From contig CANQHZ010000002.1 of NCBI GenBank assembly GCA_947623805.1, forward strand, positions 1 through 64,000: DNA of 64,000 nt, read 5' to 3'. Origin of the DNA: an uncultured Lachnospiraceae bacterium. Its GTDB lineage: Bacteria > Bacillota > Clostridia > Lachnospirales > Lachnospiraceae. A program made the position numbers and the translations under genes. Below the pieces are notes generated by a model. The model made no database searches, was not told where the DNA came from, and saw only the letters and a list, made by a program, of their open reading frames with translations. This document shows positions 1-64,000 of this stretch, one piece after another (the stretch's first letter is position 1; each line of letters starts with the position of its first letter).

Positions 1-1
1 G

Positions 2-469
2 GCACCGCAGACGGCCACGCCGCTGCTTAGAGAGCATAGGCTGTATCAGGCGGATTGGCTGATTCGCTTTTATAAATTCAGTGTGGACGAGCTTTTAAGT
101 GAGAAAAGGCCCAATTTCAATACACTGCTCGACCCCAAATGCGATTGGGCGCTGCGTCATTTGGAGCAGTTTCCCGTAGAGATAAACAGAGCGGATTACT
201 CAACGTTGCTGCGCGTGCCGGGTATAGGTGTAAAAAGTGCGCAGAGGATATGCAAAGCAAGAAAGAGTGGTGTGCTTTGCTTTGACGACCTCAAAAAAAT
301 GGGAGTGGTGCTTAAACGTGCGCTCTATTTCATAACCTGCGGCGGCAGGATGATGTACAACACGAGAATGGATGAAGACTACATCACCAGAAACCTTTTG
401 TCAGTATATGAAAAGCTGCCGTTTGACCGAGACGGCATGACGTATAAGCAGCTAACTCTGTTTGACTGA
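2..469 (+). CDS. Putative DNA modification/repair radical SAM protein (TIGR03916-like), C-terminal part, truncated by window start
   Basis: Open frame continues upstream of the listed ORF (APQTATPLLREHRLYQADWLIRFYKFSVDELL...). Helix-hairpin-helix-like LLRVPGIGVKSAQRI; followed by a TIGR03915-like gene, its usual partner. Confidence 0.8.
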   Translation, partial: APQTATPLLREHRLYQADWLIRFYKFSVDELLSEKRPNFNTLLDPKCDWALRHLEQFPVEINRADYSTLLRVPGIGVKSAQRICKARKSGVLCFDDLKKMGVVLKRALYFITCGGRMMYNTRMDEDYITRNLLSVYEKLPFDRDGMTYKQLTLFD

Positions 470-533
470 TTTTTTCCTAAATTCGGTCGGTTTAGAAAAC
501 GCTAAAAAGCCATGAAAGGAAACGGATGCGGTT

Positions 534-1319
534 ATGGCAAATGAAACGGTACTGCTATGCGAAGATACGCTTGACGGAATATTTACAGGCATATATGAGG
601 CGTATCAGTTTAAAAAAGACAATGCGATAGAAAGCCACGATTTAATACATCTTGCCGTAAACGAGCCGCCTGTACAAAGGCTTTTTACCGATTATGTCAA
701 GATAAAATCAGATTTTGAGAAATCCGCAAAAGTATCGCGCACCCTGAAAAAAAGCCTTGGCGGAGTGACATATTATAATCTTTGCCTTGCAGCCTCGGCC
801 GCATTTGAGGATAAAGCCGATGCCGTCTATCATACGGTTGTGCTCGGACTAAAAGAACATGATGCCAACGTACTTGACAGACTTTATGACAGCTATGTCC
901 AAAGCGCTTTTAAATGCTTTAGGGCGGCAGGCAATGAGGTTAATCATTTCATAGAGTTCACGCGTTTTTCAGAGCTGGACAGCGGCATACTGTATGCCAA
1001 AATCAACGCAAAGCACAATATCCTGCCGTTTGTCATGCATCATTTTTCCGACAGACTGCCTGCCAACAACTTTGTCATCTATGATGAGGCGGCGCAGATT
1101 TTCGGACTGCATCCCGGTTTTAAACAGTGGTATCTTGCGCAGGGCTTAGATTTTGATGAAGAATGTATTAATTATTCCAATGCGGAAAAAGAATATCAGG
1201 AGCTGTTCAGACGTTTTTGCGACAGCATAGCCATAGAAGAAAGAAAAAACTTAAGCTTGCAGCAAAGCCTCCTGCCCTTGCGTTTCAGGCCAAATATGAC
1301 GGAATTTAACACAAAATAG
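534..1319 (+). CDS. TIGR03915-family putative DNA metabolism protein
   Basis: 261 aa; sequence pattern and adjacency to the radical SAM partner. Confidence 0.75.
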   Translation: MANETVLLCEDTLDGIFTGIYEAYQFKKDNAIESHDLIHLAVNEPPVQRLFTDYVKIKSDFEKSAKVSRTLKKSLGGVTYYNLCLAASAAFEDKADAVYHTVVLGLKEHDANVLDRLYDSYVQSAFKCFRAAGNEVNHFIEFTRFSELDSGILYAKINAKHNILPFVMHHFSDRLPANNFVIYDEAAQIFGLHPGFKQWYLAQGLDFDEECINYSNAEKEYQELFRRFCDSIAIEERKNLSLQQSLLPLRFRPNMTEFNTK

Positions 1320-1493
1320 CATAGCGCGCGTTTTTGGGCGCTATTATATGCAGTATGTGCAGGCGTATTCACATATGCGTTTAAAAAGTTTAAAAGTTTG
1401 ATTGTAAATTCATGCGATTTCACGTATACTATATTTTAGTTGAATGTTTAGACTTTTGAAAAGCGGTTTTGTTGTTGAATGGGGGGAACTTCA

Positions 1494-4349
1494 ATGGATA
1501 TAAACCAGGTAATGGGAGAGCTTGACGCGTTGTTTGACGATGAGGGAAAAACCGACCGTATAGGCGCTTTTTTGGAAGAACATATCGCGCTTGCCGCAGC
1601 CGAGCCGGACAACGAGGCGCTGCTTATGCTGTACAACGAGGCTATAGGCTTTTTCAGGGAGACGGGAGAATATGACAAAGCGGTATCAAACTGCTGCAAA
1701 GCGATAGAGCTTGCCGACAACATGAACCTGCAGGGGACACTGCCGTATGCGACTACACTCTTAAATGTAGCCAATGCGCATAGGGCTGCAGGGCTTTTGC
1801 GTGAGTCGCTTGAATATTATGACAGAGTGCTGCCGATATATAATGCCTGTCTGGAACCCGATAATATGTACTATGCGGGCCTATATAACAACATGAGCCT
1901 TTTGTATCAGGAGATGGCGGATTTTAAGTCGGCAAAGGAGTATCTTGAAAAAGCGCTTGACATAGTAATAAAGAAAAAGGATGCGCAGTTTGAAATAGCA
2001 GTCACGCACGCAAATCTTGCCAACACTTGCATAGAGCTCGGAGAAGATGATGAGGCAAAAGCGCGTGCCGAGGAAGCCATAAGGATTTTCGAGGAGATAG
2101 GCGTGGATGATGCCCACTACAGCGCTGCGCTCTCCGCGCTGGGCAGTCTGTATTACATGGACAAAAATTACAAGGCGGCCTGCGAAGTCATGGAAAAGAG
2201 CAGAGACTGCGTAGCAAAATATCTGGGAACCAATAACATACAGTATCAGCGGTTAAGCGAAAACATAGCGATAATCAAAGCAAAGCTTGAAGCGGAACAG
2301 CCACATCAGACAGAAAGTCCCGAAGAAAAGCAGCAGGAAGAAGTCTTGAAAGAAAATGAGCCCCGGCAAAATGCGTCAGACTTGGCAGAGCATGATACGC
2401 CGCAGGATGTAGTCGTTCTGGCTGAGAATGAGCAGGTACAGGATGAAGCAGTTTCGGAAGAAGGCAGCTCGTTAAACGAGACGGGTAATGCCGAAGAAGG
2501 TCAGCTTGTGCAGGAGGAAACAGTCTCGGCAGAAAATGAGACGCCGCAAGAGGAAGAAGCCGTTGCGGAAAGTCTATCTGCGCAGGAAGAAGCAGTTTCG
2601 GAAGAAAGCAGTCAGTCGCAGGATGAATCGGCCTTTATGGAATGTGAACCGTCGCAGGAGGAAGTCTCCCACGCAGAGGAGGTGCTACAGTCCCCTGAGC
2701 CTCAATCGGCTCCGTTGTTTGTACATGAGGATTTGACGCCTCAGATTACAGGTCTCGAGTTGTGCCGCAGATACTACGAGGAATACGGCAAACCTATGAT
2801 AGCCGAAAAATTTCCCGAATATGAGAAAAGGATAGCAGTAGGTCTTGTCGGAAAAGGCTCCGATTGTTTCGGCTTTGATGATAAGCAGTCCGCCGACCAT
2901 GATTTTGGACCGCGCTTTGTCATGTGGCTCACGAAAGAAACTTATGAACGCATAGGTGCGCAGCTCCAGCGCGCGTATGACGAGCTGCCGACTGAATATC
3001 TCGGTTATACGCGCAATGAAACCTTTCATGGCAAAGACCGCGCAGGCGTTATGATTATAGAGGATTTTTACAAAAATATTCTGGGTTACAATCTTTTTGA
3101 GGTACTTGCACAAAATGACAATAAAGAAAACTTAAGCACGATTAAATGCTGGCTTGCCATACATGACTATGCGCTTGCCGCCGCTGTAAACGGCGAAGTA
3201 TTCAGGGACGACGAAGGAATATTTACCGAATATAGAAACCGTCTGCTGAAATATTACCCCAAACCTGTTTGGTATAGGAAAATCGCGCAGGCGTGCGCCA
3301 TGTTCTCTCAAAGCGGGCAGTATAATCTCCCACGGATGCAGCGGCGCGGACAACTTGTATCGGCAGAGCTGGCAAAAGCCGAGTGTATGCGATATGCCAT
3401 GAAGCTCACATATTTGCTGAATATGAAATACTCGCCGCATGACAAATGGCTGTTTAAGGGATTGCCCCACAAGCCCGAGATGTGTGTCGAAAGCTTTGAC
3501 GGCAGCAAATTTGATGTAGCAAGTCTGGTTGAAAAAATGAGTACGTTGTCAGTGTCGCCAAAAGATGAGCAGGAGCTTGCCGTCACGGTAGAGGCACTTG
3601 CCGTAATATTTGCCAATGAGCTTGAAAGACTAAACATTATAGGTGAAAGCAACGTGTATCTCGATGCGAATACAGCCGAGCTTACGGCTAAAAGCGATGC
3701 GCTTTTGACGGCGGTAATGGCTGAAACGCCCGTGGTGTCGGCACTTTCGCTTTCGATAGCAAAGGCGGAGTTTGAGGCGTTTGACAAGGTTCAGAACGAA
3801 GGCGGCAGAGCAAGCTGTCAAAATGACTGGCCCACATTCAAGGTGATGCGCATGAGCCAGTATATGACTTGGAGCGAGGATATGCTTTTGCAGTATTTGT
3901 ATGAGTTCAAGACAAACTATGCAAACGGCAGAAACATGATAGAGGAGAAATATGCCCGCATGATGGAGTCAACGGCGCCGCTGGAATATGCGCGTTTTTC
4001 CGATTTACTTCCGCCTATTTCCGAGGAAAAGAAAAACATCATAGAAAATATTGTGCGGCTGCAGGTGCGTGATATGGAGGATTTTGCCAAACGTTACCCA
4101 AGGCTTGCGGGAAACGCAAGGATTATCCACACAAGGGACGACCTCCCGTATGACACGTCTTACGAAACATATTTGCGGGGCGAGCTTGGCACATATTCGG
4201 ACAAAATGCTTGACATGTACGGTCGATATATAGTATCGCACGCCCAATCAGGCAAAAATGTAGCGCAGGAAATTATGGGAAATACCATACGTTTTTATGG
4301 CTATAAGACTTTTGATGAGGCAGAGAAAAACATTGATGAACGCGGCTGA
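1494..4349 (+). CDS. TPR-repeat protein with Glu/Gln-rich linker and C-terminal DUF4125-like domain
   Basis: N-terminal TPR-like repeats (YDKAVSNCCKAIEL, YYDRVLPIYNA); acidic QEEAVSEE linker; C-terminal LELCRRYYEEYGKPMIAEKFPEYEKRIAVGLVGKGSDCFGFDD. Start chosen at ATG 1494 after a GGGGGG stretch. Confidence 0.7.
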   Translation: MDINQVMGELDALFDDEGKTDRIGAFLEEHIALAAAEPDNEALLMLYNEAIGFFRETGEYDKAVSNCCKAIELADNMNLQGTLPYATTLLNVANAHRAAGLLRESLEYYDRVLPIYNACLEPDNMYYAGLYNNMSLLYQEMADFKSAKEYLEKALDIVIKKKDAQFEIAVTHANLANTCIELGEDDEAKARAEEAIRIFEEIGVDDAHYSAALSALGSLYYMDKNYKAACEVMEKSRDCVAKYLGTNNIQYQRLSENIAIIKAKLEAEQPHQTESPEEKQQEEVLKENEPRQNASDLAEHDTPQDVVVLAENEQVQDEAVSEEGSSLNETGNAEEGQLVQEETVSAENETPQEEEAVAESLSAQEEAVSEESSQSQDESAFMECEPSQEEVSHAEEVLQSPEPQSAPLFVHEDLTPQITGLELCRRYYEEYGKPMIAEKFPEYEKRIAVGLVGKGSDCFGFDDKQSADHDFGPRFVMWLTKETYERIGAQLQRAYDELPTEYLGYTRNETFHGKDRAGVMIIEDFYKNILGYNLFEVLAQNDNKENLSTIKCWLAIHDYALAAAVNGEVFRDDEGIFTEYRNRLLKYYPKPVWYRKIAQACAMFSQSGQYNLPRMQRRGQLVSAELAKAECMRYAMKLTYLLNMKYSPHDKWLFKGLPHKPEMCVESFDGSKFDVASLVEKMSTLSVSPKDEQELAVTVEALAVIFANELERLNIIGESNVYLDANTAELTAKSDALLTAVMAETPVVSALSLSIAKAEFEAFDKVQNEGGRASCQNDWPTFKVMRMSQYMTWSEDMLLQYLYEFKTNYANGRNMIEEKYARMMESTAPLEYARFSDLLPPISEEKKNIIENIVRLQVRDMEDFAKRYPRLAGNARIIHTRDDLPYDTSYETYLRGELGTYSDKMLDMYGRYIVSHAQSGKNVAQEIMGNTIRFYGYKTFDEAEKNIDERG

Positions 4350-4385
4350 AAAATGATAAAGAAGATTTGAAGGAGAATAAAAAGA

Positions 4386-5480
4386 ATGAGTAAAATAATA
4401 CTAACGGGTGACAGACCTACGGGACGACTTCATATAGGACATTATGTAGGTTCGCTGAGGCGCAGGGTGGAGCTGCAAAACTCCGGCGAATATGATAAAA
4501 CCTATATAATGATAGCGGATGCGCAGGCGCTTACCGACAACATAGATAATCCTGAAAAGGTACGCCAAAATGTCATAGAAGTAGCGCTTGATTATCTTGC
4601 GTGCGGTTTGGACCCCGCCAAGTCTACGCTGTTTATACAATCGCAGATTTCAGAGCTGTGCGAGCTTACATTTTACTATATGGATTTGGTGACTGTGTCG
4701 CGTCTGCAGCGTAATCCCACTGTGAAAAATGAAATACAGCTCAGGAATTTTGAGGCGAGTATACCGGTAGGATTTTTTACATATCCCATAAGTCAGGCGG
4801 CTGATATAACTTTCTGTAAAGCGACGACTGTGCCGGTAGGCGAGGACCAGCTCCCCATGATTGAGCAGACAAAGGAAATAGTACACAAGTTCAACTCAAT
4901 CTATGCGCCCGAAAATCCCGTGCTTGTAGACCCGCAGGCGCTCATACCGGAGGCGGAGGCGTGTAAACGTCTGCCCGGCACTGACGGCAAGGCAAAAATG
5001 AGCAAGTCGCTGGGTAACTGCATATATCTTGCGGACACTGCCGATGAGGTAAAGGCTAAGGTAATGAGTATGTACACGGACCCGCTGCATCTGCAGGTGA
5101 GTGACCCGGGACATATCGAGGGCAACACGGTATTTACATATCTGGATGCTTTTGCAAAGGATGAGCATTTTGAGCGTTATCTGCCCGATTATGCCAATCT
5201 GGACGAGCTAAAGGCTCACTACATGCGAGGCGGCCTTGGCGATGTCAAGGTAAAGAAGTTTTTGAATAATGTACTTCAGGAGGAGCTTGAGCCAATCAGA
5301 AACAGGCGATTGGAGTTTGCAAAGGACATTCCTGAAATTTACAATATACTGAAAAAAGGCTCGGATACGGCGAGAGAAGTAGCGGCCCAGACACTTTCGG
5401 AAGTAAAGCATGCCATGAAAATAGACTATTTTGCCGATACGGAGCTTATAAAGTCCCAGAGTGAGAGATATTCTAAATGA
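4386..5480 (+). CDS. trpS: Tryptophanyl-tRNA synthetase
   Basis: [17 protein letters not shown] (HIGH-class motif) and [14 protein letters not shown] (KMSKS). Confidence 0.96.
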
Positions 5481-5495
5481 ACTTCTAAATGAACT

Positions 5496-5535
5496 GTATA
5501 CAAAAATCGCCGCATTCGCGGCGATTTTTGTGTAC
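5496..5535 (+). terminator. Rho-independent terminator after trpS
   Basis: gtatacaaaaatcgccgc-attc-gcggcgatttttgtgtac. Confidence 0.85.
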
Positions 5536-5692
5536 AATATCCGAAAAAATTAATATAAATATATGCATTTTACATAGAAATTAATGAAATGCGCCAAATT
5601 AGGTAGAATATTAACGAAAAACACTGTATAATAATGATTAAATATATAAAAATTTACTATTAACAGACAATTAAAAAGCGAGGAAAGTTAAT

Positions 5693-7795
5693 TTGGAAGC
5701 TCTGGTATTAGGAAATCTTAAGTACATTGGAAATGACTTTTTGGAAGTGCTTGCGGAGCGCGCCAAGACAGTAGTATGCGGAAGCGATATTGATGGATTG
5801 TCTTTCAAAAACGTTTCCGTTTATGATTATGAAATCAATCAGCCTGAATTTGACAAAATGTTTATGACTTTTGAGTTTGATTACATAATTTATATGTCTT
5901 GGGGATTGGGAGGCAAGGCATATGAGGAGCTTAAATATCTTGACAGGATTTTTGAAATGTGCGGCAGGAAAAAGAAGACAAAGCTTATATACGTTCAGTC
6001 GCAAAAAAGCGCTGCGGTTTCCTGGAAAGATATGTATGATGTGGTAGAAAAAGCAGGCAGCGAGCTTTGCAGGCAGTTCTGCGATAAAGGCGGGAGCGTA
6101 GTCAGGCTCATGGTGCCTTATCTTGTGTCAGGAAAGGAATGTCCAGCGGGGCTTTTGGCGCTATATGACGGACTTACGCAGAAAAAACAGTTTACTACAG
6201 TGCTTAGTGACAACAGCATAGTTGATTTTTTGTTCGTCAGTGATTTGGCATGGTTTGTCCGCGCGGTAATGGATGAGGATGAGAGCGGATATACGGAGTG
6301 TGTGCTTGGCGGCGGCAATGATATGACTGTAAAGGATTGGCTATACATCGTAGAGCGTTCCGCGGGGATAAAGGAATACGACATAAACGAGAACTACGGC
6401 ACGATATGTTTTGACGGGGAGAGTGACGCGGAGGCGGAAGAAAAACGTCGCTACATACGCAAACGTTATGGATGGTTTCCGAAGGAGAGCGTAGAAGACA
6501 GCATAGACAGATGGTACAGAGCGTATCGCGAGCTTGAAAAGCCTAAAGAACTGACGTTGAAGGAGAGGCTTGTTTCAGGCGAGTTTGCGAGTATAAAGGA
6601 AAAAATAGTTAATTGCTCTGAGATAGTCATACTGTTTTTGCTGTGTGAAGTGCTTACATATGCGACGAGAGGCATGGAGCTCGTTGATTTTGCGGATTTT
6701 CGGTTGTTCTTTGTGGCGATAGCGGGTACGATGTACGGGCTGCGCTATGGCATTGCGGCGTCGATAGCGGCGTGTGTCATGTACTTTATCAGCCTGAGCG
6801 CGGGGTCAAGCTGGCAGATACAATTCTATAATATCATAAACTGGCTGCCGTTTGCCACTTATGTGCTCATGGGCGCTATATCAGGTTACACTAAGGATAA
6901 GTACATGGACGAGTTAAAGAGCCTCCAGAAAAGCCAGAAGATTATAGAGGACAAATACGGCTATTTAAACGAGCTTTACACCAAGACCCTTGAAAACAAA
7001 GAAAGTTTCAGCAATCAGATAGTAAACTACAAAAACAGTTTCGGACGCATTTATGCCGCAACAAAGCAGCTCAATTCAATGCGTTCGAGCGAGATTTTTT
7101 ATCATGCCATAACTGTGTTGGAAGATATGCTGGAGACGCAGAGCGTAGCCATATATTCACTTGACGGCGGGCAATTCGCGCGTCTTAATGCGTGCTCACG
7201 CAGGCTTATGAGCGTGCTTACCAAGTCGCTGCGTCTCAGCGATATACCTGACTGCAGACAGGCGCTTGAATCGGGCGAGTCATGGGTAAACCGTGAAATG
7301 ATTGCGGGTCAGCCTGACTATGCGGCGGGCATATATAAGGAAGGGCGGCTTATGGGAATCATCACTATACAGCAGGCAAGATATGACCAGATGAGCATGG
7401 AGTATATGAACCGTTTCAATATCATATCAGGGCTTATCTCCGATTCGCTGATACGTGCGGCGGATTATCAGGAAATGTCGGAGCGTGAGGTTATGCTGGA
7501 AAATACCAAGCTTATGAAGTACAGCTTTTTCTCAAAGGAGGTCGAATCTTATAAGCAGCTCAGCGACAATAATCAGGCAAGCTATATTCTGTTGAAAGTT
7601 GATACGGGCGACAGAGATTACGCCGCAATGAGCAGAAGACTTATAGGAATCACACGTAAAAATGATATTATGGGCATAGGCTCGGACGGCAAGGTATACA
7701 TACTTATGACCCAGGCTGACATGGACAGTCTGGAAATAATAAAACGCCGTTTCGAGATTGGAGGCGTGAAGATGCAGGTAGTAAACAATATTTAA
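5693..7795 (+). CDS. pelD: PelD-like protein: N-terminal NAD-dependent epimerase-like domain, TM segments, GAF-like and degenerate GGDEF domains
   Basis: 700 aa; extended-SDR-like N-terminus, about 4 TM helices (VILFLLCEVLTYATRG..., FRLFFVAIAGTMYGL...), coiled coil, C-terminal TRKNDIMGIGSDGKV (RxxD + 5 aa + degenerate GGDEF). TTG start. First gene before pelF/pelG. Confidence 0.8.
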   Translation: MEALVLGNLKYIGNDFLEVLAERAKTVVCGSDIDGLSFKNVSVYDYEINQPEFDKMFMTFEFDYIIYMSWGLGGKAYEELKYLDRIFEMCGRKKKTKLIYVQSQKSAAVSWKDMYDVVEKAGSELCRQFCDKGGSVVRLMVPYLVSGKECPAGLLALYDGLTQKKQFTTVLSDNSIVDFLFVSDLAWFVRAVMDEDESGYTECVLGGGNDMTVKDWLYIVERSAGIKEYDINENYGTICFDGESDAEAEEKRRYIRKRYGWFPKESVEDSIDRWYRAYRELEKPKELTLKERLVSGEFASIKEKIVNCSEIVILFLLCEVLTYATRGMELVDFADFRLFFVAIAGTMYGLRYGIAASIAACVMYFISLSAGSSWQIQFYNIINWLPFATYVLMGAISGYTKDKYMDELKSLQKSQKIIEDKYGYLNELYTKTLENKESFSNQIVNYKNSFGRIYAATKQLNSMRSSEIFYHAITVLEDMLETQSVAIYSLDGGQFARLNACSRRLMSVLTKSLRLSDIPDCRQALESGESWVNREMIAGQPDYAAGIYKEGRLMGIITIQQARYDQMSMEYMNRFNIISGLISDSLIRAADYQEMSEREVMLENTKLMKYSFFSKEVESYKQLSDNNQASYILLKVDTGDRDYAAMSRRLIGITRKNDIMGIGSDGKVYILMTQADMDSLEIIKRRFEIGGVKMQVVNNI

Positions 7796-7815
7796 GAAAA
7801 GAATCGCGGTAAAAT

Positions 7816-8727
7816 ATGTTTATATTAATAATTTTGTTGATAGTACACGTTATAATCTGCATACTGGCATGGCTTGCAAAGCGGGGGGATGACAGTCTGG
7901 TCCTCGAAAATCTTATGCCTATCGTGATTGCCGTGCCGTTTTTCGGGGCGCTTGCTTTTGCGCTGCGGTATCGGATGGTTAAGAAAGCAAAAGCCAAGAG
8001 GCGTGAGATTGGCCTTGAGGACTTCAATGTCATAACGGGACATTACAAGAGAATAGAGGTTGACGATAACGCTGACGTGGAGGTCGTCCCGCTTGAGGAG
8101 GCGCTTGCCGTAAACGACTCTAAAACAAGACATTCACTTATGCTTAATATCCTGCACGGCTCTCCCGAAGAACACATAGATATGCTGCAGAAAGCACGAA
8201 ACAGCAATGATACAGAGGTAACACACTATGCCACTACCATGATGATGGAGATACTCACTGACTATGAGACAAATCTCCAAAATTATGAAAAGCGGCGCAG
8301 TGAAGAAAAAGAGTACGGCGATGAAACCGACAAAAACCTGCTCAAAGAATATATCGAATATTTAAACCGCTTTATAGAGTCAGGGCTTGTGAGCGGAGCA
8401 ATAGAGCGTGAATATCGGCAGCGTCTGGCCTCGCTGTGTGAGGAATACGAGCAGAGCGGGGAGAGCATGGGCAGGCTTATCTTCATAAGCATCAGGAATT
8501 ATCTGCAGCTTGGCGACAATGACAATGCCCGCGTTCATCTGCAGAGAGCGGCGGAGGAATATCGCAACGATGAGAGAGTGCTGCTGCTCTACGGGCAGTA
8601 TTTTGACGGCATGCATGATTATGCCTCTATACATAATATGATTACCTACATAGATGAAAACGACATTTATCTTAGCCGTGAGGGCAGAGAGTGGATTGAA
8701 TTTTGGGGCGGTGCAAGGCCTGTGTAA
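7816..8727 (+). CDS. pelE: PelE-like membrane protein with helical repeats
   Basis: Two N-terminal TM helices then a TPR-like helical region; position between pelD-like and pelA-like genes. Confidence 0.6.
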   Translation: MFILIILLIVHVIICILAWLAKRGDDSLVLENLMPIVIAVPFFGALAFALRYRMVKKAKAKRREIGLEDFNVITGHYKRIEVDDNADVEVVPLEEALAVNDSKTRHSLMLNILHGSPEEHIDMLQKARNSNDTEVTHYATTMMMEILTDYETNLQNYEKRRSEEKEYGDETDKNLLKEYIEYLNRFIESGLVSGAIEREYRQRLASLCEEYEQSGESMGRLIFISIRNYLQLGDNDNARVHLQRAAEEYRNDERVLLLYGQYFDGMHDYASIHNMITYIDENDIYLSREGREWIEFWGGARPV

Positions 8728-8758
8728 GATTTAAAAATTCCGCAGAGCAAAATTATGG

Positions 8759-10612
8759 GTGATTAGTGTGCGCAAGGATGTTATCTTAAAGGAATTGAAG
8801 AAAAAATTTCAGATATTGTGGCCGCTGTTTGCGCTGCTCGTGATAGGCGTGGTGCTTTACTGTGAAAGGCAGGGCATAGTGAACAAGAGCGCCTCGGCAA
8901 AAAAGACGGATACGGCGGGAGTTTTGACGGAGAGGACACCGGCGGTAGAGGCAAAAGCGGACACGGCAGTCATAGTGAACAGCGGCGATGAGACTTCGGA
9001 TACGCTCTATGGTGAAATGACGCTTATTCTTGACGGGATGAAGGTGACATATGACACTGTGGAGGTCAGCCACGCGGCGGAGATGGAACTGGATAAATAC
9101 AATAAAATGGTTCTGTGTATAACGGACCTGGATTTGTTTGGAGATACAATTCAGGATATCGTCGCATGGGTGAAATCAGGCGGCGCGCTTATGAATATGG
9201 TTACATATGATATATCGTCAAGCTTTAGGGTATTGCGCAGCAGACTTGGCATCATTGAAGGCGGCGAGGGATATACGCCTGTGAGCGGATTTACTGTGGA
9301 AGACGGATTTATGATAGGCGGAGATAAGCATGAATACAAATATGACGAGGAGTACTGGTTCAGTCTGAGCGTGCTCCTCGACGAAAAAGCCAAGGTGTAT
9401 GTCAGGGAGTCGGAGAGCGGTATGCCGCTGCTTTGGGAATATGATTACGGCCTCGGAAGTGGCAAGTTTGTAGTGATTAATCAGGCGCTTACCAGCAAAG
9501 CGGGGCGCGGATTTTGGGTGGCGGCATTTACCCTTATGGACAGGGTGAGTGTATATCCTGTGATTAACGCATCCGCATTTTACCTTGATGATTTCCCCGC
9601 TCCTGTGCCCGGAGGCAATGGCGAATACATAGAAAAAGAATACGGAATGGATATAAGCAATTTCTATGCGAATGTCTGGTGGAAAGATATGCTGGACTGG
9701 GAAGAAAAGTATGGCATAGTACATACTGGGTTAATCATAGAAGACTATTCAGACATTGTAGAATCGCCGTTTCCACGGACAGAATCGGTCGAGCGTTTTA
9801 GGTTTTTTGGCAATATGCTCTTAAATAACGGCGGCGAGCTGGGATTTCACGGATATAACCATATGCCGCTTTGCTTTGAAAATTTTGATTACAAAGGGCT
9901 GTATGACAGCTACAAGCTTTGGAAGTCTGAAGATGAGATGAGAGCGGCAATCGATGAGTTAAAAGGCTTTTCGACGGAACTCTTTGAGGGCTGTGAATTT
10001 CGCGTGTACGTGCCGCCCTCAAACATACTTTCAAAGGAGGGGCGCGATTTGCTTGTCTCTGAGCTGCCAGAGCTTAGGGCCATAGCCTCCACTTATCTGC
10101 CGGGTGACTGTGTGTATGAGCAGGAATTTGGCATAGCGGACGACGGCATAATAGAGACGCCGCGTATTACGTCGGGGGCAATCATGGATGAGTACACTTA
10201 TCTGATAGCGTTTTCGGAGCTGAATTTTCACTATGTACAGTCGCATTTCATACATCCTGATGATGCGCTTGACGAGGACAGAGGCGCTGCGCTGGGGTGG
10301 CATGTGATGAGCCAGAATTTGGAAAATTATCTTTCGTATATATATGAAAGCGCGCCGAATATTGAGAATGTGACAGGCAGCGGTATGGCGGATGCGGTAG
10401 AAAACTATTCGCTTATCACTCTTAAGAGGCACCCGACACTGACAGGCGGACAAATATTGGATATAGGCGGTTTTAATGGCAAGGCATCGTTTATGATGCG
10501 TGTGAATAATGGCGAGATTAGCGATATAGAAGGTGCGGAATACGAACAAATAACAGGCAATTTGTATCTGCTTACGGCGTATGACAGCCATGTAGAAATT
10601 TCTGTCAGATAG
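8759..10612 (+). CDS. DUF2194-like membrane-anchored protein, PelA deacetylase-like component
   Basis: N-terminal anchor; AFYLDDFPAPVPGGNGEYIEKEYGM and GELGFHGYNHMPL read as a polysaccharide deacetylase-like fold; operon position. Confidence 0.7.
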   Translation: MISVRKDVILKELKKKFQILWPLFALLVIGVVLYCERQGIVNKSASAKKTDTAGVLTERTPAVEAKADTAVIVNSGDETSDTLYGEMTLILDGMKVTYDTVEVSHAAEMELDKYNKMVLCITDLDLFGDTIQDIVAWVKSGGALMNMVTYDISSSFRVLRSRLGIIEGGEGYTPVSGFTVEDGFMIGGDKHEYKYDEEYWFSLSVLLDEKAKVYVRESESGMPLLWEYDYGLGSGKFVVINQALTSKAGRGFWVAAFTLMDRVSVYPVINASAFYLDDFPAPVPGGNGEYIEKEYGMDISNFYANVWWKDMLDWEEKYGIVHTGLIIEDYSDIVESPFPRTESVERFRFFGNMLLNNGGELGFHGYNHMPLCFENFDYKGLYDSYKLWKSEDEMRAAIDELKGFSTELFEGCEFRVYVPPSNILSKEGRDLLVSELPELRAIASTYLPGDCVYEQEFGIADDGIIETPRITSGAIMDEYTYLIAFSELNFHYVQSHFIHPDDALDEDRGAALGWHVMSQNLENYLSYIYESAPNIENVTGSGMADAVENYSLITLKRHPTLTGGQILDIGGFNGKASFMMRVNNGEISDIEGAEYEQITGNLYLLTAYDSHVEISVR

Positions 10613-10637
10613 GACGGGCGGACTAGGAGGCAAAAAA

Positions 10638-12074
10638 GTGAAAATCTGTATGATTTTGGAGGGCAGCTATCCATTTGTCAGGGGCGGCGTTTCCTCATGG
10701 ATGCACAACTATATACAGGCGATGCCCGAGTATGAATTTGTGCTTTGGTGTATAGGCGCGCATAGTAAGGACAGGGATGTCTTTAAATATGAGCTCCCGA
10801 AAAATGTGACAGGTGTAGAGCAGATATTTCTTGATGATGCGCTTCGTCTGGTGCCCTCGGGCGGCAGGGTAAAGCTCAATGATTATGAAGTCCATGCAAT
10901 CTACACTCTGATAGCGGGCGAATCAACGGATTGGGATTTGGTTTTCGAGCTCTTTCACGAAAGGCAGCTAAATCCGGTTTCCGTGCTTACAAGTGAGCAG
11001 TTTCTCAAGATAGTGCAGCGAGTATGCCTCGAAAAATGCCCGTACATACCGTTTGCCGATTATTTTCATACCGTGCGTTCCATGATACTGCCGGAGCTTT
11101 ATATTATGACGGGCGAAGTGCCGAAAGCCGATATATATCATGCGACCGCGACAGGCTACAGCGGTATACTCGGCAGCCTTGGCAAATGGAAGTACAGCAA
11201 GCCGTATATACTCACGGAGCACGGCATATATACGCGTGAGCGCGAGGAGGAGCTGATTCGTGCAAAATGGGTGCTGCCCAATTTTAGAAACCAATGGATA
11301 CAGCTGTTTTATAATTTTTCGGGCTGTGCCTATGAGCATGCTGACAGAGTGACAAGCCTTTACTATGGGGCAAGCAGGATGCAGAGCGAACTTGGCTGCA
11401 AATCGGAGAAACTTAGGGTTATAGCAAATGGTGTGGCGTATGACCGTTTTAAAGCTGTGCCGCCCAAGGCGGATGACGGCTGGATAAGCATAGGGGCTGT
11501 GGTGCGTATAGCCAAGATAAAGGACGTAAAGACTATGATTTACGCCTTTGCCGAGTTAAAGACGCGTTTCAGGCTTAAAAATTCAAAAAAGAAGGCACGC
11601 CTGTTTATCCTCGGAGATACGGACGACGAGGAGTATAAAGACGAATGTGTCAGGCTGATAGAGATGCTTGATGTAAAAGACATTATTTTTACCGGCTCGG
11701 TCAATGTCGTGGAGTATCTTGAAAAGTTTGATTTTACCATACTGACGAGCATATCGGAGGCGCAGCCGCTGTCCGTGCTCGAATCGTTTGCGGCGGCGCG
11801 TCCGGCTGTGGTGACGGATGTAGGGTGCTGCCGCGAGCTCATTTATGGCAGAGGTGATGACCAGCTTGGTCAGGCGGGCTTTATAGTGACGCCGATGGGA
11901 CGCGACGAATTGGCAAACGCGCTGGAGCGTATGTGCGAAGATGACGTGCTGCGCGCGCGTATGGGAAAAATAGGGCAGCAGAGAGTAGAAAACTATTATA
12001 CTCAGGAGATTAGCATGAATCAGTATAAGGAGCTTTATAAGGAGGTGCGCGGGCATGGCAGGAATAGGGTTTGA
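10638..12074 (+). CDS. pelF: PelF-type GT4 glycosyltransferase
   Basis: MKICMILEGSYPFVRGGVSSWMHNYIQAMPEYEFVLWCIG..., TSISEAQPLSVLESFAAARPAVVTDVGCCRELI. Confidence 0.93.
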   Translation: MKICMILEGSYPFVRGGVSSWMHNYIQAMPEYEFVLWCIGAHSKDRDVFKYELPKNVTGVEQIFLDDALRLVPSGGRVKLNDYEVHAIYTLIAGESTDWDLVFELFHERQLNPVSVLTSEQFLKIVQRVCLEKCPYIPFADYFHTVRSMILPELYIMTGEVPKADIYHATATGYSGILGSLGKWKYSKPYILTEHGIYTREREEELIRAKWVLPNFRNQWIQLFYNFSGCAYEHADRVTSLYYGASRMQSELGCKSEKLRVIANGVAYDRFKAVPPKADDGWISIGAVVRIAKIKDVKTMIYAFAELKTRFRLKNSKKKARLFILGDTDDEEYKDECVRLIEMLDVKDIIFTGSVNVVEYLEKFDFTILTSISEAQPLSVLESFAAARPAVVTDVGCCRELIYGRGDDQLGQAGFIVTPMGRDELANALERMCEDDVLRARMGKIGQQRVENYYTQEISMNQYKELYKEVRGHGRNRV

Positions 12075-13533
12075 GCTTAAAAAGCTTTTTTCCAAAAAGG
12101 GCTTGTTTGCCTTGATACGCGCATACGGGTATTCGGGCATTATCTGCACGGGACCTATGCTGCTTGGCATGGCGCTTTTGGCAGGAGTCAAACTGATAGC
12201 GATGTCCAGCGGCATGGCAAAGGACAATCAGGAGCTTTTGAACTGCATGATAACATATACGCTGCTCGCGTCTCTTATGACAACAAATATTCTGTCTATG
12301 GTGACGACGCGTTATGTGGCGGATGTGCTCTTTGTCGAAGATGAGGGCAAGGTAATGCCGTCATTTTACGGCAGTATTGCCATAATGCTTACCGGCGGCG
12401 GGCTTCTGTACGCTGTGTTCCTGCATTTTTCGGGAGTGGGTATTGCGTATCAGCTTTGCTGTCTCGTATTTTATATGGAGCTTATCGTAGTTTGGACGCA
12501 GATAAATTACCTGACGGCGGTCAAGGATTACCGGGGCATAATGTTTGCGTTTGCGGCGGCTATATGCGGCGCGCTGATTGTAGGCTGGATTCTGGTGCGA
12601 ATGCTCCACACGGAGGCAATTCTGTCGCTTATGATATCTGTAATTATAGGTTATGGCATAATGCTTGTGTGGTACTACAAGCTCTTGATTGAGTATTTCC
12701 CCGAGTGCAGTTCGAGCTCATTTGAATTTCTGAAATGGCTCGACAAATACCCGCAGCTTGTCGGAGTGGGTACATTCATAGGAGTAGGGCTTTTTGGTCA
12801 TCTGGTGCTGATGTGGGCAAGTCCCGCGGGAGTACAGGTGAAGGGACTGTTTTACGGTGCGCCGATATATGACGTGTCGGCGCTTATGGCGTTTTTGTCG
12901 ATACTGATAACCACGATAAATTTCGTCACATCCGTAGAAGTCAAGTTTTATCCTAAATACAGGATATATTACGGATTGTACAATAAGGGCGGTACGCTGA
13001 TTGACATACAGAATGCCGAGAAAGAGCTTATCTCCACACTCAATCGCGAGTTGGGTTATACGTTTGCAAAGCAGTTTTTTGCGAGCGTTATATTCATAGT
13101 GCTTGGCACGCTGCTTATACCGCGGCTGCCGCTTGGTTTTACGGAGGAAATGCTTGGCATATACCGAGTGCTGTGCGTAGGCTATGCGTTTTATTCCGCA
13201 GGCAACTGTGTGATGCTTATGTCGCTTTATTTTGCGGATAATAAGGGCGCGCTTGTCGATACGTCAATATATGCCGCGTGCAGCGTTATAGGGACGATAA
13301 TAACTATACATATGGACGTAAGATTTTACGGCTTTGGCTTTTTGGCGGCGGGCATTGTCTTTACCGGGATATCGCTTACCAGGGTTACGCTTTTCATGAG
13401 AAAGCTCAGCTATCATGTCATAAGCTGCCAGCCGTTTACAAATGTGGAGATAACCGGTGTCATGACGCGATTGAGCGAAAAATTGGAGGAGAGGTATCTT
13501 GAGAGGGAAAAACGTCTTAAAAAGGCAAGGTAA
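12055..13533 (+). CDS. pelG: PelG-type multi-TM exopolysaccharide exporter
   Basis: MAGIGFELKKLFSKKGLFALIRAYGYSGIICTGPMLLG...; overlaps pelF by 20 bp. Confidence 0.93.
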   Translation: MAGIGFELKKLFSKKGLFALIRAYGYSGIICTGPMLLGMALLAGVKLIAMSSGMAKDNQELLNCMITYTLLASLMTTNILSMVTTRYVADVLFVEDEGKVMPSFYGSIAIMLTGGGLLYAVFLHFSGVGIAYQLCCLVFYMELIVVWTQINYLTAVKDYRGIMFAFAAAICGALIVGWILVRMLHTEAILSLMISVIIGYGIMLVWYYKLLIEYFPECSSSSFEFLKWLDKYPQLVGVGTFIGVGLFGHLVLMWASPAGVQVKGLFYGAPIYDVSALMAFLSILITTINFVTSVEVKFYPKYRIYYGLYNKGGTLIDIQNAEKELISTLNRELGYTFAKQFFASVIFIVLGTLLIPRLPLGFTEEMLGIYRVLCVGYAFYSAGNCVMLMSLYFADNKGALVDTSIYAACSVIGTIITIHMDVRFYGFGFLAAGIVFTGISLTRVTLFMRKLSYHVISCQPFTNVEITGVMTRLSEKLEERYLEREKRLKKAR

Positions 13534-15373
13534 GAACATATCGGTATGTCTTGTGCTTATGCTTTTGGCGGTATTTGCGGTATGCGGCTGCGCCGTGTCG
13601 GCTGATTCGCCGTGGGCGCAGAACCGAAAGGACGCGTCGGCAGTATCAAGCGAAAGCGTAAACGAACAGATGACGGAGCAGGAAACCGGTGAAAGCCCGC
13701 AGACTTCAGAGGGATACATAAACGAGAGCGGGAAATATGAGCAGAGCGGCAACGCGCCCATACACGACAACCAATCTTTGTATGAGCTTGATGATGATTT
13801 AAAAGTAGTGACAATGTACCTCACTGTCCAGTCGGGCAATTCGTCTGATAATACAGACCATACATGGACGGAGATAAATCAAAATTCCGCATATTATTAT
13901 GATGAGCTTGGCATTGAACGGTACAAGGTTGAAGGAATATTAAAAGTAGGCAACGAAAACGGACCGATTATCGGCGACTTTGGATATGATGATTTTACGC
14001 CTAATGTCACTGTGACGATAAGGGGTCAGACATCTACAAGAAGTGCGCAAAAAAACTACAGAATTAAGATAAAAGACGGGAAAGGCAGCTACAAGGACCA
14101 GACGGTAATCAATTTGAACAAACATGTATCGGAGGGGCTGCGTTTCAGAAACAAGCTCTGCTATGACTTGATGGAAGAACTCCCGGGAATGATGAGCGCA
14201 CGCACTCAGTTTGTTCATCTCTATGTTAAGGACAATACAGCGGGAGGCAGCGGCGAGTATCAGGACTATGGTATATACACGCAGGTAGAGCAGATAAACA
14301 AGAGGTATCTGAGAAATCATGGGCTTGACAACAACGGACAGCTCTATAAGATTAATTTCTTTGAGTTTTACCGCTACGAAGATGTGATAGTGCCCGCGTC
14401 AAGTCCCGAATATGACCTTGATGCCTTTGAGAGCTATATAGAGGTCAAGGGGAGTGACGACCATACCAAGCTTATACGGATGCTTGATGAGCTGAATGAT
14501 GAGACAATACCGATAGAGCAGACTTTTTCAAAATGGTTTGATGAGGAAAACGTGTTTTCGTGGCTTGCGTTTCACATTCTTGTAGGGAATAAGGATACGC
14601 AGGCGAGGAACTGTTTCATATACAGCCCGCTCAACGTCGATAAATGGTATTTTATTTCCTGGGACAATGACGCAGCGTTTATGGATACGGAAAGGCAGAT
14701 ACTGAACTGGAATGACGGGCAGGAGTGGGAAAACGGCATAAGCAATTATTGGGGCAACACGCTTTTTAGGCGGGTCTTAAAGTCAGACGAGTATCGTCAA
14801 AAGCTTGACAGCAAAATCAATGAGTTTAAGGCAATTATGACGCCTGAAAAAATAAACGCCATGGTAGAGGGCTATGATTCCGTGCTGTTGCCTTATCTGC
14901 AGAGCGTGCCCGATGTTTATTACATGCGTCTTAGCTTTGATGACAGGGAGCGCGTCAAGTCGTCGATTGCCAGTGAGATAGAGAGTAATTATCAGAAATA
15001 TCTGCAGACTCTCCAAAATCCTCAGCCGTTTTTTATCGGCGTGCCTGAGCCTACGGAAGACGGTCTGCATATAAGCTGGGATGTAGCGTATGATTTTCAG
15101 AATGACGATGTTTCATATACTGTGGAGGTAGCGGACGAATATTCTTTCCAAAATCCGATTTTACGTGAGGAGGGGCTGTTTATCCCCGAGATTACGATAA
15201 CGGATGAGCTGCCGTCCGGCCAGTACTTCGTGCGTGTCAAGGCGGAAGACAACAAGGGCAACAGTACATACGCGTTTGACTCGTATATGGGTGAGGATGG
15301 CAAGATATATGGGACAAAATGTTTCTATATTCTTATTGACGGCACTATAGCGGAGGACATATATGTTGAATGA
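13499..15373 (+). CDS. CotH kinase-family lipoprotein
   Basis: Lipobox-like VFAVCGCAVS; RGQTSTRSAQKNYRIKI, NKDTQARNCFIY, WYFISWDNDAAF (CotH motifs); C-terminal Ig-like region. Confidence 0.9.
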   Translation: MRGKNVLKRQGKNISVCLVLMLLAVFAVCGCAVSADSPWAQNRKDASAVSSESVNEQMTEQETGESPQTSEGYINESGKYEQSGNAPIHDNQSLYELDDDLKVVTMYLTVQSGNSSDNTDHTWTEINQNSAYYYDELGIERYKVEGILKVGNENGPIIGDFGYDDFTPNVTVTIRGQTSTRSAQKNYRIKIKDGKGSYKDQTVINLNKHVSEGLRFRNKLCYDLMEELPGMMSARTQFVHLYVKDNTAGGSGEYQDYGIYTQVEQINKRYLRNHGLDNNGQLYKINFFEFYRYEDVIVPASSPEYDLDAFESYIEVKGSDDHTKLIRMLDELNDETIPIEQTFSKWFDEENVFSWLAFHILVGNKDTQARNCFIYSPLNVDKWYFISWDNDAAFMDTERQILNWNDGQEWENGISNYWGNTLFRRVLKSDEYRQKLDSKINEFKAIMTPEKINAMVEGYDSVLLPYLQSVPDVYYMRLSFDDRERVKSSIASEIESNYQKYLQTLQNPQPFFIGVPEPTEDGLHISWDVAYDFQNDDVSYTVEVADEYSFQNPILREEGLFIPEITITDELPSGQYFVRVKAEDNKGNSTYAFDSYMGEDGKIYGTKCFYILIDGTIAEDIYVE

Positions 15374-16082
15374 TAAAAAAAGCTATGTTTTCCGACACGA
15401 GTTAAAATATCTTATCACAAGCGGTCAGAAGGAGATAATTGCGGCAAAGCTGGGGTGCTTTCTCGAAAAGGACGCGCATGTTAAAAATGGAATTTACACG
15501 ATAAGAAGTCTCTATTTTGACGACAGGGCTAACTCGGCTTACGAGGAAAAGCTGATGGGCACGGCGGAGCGCAAAAAGTATAGGATACGTCTGTATAATT
15601 ACAGCGATAAAAAAATCAGTCTGGAGTGTAAAAACAAAAGCGGAAATTACATTTATAAGGAGGGCGCGCCGCTCACCCGCAATGAGACGGAGAGAATAAT
15701 CGAGGGTGATTATGATTTCCTCATGGACAGGAAAGAGGACGTGTGTAAGACGTTCTATTATCAATGCATGGTGAATGAGCTGAGACCGCGTGTGATTGTG
15801 GATTATGAACGTATTCCGTTTGTTTACGACTTGGGTACTGTGCGTATCACGTTTGACAGCAATATACGCGAGTCCGTGCTTACCGGAAGTCTGTTTGACG
15901 AAAAGCTTCCCTATTTTGATGTGATGGGGCCGGACGAACTTATTCTGGAGGTAAAGTACACGGAGCTTTTGCCGGAATTTATAAGCGATGTGCTTACCAC
16001 GGAGGAGGCGGTCTATGTGGCGGCGTCAAAATATGTGATGTGCTGTGACAGCCTGATACGGAGGAATGGGATATTGCTTTGA
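15363..16082 (+). CDS. VTC-domain (polyphosphate polymerase-like) protein
   Basis: FRHELKYLIT, IRSLYFDD, KYRIRLYN, ISLECKNKSGNYIYKE, LILEVKYTELLPEFI. Confidence 0.9.
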   Translation: MLNDKKSYVFRHELKYLITSGQKEIIAAKLGCFLEKDAHVKNGIYTIRSLYFDDRANSAYEEKLMGTAERKKYRIRLYNYSDKKISLECKNKSGNYIYKEGAPLTRNETERIIEGDYDFLMDRKEDVCKTFYYQCMVNELRPRVIVDYERIPFVYDLGTVRITFDSNIRESVLTGSLFDEKLPYFDVMGPDELILEVKYTELLPEFISDVLTTEEAVYVAASKYVMCCDSLIRRNGILL

Positions 16083-16135
16083 GCTCTGTGTATTATAAAA
16101 TTTTGAGGCCGTAGTGCGGCGGAGAGGAAAGAAAT

Positions 16136-16822
16136 ATGAGTATTCAGGACATGATAAAGAAATCAGTGCTGGAGGCGGACAACTTCAGCAACGCGATTAA
16201 CCTTGGCACGTTCATAACCATAATTTTGAACATGGCTGTGGCTGTGCTTGCAGGTTACTTGATTTTCAGGATATACAGAAAGTATTACAATGGTGTCATT
16301 TACAGCAGGACATACGGGCTTACGCTTGTCGGCATGACTATACTGACCTGTATGGTTACGCTTGCGATTTCAACCAATATCGTGATATCGCTCGGTATGG
16401 TAGGCGCGCTGTCAATCGTGCGTTACAGGACGGCGATAAAGGAGCCGCTCGATTTGCTCTATATGTTTTGGGCGATTACCTCTGGAATAACTATCGGCGC
16501 GAATATGTATGTGCTTGTCGGCATAGGCTTTTTGGTGATGTATCTGTTTATTTCGCTGACCTTTGGAAAAAAGGCTGTAGCGCATACTTATATCCTGATG
16601 GTGCGCTATGAGGGCGATGACAATATCAGTGACAATATACTGAGAGAATTTAGCAGCATGAAGCATGTTGTAAAATCAAAGCTGTACAGAAACGGGACAT
16701 ATGAGATGACAGTGGAGGTTACTTGCAAGGAGGCGCAGCTTAGCTTTGTTGAGCGCATTGAGCGGGTTATGGGTGTGACGCAGGTCAGCTTTGTAAAGTA
16801 CAACGGTGAGTACCATGGCTAA
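16136..16822 (+). CDS. DUF4956 membrane protein
   Basis: Several TM helices, GALSIVRYRTAIKEPLDLLYMFWAI; sits next to the VTC gene. Confidence 0.88.
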   Translation: MSIQDMIKKSVLEADNFSNAINLGTFITIILNMAVAVLAGYLIFRIYRKYYNGVIYSRTYGLTLVGMTILTCMVTLAISTNIVISLGMVGALSIVRYRTAIKEPLDLLYMFWAITSGITIGANMYVLVGIGFLVMYLFISLTFGKKAVAHTYILMVRYEGDDNISDNILREFSSMKHVVKSKLYRNGTYEMTVEVTCKEAQLSFVERIERVMGVTQVSFVKYNGEYHG

Positions 16823-18269
16823 ATGCTTGGATATTATAGTATGCGTCGTGGCTGCGGCATTGGTGCTTGTGTCCTGCGGTATGTTTTACAGGACGAAATA
16901 TTCTACGTCAATGGGTGAGAAAAATGCTTTGCAGGGCTTAAAGCTGAGCAGCGTTTTAGAGGAGTATTCGATAAAAACTATCGGTAAATATTCCGACGCA
17001 AACGACACGCAGATACTGTACAATCCGCTTATCGGTTATGCCCCGGGCGCCGAAAGCCATACGGCGGTAGGCAGCAATACGCTTGTGTACATAGATGCGT
17101 ATTGGAGGGAGCTTGAACCGCAAAAGGGCGAGTATGCATTTGAGAAGTTTTATGCGGACAATCATATAGAGGAGTACAAGGCGGAGGGGAAAAAAGCGGT
17201 ATTTAGGCTAGTGTGCGACTGTCCGACGCAGAGCGGACATATGGATATTCCCGACTGGCTCTATGAGGAAACGCAGGACGGCTCTTTTTATGACACTTCA
17301 TATGGTAAAGGGTATTCGCCTGACTATTCCAATCCTGTTTTCATCGAGGCTCATGGCAGGCTGCTAAACGCCATAGCAGAGGAATTTGGCGGGGATAATT
17401 TTTTTGCGTATATAGAGATTGGGAGCCTCGGTCACTGGGGAGAGTGGCATGTAAAGTATGATGACGGCTTGGTGCGTATGCCGACAGAGGCAGTCTGTAT
17501 GGAATATGTGAACCAGTACGTTGACGCCTTTCCCAATACACGGCTTTTGATGCGCCGTCCGTTTAAGGGTGTGAAAGAATATGGCCTGGGAGTTTACAAT
17601 GATATGGTGGGAGAGCCCAAATCGACGCAGGAATGGCTTGACTGGCTTAACAATGGCGGGAAATACACTGAGCCTGCCGATACGCATACGCTTTATGCCG
17701 TCCCTGATTTATACAAGACAGCGCCCGTGGGCGGCGAGTTTACAAGTCGTCTCAGCTGGGGTGAGATGCTTGGGGACAAGCTTGACAGGACAAAGGAGCT
17801 GATACAAAAGTCGCATATGACATTTATAGGTCCTAAGTCGCCGCATATAAACTCGGCAGAGGAATTTCAGGAGCAGGCTGACGAGGTGCGCCAGCTCTTA
17901 GGCTATAAAATCGGTATAGAGAGCGCAGAGACGGGCTATTATGACCTTACAAATAGCTGGTTCTTTGATGTGACGCTAAACAATAAAGGCGTGGCACCGA
18001 TAAGCTACGATTGGGACTGCTGCCTGTATTTTTATGGCAATGACGGCGATGTGCTGCAAAGGACGCGGCTGCCCATAAATATCACGCAGCTTATGCCGGA
18101 TGAGAGTATGTCCGTGCGGACGCTTGTAATTCCTGACGCGGAGCCGGAGGATATAGCCTCTGTCACAATCGGCATAGAAGACCCGTACACGGGGCAGCCC
18201 GCCGTACATCTTAACAATTCAAACAAAGCCGTAAAAGACGGTTTGGAGATAGTCATTTACCAGTCGTAA
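16806..18269 (+). CDS. DUF4832-containing protein (glycosidase-like)
   Basis: NPLIGYAPGAESHTAVG..., YIDAYWRELEPQKGEYAFEKF, EIGSLGHWGEWHVKY. Confidence 0.82.
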   Translation: MSTMAKCLDIIVCVVAAALVLVSCGMFYRTKYSTSMGEKNALQGLKLSSVLEEYSIKTIGKYSDANDTQILYNPLIGYAPGAESHTAVGSNTLVYIDAYWRELEPQKGEYAFEKFYADNHIEEYKAEGKKAVFRLVCDCPTQSGHMDIPDWLYEETQDGSFYDTSYGKGYSPDYSNPVFIEAHGRLLNAIAEEFGGDNFFAYIEIGSLGHWGEWHVKYDDGLVRMPTEAVCMEYVNQYVDAFPNTRLLMRRPFKGVKEYGLGVYNDMVGEPKSTQEWLDWLNNGGKYTEPADTHTLYAVPDLYKTAPVGGEFTSRLSWGEMLGDKLDRTKELIQKSHMTFIGPKSPHINSAEEFQEQADEVRQLLGYKIGIESAETGYYDLTNSWFFDVTLNNKGVAPISYDWDCCLYFYGNDGDVLQRTRLPINITQLMPDESMSVRTLVIPDAEPEDIASVTIGIEDPYTGQPAVHLNNSNKAVKDGLEIVIYQS

Positions 18270-18873
18270 AGGTAAGATAATTGAGAGTGCCAGGGGCGAT
18301 GTCCGTTCCTTTTTCGAGGAGCGCGATAAGCCCCTTTAGTGTTTCTGCCGTTTCTTCCGGAGATGTCGGGAAAAGCGAGTTGTCAAGCTTTACGGCAATC
18401 ACGATAAGAACTATTTCGGCAAGCGCCGCGGGGTGGTCAAAGTGGATTTCCCCGTTTTCTATTCCCTGCTTTATAATCTCGGTCAGGTCGGGTTTTAATT
18501 CCGACACAAGGCGTGTGAGATATTTCTGGTGCAGGAATGCAATGTCCTGTGCGCTTGATATTGGAGTTTCAGGCTGCATAAGGAATGCCGTCGATGAATT
18601 TTGGCACGCCTGAAACAGCATAGCCATGCGCGTAAACGGCGCTATGTCTGTCTGCGAGGCGAGATTTTTTGCCGTCTGCAGCGTCTTTTCATAGCTGCGT
18701 TCTATAAGCGCGTCAAGAATAGCCTCTTTTGAAGGAAAATAATAATAAAGGCTCCCCTTTCCCATGCCCGCCTTTTGGGCGATTTCGCTTACGGAAATGC
18801 TTTGGATAGTCCTGTCCTCCAAAAGCTGCTGGAGGGCGTCGAGAATGATATCATATTTTTTTGAATCTGGCAT
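18253..18873 (-). CDS. TetR/AcrR-family transcriptional regulator
   Basis: MPDSKKYDIILDALQQLLEDRTIQSISVSEIAQKAGMGKGSLYYYFPSKEAILDALIERSYE; 3' end overlaps the convergent DUF4832 gene by 17 bp. Confidence 0.95.
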   Translation of the reverse strand: MPDSKKYDIILDALQQLLEDRTIQSISVSEIAQKAGMGKGSLYYYFPSKEAILDALIERSYEKTLQTAKNLASQTDIAPFTRMAMLFQACQNSSTAFLMQPETPISSAQDIAFLHQKYLTRLVSELKPDLTEIIKQGIENGEIHFDHPAALAEIVLIVIAVKLDNSLFPTSPEETAETLKGLIALLEKGTDIAPGTLNYLTFTTGK

Positions 18874-19002
18874 AAATGCTTCCCCATTTCACAAATTCAT
18901 ATTTTAAGAGTGATTTATTATAGCACATTGTAACATTGCATACAATTGTGAATATAAACGGAAAAAATTTTTATTTTTGGTGGAATTTTGGAAAAAATGT
19001 AC

Positions 19003-19061
19003 TTGACCGACGGTCGAAAAGTGTGTTATTGTTAATTAAATTGAAATCGACCGACGGTCGA
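19003..19061 (+). promoter_or_regulatory. Paired TetR-type operators in the promoter of the SCP2-led operon
   Basis: ttGACCGaCGGTCgaa at 19003-19018 and tcGACCGaCGGTCga at 19047-19061; centres about 44 bp apart; first overlaps a TTGACC -35-like hexamer. Confidence 0.85.
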
Positions 19062-19079
19062 AAAATGAGGAGGAGAAAA

Positions 19080-19511
19080 ATGACCTACGCAGATTTATTT
19101 TATGAAATCAAAGGAAAGTTTATGGGAGCTGATGTTAGTGATATTAAGGAGCACCTTGCATACCAGTTCAGCATTGAGGACGAGGAGGCTGGCGGCGCGT
19201 TTTACGTGGAGGTAAAGGACGGGCAGCTTTTTGTCGAGCCGTATGAATACTATGACAGGGACGCCATGTTTATCTGCTCGCCCGATACGCTTTTCAAGAT
19301 AGCGGACGGAAAGCTTGATCCCGTACTGGCGTTTACAATGCAGAAGCTCAGAGTTGAAGGCAATATCGACAAGGCGCTCAAGCTCAAGGACATCATCGAG
19401 AAAAAGCAGGAGCAGCTTAAGGCGGAGAAAAAGGCGGCAAAGGCTGCTGAGAAGGCGGAAAAAAAGGCAGAGAAGGAGCAGGCAAAGGATAAAAAATCCG
19501 CCAAAAAGTAA
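19080..19511 (+). CDS. SCP2 sterol-binding domain protein with Lys/Ala/Glu-rich tail
   Basis: AYQFSIEDEEAGGAFYVEVKDGQLFVEPYEYYDRDAMFICSPDTLFKIADGKLDPVLAFTMQKLRVEGNIDKAL; start 19080 preceded by aggagg. Confidence 0.85.
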   Translation: MTYADLFYEIKGKFMGADVSDIKEHLAYQFSIEDEEAGGAFYVEVKDGQLFVEPYEYYDRDAMFICSPDTLFKIADGKLDPVLAFTMQKLRVEGNIDKALKLKDIIEKKQEQLKAEKKAAKAAEKAEKKAEKEQAKDKKSAKK

Positions 19512-19568
19512 GGTATTATAAAAATAACATATAGTTTTTAAAAAGCCACATAAACGGAGGGCACAATT

Positions 19569-20540
19569 ATGAAATTTTGGAAGAAGGCGGCGGCAGCTAC
19601 AGGAATTATCGCGGCGGCGGGAGTCGGCGCGGGAGTTGGGGAGACGGCTTATTTTTACCGCAGGACTATGAAACGCAACAAAACCGATGTAGAGCGGGCA
19701 ATCAAGATGTCGGGCACGGACTGGTCGCAATACGCTCCGATTATGGAGGAGCGCAAAAGCTTTATGCTGGCGCAGCCCCACAGCGACATACAGCAGATAT
19801 CGTATGACGGCTTAAAGCTGCACGCCACATATTTTGCACCGATAAATGACAAGCAGGGCAGAAAAAGGGCGGTAATCTGTTTTCACGGCTACACCAGCGA
19901 AGGGATAGCGGATTATATAGGGCTTTCGGATTATTATCTAAAGAACGGCTACGCTATGCTCCTGCCCGACGCGCGCGCACACGGCTCAAGCGAGGGAGAG
20001 TATGTAGGCTTTGGCTGTCTTGACAGAAAAGACGCGCTTGTATGGATTAACTGGATTATCGGCCAGTGCGGTGAGGACGTTGAGATAGTGCTCCACGGCA
20101 CTTCAATGGGAGGCGCGACGGTGCTTATGGCAAGCGGGCTTGATTTGCCTTCGCAGGTAAAAGGCATAGTTTCCGACTGCGGCTTTACTTCTCCTAAAGA
20201 GGTATTTACGCATGTGCTCAAAAATATGTACCATCTTCCCGCTTTCCCTGTAATTCCAGGGGCGGATATTTTAAACAGGCGGCTTGCGGGCTACGGCATG
20301 GACGAGTGCAACGCAAAGCGCGAGGTTAAAAACGCAAAAGTGCCCATTCTCTTTATACATGGCTCAAACGACAACTTCGTGCCTGCCGCAATGTGCGATG
20401 AGCTGTATGAGTGCTGCAGCGCGCCAAAGAGGAAGCTTATCGTCGAGGGCGCGTCGCACGCCGAGAGCTACTATAAGGCGACAGACGAATATGAAAATGC
20501 ATTAAACGGGTTTTTTGACGAATTGGTTTTTAAGGGCTAG
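19569..20540 (+). CDS. Alpha/beta hydrolase
   Basis: RAVICFHGYTSEG, VLHGTSMGGATVLMAS nucleophile elbow, PILFIHGSNDNFVPA, EGASHAESYY. Confidence 0.92.
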   Translation: MKFWKKAAAATGIIAAAGVGAGVGETAYFYRRTMKRNKTDVERAIKMSGTDWSQYAPIMEERKSFMLAQPHSDIQQISYDGLKLHATYFAPINDKQGRKRAVICFHGYTSEGIADYIGLSDYYLKNGYAMLLPDARAHGSSEGEYVGFGCLDRKDALVWINWIIGQCGEDVEIVLHGTSMGGATVLMASGLDLPSQVKGIVSDCGFTSPKEVFTHVLKNMYHLPAFPVIPGADILNRRLAGYGMDECNAKREVKNAKVPILFIHGSNDNFVPAAMCDELYECCSAPKRKLIVEGASHAESYYKATDEYENALNGFFDELVFKG

Positions 20541-20565
20541 TTCGGGAAAGGTATGGTATTAATCA

Positions 20566-21963
20566 ATGAAGACTAGAAACGGACACAAGACCTATCCGCT
20601 TACAGTAGCGCAGAAATTTCACTTTTACTATATGAACTTCTGCCCGTACAAGGAGGTTGTAAACGTAGGCACGAGCCTGACAATCGAGTACGAGCTTGAC
20701 ATAGACGAACTGAGGCGCGCCATTTACAAGGCGTATGAGCGCTGCGAGTCTATGAGGGTTCGCTTTTGCTATGACAAGAAAGAAGATAAGTGGTATCAGT
20801 ATCTGGTTGAAAAGGAGGAGCGCGAGATAGAGTATGTGGACTTCTCCGACAAGACCATGGAGGAAGCCGAGGAGATAATGACTGCGTGGACAAGAGTGCC
20901 GTTTGAGCGCGAGGATTCTCCTATGAACAGAATCGTCATTATCAAAACTCCTGACGGCTGCCAGGGTGTCTACCTGCTTGGAGACCATATGCTGCTTGAT
21001 GCACAGTCGCTCATCTGCTTTTTGAGTGATGTGATACAGATTTACTGTAATGTTAAATTTGAGGGAATACCATACCCTTCGGAAATGCGTTCGTATTTTG
21101 AGCAGCTGCAGAAGGACTTGGAGTATGAGGCGGGCAGCAAGGCGCAGCAGCGCGACAGAGAGTATTTTTACAAAAAAATAGAGGAGTCGGAGCCGATTTT
21201 CAACGGCATAGACGGGCCTGGAGCTTTGGAGGCTATGCGCAAGACAAATCCTAATGCGAGGGCGGCGTATTCGGCTACGGCAAATATGAAGTCGGCGCTT
21301 GACATTTTTCATCTGGAGGAGGAACCGACGCAGCGCCTGATGAAATTCTGCGAGGAGAAGCATATTTCGCTGCAGTGCCTGCTTATAATGGGAATACGCA
21401 CATATCTGCAGAAGATGAATGGAAATGATGATGTTTCGATAAATGTGGCGTATGCAAGGCGCGCTACGCTTTTGGAGAAGAAGTCGGGCGGTACGAGAAT
21501 ACATTCGTTCCCGTTTAGGACGATAATTTCGCAGGACAAGACGTTTATGGAGGGGATTTACGCTATACGCGACGGGCAGAATGAGGTGTTTAGGCATACG
21601 AATTTTGACCCTGTGGAGTATTTCGCGCATAGAAGCGAAGTGTTCCCAGTGCCGGATGGCGCGGCTTATGAGCCTATGTCGCTGACTTATCAGCCTGCGA
21701 CTTTAAAGGAGAGAGGGCTTACGCAGCTTGGCGATGTCAAGTATAAGACGAAGTGGTATCCGAATGGGGCGACTACGCAGGCGATGTATTTGACGGTGAT
21801 GCATAGACCTGACGATAATGGGCTTGACTTTAACTTTGAGCATCAGGTGGAGGCGATTACTAAGGAGAAGTTGGAGTATTTTTACTATTATATGTGCAAG
21901 ATTATGTTTAAGGGGATAGAAAATCCTGATTTGTCTATTGGGGAGATAATTAAGCTGGTATAG
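20566..21963 (+). CDS. Condensation-domain/acyltransferase-like protein
   Basis: LTVAQKFHFYY; GDHMLLDAQS in the position of HHxxxDG; overall stand-alone C-domain-like layout. Confidence 0.75.
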   Translation: MKTRNGHKTYPLTVAQKFHFYYMNFCPYKEVVNVGTSLTIEYELDIDELRRAIYKAYERCESMRVRFCYDKKEDKWYQYLVEKEEREIEYVDFSDKTMEEAEEIMTAWTRVPFEREDSPMNRIVIIKTPDGCQGVYLLGDHMLLDAQSLICFLSDVIQIYCNVKFEGIPYPSEMRSYFEQLQKDLEYEAGSKAQQRDREYFYKKIEESEPIFNGIDGPGALEAMRKTNPNARAAYSATANMKSALDIFHLEEEPTQRLMKFCEEKHISLQCLLIMGIRTYLQKMNGNDDVSINVAYARRATLLEKKSGGTRIHSFPFRTIISQDKTFMEGIYAIRDGQNEVFRHTNFDPVEYFAHRSEVFPVPDGAAYEPMSLTYQPATLKERGLTQLGDVKYKTKWYPNGATTQAMYLTVMHRPDDNGLDFNFEHQVEAITKEKLEYFYYYMCKIMFKGIENPDLSIGEIIKLV

Positions 21964-22104
21964 TAAAGCTTTGGAGAGAAATTCTTATTGCTAGAAGTGG
22001 TTTTAGTCTGGTAAAATGGCGGTATCAAAATGCGGTCATAGCGTTTTGGAGTAATATTTGAAATGTCTGGGTGCTGCAAAATATAATGAAAGGCGGATAA
22101 TAAA

Positions 22105-22329
22105 ATGTTTGATAAGTTAGCGGATATTATTGTTAATTATGTGGAGGTAAATAGGGAGGATATTAAGCCTGAGTCTAGGTTTATGGAGGATTTGGGGTTT
22201 ACGTCGTTTGATTTTATGAGTATGCTTGGGGAGATTGAGGATGAGCTTGATGTGGAGATAAATCAGGAGGAGGCGGCGAATATTCGCACGGTGCAGGAGG
22301 CGGTTGAGTATTTGGAGAAGATATCATAG
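22105..22329 (+). CDS. Acyl/peptidyl carrier protein
   Basis: ESRFMEDLGFTSFDFMSMLGEIEDELDVEI (phosphopantetheine Ser in GFTSFDF). Confidence 0.92.
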   Translation: MFDKLADIIVNYVEVNREDIKPESRFMEDLGFTSFDFMSMLGEIEDELDVEINQEEAANIRTVQEAVEYLEKIS

Positions 22330-22389
22330 TGGGTATTTTTTCGGAGCTGTTATTTGTATAAAACTGGTATGTATAAAAGGTGTTCTCAA

Positions 22390-22482
22390 CCGTCCGAATT
22401 TAGTCAAAATATATAAAAACGCGACTTGGTGCGCGATGCGAATCGTCGCTGATTTTATATATTTTGCCTAAATTCTATGTTA
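22390..22482. repeat. Dispersed palindromic repeat family R, copy 1
   Basis: ccgtccgaatttagtcaaaatatataaaaacgcga...tcgctgattttatatattttgcctaaattctatgtta; imperfect long inverted repeat. Confidence 0.8.
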
Positions 22483-22539
22483 TCGATATTGACTTGGTGA
22501 GGTATCTAATACATAGATAATTGCGGAATGTTTTCTATG

Positions 22540-22631
22540 CCGTCCGAATTTGTGTGAAATATACAAAAACGCGACTAGTGCGCGGGGCGAATCGTCGCTT
22601 ATTTTGTATATTTCACCCAAATTCTACGTTA
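22540..22631. repeat. Dispersed palindromic repeat family R, copy 2
   Basis: ccgtccgaatttgtgtgaaatatacaaaaacgcga...tcgcttattttgtatatttcacccaaattctacgtta. Confidence 0.8.
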
Positions 22632-22815
22632 TGAAAAAAACTTCGTAGGTATGTCTGTAATGTATGCGGTTGGGAATTTTCCTCCAAATTTTACGTTATG
22701 GATAAGACTTTGTAGAGTAATGTTGTAGGATAATGAGAAGTAGTGTAATTTTCTCTATGTATTTGATGTCGGCTTATAGCTGGTAATTGTTATAGGCAGA
22801 TGAGGAGGAGTTAGT

Positions 22816-24348
22816 ATGGTTGGACTTTGCAAAAACTTGAGGGAGCTGCTTGTGGCGGCGGAGGCTGAATTTGGTGTGCGTGATGCGTTTCGATATAAGG
22901 TAAAGGGCGCGGGCAGCGGTAAAAAGGAGATAAGCATAGAAAGCAAGAGCTATACGCAGTTAAAGTGTGACAGCGAAAAGATGTCGGCGGCTTTGGAGGC
23001 GCTTGGCGAGTTGGGGAAGCATATTGCGATAGTGGGCGCGACTTCGTATTCGTGGGTTGTGTCGTATCTGGGTACGGTAAACAGTGCGAGTGTTGCAGTG
23101 CCGCTTGATGCAAATCTGCCGGCGGAGGATTTGTGTGAGCTGATTGAGCGCGCTGATGTTACTACGCTTATTTTTGATGAGGGTAAGGAGCAGCTTGCGG
23201 AGCTTGCTGTTGAGAGGTGCGGCAATTTGAAGCATATTATATGTATGGGTGAGGCGTTTAATGACAGTCAGCTTTCTCTTTGGAAGCTGCTTGATGAGCA
23301 GGGTGAGGGCTTTGAGCGTGAGATAGAGCCGCCGCAGCTTGCGACGATTATGTTTACGTCGGGCACGACGGGCAAGAGCAAGGGCGTAATGCTTACGCAT
23401 CAAAATCTTGCGGAGAACGCGACTTGTCTTGATATGGGGTTTGAGCCTAATCAGGTGCTTTTGTCGGTGCTTCCTATACATCATGCGTATTGTCTGAGTA
23501 TGGATATTTTAAAGGCGCTGTCGCTTGGCAGCACTATCTGTATAAATGATTCTCTGCTCAGGGTGGCAAAGAATATAAAGCTTTTCAAACCCAATATGAT
23601 GCTTATGGTGCCGCTTATGATAGAGACGCTTGCCAAAAAGCTTGAGGAAGCAGGTCCGTTGCCTGCGGCGGTAGTGAAGGCGGCGGTTTTTGGAAAGCAG
23701 TTCCACACGATATGCAGCGGCGGCGCGTACTTAAATCCCGCATATATTGGTTTGTTTGCAAAGTATGATATTGAAATCAAGCAGGGCTATGGCATGACGG
23801 AGTGCTCGCCTGTTATCAGCACGAACTATACGGGCAATACGAAAGCCGGTTCTGTAGGAAAGCTTATGCCGAATTGCGAGGCAAAGGTGGTTGACGAGGA
23901 AATCTGGGTTAAGGGCACGAGCGTAATGCAGGGCTACTATAAGATGCCGGAGGAGACGGCGCAGACGCTTGAAGACGGTTGGCTAAAGACGGGTGATTTG
24001 GGCTATGTGGACGATGAAGGCTATGTATTTCTCACGGGTCGCAAGAAAAACCTCATTATCACGCCAAACGGCGAGAACGTATCGCCTGAGGAGATTGAAA
24101 ACAGGCTTGGTGAAAACAGGCTAGTGCAGGAGGTGCTCGTGCGCGAAAGCGACGGCGCTATCGAGGCAGAGATATTCCCCGACTACGAGTATGCCAAAAA
24201 GAAAAAAATAAAGGACATACAGGCAGAACTGCAAAAAATAATCGACGACTACAACAAGACCGCGCCGCTTTATAAGCGTGTATTCAGGCTCAAAGTGCGC
24301 GAGGTAGAGTTTGAAAAGAACACTACTAAAAAGATTAAGAGATTTTAA
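22816..24348 (+). CDS. AMP-dependent acyl-CoA/acyl-ACP synthetase (ligase)
   Basis: TIMFTSGTTGKSKGVMLTHQNL, QGYGMTECSPVIS, GWLKTGDLGYVDDEGYVFLTGRKKNLII. Confidence 0.94.
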   Translation: MVGLCKNLRELLVAAEAEFGVRDAFRYKVKGAGSGKKEISIESKSYTQLKCDSEKMSAALEALGELGKHIAIVGATSYSWVVSYLGTVNSASVAVPLDANLPAEDLCELIERADVTTLIFDEGKEQLAELAVERCGNLKHIICMGEAFNDSQLSLWKLLDEQGEGFEREIEPPQLATIMFTSGTTGKSKGVMLTHQNLAENATCLDMGFEPNQVLLSVLPIHHAYCLSMDILKALSLGSTICINDSLLRVAKNIKLFKPNMMLMVPLMIETLAKKLEEAGPLPAAVVKAAVFGKQFHTICSGGAYLNPAYIGLFAKYDIEIKQGYGMTECSPVISTNYTGNTKAGSVGKLMPNCEAKVVDEEIWVKGTSVMQGYYKMPEETAQTLEDGWLKTGDLGYVDDEGYVFLTGRKKNLIITPNGENVSPEEIENRLGENRLVQEVLVRESDGAIEAEIFPDYEYAKKKKIKDIQAELQKIIDDYNKTAPLYKRVFRLKVREVEFEKNTTKKIKRF

Positions 24349-24376
24349 ACATTACAACTTGACCCATCACATTTTA

Positions 24377-24435
24377 CCCGCTTTATGAAACATCCCCCAA
24401 CAGACACAAATTCGTTTCATAAAGCGGGGTTTTTA
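24377..24435 (+). terminator. Rho-independent terminator after the AMP-ligase gene
   Basis: ccgctttatgaaac ... gtttcataaagcgg followed by ggttttt. Confidence 0.85.
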
Positions 24436-24520
24436 TAATTATGATAAAATCCTCAATTTTTGGGAACATTAACTTGCATAAAGCAGAAAATGTTCTATTC
24501 AAAAACGGAGGTATTTTATT

Positions 24521-25591
24521 ATGGAAGAAAATAAAGCTCTCGGCAGGTCAAGCATAAGTTTCGGCGAGCCCCCGCTCATAATGAGCAGCGGCTCAATAGT
24601 AGGACAGATGGAAAACGAGGGACCGCTTGCAGGCTGTTTTGACAAGGTGAGCGATGATAAAAACGACATGTTTGGCGAAGATTCATGGGAAAAAGCAGAA
24701 AGTGCCCTACAAAAAGAAGCAATCGCCATAACACTTGAAAAAGCAGGTTTAGAGGCTACTGCAGTGCGCTATCTGTTTGCAGGAGATTTGCTGGGACAGA
24801 CAATAGCAAGCTCGTTTGGCGTGCTTGATTACAATATACCATACATGGGCCTGTACGGTGCATGCTCTACGTGCGGCGAGGCACTATGCGCCGGAGCTAT
24901 GACAGTAGCGGCAGGCTATGCGGACACAGTAATGTGCCTCACGTCGAGCCATTTCGCAAGCGCACAGAAAGAATTTCGCTATCCACTCGAATACGGAGGT
25001 CAAAGACCACTCTATGCCTCATGGACAGTCACAGGCAGCGCAGGCTTTCTCGTCCAATCACAGACAGCAAGTCAAAATCCCAGCAAAGCTGCCAAAAACT
25101 GCTATGGCTGTAAAATCGCAATAACAGGCATTACCATAGGCAAAATTGAAGACTTTGGTATCAAGGATTCATTCAACATGGGCTGCGCAATGGCCCCCGC
25201 CGCCGCCTGGACAATCACCACCAACCTAAAAGATTTCGGCAGAACCGCAGACAACTACGACGCTATCTTTACAGGCGACCTGGGCAGCGTTGGCAGCGAA
25301 GCACTCTACACACTCCTCGATGAGCAAAAAATCGACATCCGCCCCCGACACTATGACTGCGGCACACTCATCTATGACCTAAATTCACAGGACGTCCACG
25401 CAGGCGGCAGCGGCTGCGGCTGTTCCGCCGTAGTGCTCTCAGCCCACATCCTGCACAAAATCGAACAAGGCCAGTGGCAACGCATACTTTTCATTCCCAC
25501 AGGTGCCCTCCTAAACAAGACTACTTTCAACGAAGGCCAAAACGTCCCCGGCATAGCCCACGCCGTAATAATCGAAAAATTAAACCATTAA
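24521..25591 (+). CDS. spoVAD: Stage V sporulation protein AD
   Basis: PLIMSSGSIVGQMENEGPLAGCFDKVSDD..., GACSTCGEALCAGAMTVAAGYAD. Confidence 0.93.
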   Translation: MEENKALGRSSISFGEPPLIMSSGSIVGQMENEGPLAGCFDKVSDDKNDMFGEDSWEKAESALQKEAIAITLEKAGLEATAVRYLFAGDLLGQTIASSFGVLDYNIPYMGLYGACSTCGEALCAGAMTVAAGYADTVMCLTSSHFASAQKEFRYPLEYGGQRPLYASWTVTGSAGFLVQSQTASQNPSKAAKNCYGCKIAITGITIGKIEDFGIKDSFNMGCAMAPAAAWTITTNLKDFGRTADNYDAIFTGDLGSVGSEALYTLLDEQKIDIRPRHYDCGTLIYDLNSQDVHAGGSGCGCSAVVLSAHILHKIEQGQWQRILFIPTGALLNKTTFNEGQNVPGIAHAVIIEKLNH

Positions 25592-25643
25592 ATTTTGCCA
25601 ATCTCCATCATTCGCAAAAAAAGCGAAACTCAAAAAAGGCGAA

Positions 25644-25808
25644 GCCGTGGAACAGCCATATACCCCCTCAGACCATTGGAAAGCGTCGGCACTTAGCGAA
25701 ATAAGCGTTAAAAGCGTAGCTCCTTTTAACGCGCAATTGAGCTTAGTGTCCGCTACGCTTTCCACAGAGCGCAAGCGCGTCTGAGGGGGTATATGGCTGT
25801 TCCACGGC
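25644..25808. repeat. Structured palindromic element, family S, copy A (possible ncRNA or non-autonomous mobile element)
   Basis: 29-bp perfect outer arms (gccgtggaacagccatataccccctcaga / tctgagggggtatatggctgttccacggc); inner hairpin GCGTTAAAAG/CTTTTAACGC; core shared with 34667-34833. Confidence 0.88.
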
Positions 25809-25965
25809 CCCCCCCCCACGGACGAGAAAAAAACCAGTCCTCCCTCCCCAAATCAAAATAAAACTTTTTTAAATACCCACTTTAACCCCCTCCCAAACTA
25901 TGCTATAATAAAAACGTTCATCAAAAACCCCTAATCCAACACAAAAAAACCAGGAGGCCCCCAAA

Positions 25966-26196
25966 ATGCGTCAAATGGAGTTTAAAATGGAGCGCCCCGG
26001 ACTTGTGAACGAAGGCGACACAGTCACAGTCACAGAAGGCAGCCTCCCAAGCAGCTATTATTACACAATAAACCCCGCCGTTGCAATGTCAGGCAACATC
26101 CCATTCAGAGAACGCCTAAACGCGAGCGAGGGCAAAATCATATCAATAAAAGAAAACGAACGCGGATATTACATTACCGTGGAATTTGACGAATAG
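25966..26196 (+). CDS. Hypothetical small protein
   Basis: 76 aa ORF preceded by caggaggccccc. Confidence 0.6.
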   Translation: MRQMEFKMERPGLVNEGDTVTVTEGSLPSSYYYTINPAVAMSGNIPFRERLNASEGKIISIKENERGYYITVEFDE

Positions 26197-26270
26197 CACA
26201 CTCTTTTCGCTGCCCGAACAGCGTGAAAAGATAAATACAAATATAAATAAAGAAAAGAGGTAATTACAAA

Positions 26271-26648
26271 ATGAAAAAAATAAGCACAGACAAAGCACCA
26301 GCGGCAATAGGACCGTACTCACAGGCAATCGAGGCAGGCGGGTTCCTGTTTGCGTCAGGACAGATACCCATTAATCCCGCAACAGGCAATGTCGAGGCAG
26401 AGGGCATCACGGCTCAGGCAGAGCAGTCGATGAAAAACGTAGGTGAAATACTAAAAGCGGCAGGCTTAACATACGATAACGTGGTAAAAACTACATGCTA
26501 TCTTGCCGAAATCGCGGATTTTGCCGCATTTAATGAAGTGTACGCCAAATATTTCACTCAGAACCCCGCCAGGAGCTGCGTAGCCGTAAAAGACCTCCCC
26601 AAAGGTGTGCTTTGCGAGGTAGAGGTAACAGCGTACCGTGAGAATTAA
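26271..26648 (+). CDS. ridA: RidA-family imine/enamine deaminase
   Basis: APAAIGPYSQAIEAGGFLFASGQIPINPATG..., RSCVAVKDLPKGVLCEVEVTAYR. Confidence 0.95.
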   Translation: MKKISTDKAPAAIGPYSQAIEAGGFLFASGQIPINPATGNVEAEGITAQAEQSMKNVGEILKAAGLTYDNVVKTTCYLAEIADFAAFNEVYAKYFTQNPARSCVAVKDLPKGVLCEVEVTAYREN

Positions 26649-27147
26649 AAATATAATACTTATAGGAATGCCCGGCGCAGGCAAAAGCACCATAGGCGTA
26701 GTGCTCGCCAAAAATCTCGGTATGTCTTTTATCGACGCGGATTTAGTCATACAGGAGCAGGAGGGCAAAAAACTTCATGACATCATAGAAGAATGCGGCG
26801 AGGACGGCTTTGTAGAAATAGAAGGACGCGTAAATTCATCACTTACCCCTAAGACGGCAGTGATAGCCACAGGCGGCAGCGTAGTCTACAGCCCGAAAGC
26901 CATGGAGCATTTCAGACAGATTGGGCTGATATGCTATCTAAAGCTGTCCTGCCAAAGCATAGCGGAGCGCCTTGGCGATTTGTCGGAGCGCGGCGTAGTG
27001 CTTGGAAAGGGGCGTACCTTGCAGGATTTGTACGATGAGCGCGTGCCTTTGTATGAAAAATACGCAAACATCACGCTTGACTGCGAGAACAAAAATATAC
27101 GTGAGATAGTTGTCGAGCTTTCCAAATGGATAGAGAAACTCCGCTAA
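26638..27147 (+). CDS. aroK: Shikimate kinase
   Basis: IILIGMPGAGKSTIGVVLAKNLGMSFIDADLVIQE; GTG start overlapping the ridA stop. Confidence 0.92.
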   Translation: MRIKNIILIGMPGAGKSTIGVVLAKNLGMSFIDADLVIQEQEGKKLHDIIEECGEDGFVEIEGRVNSSLTPKTAVIATGGSVVYSPKAMEHFRQIGLICYLKLSCQSIAERLGDLSERGVVLGKGRTLQDLYDERVPLYEKYANITLDCENKNIREIVVELSKWIEKLR

Positions 27148-27171
27148 AAAGATAATGTATGCATAAAAGAT

Positions 27172-27239
27172 AAAAAAATCCACATACTTTTCAGTAGACG
27201 GCGTGCGCCGTTAATATCATGAAAGGTATGTGGTTTTTA
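27172..27239 (+). promoter_or_regulatory. Nested hairpin abutting the spoVAE-like start codon (terminator/attenuator-like)
   Basis: aaaaaaatccacatacttttca ... tgaaaggtatgtggttttta with inner acggcg-tg-cgccgt. Confidence 0.65.
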
Positions 27240-27241
27240 TT

Positions 27242-27604
27242 ATGATGGATTATATAAACGCATTTTGGATAGGCGGAGCGATATGCGCACTGGCGCAGAT
27301 ATTTCTTGACCGCACTAAAATGCTGCCTGGGCGCGTGATGGTACTCTTGGTGTGCCTTGGCGCATTTATAAGCTTTTTGGGACTGTACGAGCCGTTTGCC
27401 GAATACGCAGGCGCAGGAGCAAACGTCCCACTTTTAGGCTACGGAAATATACTCATGAAAGGAATAAAAGAGGCGGTTGACAAGGACGGTTTTATAGGAC
27501 TTTTTAAAGGCGGTTTCACAAACGGAGCAGTAGGCTGCAGCGCAGCGCTTGTTTTTGGGTACCTCGCAAGCCTCGTATTTAAGTCAAAGGTAAAAAAAGC
27601 TTAA
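27242..27604 (+). CDS. SpoVAE/SpoVAEb-like stage V sporulation membrane protein
   Basis: AFWIGGAICALAQIFLDRTKMLPGRVMVLLVCLGAFISFLGLYEPFAEYAGAGANVPLLGYGNILMKG. Confidence 0.88.
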   Translation: MMDYINAFWIGGAICALAQIFLDRTKMLPGRVMVLLVCLGAFISFLGLYEPFAEYAGAGANVPLLGYGNILMKGIKEAVDKDGFIGLFKGGFTNGAVGCSAALVFGYLASLVFKSKVKKA

Positions 27605-27614
27605 GCGGCAGGCA

Positions 27615-28121
27615 CTATTCCTCAAAATCAATCCCCATATCGGTGAAAAGCTTGCGCACATACGCATCCCAGATACGCTCGGCGCTCTTGTCCATTATAA
27701 AAGTATCAAAAGCAATGCCGGTTACGCAACTTACGCGGGCATTCTCATAGCGCACATTAATCACAAATGAGCGTATCAAGTTCGCCGCCACTTCGCATTC
27801 GTCGTCGCCCGCAAGCTTTTCCACGAGTTTTCGACTGGCTCTTAACGTCACACGAAACGCCACAGGCGTCTTTTTGCCTTTAATAAGCTGAAAGCACACA
27901 GGCCGAATATCGCGCCATTTGGAAAACTCTGAAAGCCCGTCACTCTCACTCAACTCTTTAATCTCATCATCACTGAAAAATTCCCTCACAATACGCCCGT
28001 CAATATGAAAAGCATTAAAGGTAGTCACAGCCGCCTCCTCAACTTCAAAATCATCAAATCCACTATTGACCAAAAGCATATTCATAAAATTCTTTGTATT
28101 CTTAATTTGCAGCGCAATCAT
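27615..28121 (-). CDS. DUF5721-like hypothetical protein
   Basis: MIALQIKNTKNFMNMLLVNSGFDDFEVEEAAVTTFNAFHIDGRI; internal Met chosen as start. Confidence 0.6.
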   Translation of the reverse strand: MIALQIKNTKNFMNMLLVNSGFDDFEVEEAAVTTFNAFHIDGRIVREFFSDDEIKELSESDGLSEFSKWRDIRPVCFQLIKGKKTPVAFRVTLRASRKLVEKLAGDDECEVAANLIRSFVINVRYENARVSCVTGIAFDTFIMDKSAERIWDAYVRKLFTDMGIDFEE

Positions 28122-28337
28122 AAAATCCCCCGATATATTTTTAAAGTCTTGGTAAATATCACAAAAATTCACAATACAGGTAATATAGCATAAAGAAAAA
28201 CTAAAAAACATCTTAATTTTAACATAAACATAACAATATGTAAAATACCTCTTTTCAAAAACATAACAATGTGCTACTATGTAATATAGTAATCAAAACT
28301 GCATAAAATGGTTAATAAAAATGGAAGGTGTAATTAT

Positions 28338-29177
28338 ATGAGCTATAAAATAATACTTGACAGCTGCGGAGAACTGCCAAAGGACTTAAAGGATGACCCG
28401 CGTTTTGAGCGCGTACCGCTAACGCTTATAGTGGGCGACACATACGAAAAGCTTGACGATGAAAACTTTGACCAAAGAGAATTTCTCGACGCCGTAGCAG
28501 CCTGTCCCACATGCCCCAAATCGGCATGTCCCTCGCCGGAGCGGTACATGCAGTCATATCAGACAGCTGCGGACCATGTATATGCGATAGCGCTGTCCTC
28601 GCAGCTTAGCGGCAGCTACAATAGCGCTGTCCTCGGCAAAAAGCTTTACCACGAAAAATTCGGCAAAAAGGATATCTGCGTAGTGGACTCAAAATCAGCC
28701 TCATGCGGACAGACACAGATTTTATACAAGATAGTCGAATGGGAGGAGGCAGGTTTCTCATTTGATGAAATCACAAAAAAAATTGAGGAGTACGTAAAAG
28801 GACTGCATACCTATTTTGTCCTCGAAAACCTTGAAACCCTGAGAAAAAACGGACGCCTTTCATCGGTAAAGGCATTTGTGGCGTCGACGCTTAATATCAA
28901 ACCCGTGATGGGCGCAGACCAAGGCACGATAATACAGCTCGGACAGGGTTTAGGAATGAAGAAAGCGCTTGCCAAAATGGTAGAATACGCCATTAAAGAC
29001 GCGGTGGACACTGAAAAAAAGGCGGCTATGATTTCACACTGCAATAATCCGAGTGCAGCACAAAGCGTAAAAGAACAGCTTGAGGAAAAGGCAAAATTCG
29101 CTAAAATCCAGATTATGGACACAGGCGGCATAAGCAGCATGTACGCAAACGACGGAGGAGTAATCCTTACGATATAA
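28338..29177 (+). CDS. DegV-family fatty-acid-binding protein
   Basis: YKIILDSCGELPKDL, CPTCPKSACPSPERYMQSYQ, ENLETLRKNGRLSSVKA. Confidence 0.94.
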   Translation: MSYKIILDSCGELPKDLKDDPRFERVPLTLIVGDTYEKLDDENFDQREFLDAVAACPTCPKSACPSPERYMQSYQTAADHVYAIALSSQLSGSYNSAVLGKKLYHEKFGKKDICVVDSKSASCGQTQILYKIVEWEEAGFSFDEITKKIEEYVKGLHTYFVLENLETLRKNGRLSSVKAFVASTLNIKPVMGADQGTIIQLGQGLGMKKALAKMVEYAIKDAVDTEKKAAMISHCNNPSAAQSVKEQLEEKAKFAKIQIMDTGGISSMYANDGGVILTI

Positions 29178-29179
29178 TT

Positions 29180-29911
29180 TTACGTCATTGTACTGTCAAT
29201 GCTTGCCTTGTGCATTTTAAATTTTCTGCTGTTGAACAAGGATATACGAAAAGCGCGGTAATCCAGCATTATTATGGTGAAGGGCATTACTATGCTCACA
29301 TATTTGAAATTCACGAAACAGTCCTTGTTTATGAGCTTAAACTCATCATGCGGCTCAAGGATTTGCCTAATTGCGGAAATATCATCGTCTGTCTCTAAGG
29401 CAGTCCCTCCGGAAATGAACAGCGTATATTTGCCGCTTGCGTTTGGATTATCCGACGGTACGGCATACATAAGCTGGTCTTTTGGCACAGGCTGTACCAT
29501 GCCGTTTATATGCACAGGCAAGGTTACGACATTTCCCAATACGTTTTTATCTCCCAATGCCAGAAATTCCGGCAAGGGGTCTGGAATGTACGGCTTTTTT
29601 GCATGGATTACATACGGCGGCAGATTTTTAAGAGCGGTATAGTCATATTTTGATGAATACAGCACCAGTGGGGCATTAAACCCCATTTCATCGAGACGTC
29701 CGATAATCTCTTTTACAAGCCCCTCGCGTGAGCACATATCCATAAAGACAATGTTGTATTTCAGCGGATTTTTCAAGAAATGTTCTTTGTCGCCAAACGA
29801 TTCGATATACAGAATATTCGGAGTCCCGGAGCGTTTGTCCGATTCCCTTGAAAGCAGCCTCTCTAAGTGTTTTCTGTCAGCTACATTGTCATCGCAAACC
29901 GCAACGTGCAT
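29180..29911 (-). CDS. LytTR-type response regulator-like protein (orphan)
   Basis: MHVAVCDDNVADRKHLERLL, YNIVFMDMCS (receiver-like), C-terminal LINKDCFVNFKYVSIV LytTR-like. Confidence 0.75.
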   Translation of the reverse strand: MHVAVCDDNVADRKHLERLLSRESDKRSGTPNILYIESFGDKEHFLKNPLKYNIVFMDMCSREGLVKEIIGRLDEMGFNAPLVLYSSKYDYTALKNLPPYVIHAKKPYIPDPLPEFLALGDKNVLGNVVTLPVHINGMVQPVPKDQLMYAVPSDNPNASGKYTLFISGGTALETDDDISAIRQILEPHDEFKLINKDCFVNFKYVSIVMPFTIIMLDYRAFRISLFNSRKFKMHKASIDSTMT

Positions 29912-29964
29912 AAATTATTCCTCCCAACAAAATGATATCAACCGCAGACTACAAAGGCGGTATT

Positions 29965-30261
29965 CTACATGATAGAAAATTCGACAGGTCCGAACCAGAT
30001 AAATGCCGCTACCGCCGCTGCCTCCAGCACAAGAATGGCGGGCATGCCATACACAAAATACCAGTGCTTTGTCTTATGGTGAAAAAATCTCATGCCTATA
30101 ATCGAACCAAGGCTGCCGCCGATAATTGCGACGACAAAAAGGGTAGACTCTGAAATCCTCCAGAGTCTTTTTACCGCTCTATGCTTGTCAATTCCCATAA
30201 GCGCAAATCCAATGATATTCATAATCAATAAATAAGACGCAATAATTCCAATTACAACCAT
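29965..30261 (-). CDS. DUF1294 membrane protein
   Basis: NIIGFALMGIDKHRAVKRLWRISESTLFVVAIIGGSLGSIIGMRFFHHKTKHWYF. Confidence 0.9.
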   Translation of the reverse strand: MVVIGIIASYLLIMNIIGFALMGIDKHRAVKRLWRISESTLFVVAIIGGSLGSIIGMRFFHHKTKHWYFVYGMPAILVLEAAAVAAFIWFGPVEFSIM

Positions 30262-30331
30262 ATGTCAGCATTTCACCCTTTTTAAATCACAACATTACAG
30301 CTCTTAATTTGCTGTTTATTTATATTGTCAA

Positions 30332-31564
30332 TCAGTTTTTTCCATTTTCGTTCTGCTGCATCTTCATGGCGCGAACCTTGCATGAAAGTCCGAACAGGTT
30401 GATAAAGCCCTCGGCGTCGTGGTGGTCGTACAAATCGCCGGTAGTAAACGACGCAATGCTTTCATTATATAAGCTGTAAGGACTTGTCTCGCCGGCCTTG
30501 ACGATATTGCCCTTGTAAAGCTTAAACTTAACCTCGCCTGTAACATATTCCTGCGTTTTTTCAATAAACGCTTGAATAGCCTCGCGTTTGGGAGTGAACC
30601 ATTTGCCCTCATATACAGTGTCTGCAAGCTTGTTGCCCATTTCTTTTTTCAGCGTGTATGTATCGCGGTCGAGAATAAGCTCCTCAAGCTGCTGATGAGC
30701 CTCCATGAGAATAGTGCCGCCGGGGGTTTCGTATACGCCGCGCGATTTCATGCCTACTACGCGGTTTTCGACAATGTCCACAATGCCTATGCCGTGCTTG
30801 CCGCCGAGTTTGTTCAGTTCCCTGATAATGTCGGAAACTTTCATCTTTTTGCCGTTTACTGATGTCGGCACGCCTTTTTCAAACGTCATAGTTACGTATT
30901 CACCCTCGTCGGGCGCCTTTTCAGGTGTGGTGCCAAGCACAAGGAGATGGTCGTAATTCGGCTCGTTTGCAGGGTCCTCAAGCTCCAAGCCCTCATGGCT
31001 TATGTGCCAGATATTCCTGTCGCGGCTGTATGATGAGTCCGCAGAGAAAGGCAGATGTATGCCATGCGCCTTGCAGTATTCAATCTCGGACTCGCGTGAA
31101 TCCATAGTCCACTTGTCATTTCTCCAAGCGGCAATAATCTTGATATCGGGCGCGAGCGCCTTTATGCCAAGCTCGAAACGTATCTGGTCGTTGCCCTTTC
31201 CAGTAGCGCCGTGGCAGATAGCCGTAGCGCCCTCTTTTCTTGCAATCTCCACAAGTTTCTTTGCGATAAGGGGCCTTGCCATTGAAGTGCCGAGAAGATA
31301 TTTGTTTTCGTATATGGCGTTTGCCTGTACGCAGGGAACGATATACTCATCGCAAAATTCGTCGACTACATTCTCAATGTAAAGCTTTTCGGCGCCGCAG
31401 GATTTTGCCCTTTCCTCGAGCCCGTCAAGCTCCTCCTCCTGACCGCAGTCAACGCAGACGCAGATTACCTCGTAATCAAAATTTTCCTTAAGCCAGGGAA
31501 TGATGGCGGTAGTGTCCAGACCGCCCGAATAAGCAAGTACAACCTTTTCTTTCATAGAAATCAA
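30332..31564 (-). CDS. argG: Argininosuccinate synthase
   Basis: [34 protein letters not shown]. Confidence 0.97.
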
Positions 31565-31931
31565 TCCTCCGTTTTTTTTATTTTTATATTTTGCCGCCTT
31601 AGTGGTTTAAATAACAACAAAAACGCGTCCGTTCTCCACGCGGCGGCATAAATTTCGGACTTAAAACAAATATACATCATTATCTAACATAAATCAAGTG
31701 AAAATTTATGCATTATTTATGCGAAAGCTATGGGCAAATTTGAATAAAATAAATGAAATAAAAGCTAAGCGAAAATAAAATAATGAATATTATGCGCGAC
31801 AAAAGCATAAAAATACAACGCGGTACAAAAATACCAAGATTTATTGATAAATACCCCCTTTTTTGTTATACTAACTACACAGACACAGAAAAATAATTTT
31901 ATATATTTTATTCTGAAAGAGAGGTATTTCT

Positions 31932-32174
31932 ATGTCATATGAAATGCTGGAAAAAGAGCTTAAAGATTTGCCGGAGGCGAGTCTTAATGATTTGATTGAG
32001 TATATAAAGTTTTTAAAATTTAAGCTTTTAAATGCGGGCGATAATTTATCCGACGCATCTTCCGCTGCTGTAGAAAGAAAACATTCTCAAAGAAAATTAG
32101 GCGTTTTGCAGGGGACATTTGTCATGAGTGATGACTTTGACGAAACTCCGGACTGCTTTAAGGAGTATATGTAA
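31932..32174 (+). CDS. Antitoxin-like protein (DUF2281-like)
   Basis: MSYEMLEKELKDLPEASLNDLIEYIKFLKFK; immediately upstream of a PIN-domain gene. Confidence 0.78.
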   Translation: MSYEMLEKELKDLPEASLNDLIEYIKFLKFKLLNAGDNLSDASSAAVERKHSQRKLGVLQGTFVMSDDFDETPDCFKEYM

Positions 32175-32175
32175 T

Positions 32176-32553
32176 ATGTATTTGTTGGACACGCATACGT
32201 TGCTTTGGGCATTGTTTGATGAAAATTCGCTGTCAGAGAACGCTAAAAAAATTATTTTGGATGACAATGACATATTTGTAAGCATTGCGTCGTTATGGGA
32301 AATAGCCATAAAACAGAGTATAGGGAAATTACAGATAAATGAATCTATCGAAACTATTGCTCGAATATGTGATGAGGAGGATTTTTATATGCTTTCCATA
32401 ATGCCTGTACATTTGGATTATCTAAAGCAGCTCCCACGTATACATGGGGACCCTTTTGATAGGCTTATTATATCACAGGCAGTTTCGGAAAAGCTTATTA
32501 TTGTTACAAAAGATTCCAAAATTCCGTTATATGGAATTAAAACAATATGGTAG
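32176..32553 (+). CDS. PIN-domain toxin (VapC-like)
   Basis: MYLLDTHTLLWALFDENSLSENAKKIILDDNDIFVSIASLWEIAIKQSIGKL..., DPFDRLIISQA. Confidence 0.93.
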   Translation: MYLLDTHTLLWALFDENSLSENAKKIILDDNDIFVSIASLWEIAIKQSIGKLQINESIETIARICDEEDFYMLSIMPVHLDYLKQLPRIHGDPFDRLIISQAVSEKLIIVTKDSKIPLYGIKTIW

Positions 32554-32796
32554 TTAAACAGCCTTTGCACATTTTTGATGTGGAGGCTGTTTTTTTGCCG
32601 TGTCAGATTTACAGCTTGACAAATCCGCCTGAAAGTGTAAAATAAACACATGACTGAATAATATGCACAAATAATGAATAAAAATACAGGAATTAATTTC
32701 ACACAAAAACAGTTGTTTTTCCGCCGATAATATACTATTATATAAATATTGCGGCTAACGGGAAATTTAGGATTATAGAAATGGGGTAGCGCACAA

Positions 32797-33240
32797 ATGG
32801 TAAGATTGATGACTATAGCCGATTATGAGCAGGTACACGCGCTTTGGATGCGGATAAAGGGCTTTGCGATACGCAGCATAGACGACTCACGGGAGGGCGT
32901 TGAAAAATTTATAAAACGTAATCCGAACACGAGTGTAGTGGCGGTTGAGGACGACAGGATTGTAGGCGCGATACTTTGCGGACATGACGGCAGGAGAGGC
33001 TGTCTGTATCATGTATGCGTGGACCCTGATTACCGCAGACGCGGCATAGGTAAGTCGATGGTGGTGTTTTGCATGGATGCGCTAAAAAAAGAGGGGATAA
33101 ATAAGGTAAGTCTTATTGCTTTCACCAAGAATGATATAGGAAATGCGTTTTGGCATAATGTAGGCTGGGTACAGCGCGAGGACCTGAATTATTACGATTT
33201 TGTCTTAAACAGAGAAAATATAGAGGCATTTAATAATTAG
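32797..33240 (+). CDS. GNAT-family N-acetyltransferase
   Basis: LYHVCVDPDYRRRGIGKSMVVFCMDALKKEGINKVSLIAF. Confidence 0.92.
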   Translation: MVRLMTIADYEQVHALWMRIKGFAIRSIDDSREGVEKFIKRNPNTSVVAVEDDRIVGAILCGHDGRRGCLYHVCVDPDYRRRGIGKSMVVFCMDALKKEGINKVSLIAFTKNDIGNAFWHNVGWVQREDLNYYDFVLNRENIEAFNN

Positions 33241-33308
33241 GCAATGAACACGGTATATGTGAGAATTTAACTTTTTAATAAGTATACAGTAGAGATGGAG
33301 GAATTGTT

Positions 33309-34532
33309 ATGGAAATAATAAAGGGTGGCGTGACAGCAGCGAAAGGCTTTGAGGCAGCAGGCGTAGAGGCGCAGATAAAGTATACGGATAGAGTTGACAT
33401 GGCGCTGGTATACAGCACAGCTCCGTGCAAGGTGGCGGGCACATTTACCACAAACGTAGTAAAGGCAGGCCCAGTAATCTGGGACAGGGACATAGTGCAA
33501 AAAAGCCCATACGCACAGGCAGTAGTAGTAAACACGGGCATAGCAAACGCCTGCACAGGGCAGCAAGGCTTGGATTATTGCAGACAGGAGGCACAGACAG
33601 CGGCAGCGCTTTTAAACATTCCCGAAAATGCGGTACTCGTGGGCTCTACAGGCGTTATCGGCAAGCAGCTCCCGATAGACCGCATAAAGACAGGCATTGA
33701 GAAACTTGTAAAAGCTAAATCTGACACCACAGAGGCAGGCTCCATGGCAGCGAAAGGGATTATGACTACAGACACGGTGAGCAAGGAGATAGCGGTAAGC
33801 TTTGAAATAAACGGCAAAAAAGTCACTCTCGGCGGCATGTCCAAAGGTTCAGGCATGATACACCCCAACATGTGCACAATGCTCGCCTACATCACCACAG
33901 ACGCTGCAATCAGCAAAGAGCTTTTGCAGGAGGCGCTAAGCGCGAGCGTCACAGACACCTACAACATGATATCCGTTGACGGCGACACCTCTACTAACGA
34001 TACCTGCCTGATACTTGCAAACGCCCTCGCAGGCAACGACGAAATCACACAAAAAGGCGAAGCCTACGACAAATTTTGCGAAGCCCTCAACTATGTAAAC
34101 ACTTTCCTCGCAAAAAAAATGGCAGGCGACGGCGAAGGCGCGACAGCCCTGTTTGCGACAAAGGTATATAATGCCCCCACAAAACAAGACGCGAAAACCC
34201 TCGCCAAATCCGTAATCGGCTCAAACCTCACCAAAGCCGCAATCTACGGACACGACGCCAACTGGGGCAGAATATTGTGCGCTCTAGGCTACTCCGGCGT
34301 ACAATTCGCCCCCGAAAAAGTTGACGTATTCGTAGAAAGCAAAGCAGGCAAAATCCAGCTCTGCCAAAACGGCCTAGAAGCAGACTATAGCGAAGAACAA
34401 GCCACAAAAATCCTCTCCGAACCCGAAGTCACAGTCCTCGTAGACATGAAAAACGGCACCTCCGAAGCCACAGCCTGGGGCTGCGACCTAACCTACGATT
34501 ACGTAAAAATAAACGCTGACTACAGAAGCTAA
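33309..34532 (+). CDS. argJ: Bifunctional ornithine acetyltransferase/N-acetylglutamate synthase
   Basis: GGVTAAKGFEAAGVEAQIKYT, MSKGSGMIHPNMCTMLAYITTDA. Confidence 0.96.
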   Translation: MEIIKGGVTAAKGFEAAGVEAQIKYTDRVDMALVYSTAPCKVAGTFTTNVVKAGPVIWDRDIVQKSPYAQAVVVNTGIANACTGQQGLDYCRQEAQTAAALLNIPENAVLVGSTGVIGKQLPIDRIKTGIEKLVKAKSDTTEAGSMAAKGIMTTDTVSKEIAVSFEINGKKVTLGGMSKGSGMIHPNMCTMLAYITTDAAISKELLQEALSASVTDTYNMISVDGDTSTNDTCLILANALAGNDEITQKGEAYDKFCEALNYVNTFLAKKMAGDGEGATALFATKVYNAPTKQDAKTLAKSVIGSNLTKAAIYGHDANWGRILCALGYSGVQFAPEKVDVFVESKAGKIQLCQNGLEADYSEEQATKILSEPEVTVLVDMKNGTSEATAWGCDLTYDYVKINADYRS

Positions 34533-34666
34533 ATCTAAATATTTAATCCATAAAAAATAAGTTAATGTCCAATAAAAAAGACAAATAATTTATTAAACAA
34601 AAAGTCCAGTATACAAAATGTAAATAAAATAAAGATACAAAGAAACATCAACATTCCAACAACCTA

Positions 34667-34833
34667 GCCTGTCTGCGACCATACACCTCTGTCAGAACCT
34701 TGGAAAGCGTCGGCACTTAGCGAAACAAGCTGCAAAAGCGTAGCTCCTTTTGCAGCACAGTTGAGCTTAGTGTCCGCTACGCTTTCCACAGAGTGAAAAC
34801 GTGTCTGACAGAGGTGTATGGTCGCAGACGGGC
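34667..34833. repeat. Structured palindromic element, family S, copy B
   Basis: 26-bp perfect arms (gtctgcgaccatacacctctgtcaga / tctgacagaggtgtatggtcgcagac), extendable to 30 bp with one G-U; inner hairpin GCTGCAAAAG/CTTTTGCAGC; core matches copy A. Confidence 0.88.
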
Positions 34834-34880
34834 GACCTGTCAGAAAATCAAATCAAACCGAAAAGAGGTATCAACAAAAA

Positions 34881-35774
34881 ATGAATGAACAAGACATGAA
34901 CAAAATATTATCCAAAGCAGAAGTCCTAATCGAAGCCCTCCCCTACATACAGCAGTTCAACAGAAAATACATAGTAGTAAAATACGGCGGCAGCGCCATG
35001 AGCAACGCAGAACTTCAAAAAAACGTCATAAAAGACGTCACCCTCCTAAAACTCGTAGGCTTTAAACCAATAATCGTCCACGGCGGCGGCAAAGAAATCA
35101 GCCGCTGGGTAGAAAAAGTCGGCAAAGAACCAAAATTCGTAAACGGCTTGCGCGTCACAGACGATGAAACAATGGAAATCGCAGAAATGGTACTGAACAA
35201 AGTAAACAAAAGCCTAGTCACCATGGTGCAAGAGCTCGGCGTAAAAGCAGTCGGCGTAAGCGGCAAAGATGGCGGACTTTTGAAAGTAGAAAAAAAATAT
35301 TCCGACGGTCAGGACATAGGCTTTGTAGGCGACATCAAGGAAGTAAATCCCAAAGTGCTGTTTGACCTGATAGAAAAGGACTTCCTTCCAATCGTAGCGC
35401 CCATAGGCTTTGATGATAATTTCCAGACATACAACATCAACGCCGATGACGCCGCATGCGCCGTAGCCAAAGCAGTCGGCGCAGAAAAACTCGCGTTCCT
35501 CACGGACATAGAGGGACTTTATAAGGACATCAACGATAAATCCTCATTTATATCAAGACTTTCAGCCTCAAAAGCAGACGCGCTTATAGAGGAAGGCTTT
35601 ATCGGCGGAGGCATGCTGCCCAAACTCAATAATTGCACAGACGCGATACGAAACGGCGTAAACAGAGTACATATACTCGACGGACGCATTCCCCATTGCC
35701 TGCTGCTTGAAGTATTTACACGAAAAGGCATAGGCACAGCGATAATACGCGATGAAGACGTAGGAAATATGTAG
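34881..35774 (+). CDS. argB: Acetylglutamate kinase
   Basis: [25 protein letters not shown]. Start set at ATG 34881; the upstream extension in the ORF track reads into element B. Confidence 0.95.
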
Positions 35775-35842
35775 AGACGAAAGACAATTGAATAAAGTCT
35801 CTCAAATGCGTGATATAATATAACAGAAACGGAGTGAAAATA

Positions 35843-37039
35843 ATGGAAACAATGAAACAATACATTGATGACGCGGAAGCAGCGCTCTTACACACATACA
35901 ACCGCTACCAGATAGTCTGGGACAAGGGCGATGGCATGTATATGTATGACATTGAGGGCAAAAAGTACCTTGACTTTGTGGCAGGAATAGCGGTATTTGC
36001 ACTCGGCTACAACAACAAGGCATACAACGACGCGCTCAAAGCACAGATAGACAAAGTAATCCACACGTCAAACTACTATTATAATATCCCCGCGATAGAG
36101 GCGGCAAAAAAGCTAAAAAGAATATCCCAGATGGATAGAGTATTCTTCACAAACAGCGGCGCGGAGGCAGTCGAGGGCGCATTAAAGGCGGCAAAAAAAT
36201 ACGCGTATCTGCGCGACGGCAGCACGGACCACGAGATAATAGCAATGAACCATTCATTTCATGGCAGAACCATGGGCGCGCTTTCCGTCACAGGCAACCC
36301 GCACTACCGCGAGGCGTTTGAACCGCTTATCGGCGGCGTAAAATTCGCCGATTTCAACGATTTTGACAGCGTAAAAGCACAGGTTACAAGCAAAACCTGC
36401 GCGATAATAATGGAAACCGTTCAGGGCGAGGGCGGCATTTACCCCGCAGATGAGAAATTCTTAAAAAATGTCCGCGAGCTCTGCGATAAAAATGACATTC
36501 TACTTATCCTCGACGAAATCCAGTGCGGCATGGGCAGGACAGGCTATATGTACGCATGGCAGAAATACGGCGTAAAGCCTGACATAATGACGACGGCAAA
36601 GGCGGTAGGCTGCGGCGTGCCAGTCGGCGCGTTTATGATGACTGAAAAAGTGGCGGCACAGTCGCTTACAAGCGGCGACCACGGCACGACCTACGGCGGC
36701 AATCCGCTTGCGTGCGCGGCCGTTTCCAAGGTGATAGATTTATTTGAAGAAATGGACATACTAAATAATGTAAAGCAGACAGGCGATTATCTCTATAAAA
36801 AGCTTGATGCACTTGCGGCAAAATGCCCCGCAGTCAAGGCGCACAGAGGAATAGGGCTGATACAGGGCTTAGAGTTTGATAAATCCGTCGGCGGCATAAT
36901 ACTGAGCGCGATAGACAAGGGACTTTTACTGATAAACGCGGGTGCTAATATTATCCGCTTTATCCCGCCGCTTATTGCCACAAAAGAAAATGTTGACGAT
37001 ATGCTTGCAATTTTAGAGGAAAGTATCAATGAAAACTAA
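35843..37039 (+). CDS. argD: Acetylornithine aminotransferase
   Basis: YLDFVAGIAVFALGY, NSGAEAVEGALKAAKKYA, LDEIQCGMGRTG. Confidence 0.94.
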   Translation: METMKQYIDDAEAALLHTYNRYQIVWDKGDGMYMYDIEGKKYLDFVAGIAVFALGYNNKAYNDALKAQIDKVIHTSNYYYNIPAIEAAKKLKRISQMDRVFFTNSGAEAVEGALKAAKKYAYLRDGSTDHEIIAMNHSFHGRTMGALSVTGNPHYREAFEPLIGGVKFADFNDFDSVKAQVTSKTCAIIMETVQGEGGIYPADEKFLKNVRELCDKNDILLILDEIQCGMGRTGYMYAWQKYGVKPDIMTTAKAVGCGVPVGAFMMTEKVAAQSLTSGDHGTTYGGNPLACAAVSKVIDLFEEMDILNNVKQTGDYLYKKLDALAAKCPAVKAHRGIGLIQGLEFDKSVGGIILSAIDKGLLLINAGANIIRFIPPLIATKENVDDMLAILEESINEN

Positions 37040-38522
37040 GTATAAAAAACAGCTTGTGTATGCGCTTGTGATTTTATTTTTAATAGCGGCTCTGATGGTC
37101 GCATATTTCTGGTTTACGGAAAATTCATCGGACGGCTCCACTCCAAGCCTTGGAGGAATGAAAAAAGAAACTCTTATCGTATGGTACACTGACGACGCGC
37201 TCACGGAGTTTCTCAATAACCGCGCTTTGGCTTTTTATGATGAGACGGATATTCGCGTGGAAACAAAGCTTGTATCAGGGCTTGAATACCTTGAGGAGAT
37301 AAACAGGACAAGCATATATGAGCAGGACAAGCTGCCTGACATCTATATACTGACAAACGACTCGCTTGAAAAGGCGTACCTTGCGGGGCTTGCCGATGAC
37401 ATTTCGGATATGGGCATAGTCACGTCCGACAACTTTGACGAGGCCGCCGTAAACGCCGTGTCGTACAATGGCAAAATCTTGGGCTGTCCGCTTTATTTTG
37501 AGACAAGCGCGCTGCTTTACAACAAAACTTATCTGGAGCAGATAGCGGCGCAGACAAATGAGGCAAACGCATCCAATCAGGCGGCGCAATCTTCTGAAAA
37601 CGTGGAAAATACAGAGGGGTCAGAGACCGATGTAGCAGAGCAGCCCGAAAATGTGCTGTCGGCGGAGGACCTGATACCGTCCACGATAGCGGATATTTTG
37701 AATATAGCCGATAACTATTCAACGCCTGAAAATGTTGAATACTTTTTCCGCTGGGATGTTTCCGACATTTTCTACAATTACTTTATAATAGGAAATTATA
37801 TCACGGCAGGCGGGGAAGCAGGCGATGATAAAAACAATTTTGACATTTACAATACGGATTCGATAGGCAGCTTGGAGGTATACCAGGAGCTTAGCCAGTT
37901 CTTTTCGATAGATATAAAGGAGACAAGCTATGACAGCATCATGCAGGAGTTCCTTGACGGAAAGACTATATACACCATAGCGACAAGTGACTGCATAGCA
38001 AGGCTCAACGATGCGGCGCAAAACGGCAATTTCCCGTATGAGTATGGCATTACGAAACTGCCCGACATAAACAGCGAGCTTACGACAAGAGGAATGTCCG
38101 TGACAGATGCGCTTGTGATAAACGGTTATTGTACACACAAGGAGTCGGCAAAGCGGCTTGTTGAATATCTGTCAAAAAATTCGGGTAATGACCTTTATAC
38201 AATGACAGGCAAGATTTCTGCGCTTAAGCAGGGGGAATATGATGACAGCCACATAGAGGCGTTTGTGCGCAATTACGCAATATCCGTGCCTATGCCTAAG
38301 CTGGTGGAGACGAGCAATTTCTGGATTGAGCTAGAGACATGCTTTGCCCGCGTCTGGGACGGCGAGGACCCGAACGAGCAGCTTAAGGCGCTTTCGGAAA
38401 AAATAAAATCACAACTTGCGGGTGAACCAGTGACCGAGGAGGCGATTTCTTCGCCTGATGTAAAGCTTATAAATGCCGTTGAGTACGAGGACAGCGGAGA
38501 AACGGCGGCTACTACTGAATAA
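37029..38522 (+). CDS. Extracellular solute-binding protein (ABC-type, family 1-like)
   Basis: N-terminal TM anchor; KETLIVWYTDDALTEFLNNRALAFYDETDIRVE; LPDIYILTNDSLEKAYLAGL. Confidence 0.8.
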   Translation: MKTKYKKQLVYALVILFLIAALMVAYFWFTENSSDGSTPSLGGMKKETLIVWYTDDALTEFLNNRALAFYDETDIRVETKLVSGLEYLEEINRTSIYEQDKLPDIYILTNDSLEKAYLAGLADDISDMGIVTSDNFDEAAVNAVSYNGKILGCPLYFETSALLYNKTYLEQIAAQTNEANASNQAAQSSENVENTEGSETDVAEQPENVLSAEDLIPSTIADILNIADNYSTPENVEYFFRWDVSDIFYNYFIIGNYITAGGEAGDDKNNFDIYNTDSIGSLEVYQELSQFFSIDIKETSYDSIMQEFLDGKTIYTIATSDCIARLNDAAQNGNFPYEYGITKLPDINSELTTRGMSVTDALVINGYCTHKESAKRLVEYLSKNSGNDLYTMTGKISALKQGEYDDSHIEAFVRNYAISVPMPKLVETSNFWIELETCFARVWDGEDPNEQLKALSEKIKSQLAGEPVTEEAISSPDVKLINAVEYEDSGETAATTE

Positions 38523-38530
38523 TTTTATTA

Positions 38531-38616
38531 AAAAAATCCAATCATAATGGAAAAGCATTTAAAATGCGTAGCCTGCGGGCGGCGCGGAAATGAGGGAATT
38601 TATGATTGGATTTTTT
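38531..38616 (+). promoter_or_regulatory. 17-bp perfect inverted repeat whose 3' arm covers the start of the DMT transporter ORF
   Basis: aaaaaatccaatcataa (38531-38547) / ttatgattggatttttt (38600-38616). Confidence 0.7.
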
Positions 38617-39030
38617 ATTGCCCTGATTTCGGGGACACTGATGAGCATTCAGGGAGTGTTTAACACTAAGGTCACGGAGGCGACAAGCATTTGGGTGGCA
38701 AATTCGTTTGTACAGCTTACGGCGCTGGCCGTGTGCCTGGCGGCTTGGGCGTTTTCGGATAGGACTTCGTTTAAGGGAATACTTGATGTAGAGCCGAGGT
38801 ACTTTTTGCTGGGCGGAGTGATTGGGGCGTTTATTACGCTTACGGTCATTAAGAGCATGGATGCGCTGGGGCCTGCCAAGGCCGTGATGCTGATTGTCAT
38901 TGCGCAGCTTATTGTGGCTTATGTGATTGAGCTGTTTGGGATGTTTGGGGTGGAAAAGCAGCCGTTTAGCTGGCGCAAGCTTATCGGAGCGCTTGTGGCG
39001 ATTGGCGGTTTTGTGCTGTTTAAGTGGTGA
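38602..39030 (+). CDS. DMT-family/DUF606 membrane transporter
   Basis: MIGFFIALISGTLMSIQGVFNTKVTEATSIWVANSFVQLTAL; alternative start at 38590. Confidence 0.85.
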   Translation: MIGFFIALISGTLMSIQGVFNTKVTEATSIWVANSFVQLTALAVCLAAWAFSDRTSFKGILDVEPRYFLLGGVIGAFITLTVIKSMDALGPAKAVMLIVIAQLIVAYVIELFGMFGVEKQPFSWRKLIGALVAIGGFVLFKW

Positions 39031-39132
39031 AATGTAAAAATTAATTCTTGTAATAATTTATGATATAGAATAGAATAAATAGTGAGATAGCATAGAGGGA
39101 CCTTTATCCGTAAGAAGGGTAGGGGAGCTATT

Positions 39133-39801
39133 GTGAAAAATATAATAAAATATACGTCGGTCGTGCTGGCGGCGGCACTGGTGCTTTGCGCCTGCGGTCA
39201 AAATGCGTTTGTCAGCGGCGAAGATGAGGTGCTTGTGCAGCTTGAGGGAGCTGACAGCGTTTTGACAGATGAGACGGCGGCTTATGCGGAAACTACTGAC
39301 AGCGCGGAAGCGGAGCAGGACTTGGAAACGGTTTCGGCCTCGACATCGGCGGATGTCGCGCAGATATACGTGTATGTATGCGGAGCAGTGAAAAGTGCGG
39401 GCGTATACAGCGTGGCGCGTGGCAGCAGGCTTTATGAGGTGGTAGAGCTTGCGGGCGGTTTTACGGACGACGCTGACGAGACTTGTCTTAATCTTGCCAG
39501 AGAGGTGCAGGATGGAGAGCAGCTTGTGGTGCTCACTAAGGAGGAACGTGCAATGATGCCGGTACAGCAGGCAGGGCAGGTCATGGCGGAGGGCAGCGCA
39601 TCTGCGGAGGGACTTGTAAACATTAACACGGCGACTGCGGCAGAGCTTACATCAATATCGGGCATAGGCGCATCGAGGGCTCAGGCGATAATCGAATACC
39701 GCGAAAAGAATGGCGGCTTTAAGTCGATAGATGACATAAAAAAGGTGGACGGCATAAAGGATGGGCTTTTTTCTAAGATAAAGGATAAGATTACTGTTTA
39801 A
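39133..39801 (+). CDS. comEA: ComEA-like SLBB/helix-hairpin-helix DNA-binding protein
   Basis: IYVYVCGAVKSAGVYSVARGSRLYEVVELAGGF; VNINTATAAELTSISGIGASRAQAIIEYREKNGGF. Confidence 0.92.
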   Translation: MKNIIKYTSVVLAAALVLCACGQNAFVSGEDEVLVQLEGADSVLTDETAAYAETTDSAEAEQDLETVSASTSADVAQIYVYVCGAVKSAGVYSVARGSRLYEVVELAGGFTDDADETCLNLAREVQDGEQLVVLTKEERAMMPVQQAGQVMAEGSASAEGLVNINTATAAELTSISGIGASRAQAIIEYREKNGGFKSIDDIKKVDGIKDGLFSKIKDKITV

Positions 39802-39870
39802 TAAGACATGAAAAACGAAATAAAATTATAGGCGGCCGCTGCATGGCGGATAGCAGAATGAGAGGGAAAA

Positions 39871-40557
39871 ATGGCAAAGAAGGTATTGGTAGTTGACGAC
39901 GAGAAGCTTATCGTGAAAGGTATACGCTTTAGTTTGGAGCAGGACGATATGGAAGTTGACTGCGCCTATGACGGCGAAGAAGCGCTTGAAATGGCGAAAA
40001 ATAACAAGTACGACCTTGTGCTCCTGGATATAATGCTGCCGAAGCTTACGGGGCTTGAAGTGTGCCAGCAGATACGTGAGTTTTCGGATGTGCCGATAGT
40101 GATGCTCACTGCCAAGGGCGAAGATATGGATAAGATAATGGGACTTGAATACGGGGCGGACGACTATATCACAAAGCCATTTAATATTTTGGAAGTAAAA
40201 GCGCGCATAAAGGCGATAATGCGCCGCACATCCGCTAAGAGCGAGCCGCCTAAGAAATCTCAGATAATAGAAGCGGGCGACTTGAAGCTTGACTGTGACG
40301 GCAGGCGCCTGTACATAAAAGGAGTGGAAATAAATCTTACAGCCAAGGAATTTGACCTGCTGGAACTGCTGGTATTAAATCCCAACAAGGTGTACAGCCG
40401 TGAAAATTTGCTAAAACTGGTATGGGGAGCAGATTATCCGGGAGATGTCCGCACTGTGGACGTACATATCAGGCGGCTGCGCGAGAAGGTGGAGGACAGT
40501 CCGAGCGAGCCAAAATATGTTCATACGAAGTGGGGAGTAGGGTACTACTATAAGTAA
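39871..40557 (+). CDS. OmpR-family response regulator
   Basis: KVLVVDDEKLIVKGIRFSLEQ, DLVLLDIMLPKLTGLEVC, C-terminal winged helix. Confidence 0.96.
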   Translation: MAKKVLVVDDEKLIVKGIRFSLEQDDMEVDCAYDGEEALEMAKNNKYDLVLLDIMLPKLTGLEVCQQIREFSDVPIVMLTAKGEDMDKIMGLEYGADDYITKPFNILEVKARIKAIMRRTSAKSEPPKKSQIIEAGDLKLDCDGRRLYIKGVEINLTAKEFDLLELLVLNPNKVYSRENLLKLVWGADYPGDVRTVDVHIRRLREKVEDSPSEPKYVHTKWGVGYYYK

Positions 40558-40575
40558 GAAAGGCATGACACGGGC

Positions 40576-42024
40576 GTGGACAATCCATTGATAAAAATTA
40601 AAAAATTTAAGGGTATAAGAAGTCTTAGCATAAGGATTTTCCTGATAATAATGATAGCGGGACTTATCCCCTGCGTCATACTTCATCATGGCATACTGGG
40701 GCGCTATATGGACAATGCGGTCACTGTGAAGACAAACGAGGTGCAGACGCAGGTGAGGATTATCGCGGACCATCTGACTACATACAATTATCTTCTTGAC
40801 AACAGCAGTGAAGTGGTTAATGCGGAGCTTTCGCAGCTTTCCAACCTGTATGACGGCAGAGTGCTTATCGTCAATGGCAGTCTGCGTATTATAAAGGATA
40901 CATATGCCATAAGCGAGGGCAAGACACTTATATCGGAGGAGATTATAAAGTGCTTAAAAGGCGGCGGCATTTCGAGCAGCCTGCGCGATGAGCGCTACAT
41001 AGAGATAATAGTTCCCATTGAGGAAAAGCAGGATGATGTTTCACGCATAATCGGCGTAATGCTCACCAGTGTGTCAATGGAGGGCATACTTTCAAGCTAT
41101 GAGTATCTGCAGAGCAGGGCGCTGCTCATAGAGATACTTGCGCTGGTTATTATATTTGGGATTGCTGTGTTTATGAGCCGTTTCATACTGCGCCCGTTTG
41201 ACAAGATTACGGATGCGATAAATGAGGTGAAGAACGGTTTTACAGATGAGGAGATAAAGGTCACGGATTGTCTGGAGACGGAGCGCATAGGCGATGCCTT
41301 TAATCAGCTTATGGGCAGGATGAGGGCGCTTGATGCATCCAGACAGGAGTTTGTCTCAAATGTATCGCATGAGCTGAAAACGCCGCTTGCATCCATGAAA
41401 GTGCTGGCTGATTCGCTGCTTGCGCAGGAGGATGTGCCTGCAGAGCTTTACCGTGAGTTTATGGAGGATATTACCACTGAGATAGACAGGGAAAACAAGA
41501 TTATTACGGATTTGCTTTCGCTGGTGAAGATGACGCGTACCGCGGCGGATATGAATGTGGAAGTGGTAGACATAAATGCGCTGCTGGAGCTTATGCTGAA
41601 ACGGCTGGGACCTATTGCGGCAAGGGCGAATATAAAGCTTATATTTGAGAGCCGCAGGCAGGTAAACGCGGAGGTTGATGAAGTTAAGCTGACTTTGGCA
41701 CTGTCTAATCTGGTGGAAAACGGTATTAAATATAATACGGAGAATGGCTGGGTGAAAGTGGTGCTGGATGCGGACCACCAGTATTTCAGCGTGGAAGTGT
41801 CGGACAGTGGGATTGGAATTCCGAAAGAGGCGATTGAGCACATATATGAGCGGTTCTATCGTGTGGATAAGTCACATTCGAGAGAAATAGGCGGTACGGG
41901 GCTTGGGCTTGCCATCACGCGGAGTGCGATACTTATGCACCGCGGTTCTATTTTGGTGGATAGCGAGGAAGGTAAAGGGACTTCCTTTACGGTCAAAATT
42001 CCGTTGACGTATATTGCCAGTTAG
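40576..42024 (+). CDS. Sensor histidine kinase (HAMP, HisKA, HATPase)
   Basis: FVSNVSHELKTPLASMKVLADSLL, NLVENGIKYN, HSREIGGTGLGLAI. Confidence 0.95.
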   Translation: MDNPLIKIKKFKGIRSLSIRIFLIIMIAGLIPCVILHHGILGRYMDNAVTVKTNEVQTQVRIIADHLTTYNYLLDNSSEVVNAELSQLSNLYDGRVLIVNGSLRIIKDTYAISEGKTLISEEIIKCLKGGGISSSLRDERYIEIIVPIEEKQDDVSRIIGVMLTSVSMEGILSSYEYLQSRALLIEILALVIIFGIAVFMSRFILRPFDKITDAINEVKNGFTDEEIKVTDCLETERIGDAFNQLMGRMRALDASRQEFVSNVSHELKTPLASMKVLADSLLAQEDVPAELYREFMEDITTEIDRENKIITDLLSLVKMTRTAADMNVEVVDINALLELMLKRLGPIAARANIKLIFESRRQVNAEVDEVKLTLALSNLVENGIKYNTENGWVKVVLDADHQYFSVEVSDSGIGIPKEAIEHIYERFYRVDKSHSREIGGTGLGLAITRSAILMHRGSILVDSEEGKGTSFTVKIPLTYIAS

Positions 42025-42093
42025 GTTTCTGCTTAGTCTGTGCGGATTTTGCGGTTATCGTTATTCGGTTTTGGTTTGGAAGTGGAGAGAAAT

Positions 42094-43035
42094 ATGGGCG
42101 TGAAATCAATAATGAGGTATATGGTCTTCACATTTGCGGCTGTGCTGTGTATCGTGGCGCTGGGAGCCTGCGGGGCTGAAAATAAGAACGGCGGTACGCC
42201 TGTGGAGATTTCGTATCTGAATAATGATGAGACAAAGCTTGTGAAAGAGACGCATTATTTACAGGGTGCGGATGTGAAAGAGATGATTGTCGAGGTGCTG
42301 ACGCTTCTTTGCTGTGTGCCTGAGAACAAGGAACTTAAAGCGACGATTGCGAGCAATATAAATGTTGTCAGTTATTCTTTTGACGGCGAGCAGGTGACGG
42401 TCTCGTTGGGTGAGAAGTACAGGGATTTGTCGAGGACGACGGAGGTGCTTACGAGAGCCGCGATTGTGAGAAGTCTTACGTCAGTACCCGAGGTGAATTG
42501 TGTACTGCTTACCATAAACGGTGAGCCGCTTATGGACGGGAGCGGGACGCCTGTAGGAGTTATGACGGCCGATATGTTTGTGGACAGCGCCGGGACGCGC
42601 CAGGTTGAGGCTGCCAGCAAGGTTACTTTGAAGCTTTATTTTGCGAATGAGGACGGAGACGGACTTGTCGAGATTAACAGGGAGCTTGCGCATGACGCCG
42701 ACGTTTCTAATGTGCCTATGGAGAGACTGGTGATAGAACAGCTTATCAGCGGACCTGTGAATGACGAGTCTTATCCTACCGTTAATCCTGATACCAAGAT
42801 TTTGGGAGTTACTGTCAGGGATGGGGTTTGCCATGTTGACTTTGACGGGACGTTTATGACGCCAATCAACAATGTGTCCAGCGATGTGACGATTTATTCG
42901 ATTGTCAATTCTTTGGCGGAGCTTAGCAATATAAATAAGGTGCAGATTTCCATTGATGGAAGTACGAGCGGTAAATTCAGGGATAAATATGATTTGAGTA
43001 CCGTGTTTGAGAGAAATCTGGAGCTTGTAGAGTAA
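42094..43035 (+). CDS. GerMN-domain lipoprotein
   Basis: Lipobox-like VALGACGAE; two spore-germination GerMN-like repeats. Confidence 0.85.
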   Translation: MGVKSIMRYMVFTFAAVLCIVALGACGAENKNGGTPVEISYLNNDETKLVKETHYLQGADVKEMIVEVLTLLCCVPENKELKATIASNINVVSYSFDGEQVTVSLGEKYRDLSRTTEVLTRAAIVRSLTSVPEVNCVLLTINGEPLMDGSGTPVGVMTADMFVDSAGTRQVEAASKVTLKLYFANEDGDGLVEINRELAHDADVSNVPMERLVIEQLISGPVNDESYPTVNPDTKILGVTVRDGVCHVDFDGTFMTPINNVSSDVTIYSIVNSLAELSNINKVQISIDGSTSGKFRDKYDLSTVFERNLELVE

Positions 43036-43062
43036 GTCAGTGAGGGAGGAACATATGACTTT

Positions 43063-45222
43063 ATGAAAAGGCCACTATGCGTAGTCTGCATAGCGTTTGT
43101 GGCAGTTGTCTTTGTATGTTTGCGGCTTAGCCCGCCGTCTGTGTGCGAGAGCGTGGCGGATGGCGGGGAAGCGGTTTATATTGGAGAGGTCTGTCAAAAG
43201 GAATATAAGAATGACAAATTGATGATTTACTTGAAAGATGTCAAAATTCAATCCGGCATATTCGGTCAAAATGTCTTTGAAACAAATTCTTTGCAGAAAA
43301 TTTCAGGAATAATCTGTTATCTAAAAAATCCCTTATTAAAAAAAGAACCGAAACAAGGCGCTGTGATAGCTGTGAAAGGTGTCACAACGTATTTTGACGT
43401 GCCGAGGAACCATGGTGAATTTAATGCGATGCTTTATTACAAGACGCTGGGGTATGATTTGGCTGTCTACGGTGCTGAGATTTTGGCTGAGAGCAGCGCA
43501 TATTCGCGTTATGGTGAGATGCTGTATCGGATAAAACGGCGCTTGGAGAAAGCTTTGGATATGGCGCTGGATGATGAGGATGCGGGCGTTATGAAAGCGA
43601 TTTTGCTGGGAAACAAGTCCGAGATGGCGACGGAGGCAAAGGAGCTGTATAGGCAGAGCGGTATTTATCATATTTTTGCCATATCGGGGTTGCATATAAC
43701 GATAATCGGAATGTCGCTTTACAGACTTTTAAGGAAAGTGCGCCTGCCGGCGGGAGCGGCGATTGCTTTATCGGTTTTTGTGATGTTTTCGTATGGCGAA
43801 ATGGCAGGGATGAGCGCCTCGGCTGTCAGGGCTGTGATAATGTTTGCCGTGAAGCTGCTTGCAGGATTTTTTTGTAGAAGCTATGATATGCTTACGGCAT
43901 TGGCGTTGGCGGCTGTGCTGATACTTATGGAGCAGCCGTTGTATATTCTTCATACTGGATTTTTGCTGTCGTTTTCGGCGATAGTAGGCATTTGCTTTTT
44001 TTCCAACACTGTGTTGGTGCATCTGCCGATATTTCTGTGCGCTTATTATGAATTTCCAATATACAGCTATCTGATAAATCTTATTATAATACCTGTGATG
44101 CCTGTTTTGATGTGCTCGGGTATATTTTGCATATTCTGCGCGCTGCTGCCTATAGGAAAGGCGGGAGTGTTGTTGGCGTATATGTTTGGCGGAGTGTGCC
44201 ATATCATATTGAAAGTGTTTGAGATTTTGAGCGTATTTTCACTAAAGCTGCCGTATGCGCAGTGGATAACAGGGCGGCCTGATGACTGGAAGACAGTATG
44301 TTATTGTGCGGTATTGCTTTTTATCGCGTATGAGGGAAAGAGGCTTGTATCGGCGGTCAAGGTGATGCTTGTGGTTGCCGCCGTGGTGTTGCTGACGTCA
44401 AATACGGCGGGAGCGCTGAAAATATCCTTTCTTGATGTGGGACAGGGGGATTGTATCTACATAGAAACGTCTGACCGTAGACATTATCTGATAGACGCGG
44501 GCAGTTCATCGGAGAGCGATATTGCGCAATATACGCTTGCGCCGTTTTTGAAATACTCTGGCGTATCACGGATAGACGCGGTATTTATCACTCATCTTGA
44601 CAGCGACCATACATCAGGTATAAAAGAGCTTTTGAAAGAAAATAAAGGCATAGAGATAGGCCAGATTGTATTGGCGGAGGCGGCGATAAAGGATGATGCT
44701 TACTATGAACTTTTAGAGCTATGCCGGTCAGACGATATTTTGGTGAAAACGGCAAAGGCGGGAGATACATACGCGCTAGGTAAGGATACTGAGCTTGCAG
44801 TCCTACATCCGACAGCGGATTATGAAACGCAGTCGCGGAATGCATATTCGTTGATTATGCGCCTTGAATACAGAGGTTTTTCGGCGTTGTTTACAGGCGA
44901 CGCGGAGGCAGACGGAGAAGTCGCGACGGCTCGATACTTGACGCGTACAGGGAAAGGCGCAGATATATACAAAGTCACGCACCACGGCTCAAAATATTCA
45001 AACACGCAAGCTCTGCTTGAAGCAGCAGGCCCCAAGCTGGCAGTAATTTCATGTGCAGAGGACAATAGCTATGGACATCCGCATGCCGAAGTCATAGAGG
45101 CGTTAAACAGCATAGGCAGCAAAGTCCTTATTACCAAAGACACGGGCGAAATTACAGTTACAGTCGACGACGGACGTGCCGCGATTTCTGTTATGAATAA
45201 TGAAGCGCTCGTGGAAAAGTAA
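43063..45222 (+). CDS. comEC: ComEC/Rec2 competence protein
   Basis: ILLGNKSEMATEAKELYRQSGIYHIFAISGLHITIIGM; C-terminal metallo-beta-lactamase domain FLDVGQGDCIYIE, THLDSDHTSG. Confidence 0.95.
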   Translation: MKRPLCVVCIAFVAVVFVCLRLSPPSVCESVADGGEAVYIGEVCQKEYKNDKLMIYLKDVKIQSGIFGQNVFETNSLQKISGIICYLKNPLLKKEPKQGAVIAVKGVTTYFDVPRNHGEFNAMLYYKTLGYDLAVYGAEILAESSAYSRYGEMLYRIKRRLEKALDMALDDEDAGVMKAILLGNKSEMATEAKELYRQSGIYHIFAISGLHITIIGMSLYRLLRKVRLPAGAAIALSVFVMFSYGEMAGMSASAVRAVIMFAVKLLAGFFCRSYDMLTALALAAVLILMEQPLYILHTGFLLSFSAIVGICFFSNTVLVHLPIFLCAYYEFPIYSYLINLIIIPVMPVLMCSGIFCIFCALLPIGKAGVLLAYMFGGVCHIILKVFEILSVFSLKLPYAQWITGRPDDWKTVCYCAVLLFIAYEGKRLVSAVKVMLVVAAVVLLTSNTAGALKISFLDVGQGDCIYIETSDRRHYLIDAGSSSESDIAQYTLAPFLKYSGVSRIDAVFITHLDSDHTSGIKELLKENKGIEIGQIVLAEAAIKDDAYYELLELCRSDDILVKTAKAGDTYALGKDTELAVLHPTADYETQSRNAYSLIMRLEYRGFSALFTGDAEADGEVATARYLTRTGKGADIYKVTHHGSKYSNTQALLEAAGPKLAVISCAEDNSYGHPHAEVIEALNSIGSKVLITKDTGEITVTVDDGRAAISVMNNEALVEK

Positions 45223-45553
45223 AATGAAGTCGGATGAAAATTATTAAAAATAAATAATTTGTAAATAAATTAAATATAAGAGATTGAAATTATTGCATGT
45301 TGGTGTTATTATAATTAACAGGAAAAGCATGTAAAAATCTGCTTTTTTGTTGCAAATTGCACAAAAATGTACATGGGTAAATTGATTGACGGTTAAGATG
45401 AAAAACACGGTTAAGTGCCTTAAAATCCGATGAAAATATGGCAAAAGCCAATAAATACGTTTACAGACTGTCGGTTATAACGTATAATATAAAATAAATA
45501 TATATTATAAATACATGTGCAGTACATAAATTAAAAGTTCGGAGTGACGAGAT

Positions 45554-47260
45554 ATGCGTTTAACTATTCAACCAAAAAGAATAAGCAAAATAAGATTGGG
45601 AGATTTGCTCGTGCAGAGCGGGTCCATCACGGCGGAACAGCTTGAGATAGCGCTTGCCAAGCAGAAACAGCGAAATATGAAGCTGGGTGAGGTCCTTGTA
45701 GATGAGGGCGTTATCACGGAGGATGATATAGCGACAGCTCTCTGCAAGCAGCTTAATCTTGACAGGATAGACCTGCAGAACATCAACATAGACAGGTCGG
45801 TAACAGCGCTTATTCCTGTCGGGCTGCTCAAAAAATATATAATGATGCCGTTCGCGTTTAGCGAGGAGAACAAAAACACGCTCAGGGTTGCGATGGAAAA
45901 TCCGCTCGACACATACGCGCAGGAGGATATTTCCATAGTTACGGGGTATCAGGTAGAGCCTTTCGTGGCCACTACGCGAAGCATCATGCTTGCGATAGAC
46001 AGGTATTACGGGCAGGACGAAACAAGGACCGCTCTCGACCGCTACGCCAAGGAGAAAAAACTTGACGTGGAAAAAGACGAACACGAGGAAGAAGACGTAA
46101 ACAGTTCGCCGATAGTAAAGCTTGTCAAAGAGATGATAGACCTTGCCGTGCGCCAGAGAGCGTCGGATATACATATAGAGCCTATGGAAGAATATATCCG
46201 AGTGCGTTATCGTATAGACGGCGTACTTCAAAACAAGGCTAAGTACAACGTATCGGTTCTTCCGTCCATCATTGCACGTATCAAGATAATCGGCGGCATG
46301 GATATTTCCGAAAAGAGAAAACCTCAAGATGGACGTATTACGCAGGTAGTAGACCATGTGGAGTACGATATTCGTGTATCAATACTTCCGACTGTATTCG
46401 GTGAGAAAGTGGTTATGCGACTTACCGCTAAGATGGCGCTCACGAGGGAAAAAAGTCAGCTTGGACTAAAGCCTTATGAGCTTGAGCAGTTTGATTACAT
46501 TATCAAAAATCCGCACGGCATACTGCTCGTTACGGGGCCTACGGGAAGTGGTAAATCTACTACACTTTATACGGCGCTCAGTGAGCTGAATACGAGCGAT
46601 GTAAATATCATTACGGTAGAGGACCCTGTCGAGGCGAATATAGACGGTATCAATCAGGTGCAGGTCAATCCCAAGGCGGAGCTTACGTTTGCAAGCGCGT
46701 TGCGTTCGATATTGCGACAAGACCCGGATATAATCATGATAGGTGAGATACGAGATACAGAGACGGCAGCGATAGCCGTGCAGGCGTCTATCACGGGCCA
46801 TTTGGTGGTAAGTACCCTGCATACCAATTCCGCGGCAAGTTCTATCACACGACTGGAGGATATGGGCATAGAGTCATATCTGATAGCAGACTCAGTCATA
46901 GGCGTTATCGCGCAGCGACTGGTGCGCCGCCTCTGTCCTGTGTGCAAAAAGCCGCGTCTTGCGACAGACGAGGAAAAGGAATTTATGCAGCAGGATATAA
47001 GCAAGGACATTACGATATACGAGCCGTGCGGCTGCCCTAAGTGCGACGGCACGGGCTACAAGGGGCGTATCGGTGTATACGAGATTATGAAGATGACGCC
47101 CTCGCTCAAGAGAATTATCAGTAAGCGTGAGGGCGCTGACGTATTGAAAGAGCAGGCTATGAAAGAGGGCATGAGGACGCTTAGGATGAGCGGTTCAGAG
47201 TATGTGCTTGACGGCACTACTTCTATGGCGGAAGTTGTAAGGATTTCATTTGACATATAA
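45554..47260 (+). CDS. pilB: Type IV pilus assembly ATPase PilB/GspE
   Basis: LLVTGPTGSGKSTTLYTALSELN, AIAVQASITGHLVVSTLHTNSAASSITRLEDMG; zinc-binding CPVC...CGCPKCDGTGYKGR. Confidence 0.95.
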   Translation: MRLTIQPKRISKIRLGDLLVQSGSITAEQLEIALAKQKQRNMKLGEVLVDEGVITEDDIATALCKQLNLDRIDLQNINIDRSVTALIPVGLLKKYIMMPFAFSEENKNTLRVAMENPLDTYAQEDISIVTGYQVEPFVATTRSIMLAIDRYYGQDETRTALDRYAKEKKLDVEKDEHEEEDVNSSPIVKLVKEMIDLAVRQRASDIHIEPMEEYIRVRYRIDGVLQNKAKYNVSVLPSIIARIKIIGGMDISEKRKPQDGRITQVVDHVEYDIRVSILPTVFGEKVVMRLTAKMALTREKSQLGLKPYELEQFDYIIKNPHGILLVTGPTGSGKSTTLYTALSELNTSDVNIITVEDPVEANIDGINQVQVNPKAELTFASALRSILRQDPDIIMIGEIRDTETAAIAVQASITGHLVVSTLHTNSAASSITRLEDMGIESYLIADSVIGVIAQRLVRRLCPVCKKPRLATDEEKEFMQQDISKDITIYEPCGCPKCDGTGYKGRIGVYEIMKMTPSLKRIISKREGADVLKEQAMKEGMRTLRMSGSEYVLDGTTSMAEVVRISFDI

Positions 47261-47286
47261 AAATATAAGCGGCATGGGGGATAGAG

Positions 47287-48501
47287 ATGACAAAGTACGG
47301 ATATCAGGCGATAAATAAGCTTGGAAAGGTGATTAATGGCGTTATTGAGGCGGAGACTGAGGATGAGGCGCTTATCAGTATAAAAAGTCAGGGACTGACG
47401 ATTATAGAGATTAAGCAGCAGAATCTTTTGACTCAGGATATAAACATAGAAATCGGCGGCTGGCCAAGTCCGCGTGACCTTAGCGTTATGTGCCGACAGT
47501 TTGTGAGTATGAACAAGGCGGGCGTTACGATTATTGAGACGCTTAGGATGCTTTATGAGCAGACGGAGAATAAGCGCTTGAAAGAGGCGCTGCGCGAGGT
47601 CAGGCTTGGCATTGAAAAGGGTGATACGCTGGCGCAGGCTTTGTCGGCGCATCCCAAGGTATTTCCGAGTATCATGATTAATATGGTGGCGGCGGGCGAG
47701 GCGTCTGGTACGCTGCACATTGCCATGGAGAGGGTTTCCACGCAGCTTGAACGTTCGAGTCATACGCGGTCGCTTGTTAAAAAGGCGATGATTTATCCGA
47801 TTGCCGTATTGATTATTGCGATTATTATTTCGATTGTTATGCTTGTAAAGGTTATTCCGTCGTATGAGGATATGTTTTCGCAGTTGGGGACGGATTTGCC
47901 TTGGATTACGAAGTTTTATGTATTTTTGAGTGATTCGCTGATTGCGCATTGGCTGTTGGTAGTGATTGCTGTGATTGCCGCTGTAGTGGGAATCAGCGCG
48001 TTTGCAAAGACTGATTTGGGCAAGCATTTCTTTGGGAAGATTGCGCTGCAGCTGCCGATTATTAAAAATCTGGTGATTAAGTCTGCGTCATCGCAGATGG
48101 CGAGGACTATGGGGACTTTGATGGGTTCTGGTGTTTCTTTGGTGGAGGCTACTAATATTGTGGCGGATATTATGGGGAACGTGTATTTTAAGGAGGCTTT
48201 GAAGCAGGCGGCTGAGCAGGTTTCGATTGGTATGCCGCTGTCGCGGCCGCTGGAGGATTGCGGGATGTTCCCACCGATGGTTTATCATATGCTGAGGATT
48301 GGAGAGGAGTCCGGTAATACGGAGGAGATGCTGGATAAGCTTGCCGATTATTATGATGAAGAAGTGGAGATGGCGGTACAGTCGCTGATGGCGGCGATGG
48401 AGCCGATGATTATTGTGGTGCTGGCGGTTGTTGTTGGAGGACTTGTGGCGGCTTGTATGGCGCCGATGTTGACGATGTATCAGGCGTTGGATACTATGTA
48501 G
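47287..48501 (+). CDS. pilC: Type II secretion/type IV pilus inner-membrane protein PilC/GspF
   Basis: Duplicated GspF domains, GEASGTLHIAMERVSTQLERS, GEESGNTEEMLDKLADYYDEEVE. Confidence 0.94.
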   Translation: MTKYGYQAINKLGKVINGVIEAETEDEALISIKSQGLTIIEIKQQNLLTQDINIEIGGWPSPRDLSVMCRQFVSMNKAGVTIIETLRMLYEQTENKRLKEALREVRLGIEKGDTLAQALSAHPKVFPSIMINMVAAGEASGTLHIAMERVSTQLERSSHTRSLVKKAMIYPIAVLIIAIIISIVMLVKVIPSYEDMFSQLGTDLPWITKFYVFLSDSLIAHWLLVVIAVIAAVVGISAFAKTDLGKHFFGKIALQLPIIKNLVIKSASSQMARTMGTLMGSGVSLVEATNIVADIMGNVYFKEALKQAAEQVSIGMPLSRPLEDCGMFPPMVYHMLRIGEESGNTEEMLDKLADYYDEEVEMAVQSLMAAMEPMIIVVLAVVVGGLVAACMAPMLTMYQALDTM

Positions 48502-48611
48502 AAAAAGTATGTTGATGTGGGAGTGCTTAGGCAGATTTAGGGGAAAAATTCTAATATATTCCAAGCAGTGAGTAAGATAGAAAGGATTAAAGAGGGGAGG
48601 GCGATTTTTGT

Positions 48612-48887
48612 ATGAATGATTATAATTATAAAGTGATTGCAAAGTTGAGAGAAGATTTATCTTATAATGAGAGGCAGTTTATAGGCGAGAAAATAGAATC
48701 ATTGAAACAGAAGATGAATATTGTGAAGATGGGAAATGATACGTATTGTAAGGCGCAGCCTATAGTGAATTACGATGATTTTGGACCCGTGGGCTTTTTC
48801 TTTGTTGAACTGGGTGAGTTTAAGGAGTATTTTTCAAAATTGGAGTATTACAATATGTGGAGGGGAGAAGTAGACGTTGCAGTTTGA
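48612..48887 (+). CDS. Hypothetical protein upstream of VapD-like gene
   Basis: 91 aa; overlaps the next ORF by 11 bp. Confidence 0.6.
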   Translation: MNDYNYKVIAKLREDLSYNERQFIGEKIESLKQKMNIVKMGNDTYCKAQPIVNYDDFGPVGFFFVELGEFKEYFSKLEYYNMWRGEVDVAV

Positions 48888-49281
48888 TGACAGGCTAGAA
48901 TTGGTTGGCATGAGAGGGAGATTTCAGACTGGGGTAGTGGTATCGTTTGATTTTATTTATGATGATTTAAAGCGTTACTACTCACAAACATCGCCGCAGG
49001 GGGCTTATGCGGTTATTGAACGAGCGTTTGTTAGTGAAGGTTTTCAGAAACTTGGGGACAGCGATTATAAGCACGATACGATGAATGAAGCAATGGCACT
49101 GAAGATTATTGCGGATTTTGCGAAGAAAGAAAAGTGGTTTCCTGTTTGTATAAAGAAAGTTATAGTGAGTCCTAATGTGCCGAATTTGGATATTTCAAAT
49201 GATATAAGGGCGTTTTATACGGATGATGAGTGGAAAAGGGAAAAGGATGCGGAGTATGGTATAAAGGTAAGGAATACGTAA
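48877..49281 (+). CDS. VapD/Cas2-fold-like protein (putative endoribonuclease)
   Basis: FDFIYDDLKRYYSQTSPQGAYAVIERAFVSEGFQKLGDSDYKHDTMNEAMALKIIADFAKKEKWFPVCIKKVIV resembles the VapD pattern. Confidence 0.55.
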   Translation: MQFDDRLELVGMRGRFQTGVVVSFDFIYDDLKRYYSQTSPQGAYAVIERAFVSEGFQKLGDSDYKHDTMNEAMALKIIADFAKKEKWFPVCIKKVIVSPNVPNLDISNDIRAFYTDDEWKREKDAEYGIKVRNT

Positions 49282-49305
49282 TTTTCTTTGGGTAGGTGGT
49301 AGGGA

Positions 49306-49399
49306 GCCGAATTTGTGCGAAACAGTACAAATTCGGGGCTTGGGTACGCAAGCGCAAATCGCCACGTATTTTGTATGTTTCACACAAATTCTTATGTTG
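49306..49399. repeat. Dispersed palindromic repeat family R, copy 3
   Basis: gccgaatttgtgcgaaacagtacaaattcgg...gccacgtattttgtatgtttcacacaaattcttatgtt. Confidence 0.7.
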
Positions 49400-49517
49400 T
49401 TGTAATTGTAGCGTTATGGAGAATCCTCTTTTTGGAATTTCTGTCTTATGAGTTGATTTTGCAATGCAGATGGCATTAAGGAAGTTTTATAATATATGTC
49501 GATTAGGAGTGAAAATA

Positions 49518-51398
49518 CTATTGCTTGTGCGGCTGCCATACCTTCTCTCTGTATGTGCTGTTGCCAAATAAAATATCATAATCTACGATTTTATAATTCT
49601 GTACTGCCTCTGTTTGGATATCATTATATATCTTGAGAGGATTTCCGTTGTTATCTTCTACCAGATATCTTGTGTTTGTTTTTAATATTTCTTTTTCATA
49701 TTTCAAAATCTGTGTCATATCGGATTCCGGCAAGCTTGCATATTCAAGGATAATCTGAGGCAGATAGTTAATGTTTTCACCTGTAAATTCTACTTTTTTG
49801 TTATTAAAATTGCTCCACATTATTACAGGAACAGAATATTGGCGTTTTGTTGTATCATAATCATTGTCATCCAGTCCAAGCGCTCTCAAAGAATTATATG
49901 TCATGAAAGGAAAATGGTCCCCATACATTATAATGACTACAGGTTCATCAATATTTTCAAAATAATCTACAAGCTGTGCAAATGCTTTTCCTGCGAGGTA
50001 AATACCGTTGATACAGTTTACCAGTTCATTATAATCGCTTTCTGATACATAATCTTTATCCATTGTTATATCAATCGGATATGGATAATTATTATTTGGT
50101 TTGATTTTATATTCCATTGCCATTGTATGGTTCGCTACAGAAACAGCAAAGATGAATTTGCGACTGCATGTTTCGTCCTCATATTCCTTAATTATTTGTT
50201 TTGAGAGACTCTCATCCGATATGAATACGGAATATATATCTGTATAATCCATGCTATCCTCAAAAATAATCTTGTCAAATCCAAGTTTAGGATATATCTT
50301 ATCTCTATCGTACATATTCCCATAATAAGGATGGATAAATGTAGTTTGGTAATCAAGTGCATGAAAATAATCAACAAGCGACGGCATTTTACGTTGGCGA
50401 AATTTTATATGTATTCCTGTATCCGACATGAAATACTTTGTATTTAGTCCGGTCAGGCATTCCAATTCAGAACTTACAGTACCTCCTCCGTAAATATTAG
50501 TGGAAAGATATCCTGTTGAACAGTCAGGTGCCAGTCTTTTATATGCTTCCATAGGATCTAATGAAAAAGCAATATGTCCGCCTTTTATATTGTCAGTATT
50601 CCACCAGGATTCATTCATAATTATAATAATATTAGGATTCTCATGTGAAATATTTGTCTGAATGTTATCTGATAAAAAATACTCATAACCTGCTTTGGGA
50701 TTTTCATTGTACGAGCCGTTATATTTATCGTCTTTTAAAAATTCATAAAGCAAATATTGCACATGTCCTGTATCAGATATTCCACTTCCGTCTATTATTT
50801 GTGACTTTCCCACCGTTTTTATATATGACAAAATGTATATTAACATTATAATGAAAAGGACTGTTGCCATACCTAAACGTTTCATTAGTTCTTGGATTTT
50901 ATTATTGTGTTCTTTATACGAAATTTTTTTATGAATAAAGCATAAAATAATTCCTGATATAATAAAGAAAAGAAAACCGCACGCAGTCGCAGTCTGCTTA
51001 CTGCTTAAATTAAAATCAAGACTGTGAAATGCCAGTCCCGCCGCTTCTGTAATCCTCAAATCATCAAGTCTAAAAAGTTCATGGCGTAAAGCATATTTAA
51101 TAGAACTTGCATAACTTAATATTAACGATAACATTGATACGACACTGATGCTTAAGCCTGCTTTTCCGGTTATGAACCCAATAATAAATGTTGTAACTGT
51201 TATCACGATACTCTCAAATATATAAATATTATCATTAATGTTCAAAGCCTGGAAATAAAAAAATGAATGTTTTGGCTGAATTAAAAAATAATCCATTAGG
51301 TATGGCGTGCATATTGTAAAAATTAGCAGTAGAATAGATAAAAATAAATAATATATAATTTTTCGGAAATTAACTCTTTTTTTTGCTATGTTATACAT
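49518..51398 (-). CDS. LTA synthase-like sulfatase/phosphoglycerol transferase family membrane protein
   Basis: 5 N-terminal TM helices; NIIIIMNESWWNTD, STNIYGGGTVSSELECLTGLNTKYF, VVIIMYGDHFPF. Confidence 0.88.
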   Translation of the reverse strand: MYNIAKKRVNFRKIIYYLFLSILLLIFTICTPYLMDYFLIQPKHSFFYFQALNINDNIYIFESIVITVTTFIIGFITGKAGLSISVVSMLSLILSYASSIKYALRHELFRLDDLRITEAAGLAFHSLDFNLSSKQTATACGFLFFIISGIILCFIHKKISYKEHNNKIQELMKRLGMATVLFIIMLIYILSYIKTVGKSQIIDGSGISDTGHVQYLLYEFLKDDKYNGSYNENPKAGYEYFLSDNIQTNISHENPNIIIIMNESWWNTDNIKGGHIAFSLDPMEAYKRLAPDCSTGYLSTNIYGGGTVSSELECLTGLNTKYFMSDTGIHIKFRQRKMPSLVDYFHALDYQTTFIHPYYGNMYDRDKIYPKLGFDKIIFEDSMDYTDIYSVFISDESLSKQIIKEYEDETCSRKFIFAVSVANHTMAMEYKIKPNNNYPYPIDITMDKDYVSESDYNELVNCINGIYLAGKAFAQLVDYFENIDEPVVIIMYGDHFPFMTYNSLRALGLDDNDYDTTKRQYSVPVIMWSNFNNKKVEFTGENINYLPQIILEYASLPESDMTQILKYEKEILKTNTRYLVEDNNGNPLKIYNDIQTEAVQNYKIVDYDILFGNSTYREKVWQPHKQ

Positions 51399-51416
51399 AA
51401 TGTTCCTTCATTACAA

Positions 51417-51445
51417 ACCGCCAAGGGAAAATATCCCTTGGCGGT
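51417..51445 (-). terminator. Terminator-like hairpin after pilin cassette 1
   Basis: accgccaagggaaaatatcccttggcggt. Confidence 0.7.
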
Positions 51446-51472
51446 ATTGTGACAAGTATTGCTATTCAATTA

Positions 51473-51928
51473 TTAGCGACCTAAATCTTCTTTTAATTTT
51501 CCACCGCCAGAACCGTTAGTAACTGTCATTTTGCCATCGGAACCAAAATTGATTGATGAGCCAGCATACGCAGCACTCTTTAATTTCATAGTGGAATAAC
51601 TAATTCCTGCATCATCTAAAGCTGTTTTAATAGAGCCAGAAGGAGAACCAATTATAGGATCGCCAGCCTTAGCAGCAATGGTGATAGCTCCTTGTACAAT
51701 AGTATGGTCGGGATCTGATGAATATATTTCGATTGCGGAAATAATGGCATCGATATTATCAAGATCTGCCGATTTTCTTGATTTATCAACGTACTTCAAA
51801 TACTGCGGTGCCAACACACCAATCAATACAGCCATAATTGCGATAACAATGATTAACTCTACAAGGGAGAAACCTTTGTTATCAAGTTTCTTTTCTTTTA
51901 GTTCATTTAATTTGTTCATTGGATTCAC
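51473..51928 (-). CDS. Type IV pilin, cassette P1
   Basis: KKLDNKG^FSLVELIIVIAIMAVLIGVLAPQYLKYVDKSR; divergent C-terminus. Confidence 0.93.
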   Translation of the reverse strand: MNPMNKLNELKEKKLDNKGFSLVELIIVIAIMAVLIGVLAPQYLKYVDKSRKSADLDNIDAIISAIEIYSSDPDHTIVQGAITIAAKAGDPIIGSPSGSIKTALDDAGISYSTMKLKSAAYAGSSINFGSDGKMTVTNGSGGGKLKEDLGR

Positions 51929-52240
51929 ATATCCTTTCCATTGTTAATTTTTTTGACTAAGTAATTACCGCATCCAAAGATACAGCACACCCTTAATCAT
52001 AATATTGGTTGACAGTTACACTAAAACCTTATCCACCCTGCCTCATGAACAGCACCCTCCAGCCATGCTGCATATACATACATCACTTCCCATCCTCCGG
52101 CAAATGCCCTCATGACTGTACTCAGCGGACAACTCATATGTACCAGCCGCGCCGCATATTTCGTAAAATATGCCATATAAGACAACAAACCATCCCGCCG
52201 CAGCCGCTTATTTTTTATACATATATTATACTTAAGGGGC
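51929..52240 (-). repeat. Conserved pilin leader repeat L1
   Basis: About 310 bp near-identical to 55123-55436 (inverted) and 60842-61159. Confidence 0.9.
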
Positions 52241-52453
52241 AATTAAATCGTTTTGAACCAAATAAGCACCATTTATATTAGGCGCAATTATTATATCAGC
52301 TAACCGTCAGTACAATGTTGCTAAAGCAATCACTCGACCGTATAATATAAATAAAAACAAAAAGCGTCAAAATTATAAGTCAAAAAGTCAAAGGGCATCT
52401 GAAAAGATGTCCTGCTTGATTTTATAAGACAATTATTAAGGAGGTCATTTTAT

Positions 52454-53485
52454 ATGGCATTATTTCCATGCCCCGAATGTGGGAAATCTATTTCTGACAA
52501 GGCTATTTTGTGTCCGTCATGCGGTTATCCGGTGCGCTTGACAGAAACACCTATGGCTGACAGGTTGTTTCCCGGTTTTGCAGAGTTGTGCTTTACTTTG
52601 CAGTCAAACCGCCGTTGTACAGCATCTGCCAAATATATGAATATTACTTTTGCCGAGTTGTATGAGCAATACTTTGAAAGCAAGTATACAAATTCCAAAA
52701 GAAAACTGTCAGCCTCGGCAGGGTATTCCGCTCATGCAGCATTTAAAAACTGTCAAAAACTTCACGAAATGAGATTTGCAGATTTAAGAAAAAATGATTT
52801 GCAGGAAATCATTGACACATGTCCTTTGAAACATTCAAGCCTCGAACTGATTGTTTCTCTTTTCAGAGGAATGTACGCCTATGCCATTCAAAATGATATT
52901 GTAGAAAAAGATTACTCGCGGTTCGTCCGCATAAACATTCCCGACGATGACGAAAACGGCGTGCCTTTTTCATCAAGAGCGCTGGAAATTCTTTGGAAAA
53001 ATCGCGACAAAGAAATTGTCAAAATTATTCTTTTGATGATATATACAGGTTTTCGCATTTCTGCCTATCGGACAATACAATATAATGAAACGGAACAATA
53101 TTTTAAAGGAGGCGTGAAAACTGCCGTAAGCAAAAACAGAATTGTCCCGCTACATCCCGCAGTACAAGCTTTTGCAAAAGACTTCGCCGCAAAATATTTA
53201 TCGGGAAATGAAATTTTTGCAGTAAATAAATTCCGTAAAAACTTTTATAAAACGCTTAACTCTCTCGGATTAGCGACATCAAATTTAGGCACAAAGCACA
53301 CGCCGCATGACTGCCGGCACACATTTTCGTGGCTTTGCGACAAATATGGAGTAGACGACCTTTCCAAACGAATGTTGATGGGACATTCCCTTGGAAAAGA
53401 CATCGAAAAGTCGGTATACGGTCATAGAACTTTCGATGAATTGAAAACGGAAATCAACAAAATCAAATCGCCTGATTTGGTATAA
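52454..53485 (+). CDS. Tyrosine recombinase/integrase with N-terminal zinc ribbon
   Basis: FPCPECGKSISDKAILCPSCGYPV zinc ribbon; catalytic pattern R (YTGFRISAYR), HDCRH, LMGHS, SVYGH. Confidence 0.85.
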   Translation: MALFPCPECGKSISDKAILCPSCGYPVRLTETPMADRLFPGFAELCFTLQSNRRCTASAKYMNITFAELYEQYFESKYTNSKRKLSASAGYSAHAAFKNCQKLHEMRFADLRKNDLQEIIDTCPLKHSSLELIVSLFRGMYAYAIQNDIVEKDYSRFVRINIPDDDENGVPFSSRALEILWKNRDKEIVKIILLMIYTGFRISAYRTIQYNETEQYFKGGVKTAVSKNRIVPLHPAVQAFAKDFAAKYLSGNEIFAVNKFRKNFYKTLNSLGLATSNLGTKHTPHDCRHTFSWLCDKYGVDDLSKRMLMGHSLGKDIEKSVYGHRTFDELKTEINKIKSPDLV

Positions 53486-53649
53486 GTTGCAATTTTGTAT
53501 AATCATTTCGCAAAAAAGAATGTATGTTCTAATTTTACGTTGACTTCAGAACAATAGTTTGGTAAAATACATAAGAACATAAGTTCACTGCATTAAATTA
53601 TGGCAGAAAGGCACAAGTTATGTTACTATATAATAAAAGGAGTTTGTGA

Positions 53650-54663
53650 ATGGGCGCAAAAGATATTACTGAGAAAATATTGGCTGATTATAATGACGTG
53701 TTTGCTGACATTATAAATGGTGTATTGTTTGACGGTGAACAAATCGTATCCGAAAATGCGCTGGAAAACGTCAAGGATAAAAGCCAGTACAAATTTAACA
53801 GCAAAATCCATGAACAAGAACGCGACGTATCCAAAAGCTGGATTCCATCTGGGGTTTGTTTCGCGCTCTACGGTTTTGAACATGAAACAGAGGCAGAACC
53901 ATATATGCCAATGCGAATTATTGGATATGACGGCGCGTCATATCGAGGGCAGTTGCTAAGCCACAATAAGGGCAAGATAAAATATCCGGTTGTTACCATT
54001 GTACTGTATTTCGGCACAAAACACTGGAATCAGCCGCGTAGCCTGCATGAATGTCTGACAATTCCTGAAAGGTTGAAACCATATGTAAATGACTATAAAA
54101 TTAATCTCGTGGAAGTCGCTTTTTTAGACGATAAGCTTGATAATTTCCATAGTGATTTCCGCATTATTGCCGAATATTTTGTCAACAAGCGCAAAGGCTC
54201 GGACTATATTCCGAACGCACAAACGATTAAACACATAGATGAATTTTTGAAATTGCTGCAGGCATTGACTGGCGATAAGAGATATTATGAAGTTTTGGAA
54301 TCATTGCAGGAAACAGAAAAGCGGGAGGGGATTAAAATGTGTGAGATTTTGGATAAAATTGAAAATAGGGGGATTGCTATTGGGGAAGAACGCGGGGAAA
54401 AGCGCGGCATTGTTATCGGTGAAAAGCGTGGTATTGCTATTGGGGAAAAGCGCGGCATTGCCATAGGTAAAGAACATGGAATCGCTATCGGGGAAAAACG
54501 CGGAATTGCTATTGGGGAAAAACATGGTCGCAACGAAATCAATAGACTCGTCGCTATTTTGTTGGAGGAGAATCGGATAGACGACTTAAAGCGGGCAGTG
54601 CATGATACAGAATATCAGCAGCAACTCATGATTGAGTATGGAATTTGCAAAGATTATGAGTAA
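53650..54663 (+). CDS. Rpn-family (PD-(D/E)XK, recombination-promoting nuclease/putative transposase) protein with tandem GIAIGEKR repeats
   Basis: 337 aa, Rpn-like core YPVVTIVLYFGTKHWNQPRSL...; C-terminal octapeptide repeats. Confidence 0.75.
   Translation: MGAKDITEKILADYNDVFADIINGVLFDGEQIVSENALENVKDKSQYKFNSKIHEQERDVSKSWIPSGVCFALYGFEHETEAEPYMPMRIIGYDGASYRGQLLSHNKGKIKYPVVTIVLYFGTKHWNQPRSLHECLTIPERLKPYVNDYKINLVEVAFLDDKLDNFHSDFRIIAEYFVNKRKGSDYIPNAQTIKHIDEFLKLLQALTGDKRYYEVLESLQETEKREGIKMCEILDKIENRGIAIGEERGEKRGIVIGEKRGIAIGEKRGIAIGKEHGIAIGEKRGIAIGEKHGRNEINRLVAILLEENRIDDLKRAVHDTEYQQQLMIEYGICKDYE
54369..54530 (+). repeat. 24-bp coding tandem repeat (GIAIGEKR)
   Basis: Repeated ggaattgctattggggaaaaacgc-type units. 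Confidence 0.85.
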
Positions 54664-54691
54664 TCTATCACTAACTGTATTTTAAGATTTT

Positions 54692-54988
54692 TGTTAATCA
54701 TTGCAGGAAACAGAAAAGCGGGAGGGGATTAAAATGTGTGAGATTTTGGATAAAATTGAAAATAGGGGGATTGCTATCGGGGAAAAACGTGGGGAAAAAC
54801 GTGGCATTGTCATCGGTGAAAAACGCGGAATTGCTATTGGTGAAGAACGTGGTCGCAACGAAGCCAACAGCCTCGTCGCTATTTTGTTGGAGGAGAATCG
54901 GATAGATGACTTAAAGCGAGCAGTGCATGACGAGGAATATCAACAGCAGCTTATGATTGAGTATGGAATTTGTGAAGATTGCGAATAA
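54692..54988 (+). pseudogene. Duplicated C-terminal fragment of the Rpn-like gene
   Basis: atcattgcaggaaacagaaaagcgggaggggattaaaatgtg... repeats the 3' part of 53650-54663 with fewer octapeptide units. Confidence 0.8.
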
Positions 54989-55122
54989 TTTGATATAAAA
55001 AATTATCACGCAGTAGCCAGTTTGAATGAATGTGTTGACATGCTGAACAAGCTTTATTGGATATATTGATAAAAATATTTAGAAAATATTTAGAAATTTT
55101 AGTAAAAGTATTGCATTTTAAC

Positions 55123-55436
55123 CGCCCCTTAAGTATAATATATGTATAAAAAATAAGCGGCTGCGGCGGGAGGATTTGTTGTCTTATGTGGCATATTTTA
55201 CGAAATATGCAGCGCGGCTGGTACATATGAGTTGTCCGCTGAGTACAGTCATGAGGGCATTCGCCGGAGGATGGGAAGTGATGTATGTATATGCAGCATG
55301 GCTGAAGGGTGCTGTTCATGAGGCAGGGTGGATAAGATTTTAGTGTAACTGTCAACCAAATATTATGATTAAGGGTATGCTGTATCTTTGGATGCGGCAA
55401 TTACTTAGTCAAAAAAATTAACAATGGAAAGGACAT
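55123..55436 (+). repeat. Conserved pilin leader repeat L2
   Basis: Inverted copy of L1; ends at the P2 pilin start. Confidence 0.9.
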
Positions 55437-55907
55437 GTGAATCCAATGAACAAATTAAATGAACTAAAAGAAAAGAAACTTGATAACAAAGGTTTCTCCC
55501 TTGTGGAGTTGATTATTGTTATCGCTATTATGGCTGTATTGATTGGTGTGTTGGCACCGCAGTATTTGAAGTATGTTGAGAAGTCAAGAGTAGCCAGTGA
55601 TAGGGATAATATAACAGCAATTAAAGATGCTATACAAGTATATGGTGCTGACCCTGATGCAGATGCTTCTAAGCCATTGGCAAATGGAGACACTGTAGTT
55701 CTTACACGAGACGGTACTGGTGCTAGTATTTCTGGTGATGGTGTAAAAGAGGCATTAAAAGCTGCTGGTTTACCTGACGACGCAACTAAATTACCCAAAC
55801 TTCAAAATCAACAGAAGAAAAAGAAAGTAATAATAACAGTTACTATTAATTCTACTACAAAAAATGTGTCAGTTACAGATGATTTTGACACACCTGACAC
55901 TCCCTAA
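55437..55907 (+). CDS. Type IV pilin, cassette P2
   Basis: Same first ~47 residues as P1; unrelated, Lys/Thr/Asp-rich C-terminus. Confidence 0.92.
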   Translation: MNPMNKLNELKEKKLDNKGFSLVELIIVIAIMAVLIGVLAPQYLKYVEKSRVASDRDNITAIKDAIQVYGADPDADASKPLANGDTVVLTRDGTGASISGDGVKEALKAAGLPDDATKLPKLQNQQKKKKVIITVTINSTTKNVSVTDDFDTPDTP

Positions 55908-56035
55908 CATATAGGATTTGCTTTATTATTGATTAGTTTTGTTTATCAATACTCATATTTACTAGTAAATACTATCTTGCTAAGCAATGTTAAAAGCTGA
56001 AAAGTAGATTATAAAAATTTTGGTAGCTCTACAAG

Positions 56036-56070
56036 ACCGTCAAGGAACTCTTTCCCTTGGCGGTTTTTCA
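56036..56070 (+). terminator. Terminator after pilin cassette P2
   Basis: gaccgtcaagg-aactcttt-cccttggcggttttt. Confidence 0.75.
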
Positions 56071-56169
56071 ATTATGTCACTACTACATAATATATTCCCC
56101 ACTCTCTGATACTCTACTTTCTTCTAACTATATTATTGTGCTTAAGCATTTGCAAAACTCTATTAGACA

Positions 56170-56264
56170 ACATAGAATTTAGGCAAAATATATAAAATAA
56201 GCGGCGTCTCGCGGAGCGCCTAGCCGCGTTTTTATATATTTTGACTAAATTCGGACAGTTTAGA
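56170..56264. repeat. Dispersed palindromic repeat family R, copy 4 (reverse orientation)
   Basis: catagaatttaggcaaaatatataaaataagcgg...ccgcgtttttatatattttgactaaattcggac matches the reverse complement of copy 1. Confidence 0.8.
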
Positions 56265-56445
56265 ACACATTTCACAATCACCTAATATTATTACGTTGCG
56301 TCCGCAACATACAAAAAATATATAATTTCACAAATCAATATAATTACTTACCGAAACAACATATACTTTTCCCCTCAATGTATGCTATACTATTAACAGA
56401 TATGCATCATATACATCATAGCACATTCAGAAAGCGAGGCATTGT

Positions 56446-58143
56446 ATGGCAAAAAAAGTAAAACTTCCCGTAGGAATTGAGGACTTTGAAGAAATGCGCA
56501 CCATGGGATATTATTATGTTGATAAAACCAAAATAATCCTTGACCTTATAGACAATTTAGGGAAAGTAAACCTCTTTACCCGTCCAAGGCGATTTGGGAA
56601 AACCTTAAATATGAGCATGCTCAAATTTTTCTTTGAAATCGGCAACGACGGCTCACTCTTTGACGGACTGGAAATTTCCAATGAAAAAGAACTCTGCAGC
56701 GAATATATGGGGAAATTTCCGGTTATTTCAATCAGCCTGAAAAATGTAGAAGGCGCTTCCTTTGATAAGGCGAAAAACAGGCTTCGAACCGTTATAGGAA
56801 CGGAGGCAATCAGATTTTCATTCCTTTCAGACTGTAATAACCTGACAGAAACCGAACGCCAACAATATGCTAAGCTGATTGAATTGAATGACAGCGGCGA
56901 ATTTGCGATGTCGGATGATATGCTGGAAAACAGTCTGTTTCTTCTGTCCGTTTTTTTGCAAAAACATTACGGACTAAAAACAATCCTGCTGATTGATGAA
57001 TACGATGTCCCACTTGATAAGGCATACCAGTCAGGATACTATGATGTCATGGTTCAACTGCTTAGGTCGCTGTTTGGACAGGTGCTCAAGACAAACAGCA
57101 GCTTATATTTTGCGGTGCTTATAGGCTGCCTTAGAATTTCAAAGGAAAGCATCTTTACCGGACTTAACAATTTTAAAATATATACGGTAAAGGATGTTCA
57201 GTACAATGAATATTTCGGTTTTACGAATGACGAAGTCAGGAAAATGCTTGCATACTACGGATTTATGGAAAAATATGAGGTCATGAAAGAATGGTATGAC
57301 GGCTATTGTTTTGGCAGTTTGGAGGTTTACTGTCCATGGGATGTGGTAAACTATTGCCATGCATTGAAGATGAATCCGGCGGAAATCCCGCAGAACTACT
57401 GGGTAAATACAAGCAGTAATGATATTATCAGAAATCTAATAAACAAATCTGATGCGTCAACAAAAGATGAGATTGAATCGCTGGTAAACGGTGGAAGCAT
57501 AAAAAAGGAAATTCATCAGGAACTGACCTACAGAGATTTGGATTCTGATATTGACAACCTTTGGAGCCTGCTCTTTACTACTGGATATCTGACGCAGAAT
57601 GGGAATGACGAAGATGGCGTGTCAAAGCTTGTCATTCCAAACAAGGAAATTCTCTGGATATATGTCCGGCAAATCCGCGGATGGTTTCAAGACGAAACCA
57701 AAAAAGACCCTAATAAATTAAACGATTTTCGCAGGGCATTCGAGGCAAATGACACGGTCGCAATAGAGAAAATTTTTACATCATATCTGCGAAAAACCAT
57801 CAGCATACGAGACACAAATGTCAGGCAGGAAATGAAAGAGAATTTTTATCACGGAGTATTGTTGGGGTTATTTGCAGGTATGGAGGGCTGGAATGTCAAG
57901 TCAAACGCAGAAGCCGGCGACGGCTACAGTGATATCAGCATAGAGATTGCAGATAAGGAAATCGGTATAATAATCGAATTAAAATACGCCGAGAATGCGA
58001 CGCTGGAGAACGGCTGCAAAGAAGCATTGAGACAAATTCATGACAAAAGATATGAGGAGATACTGGCTGACAATGGAATGAACATCATATACAAGTACGG
58101 CATCGCCTGCTACAAAAAACGCTGCAAGGTAATATCGGAATAA
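56446..58143 (+). CDS. AAA-ATPase-like / PD-(D/E)XK nuclease-family protein, copy 1
   Basis: LPVGIEDFEEMRTMGYYYVDKTKIILDLI, FTRPRRFGKTLNMSML (Walker A-like), AILLIDEYDVPLDKAYQ-type Walker B, C-terminal YSDISIEI...IIIELKYAE. Confidence 0.93.
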   Translation: MAKKVKLPVGIEDFEEMRTMGYYYVDKTKIILDLIDNLGKVNLFTRPRRFGKTLNMSMLKFFFEIGNDGSLFDGLEISNEKELCSEYMGKFPVISISLKNVEGASFDKAKNRLRTVIGTEAIRFSFLSDCNNLTETERQQYAKLIELNDSGEFAMSDDMLENSLFLLSVFLQKHYGLKTILLIDEYDVPLDKAYQSGYYDVMVQLLRSLFGQVLKTNSSLYFAVLIGCLRISKESIFTGLNNFKIYTVKDVQYNEYFGFTNDEVRKMLAYYGFMEKYEVMKEWYDGYCFGSLEVYCPWDVVNYCHALKMNPAEIPQNYWVNTSSNDIIRNLINKSDASTKDEIESLVNGGSIKKEIHQELTYRDLDSDIDNLWSLLFTTGYLTQNGNDEDGVSKLVIPNKEILWIYVRQIRGWFQDETKKDPNKLNDFRRAFEANDTVAIEKIFTSYLRKTISIRDTNVRQEMKENFYHGVLLGLFAGMEGWNVKSNAEAGDGYSDISIEIADKEIGIIIELKYAENATLENGCKEALRQIHDKRYEEILADNGMNIIYKYGIACYKKRCKVISE

Positions 58144-58407
58144 TTTTATTTCCAAAAAGAGACTGGCGCAGCAAGGATTATACGTACAAGATACAGTATA
58201 ACATTAAGCCAAATTATACTATGTTTTGTTCTTGTATTCCTTGGTGTGACAGCCCTTTTTTGATACGCTCAGTATGAGCGCAATCTAAGCATAGATACCT
58301 ACACGCCTTAATGATGTTAATTGATTTTTAAATGATAAGACCATTTATACCATCTGCATTGCCTGACTTTCTAATTTCCTGACTATAACCTTTGAAGATA
58401 AATAAAT

Positions 58408-60105
58408 TCACCCTGATATTACCATGCAACGTTTCTTGTAGCAGGCAATGCCATATTGGCGTATGACTTTCATTCCGTCGTCAATCAATGTCTCCTCATA
58501 ATTTCTGTCTTTAATTTGTTTCAGCGCCTCATTGCATCCGCTTTCCAATGCTGCATTCTCAGCATATTTTAATTCAATGATAATACCGATTTCCTTATCC
58601 TCAATCTCCACGCTGATATCACTGTAGCCATCGCCGGATTCGGCGTTTGATTTAACTTTCCAGCCATTCATACTCGTAAATAATCCCAGCAGGATTCCGT
58701 GATAAAAATTCTCTTTCATTTCTTTCCTGACATTGGTATCGCGTATACTGATGGTTTTTCTAAGATAGGATGTAAAAATTTTTTCTATTGCAGCCGTATC
58801 GTTTTCCTCGAATGCCGTGCGGAAATCATCTAATTTATGCAGGTCTTTCTTAGCTTCATCTTGAAACCATTTGCGTATCTGTCGGACATATATCCAGTAA
58901 ATTTCACGGTTTGGAATGATTAGCTTTGATATGCCATCTTCATCATTCCCATCCTGCGTCAGATATCCGGTCGTAAACAGGATACTCCACAAGTTATCAA
59001 TTTCCGAATCCAAATCTCGGTAGGTCAATTCCTGATGAATTTCTTTTTTTATGTTACCGCCGTTCACCAGCAATTCAATCTCATCCCTTGTAGACGCATC
59101 GGCTTTGCTTATAAAGTTTCTTATGATATCGTTGCTACTCGTGTTTGCCCAGTAGTTTTGCGGGGTCTCCTCCGGATTCATTTTTAGTGCATGACAGTAA
59201 TTCACCACATCCCATGGGCAGTAAACTTCCAAATTACCAAAACGGTAGCCGTCATACCACTCTTTCATGACTTCGTATTTTCCCATCAATCCATAGTATA
59301 TAAGCATTTCTCTGACTTCTGCATCCGTAAACCCGAAATATTCATTATATTGCACATCTTTTATGGTATATACTTTAAAGTTATTGAGACCGGTAAAGAT
59401 ACTTTCCTTTGAAATTCTTAGACAACCCGTAAGCACGGCGAAATACAGGCTGCTGTTTGTCTTGAGTACCTGCCCAAACAGGGCTCTGATGAAATCTACC
59501 ATGGTGTCATAGTACCCTGACTGGTATGCCTTATCAAGCGGGACATCATATTCGTCAATCAGCAAAATTGCCTTTTGTCCATAATGTTTTTGAAGACAGC
59601 TTGAAAGCAGCAGAAGACTTCCCTTTAAAAGTTCGTCTGCCATTGTAAATATTCCATCATCGTCAACATGAATCAGTGCCTTGTATTGTTTGCGCTCTGT
59701 TTCTGAAAGACGTTTACTCTCCGCAAGGAAAGAAAATCTTAACGCTTCTTTACCTATAATACTGCGCAATTGCTGTTTTGCTTCATCGAAAGTATCACTG
59801 GAGGCGTTTTTCAAACTGATTGAAATAACCGGAAATTTTCCCATATATTCGCTGCAGAGTTCTTTTTCATTGGAAATTTCCAGTCCGTCAAAGAGTGAGC
59901 CATCATTGCCGATTTCAAAGAAAAATTTGAGCATACTCATATTTAAGGTTTTCCCGAATCGCCTTGGACGTGTGAAAAGGTTCACTTTCCCCAGATTATC
60001 TATAAGGTCACGGATTATTCCGGTTTTGTCAACGTAATAATATCCCATGGTACGCATTTCTTCAAAGTCTTCAATTCCTATGGGAAGCTTTACTTTTTTT
60101 GCCAT
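58408..60105 (-). CDS. AAA-ATPase-like / PD-(D/E)XK nuclease-family protein, copy 2
   Basis: Inverted paralog of 56446-58143; first ~95 aa almost identical. Confidence 0.93.
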   Translation of the reverse strand: MAKKVKLPIGIEDFEEMRTMGYYYVDKTGIIRDLIDNLGKVNLFTRPRRFGKTLNMSMLKFFFEIGNDGSLFDGLEISNEKELCSEYMGKFPVISISLKNASSDTFDEAKQQLRSIIGKEALRFSFLAESKRLSETERKQYKALIHVDDDGIFTMADELLKGSLLLLSSCLQKHYGQKAILLIDEYDVPLDKAYQSGYYDTMVDFIRALFGQVLKTNSSLYFAVLTGCLRISKESIFTGLNNFKVYTIKDVQYNEYFGFTDAEVREMLIYYGLMGKYEVMKEWYDGYRFGNLEVYCPWDVVNYCHALKMNPEETPQNYWANTSSNDIIRNFISKADASTRDEIELLVNGGNIKKEIHQELTYRDLDSEIDNLWSILFTTGYLTQDGNDEDGISKLIIPNREIYWIYVRQIRKWFQDEAKKDLHKLDDFRTAFEENDTAAIEKIFTSYLRKTISIRDTNVRKEMKENFYHGILLGLFTSMNGWKVKSNAESGDGYSDISVEIEDKEIGIIIELKYAENAALESGCNEALKQIKDRNYEETLIDDGMKVIRQYGIACYKKRCMVISG

Positions 60106-60292
60106 ACAATGCCTCTCTTTCCGAAAAATATCACGATGCATATGCTGTATATTTGCTAATAGTATAACACACATTGTTTTGGAAAGTATACCTTATTTGA
60201 AATAATTGCGCCTCTGGTTTTGCCTAATACATAAAAAGGGCAGCTCGTTCATAACCTCTTTTTCTTTATTTGCCCCTTATAACGATATTAAC

Positions 60293-60334
60293 CACAAAAC
60301 CGCCAAAGGCAAATTTTCCTTTGGCGGTTTTGTG
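60293..60334 (-). terminator. Terminator after pilin cassette P3
   Basis: cacaaaaccgccaaaggcaaattttcctttggcggttttgtg. Confidence 0.8.
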
Positions 60335-60361
60335 ATTCGTCTTATTATTTAAATTAACAGA

Positions 60362-60841
60362 TTAGCGCCCTAAAGCGGCTGCTAATGTAGTATTATTTGT
60401 AATTGCTAAAGTCCACTGACCGGCATTAGTACCAGTAGCAGAAGTTCTGGTCCAAGTGAGTGTATACGTACCAAATTCTTGACTTTTCATTGTTGGATTA
60501 TTGTTTATACCAGCATATTTCAAAGCTTTATCAGCAACATTAGCATCGGGAGTAACAGCAGTATTGGTTCCACCAGCTGTAATTGTTGCCGTAGTGTTGG
60601 TACCTATATCCGTTTGCGTGTCAGGATCAGACAAATATATCTCAACTGCACTAACCATTGACTCAATGCTATCAAGGTCAGCAGACCTCCTTGACTTCTC
60701 TACATATCTAAGATATGTAGGTGCCAATACACCAATCAATACAGCCATAATAGCGATAACAATAATCAACTCCACAAGGGAGAAACCTTTGTTATCAAGT
60801 TTCTTTTCTTTCAGTTCATTTAATTTGTTCATTGGATTCAC
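60362..60841 (-). CDS. Type IV pilin, cassette P3
   Basis: Shared N-terminus MNPMNKLNELKEKKLDNKGFSLVELIIVIAIMAVLIGVLAP; divergent Thr-rich C-terminus. Confidence 0.93.
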   Translation of the reverse strand: MNPMNKLNELKEKKLDNKGFSLVELIIVIAIMAVLIGVLAPTYLRYVEKSRRSADLDSIESMVSAVEIYLSDPDTQTDIGTNTTATITAGGTNTAVTPDANVADKALKYAGINNNPTMKSQEFGTYTLTWTRTSATGTNAGQWTLAITNNTTLAAALGR

Positions 60842-61159
60842 ATATCCTTTCCATTGTTAATTTTTCTGACTAAGCAATTGCCGCATCCAAAAGATACAGC
60901 CTCCTCTTAATCATAATATTGGTTGACAGTTACACTAAAACCTTATCCACCCTGCCTCATGAACGGCACCCTCCAGCCATGCTGCATATACATACATCAC
61001 TTCCCATCCTCCGGCAATGCCCTCATGACTGTACTCAGCGGACAACTCATATGTACCAGCCGCGCCGCATATTTCGTAAAATATGCCACATAAGACAACA
61101 AACCCTCCCGCCGCAGCCGTTTATTTTTTATAAATATATTATACTTAAGGGGCGGTTAA
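60842..61159 (-). repeat. Conserved pilin leader repeat L3
   Basis: Near-identical to L1/L2; 1-nt deletion in the gcaatgcc segment relative to L1 gcaaatgcc. Confidence 0.9.
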
Positions 61160-61275
61160 TTGAGAAAAGGCGTATACGAACATGAAAAATTCTGAGAGCT
61201 AAAGTTTCTTTAGGAGTTTTTATTTTTGGGCAAAAGTGCTATAATTATACATATTTAGACATAGAAAGGTGCGGT

Positions 61276-63192
61276 TTGAAAATGCGCGCTAAGAAGCAGA
61301 AATTTAATCCCCAAATAAAGTCAGACGCCAATGTGCGCTATCCTGTCTACTTTGTAATACTTTCTCTGGGAATATTACTACTGTTCATGATTTTTATGCC
61401 TTATCTGGCGGACTATTATCTGCTCCAGCCTGATATTAACATATTTGAATACTATAATCAGCATGCACTCGATCAATATTATGATTTTGAGGCATTGCTG
61501 ATAAATTTATTTATGTTTGCCGTTTTATGCTTTACCAGGCATACCGGTGTGGCTATGTTTGCCGCGGCGTTGCCTGTAATGATATTGGCATATGTAAGCA
61601 GCATAAAATATGCCGCGCGGAATGAACTTTTTAGGTTTGATGATTTAAAGCTCACGGAAGCGGCGGAAATGGCGGTTCATTATCTTGATTTTAAATTTAC
61701 CGCAAAGCAGCTGTCAGCCATTGCTATGGTATTGTCTTTTTGCATTGCGGGAGGAATACTTGACAGACTTAGAAAGCGCTATCCCGTGGAATGTCTGCGT
61801 AAAATATGGCAAAAGCCGATAACAGCTAGGTTAAGGGTGCTTGCGGGCGTGGCATGTCTGGGTGTCATGGTTTGTTATGCATATCAATACATAGAATCAA
61901 AAAACACTATCTTGGAAATAGATTCCGGAGATGTCTTTGGCGTGGGAAATGACAGGTATGTGCTTTACAATTTCCTTAAAAATGATAAATATGCCTCCAT
62001 TACTGCCGACAATGTGAGCGATTCTTACCGTTATATTGCCGACAATATTCAAACCTCGTCCGGACAGGCAAATGACAGCCAACGTCCCGATGTCATCGTG
62101 ATTATGAATGAGTCGTGGTGGAACACGGATAACGTCAGGGCTGCTGACATATTTTCATCAGACCCTATGCGGATATACAAGGAATTGTCGCAAAAATGCT
62201 CGACGGGATATCTCTCGACAAATATATTTGGCGGCGGGACAATCAGCTCTGAGGCGGAATTCCTCACGGGGATAAATACAAAGCACCTGACTTCGGACAT
62301 TGGGATATATTCTGAGCTGGCAGAGCGGAAAGTGCCATCGATTGTGGATTACTTCCATGCGTTGGATTATAAGGCTACATTCATCCATCCGTATTATGGG
62401 GAATATTATGACAGGGATAAAATCTATTCCATAATGGATTTTGACAAAGTCATTTTTGATGACGATATGGACTATACGGACATTTATACAAAATATATAT
62501 CTGATGAAAGCCTGGTAAAACAGATTATTAAAGAATATGAGGAAAGTGGTGATTCGCCGAGCTTTATATTCGCCGTTTCCATAGCTAATCATATACGAAG
62601 GCTTGGATATAAGACGAAAAGTGTGAATGATTACGATTATCCGATTTCAGTGACGATTGACAAAAGCTCTTTTCGCCCCGAATACTATGATGATTTTGTC
62701 AACTATATTAACGGCATTTATCTGGCAAATGAAGCCTTTTCGCAGATTGTGTCCTATTTTGAAAAACAGGATAGGCCTGTAGTCATTGTGATGTATGGCG
62801 ACCACTGTCCCTCTTTTTCAAGTGAGATTATGGATGCTATGGGGATAAGCGGTACAGATTATGAGGCCCTGAAACGCCAGTATTCTGTGCCGGTAATCAT
62901 GTGGAGCAATTTTAATGATGAAAAGGTGGAATTTACAGGCGAAAATATCAACTATCTGCCGCAGATGCTCCTTGAATACGCCGGGCTGCCCGAGACGGAG
63001 ATGACGCGGATTTTGAATTGTGAGCGCAGTGTTTTTAAGGCCGACACAAGACGCTTTATCCAGGACGGCGATGGCGGTCTGATAGAAAATTATAGTGATA
63101 AACAGAATGAGGCGGCGCGCCACTTTAAAGTTTTGGATTATGACATTTTATATGGTAACAGCGCATACAGGGAAAAAGTGTGGCTGCCTTGA
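61276..63192 (+). CDS. LTA synthase-like sulfatase/phosphoglycerol transferase family membrane protein, paralog of 49518-51398
   Basis: DVIVIMNESWWNTDNV, STNIFGGGTISSEAEFLTGINTKHL, VVIVMYGDHCPS. Confidence 0.9.
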   Translation: MKMRAKKQKFNPQIKSDANVRYPVYFVILSLGILLLFMIFMPYLADYYLLQPDINIFEYYNQHALDQYYDFEALLINLFMFAVLCFTRHTGVAMFAAALPVMILAYVSSIKYAARNELFRFDDLKLTEAAEMAVHYLDFKFTAKQLSAIAMVLSFCIAGGILDRLRKRYPVECLRKIWQKPITARLRVLAGVACLGVMVCYAYQYIESKNTILEIDSGDVFGVGNDRYVLYNFLKNDKYASITADNVSDSYRYIADNIQTSSGQANDSQRPDVIVIMNESWWNTDNVRAADIFSSDPMRIYKELSQKCSTGYLSTNIFGGGTISSEAEFLTGINTKHLTSDIGIYSELAERKVPSIVDYFHALDYKATFIHPYYGEYYDRDKIYSIMDFDKVIFDDDMDYTDIYTKYISDESLVKQIIKEYEESGDSPSFIFAVSIANHIRRLGYKTKSVNDYDYPISVTIDKSSFRPEYYDDFVNYINGIYLANEAFSQIVSYFEKQDRPVVIVMYGDHCPSFSSEIMDAMGISGTDYEALKRQYSVPVIMWSNFNDEKVEFTGENINYLPQMLLEYAGLPETEMTRILNCERSVFKADTRRFIQDGDGGLIENYSDKQNEAARHFKVLDYDILYGNSAYREKVWLP

Positions 63193-63328
63193 TTAGAATG
63201 TGATTATGTCAGATTGGCTCATATTTAGTGTGAAATAATGATTATGTTATTGCAAAACGCCATATTAGGGTGTAAAATTATATGGTATAGATATAAAAAA
63301 TGGACCAAAACAAAGGGGAACGGCGAGT

Positions 63329-64000
63329 ATGTTTTATACAATATTTTTTGCGGCAGTCATATTCCTCTATGGAATAGTAATCGGCAGTTTTTTAAATGTA
63401 TGCATCTATCGGCTGCCTAAGAAAGAAAATATTGTAACAATACGAAGCCACTGTATGAGCTGCGGGTATCAGTTAAAGTGGTACGACCTTATACCGTTGT
63501 TTAGCTGGCTGGCGCTGCGTGGCAGGTGCCGTAAGTGCAAAGAAAAGATTTCCGTCCAGTACCCTGTGGTCGAAGCGTTGAACGGCGTACTTTATCTATT
63601 GGTATTCTGGCGCTGCGGCATGAGTGTGCGGGCTGTGCTTTACTGTTTTATGGCGAGCGCGCTTGTGGTAATCAGTGTCATTGACTGGCGGACGTTTGAG
63701 ATACCTGTAGGTGCGAATGTGTTTATCTGTGTGCTCGGCGCCGTGATGACAGTGATGGATTTGGCGCATTGGACAGATTATGTGATAGGTTTTTTCTCAG
63801 TGAGCGCAGTGCTCTTTGTCCTCTATATTGTGACGAAAGGCAGGGGCATAGGCGGCGGAGATATCAAGCTTATGGCGGCGAGCGGGCTTTTGCTTGGCTG
63901 GGAGTGCAATGTGCTTGCGTTTGTGATTGGGTGCATTGTAGGCTCTGTGGTGCATATAATCAGAATGAGGGTGTCAAAGGCGGACCATGTGCTTGCGCTT
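63329..64000 (+). CDS. pilD: Prepilin peptidase (A24), truncated at window end
   Basis: Manual translation MFYTIFFAAVIFLYGIVIGSFLNVCIYRLPKKENIVTIRSHCMSCGYQLKWYDLIPLFSWLALRGRCRKCKEKISVQYPVVEALNG...GRGIGGGDIKLMAA; CxxC pairs and GxGD-type motif; not in ORF track because open. Confidence 0.93.
   Translation, partial: MFYTIFFAAVIFLYGIVIGSFLNVCIYRLPKKENIVTIRSHCMSCGYQLKWYDLIPLFSWLALRGRCRKCKEKISVQYPVVEALNGVLYLLVFWRCGMSVRAVLYCFMASALVVISVIDWRTFEIPVGANVFICVLGAVMTVMDLAHWTDYVIGFFSVSAVLFVLYIVTKGRGIGGGDIKLMAASGLLLGWECNVLAFVIGCIVGSVVHIIRMRVSKADHVLAL

Follow-up and report, generated by a model that had tools for sequence, protein, structure and literature searches.

A type IV pilin locus of an uncultured Lachnospiraceae bacterium that may be switched by a tyrosine recombinase at promoter spacers

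We propose that, in an uncultured Lachnospiraceae bacterium, a locus with several type IV pilin cassettes functions as a switch, in which a tyrosine recombinase (TyrRec) would invert DNA at a site in the promoter spacer, RS, and in that way choose the expressed pilin; we put the probability of this reading at about 0.58. TyrRec probably flipped DNA at RS sites during evolution, and cells may therefore be capable of changing the pilus that they display. The locus lies in a 64,000-nucleotide stretch of contig CANQHZ010000002.1 (the window; genome G000), and each species in the comparison is represented by one draft assembly (a MAG wherever the record gives a name).

The locus contains three prepilin genes, all of which match Pfam N_methyl, i.e. 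P1 (51473..51928, minus strand), P2 (55437..55907, plus strand) and P3 (60362..60841, minus strand). As a sequence-only reading had claimed, the three cassettes are near-identical over a common tract, consisting of a ~320-bp leader and ~47 codons, and then diverge: in pairwise comparisons, identity is 95.5-96.8% in the 5'UTRs and 94-98% in the first ~41-47 codons, falling to ~45-52% beyond. The shared tract starts abruptly at TTAA..GCCCCTTAAGTATAATATATG (P1, 52247; P2, 55117; P3, 61160). The inverted repeat pairs I3-I6 and I8 are 97-285 bp long and 88-97% identical, far above chance; because no two leaders match exactly over more than 83 bp, they can be resolved by short reads.

Between P1 and P2 lie the intact TyrRec gene (52454..53485, plus strand; Phage_integrase PF00589), which encodes an N-terminal zinc ribbon, an Rpn/YhgA-like (Transposase_31) gene (53650..54663, plus strand; PF04754) and, beside the latter, a duplicated tail ORF (54701-54988; repeats D3 and D4). 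The annotation thus agrees with the earlier description of P1 and P2 as an inverted pair flanking a tyrosine recombinase and an Rpn-like gene. Similarly, the inverted AAA/nuclease genes described between P2 and P3 are two AAA-ATPase_like/PDDEXK_9 genes, AAA_A (56446..58143, plus strand; Pfam) and its inverted paralogue AAA_B (58408..60174, minus strand; repeats and Pfam), which form an inverted duplication of 81-84%. The claim that each cassette ends in a similar terminator held in part, in that CCGCCAAGG-type hairpins follow the cassettes on their 3' side, but their sequence and distance vary. Downstream of P1, sulf1 (49518..51398, minus strand; Pfam PF00884) encodes a sulfatase-fold transferase-like membrane protein and is absent from the corresponding position in G019, where there is no alignment. 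Finally, sulf2 (61276..63192, plus strand; Pfam PF00884) encodes a phosphoglycerol-transferase-like membrane protein, likewise a transferase of the sulfatase fold, for which the nearest solved structure is the phosphoglycerol transferase GacH (9e-12).

RS has the form YTTAA-N7-TTAAG, opens every leader and fills exactly the 17-bp spacer from the pilin -35 position to the -10 box. At P1 (52225..52253, minus strand), it reads TTTAA-TTGCCCC-TTAAG between AAACGA at the -35 position and the -10 box TATAAT; at P2 (55117..55139, plus strand), TTTAA-CCGCCCC-TTAAG forms the promoter spacer and is followed by TATAAT; and at P3 (61138..61166, minus strand), ATTAA-CCGCCCC-TTAAG lies between TTCTCA at the -35 position and TATAAT. 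The RS junctions of P1, P2 and P3 are thus located at 52231-52247, 55117-55133 and 61144-61160, respectively. The site is restricted to pilin leaders: in 38 genomes of the genus, the combined RS and -10 pattern YTTAANNNNNNNTTADGTATAATRT has eight exact matches in five genomes, all at pilin leader starts, while the reversed pattern, used as a control, has a single match in all. In 396 genomes of the family, a looser RS pattern matched only the pilin locus and two isolated places with one mismatch each. The one of these two places that was inspected is unrelated, and weak leader-start matches in two further genomes, G045 and G311, have unrelated genes around them and were attributed to chance. 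A search of IMG/VR with a 24-base piece of the site gave no match.

The 7-bp core of RS is GCGCCCG in both G032 sites and CCGCCCC at P2, P3 and all three G019 sites, and it differs between lineages (CCGTCCA in G034; CCCCATA in G022). The P1 core differs from those of P2 and P3 at 2 of 7 positions and, therefore, inversion between P1 and P2 should be hindered in this strain.

The flank on the 3' side of TyrRec (55084..55116, plus strand) is conserved; it contains an outward -35 element, TTGCAT (55111-55116), located 17 bp from TATAAT, as well as A+T-rich sequence upstream, is homologous to the corresponding flank in G032 (z 5.7), and contains AGTAAAAnTATTGCATTTTAA, which is common to G000 P2, G019 P2 and G032 pilin a. 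The flank on the 5' side of TyrRec has no outward -35 element, and no -35-like hexamer is present at that position at P1 or at G032 pilin b. The -35 hexamers at P2 (TTGCAT) and P3 (TTCTCA) match the consensus at only 3/6 and 4/6 positions, respectively, and the segment itself contains a promoter match directed towards P1 (52370-52342); any assignment of expression states is, therefore, a guess. Altogether, the region has 63 promoter matches, barely above the number in shuffles (54). TyrRec itself is likely transcribed from TTGCTA-N17-TATAAT (52318..52346, plus strand), the same place in G032 being occupied by TTGTCA-N17-TATAAT.

In the proposed mechanism, TyrRec would be a captured lambda-type phage integrase that recombines inverted copies of RS by crossover in the 7-bp core, such that the -10 box, the long RNA leader and the pilin gene would stay joined while the upstream -35 element would be exchanged. 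Inversion between P1 and P2 (2.9 kb, including TyrRec and the Rpn gene) would pass the outward promoter half on the TyrRec 3' side from P2 to P1, inversion between P2 and P3 (6 kb) would exchange these two cassettes whole, and the pilin transcribed from the TyrRec-3' half-promoter would be the choice of the cell. The catalytic role of TyrRec, continuing inversion within a clone and control of expression by the -35 half are all inferences. In a second, slower layer, homologous exchange via the shared leader and N terminus, as well as island transfer between species, would alter the variable halves.

G000 and G019 are colinear with the same cassette order and, thus, no switch is seen between these two; nor did any single species show an alternative orientation. 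By contrast, the segment has opposite orientations between species pairs, i.e. in G000 and G019 TyrRec is on the plus strand and its 5' end points away from pilD, whereas in G032 and G034 it is on the minus strand and its 5' end faces pilD. Moreover, the junction between recombinase flank and leader switches within RS between G034 and G032: left of RS, G034 matches the TyrRec-5' flank of G032 (z 46), and right of RS the match is to the pilin a leader (z 110, compared with 38 for pilin b), pilin a being on the TyrRec-3' side in G032. The two G032 leaders beside this junction share patches only. One inversion alone does not yield the G034 arrangement, and the junction could have arisen from leader replacement instead of inversion. 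In the other genus members whose pilin locus was read, a single pilA precedes pilD and TyrRec does not adjoin it. A pilin duplication in G022, spread over two contigs, was left out as evidence for rearrangement because an assembly gap terminates it.

TyrRec has the recombinase fold and the catalytic R, HxxR, H and Y of tyrosine site-specific recombinases of the lambda Int/XerC type, and R201, H285-x-x-R288, H311 and Y322 are invariant in 11 relatives. The gene is intact, and its dN/dS of 0.14 relative to G019 indicates purifying selection between G000 and G019. For the G032 relative, a structure model is similar to lambda integrase over its full length (1z1b) and to Tn1549 Int. TyrRec of G000 and G019 lacks most of a ~73-residue block of its relatives (343 vs 416 residues); there is no Pfam model for this block, and it is assigned to the arm-binding type because of its predicted beta-beta-beta-alpha order and the match to full-length lambda Int. 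A TTAGYRACAnnTTAGYRACA repeat, to which the block presumably binds, is present at the 3' end or flank of the gene in 23 of the 26 block-bearing relatives and absent for TyrRec of G000 and G019, which lacks most of the putative arm-binding domain and has none of the arm-type repeats of arm-binding (heterobivalent) integrases. TyrRec relatives elsewhere look like element or phage integrases; no inverted repeats clearly above shuffles flank the non-pilin relatives and, therefore, these are not obviously invertases. We tentatively suggest, at somewhat less than even odds, that a phage integrase that has shed its arm domain and arm sites is now a dedicated pilin-choice invertase, that RS is an exact 17-bp sigma-70-type spacer, that each crossover re-pairs a fixed -10/leader/pilin unit with another -35 half, and that three (or more) major pilins take turns.

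The cassettes also bear marks of other exchanges. The P1 leader is 96.8% identical to that of P2 in G000, while the G019 P1 leader is at 74%, indicating that this leader was homogenised in G000 and not in G019. From codon 48 onwards, P1 has 35% amino acid identity to G019 P1, i.e. a completely different variable half occupies the same slot; P3 is 94% identical to G019 P3 at the amino acid level. Judged by substitution rates, a 10.4-kb low-dS island was exchanged horizontally between species. Inside this island of dS ~0.1, the P2 variable half has a dS of 0.73 relative to G019, with the change near codon 47, suggesting that it has its own history and was exchanged there by some route. The homogenised leader, the island and the P2 half, together with the resemblance of the TyrRec family elsewhere to element and phage integrases, would fit an explanation in which RecA-dependent homologous recombination between the ~450-bp repeats accounts for everything and TyrRec is a stranded prophage integrase without a role. 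We consider this unlikely because the G032/G034 switch is inside a short site adjoined by leaders with only patches in common, because the RS core is the same within and different between genomes, and because TyrRec is kept intact beside the site wherever it is seen among pilins and is under purifying selection between G000 and G019.

It is also rather improbable that the pilins are static paralogues, co-expressed or condition-dependent via the long RNA leader, with the repeats as recent duplications. The common order in G000 and G019 is consistent with this idea, as is the leader, a conserved structured RNA candidate that is common to all cassettes (P2, ~295-nt 5'UTR, 55142..55436, plus strand); however, the junction switch, the opposite segment orientations and the missing -35-like hexamers at P1 and G032 pilin b argue against it. 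The leader belongs to no Rfam family and was, therefore, rejected as a riboswitch or known RNA: Rfam gave no window match at E<=1 except chance microRNA matches on a palindromic terminator, and nothing above gathering in L081/L082. A coded peptide was also rejected, as the frame is open in P1 and broken in P3 by a 1-nt deletion. Searches with the leader on phages and plasmids gave no match.

Switching of the Moraxella kind, in which crossover in the coding N-terminal repeat joins new C termini to one expressed leader, is very doubtful: it fits the common N terminus and divergent C terminus as well as G032 pilins a and c, which share a 200-bp N-terminal inverted repeat (98%) with c lacking its own RS leader, but RS, a -10 box and a leader are present at each of the three window cassettes, and the placeable inter-species junction is at RS. 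Of the sequence-only claim that leader recombination attaches new C termini, recombination is supported by the RS junction, TyrRec orientation, P1 homogenisation and the P2 half; inversion at RS gives no new C terminus because the whole leader and pilin move and only the upstream -35 element is exchanged, and swapping of C termini would require recombination within the coding repeat itself.

The proposed pilin switch at RS is most readily compared with the Vpma/Vsa/Vsp surface-lipoprotein switches of Mycoplasma (Xer1, HvsR), in which inversion adds a promoter (PMC2268961; Flitman-Tene 2003, as cited in PMC11868660). As there, a tyrosine recombinase gene adjoins a surface-protein gene family, with TyrRec between P1 and P2 and RS upstream of every window cassette, recombination sites lie in 5' untranslated regions, and inversion would alter which gene receives the promoter. 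The window differs in that its genes encode type IV pilins of Firmicutes, in that TyrRec has a zinc ribbon while an additional N-terminal block of the integrase type is present in its relatives, and in that the site is the -35/-10 spacer, such that crossover would split the promoter and each cassette would keep its -10 box and long structured leader. With respect to the single promoter of Vpma/Vsa, the TyrRec-3' -35 element is conserved, P1 has none at that position and P3 has a possible one.

Piv of Moraxella tfpQ/tfpI is an IS110-type recombinase with its site in coding sequence, and it swaps C termini; by contrast, the window recombinase is a tyrosine recombinase, not IS110/DEDD, and RS is in the promoter. 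The placeable inter-species junction is in the promoter spacer, but the P2 variable half was exchanged near codon 47. Pilin phase variation by pilin gene inversion in Moraxella bovis/lacunata is attributed to Marrs 1988, as cited in PMC11868660. In the R64/IncI shufflon, too, a type IV pilus locus has segments that are inverted by a recombinase, Rci (PMC5430464). The shufflon varies the minor component PilV via invertible segments that form the C-terminal end of the gene, whereas the window sites are upstream of genes and would exchange promoter halves and entire major-pilin cassettes. Unlike the silent cassettes of Neisseria pilE/pilS, which lack a promoter or start, all three window copies have a start codon, leader and -10 box. 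Invertons and invertible promoters of gut bacteria share site-specific inversion, a nearby recombinase and surface genes; there, inverted repeats usually flank the whole promoter, whereas the window site divides the promoter and the recombinase gene is within the inverted segment. The main text of an inverton survey (PMC11892184) mentions neither pilin nor pilus, and the literature searched contained no case of a tyrosine recombinase that switches type IV major pilins at promoter spacers.

Because the sites are short and exact, both E. coli and public long-read data offer a means of testing the switch. In the four related loci, the change from integrase to invertase seems to be represented by two stages, one with the extra domain and repeats (G032 and G034) and one without either (G000 and G019). 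If the proposed switch is true, gut Lachnospiraceae would gain a means of varying their pili, with possible consequences for adhesion and for phages that depend on pili.

The window covers bases 1-64000 of C2, a 79-kb contig in a Lachnospiraceae draft genome of 229 contigs. By gene content the pilin region is a type IV pilin locus, and it is enclosed by genes of a type IV pilus set: pilB and pilC on its left, and pilD, pilM, pilN and minor-pilin-like genes on its right. The sequence-only reading had described three prepilin genes, P1(-), P2(+) and P3(-), with shared leaders and divergent C-termini, and this was confirmed; the 5'UTRs are 95.5-96.8% identical pairwise and the genes are common through the first ~47 codons, beyond which identity is only ~45-52%. 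The common tract starts abruptly, with the same sequence in all three.

Copies of the putative recombination site (RS) at the start of each pilin leader were aligned on the -10 box. All have the arrangement -35 position/YTTAA-N7-TTAAG/TATAAT with minor deviations, i.e. P3 begins with ATTAA, P1 of the relative G019 has a CTAAG arm, and pilin a of the relative G032 as well as G034 have TTATG. The half-palindromic 17-mer exactly fills the promoter spacer and, in 38 genomes of the genus, the exact pattern occurs eight times, each time 5' of such a pilin. Sites of one genome share their central 7 bp, and these differ between lineages, i.e. GCGCCCG at the pilin a and b sites of G032, and CCGCCCC at all G019 sites and at P2 and P3 of the window; only the window P1 core, TTGCCCC, is unlike that of P2 and P3. 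The match within genomes and the difference between lineages are as would be expected of a strand-exchange region.

On the 3' side of TyrRec, the tyrosine recombinase between P1 and P2, the window, G019 and G032 carry AGTAAAA(G/A)TATTGCATTTTAA, giving TTGCAT-17-TATAAT preceded by A+T-rich sequence (flank homology z 5.7). The -35 position reads AAACGA, AGGCGA, CCGTTT or CCATCT on the TyrRec-5' side, and TTCTCA at P3. We infer from sequence that the TyrRec-3' side supplies the active promoter half; as the DNA is assembled, this would tentatively put P2 on and P1 off, with P3 uncertain.

In G034, positions 1-1553 of contig C222 correspond to 3850-5402 of G032 contig C64, i.e. TyrRec and its 5' flank through RS, while positions 1530-2275 correspond to 3666-2939 on the opposite strand, i.e. 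the leader and pilin a from the TyrRec-3' side. In shuffle tests, the left part scored z 46 against the TyrRec-5' flank, and the right part z 110 against the pilin a leader and 38 against the pilin b leader. Relative to pilD, TyrRec in G032 and G034 is oriented opposite to that in the window and G019. Because TyrRec separates pilin a from pilD in G032, a single RS inversion does not explain the whole G034 arrangement, and at least one further rearrangement, or a leader replacement, is needed. Thus, we regard the junction as sequence evidence for exchange at RS, incomplete as a reconstruction.

TyrRec lies amid pilins in four genomes (the window's, G019, G032 and G034). At the loci read in other genus members (L091-L100), there is one pilA of the P1-P3 N-terminal type per genome, directly 5' of pilD and pilM in 8 of 10, and no recombinase beside it. 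Two contigs of G022 (L094, L123) carry the same 1541-bp pilin sequence, which includes RS and the direct-repeat motif; no TyrRec was seen there, and the sequence stops at or near an assembly gap.

In G019, cassette order and orientation are identical to those in the window, and P2 and P3 are orthologous, but the P1 slot holds a different pilin, 35% identical from codon 48 on. In this slot sulf1 is missing and the leader is 74% identical. Because both genomes have a recognisably similar flank 5' of the P1 leader, the near-identical window P1 leader most likely arose by homogenisation with P2/P3.

Between the window and G019, dS is 0.60-0.98 for comEC, pilB, pilD, pilM and pilN, 0.31 for pilC, and 0.08-0.14 for Rpn, AAA_A, AAA_B, P3 and sulf2; moreover, identity climbs within TyrRec near 52.75 kb and falls past 63.2 kb. 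This contrast and these steps indicate that the two lineages exchanged a ~10.4-kb island. P2 lies within it, and its variable half has a separate history, because dS is 0.03 over the first 47 codons and 0.73 (dN 0.24) beyond, as would be expected of replacement through homology in the common portion.

TyrRec has a zinc ribbon, a SAM-like domain and a catalytic domain with conserved residues. Its relatives carry an extra ~73-residue block, which in an AlphaFold2 model of the G032 protein (mean pLDDT 77) is beta-beta-beta-alpha; the whole model best resembles full-length lambda integrase, and we read the block as a predicted arm-binding domain. Direct repeats TTAGYRACAnnTTAGYRACA are present at the gene 3' end or flank in 23 of 26 relatives with the block, and in neither the window's genome nor G019, the two without it; this absence of the block rests on multiple alignment and length (343 vs 416 residues), and a tblastn match to both extends into part of the block range. 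Because repressor-like or ImmA-like genes, as judged by eye, adjoin several relatives, TyrRec is probably a captured integrase. In other species (L083, L085, L087, L088, L090), relatives adjoin large genes, which encode proteins with fn3 or Y_Y_Y domains or a pullulanase-like protein, with acetate kinase on the opposite side in L085 and L088. Elsewhere in its genome, G034 has three TyrRec-related C-terminal fragments of 90-103 aa (L124, L125, L126).

The ~295-nt pilin leaders (51929-52230(-), 55134-55436(+) and 60842-61143(-); alignment A4) fold better than shuffles (z -2.28). Across nine leaders from four genomes, 95% of cells in 44 pairs stay paired and covariation is 0.306 vs 0.05-0.11 for slid structures. 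Rfam gave no match, and the leader is a candidate new structured leader RNA.

Sulfatase-fold transferases at 49518-51398 and 61276-63192, the latter closest to the phosphoglycerol transferase GacH, lie one on either side of the pilins and might decorate pili or envelope glycans. At 53650-54988, the Rpn-like gene contains 24-nt tandem repeats (GEKRGIAI...), and its tail is duplicated in a distinct ORF that follows it (54701-54988); the arrangement recalls Rpn genes that have small tail proteins. Two AAA-ATPase_like/PDDEXK_9 genes between P2 and P3 (56446-60174) form an inverted duplication (81-84%). Downstream of P3, a near-perfect 70-bp palindrome (60279-60348) is likely a two-way terminator; it yields chance microRNA matches in Rfam. 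PilB (45554-47260) has an MshE-type c-di-GMP-binding domain (NF053729), which suggests c-di-GMP control of extension. A 1362-aa prepilin-like protein amid minor pilins in L013 (5643-9731) is possibly a tip adhesin.

If TyrRec inverts DNA at RS and so chooses the expressed pilin, its mechanism would be that of the promoter-addition switches of Mycoplasma, but the locus would differ from them in having its site in the promoter spacer and in the integrase origin of its recombinase.
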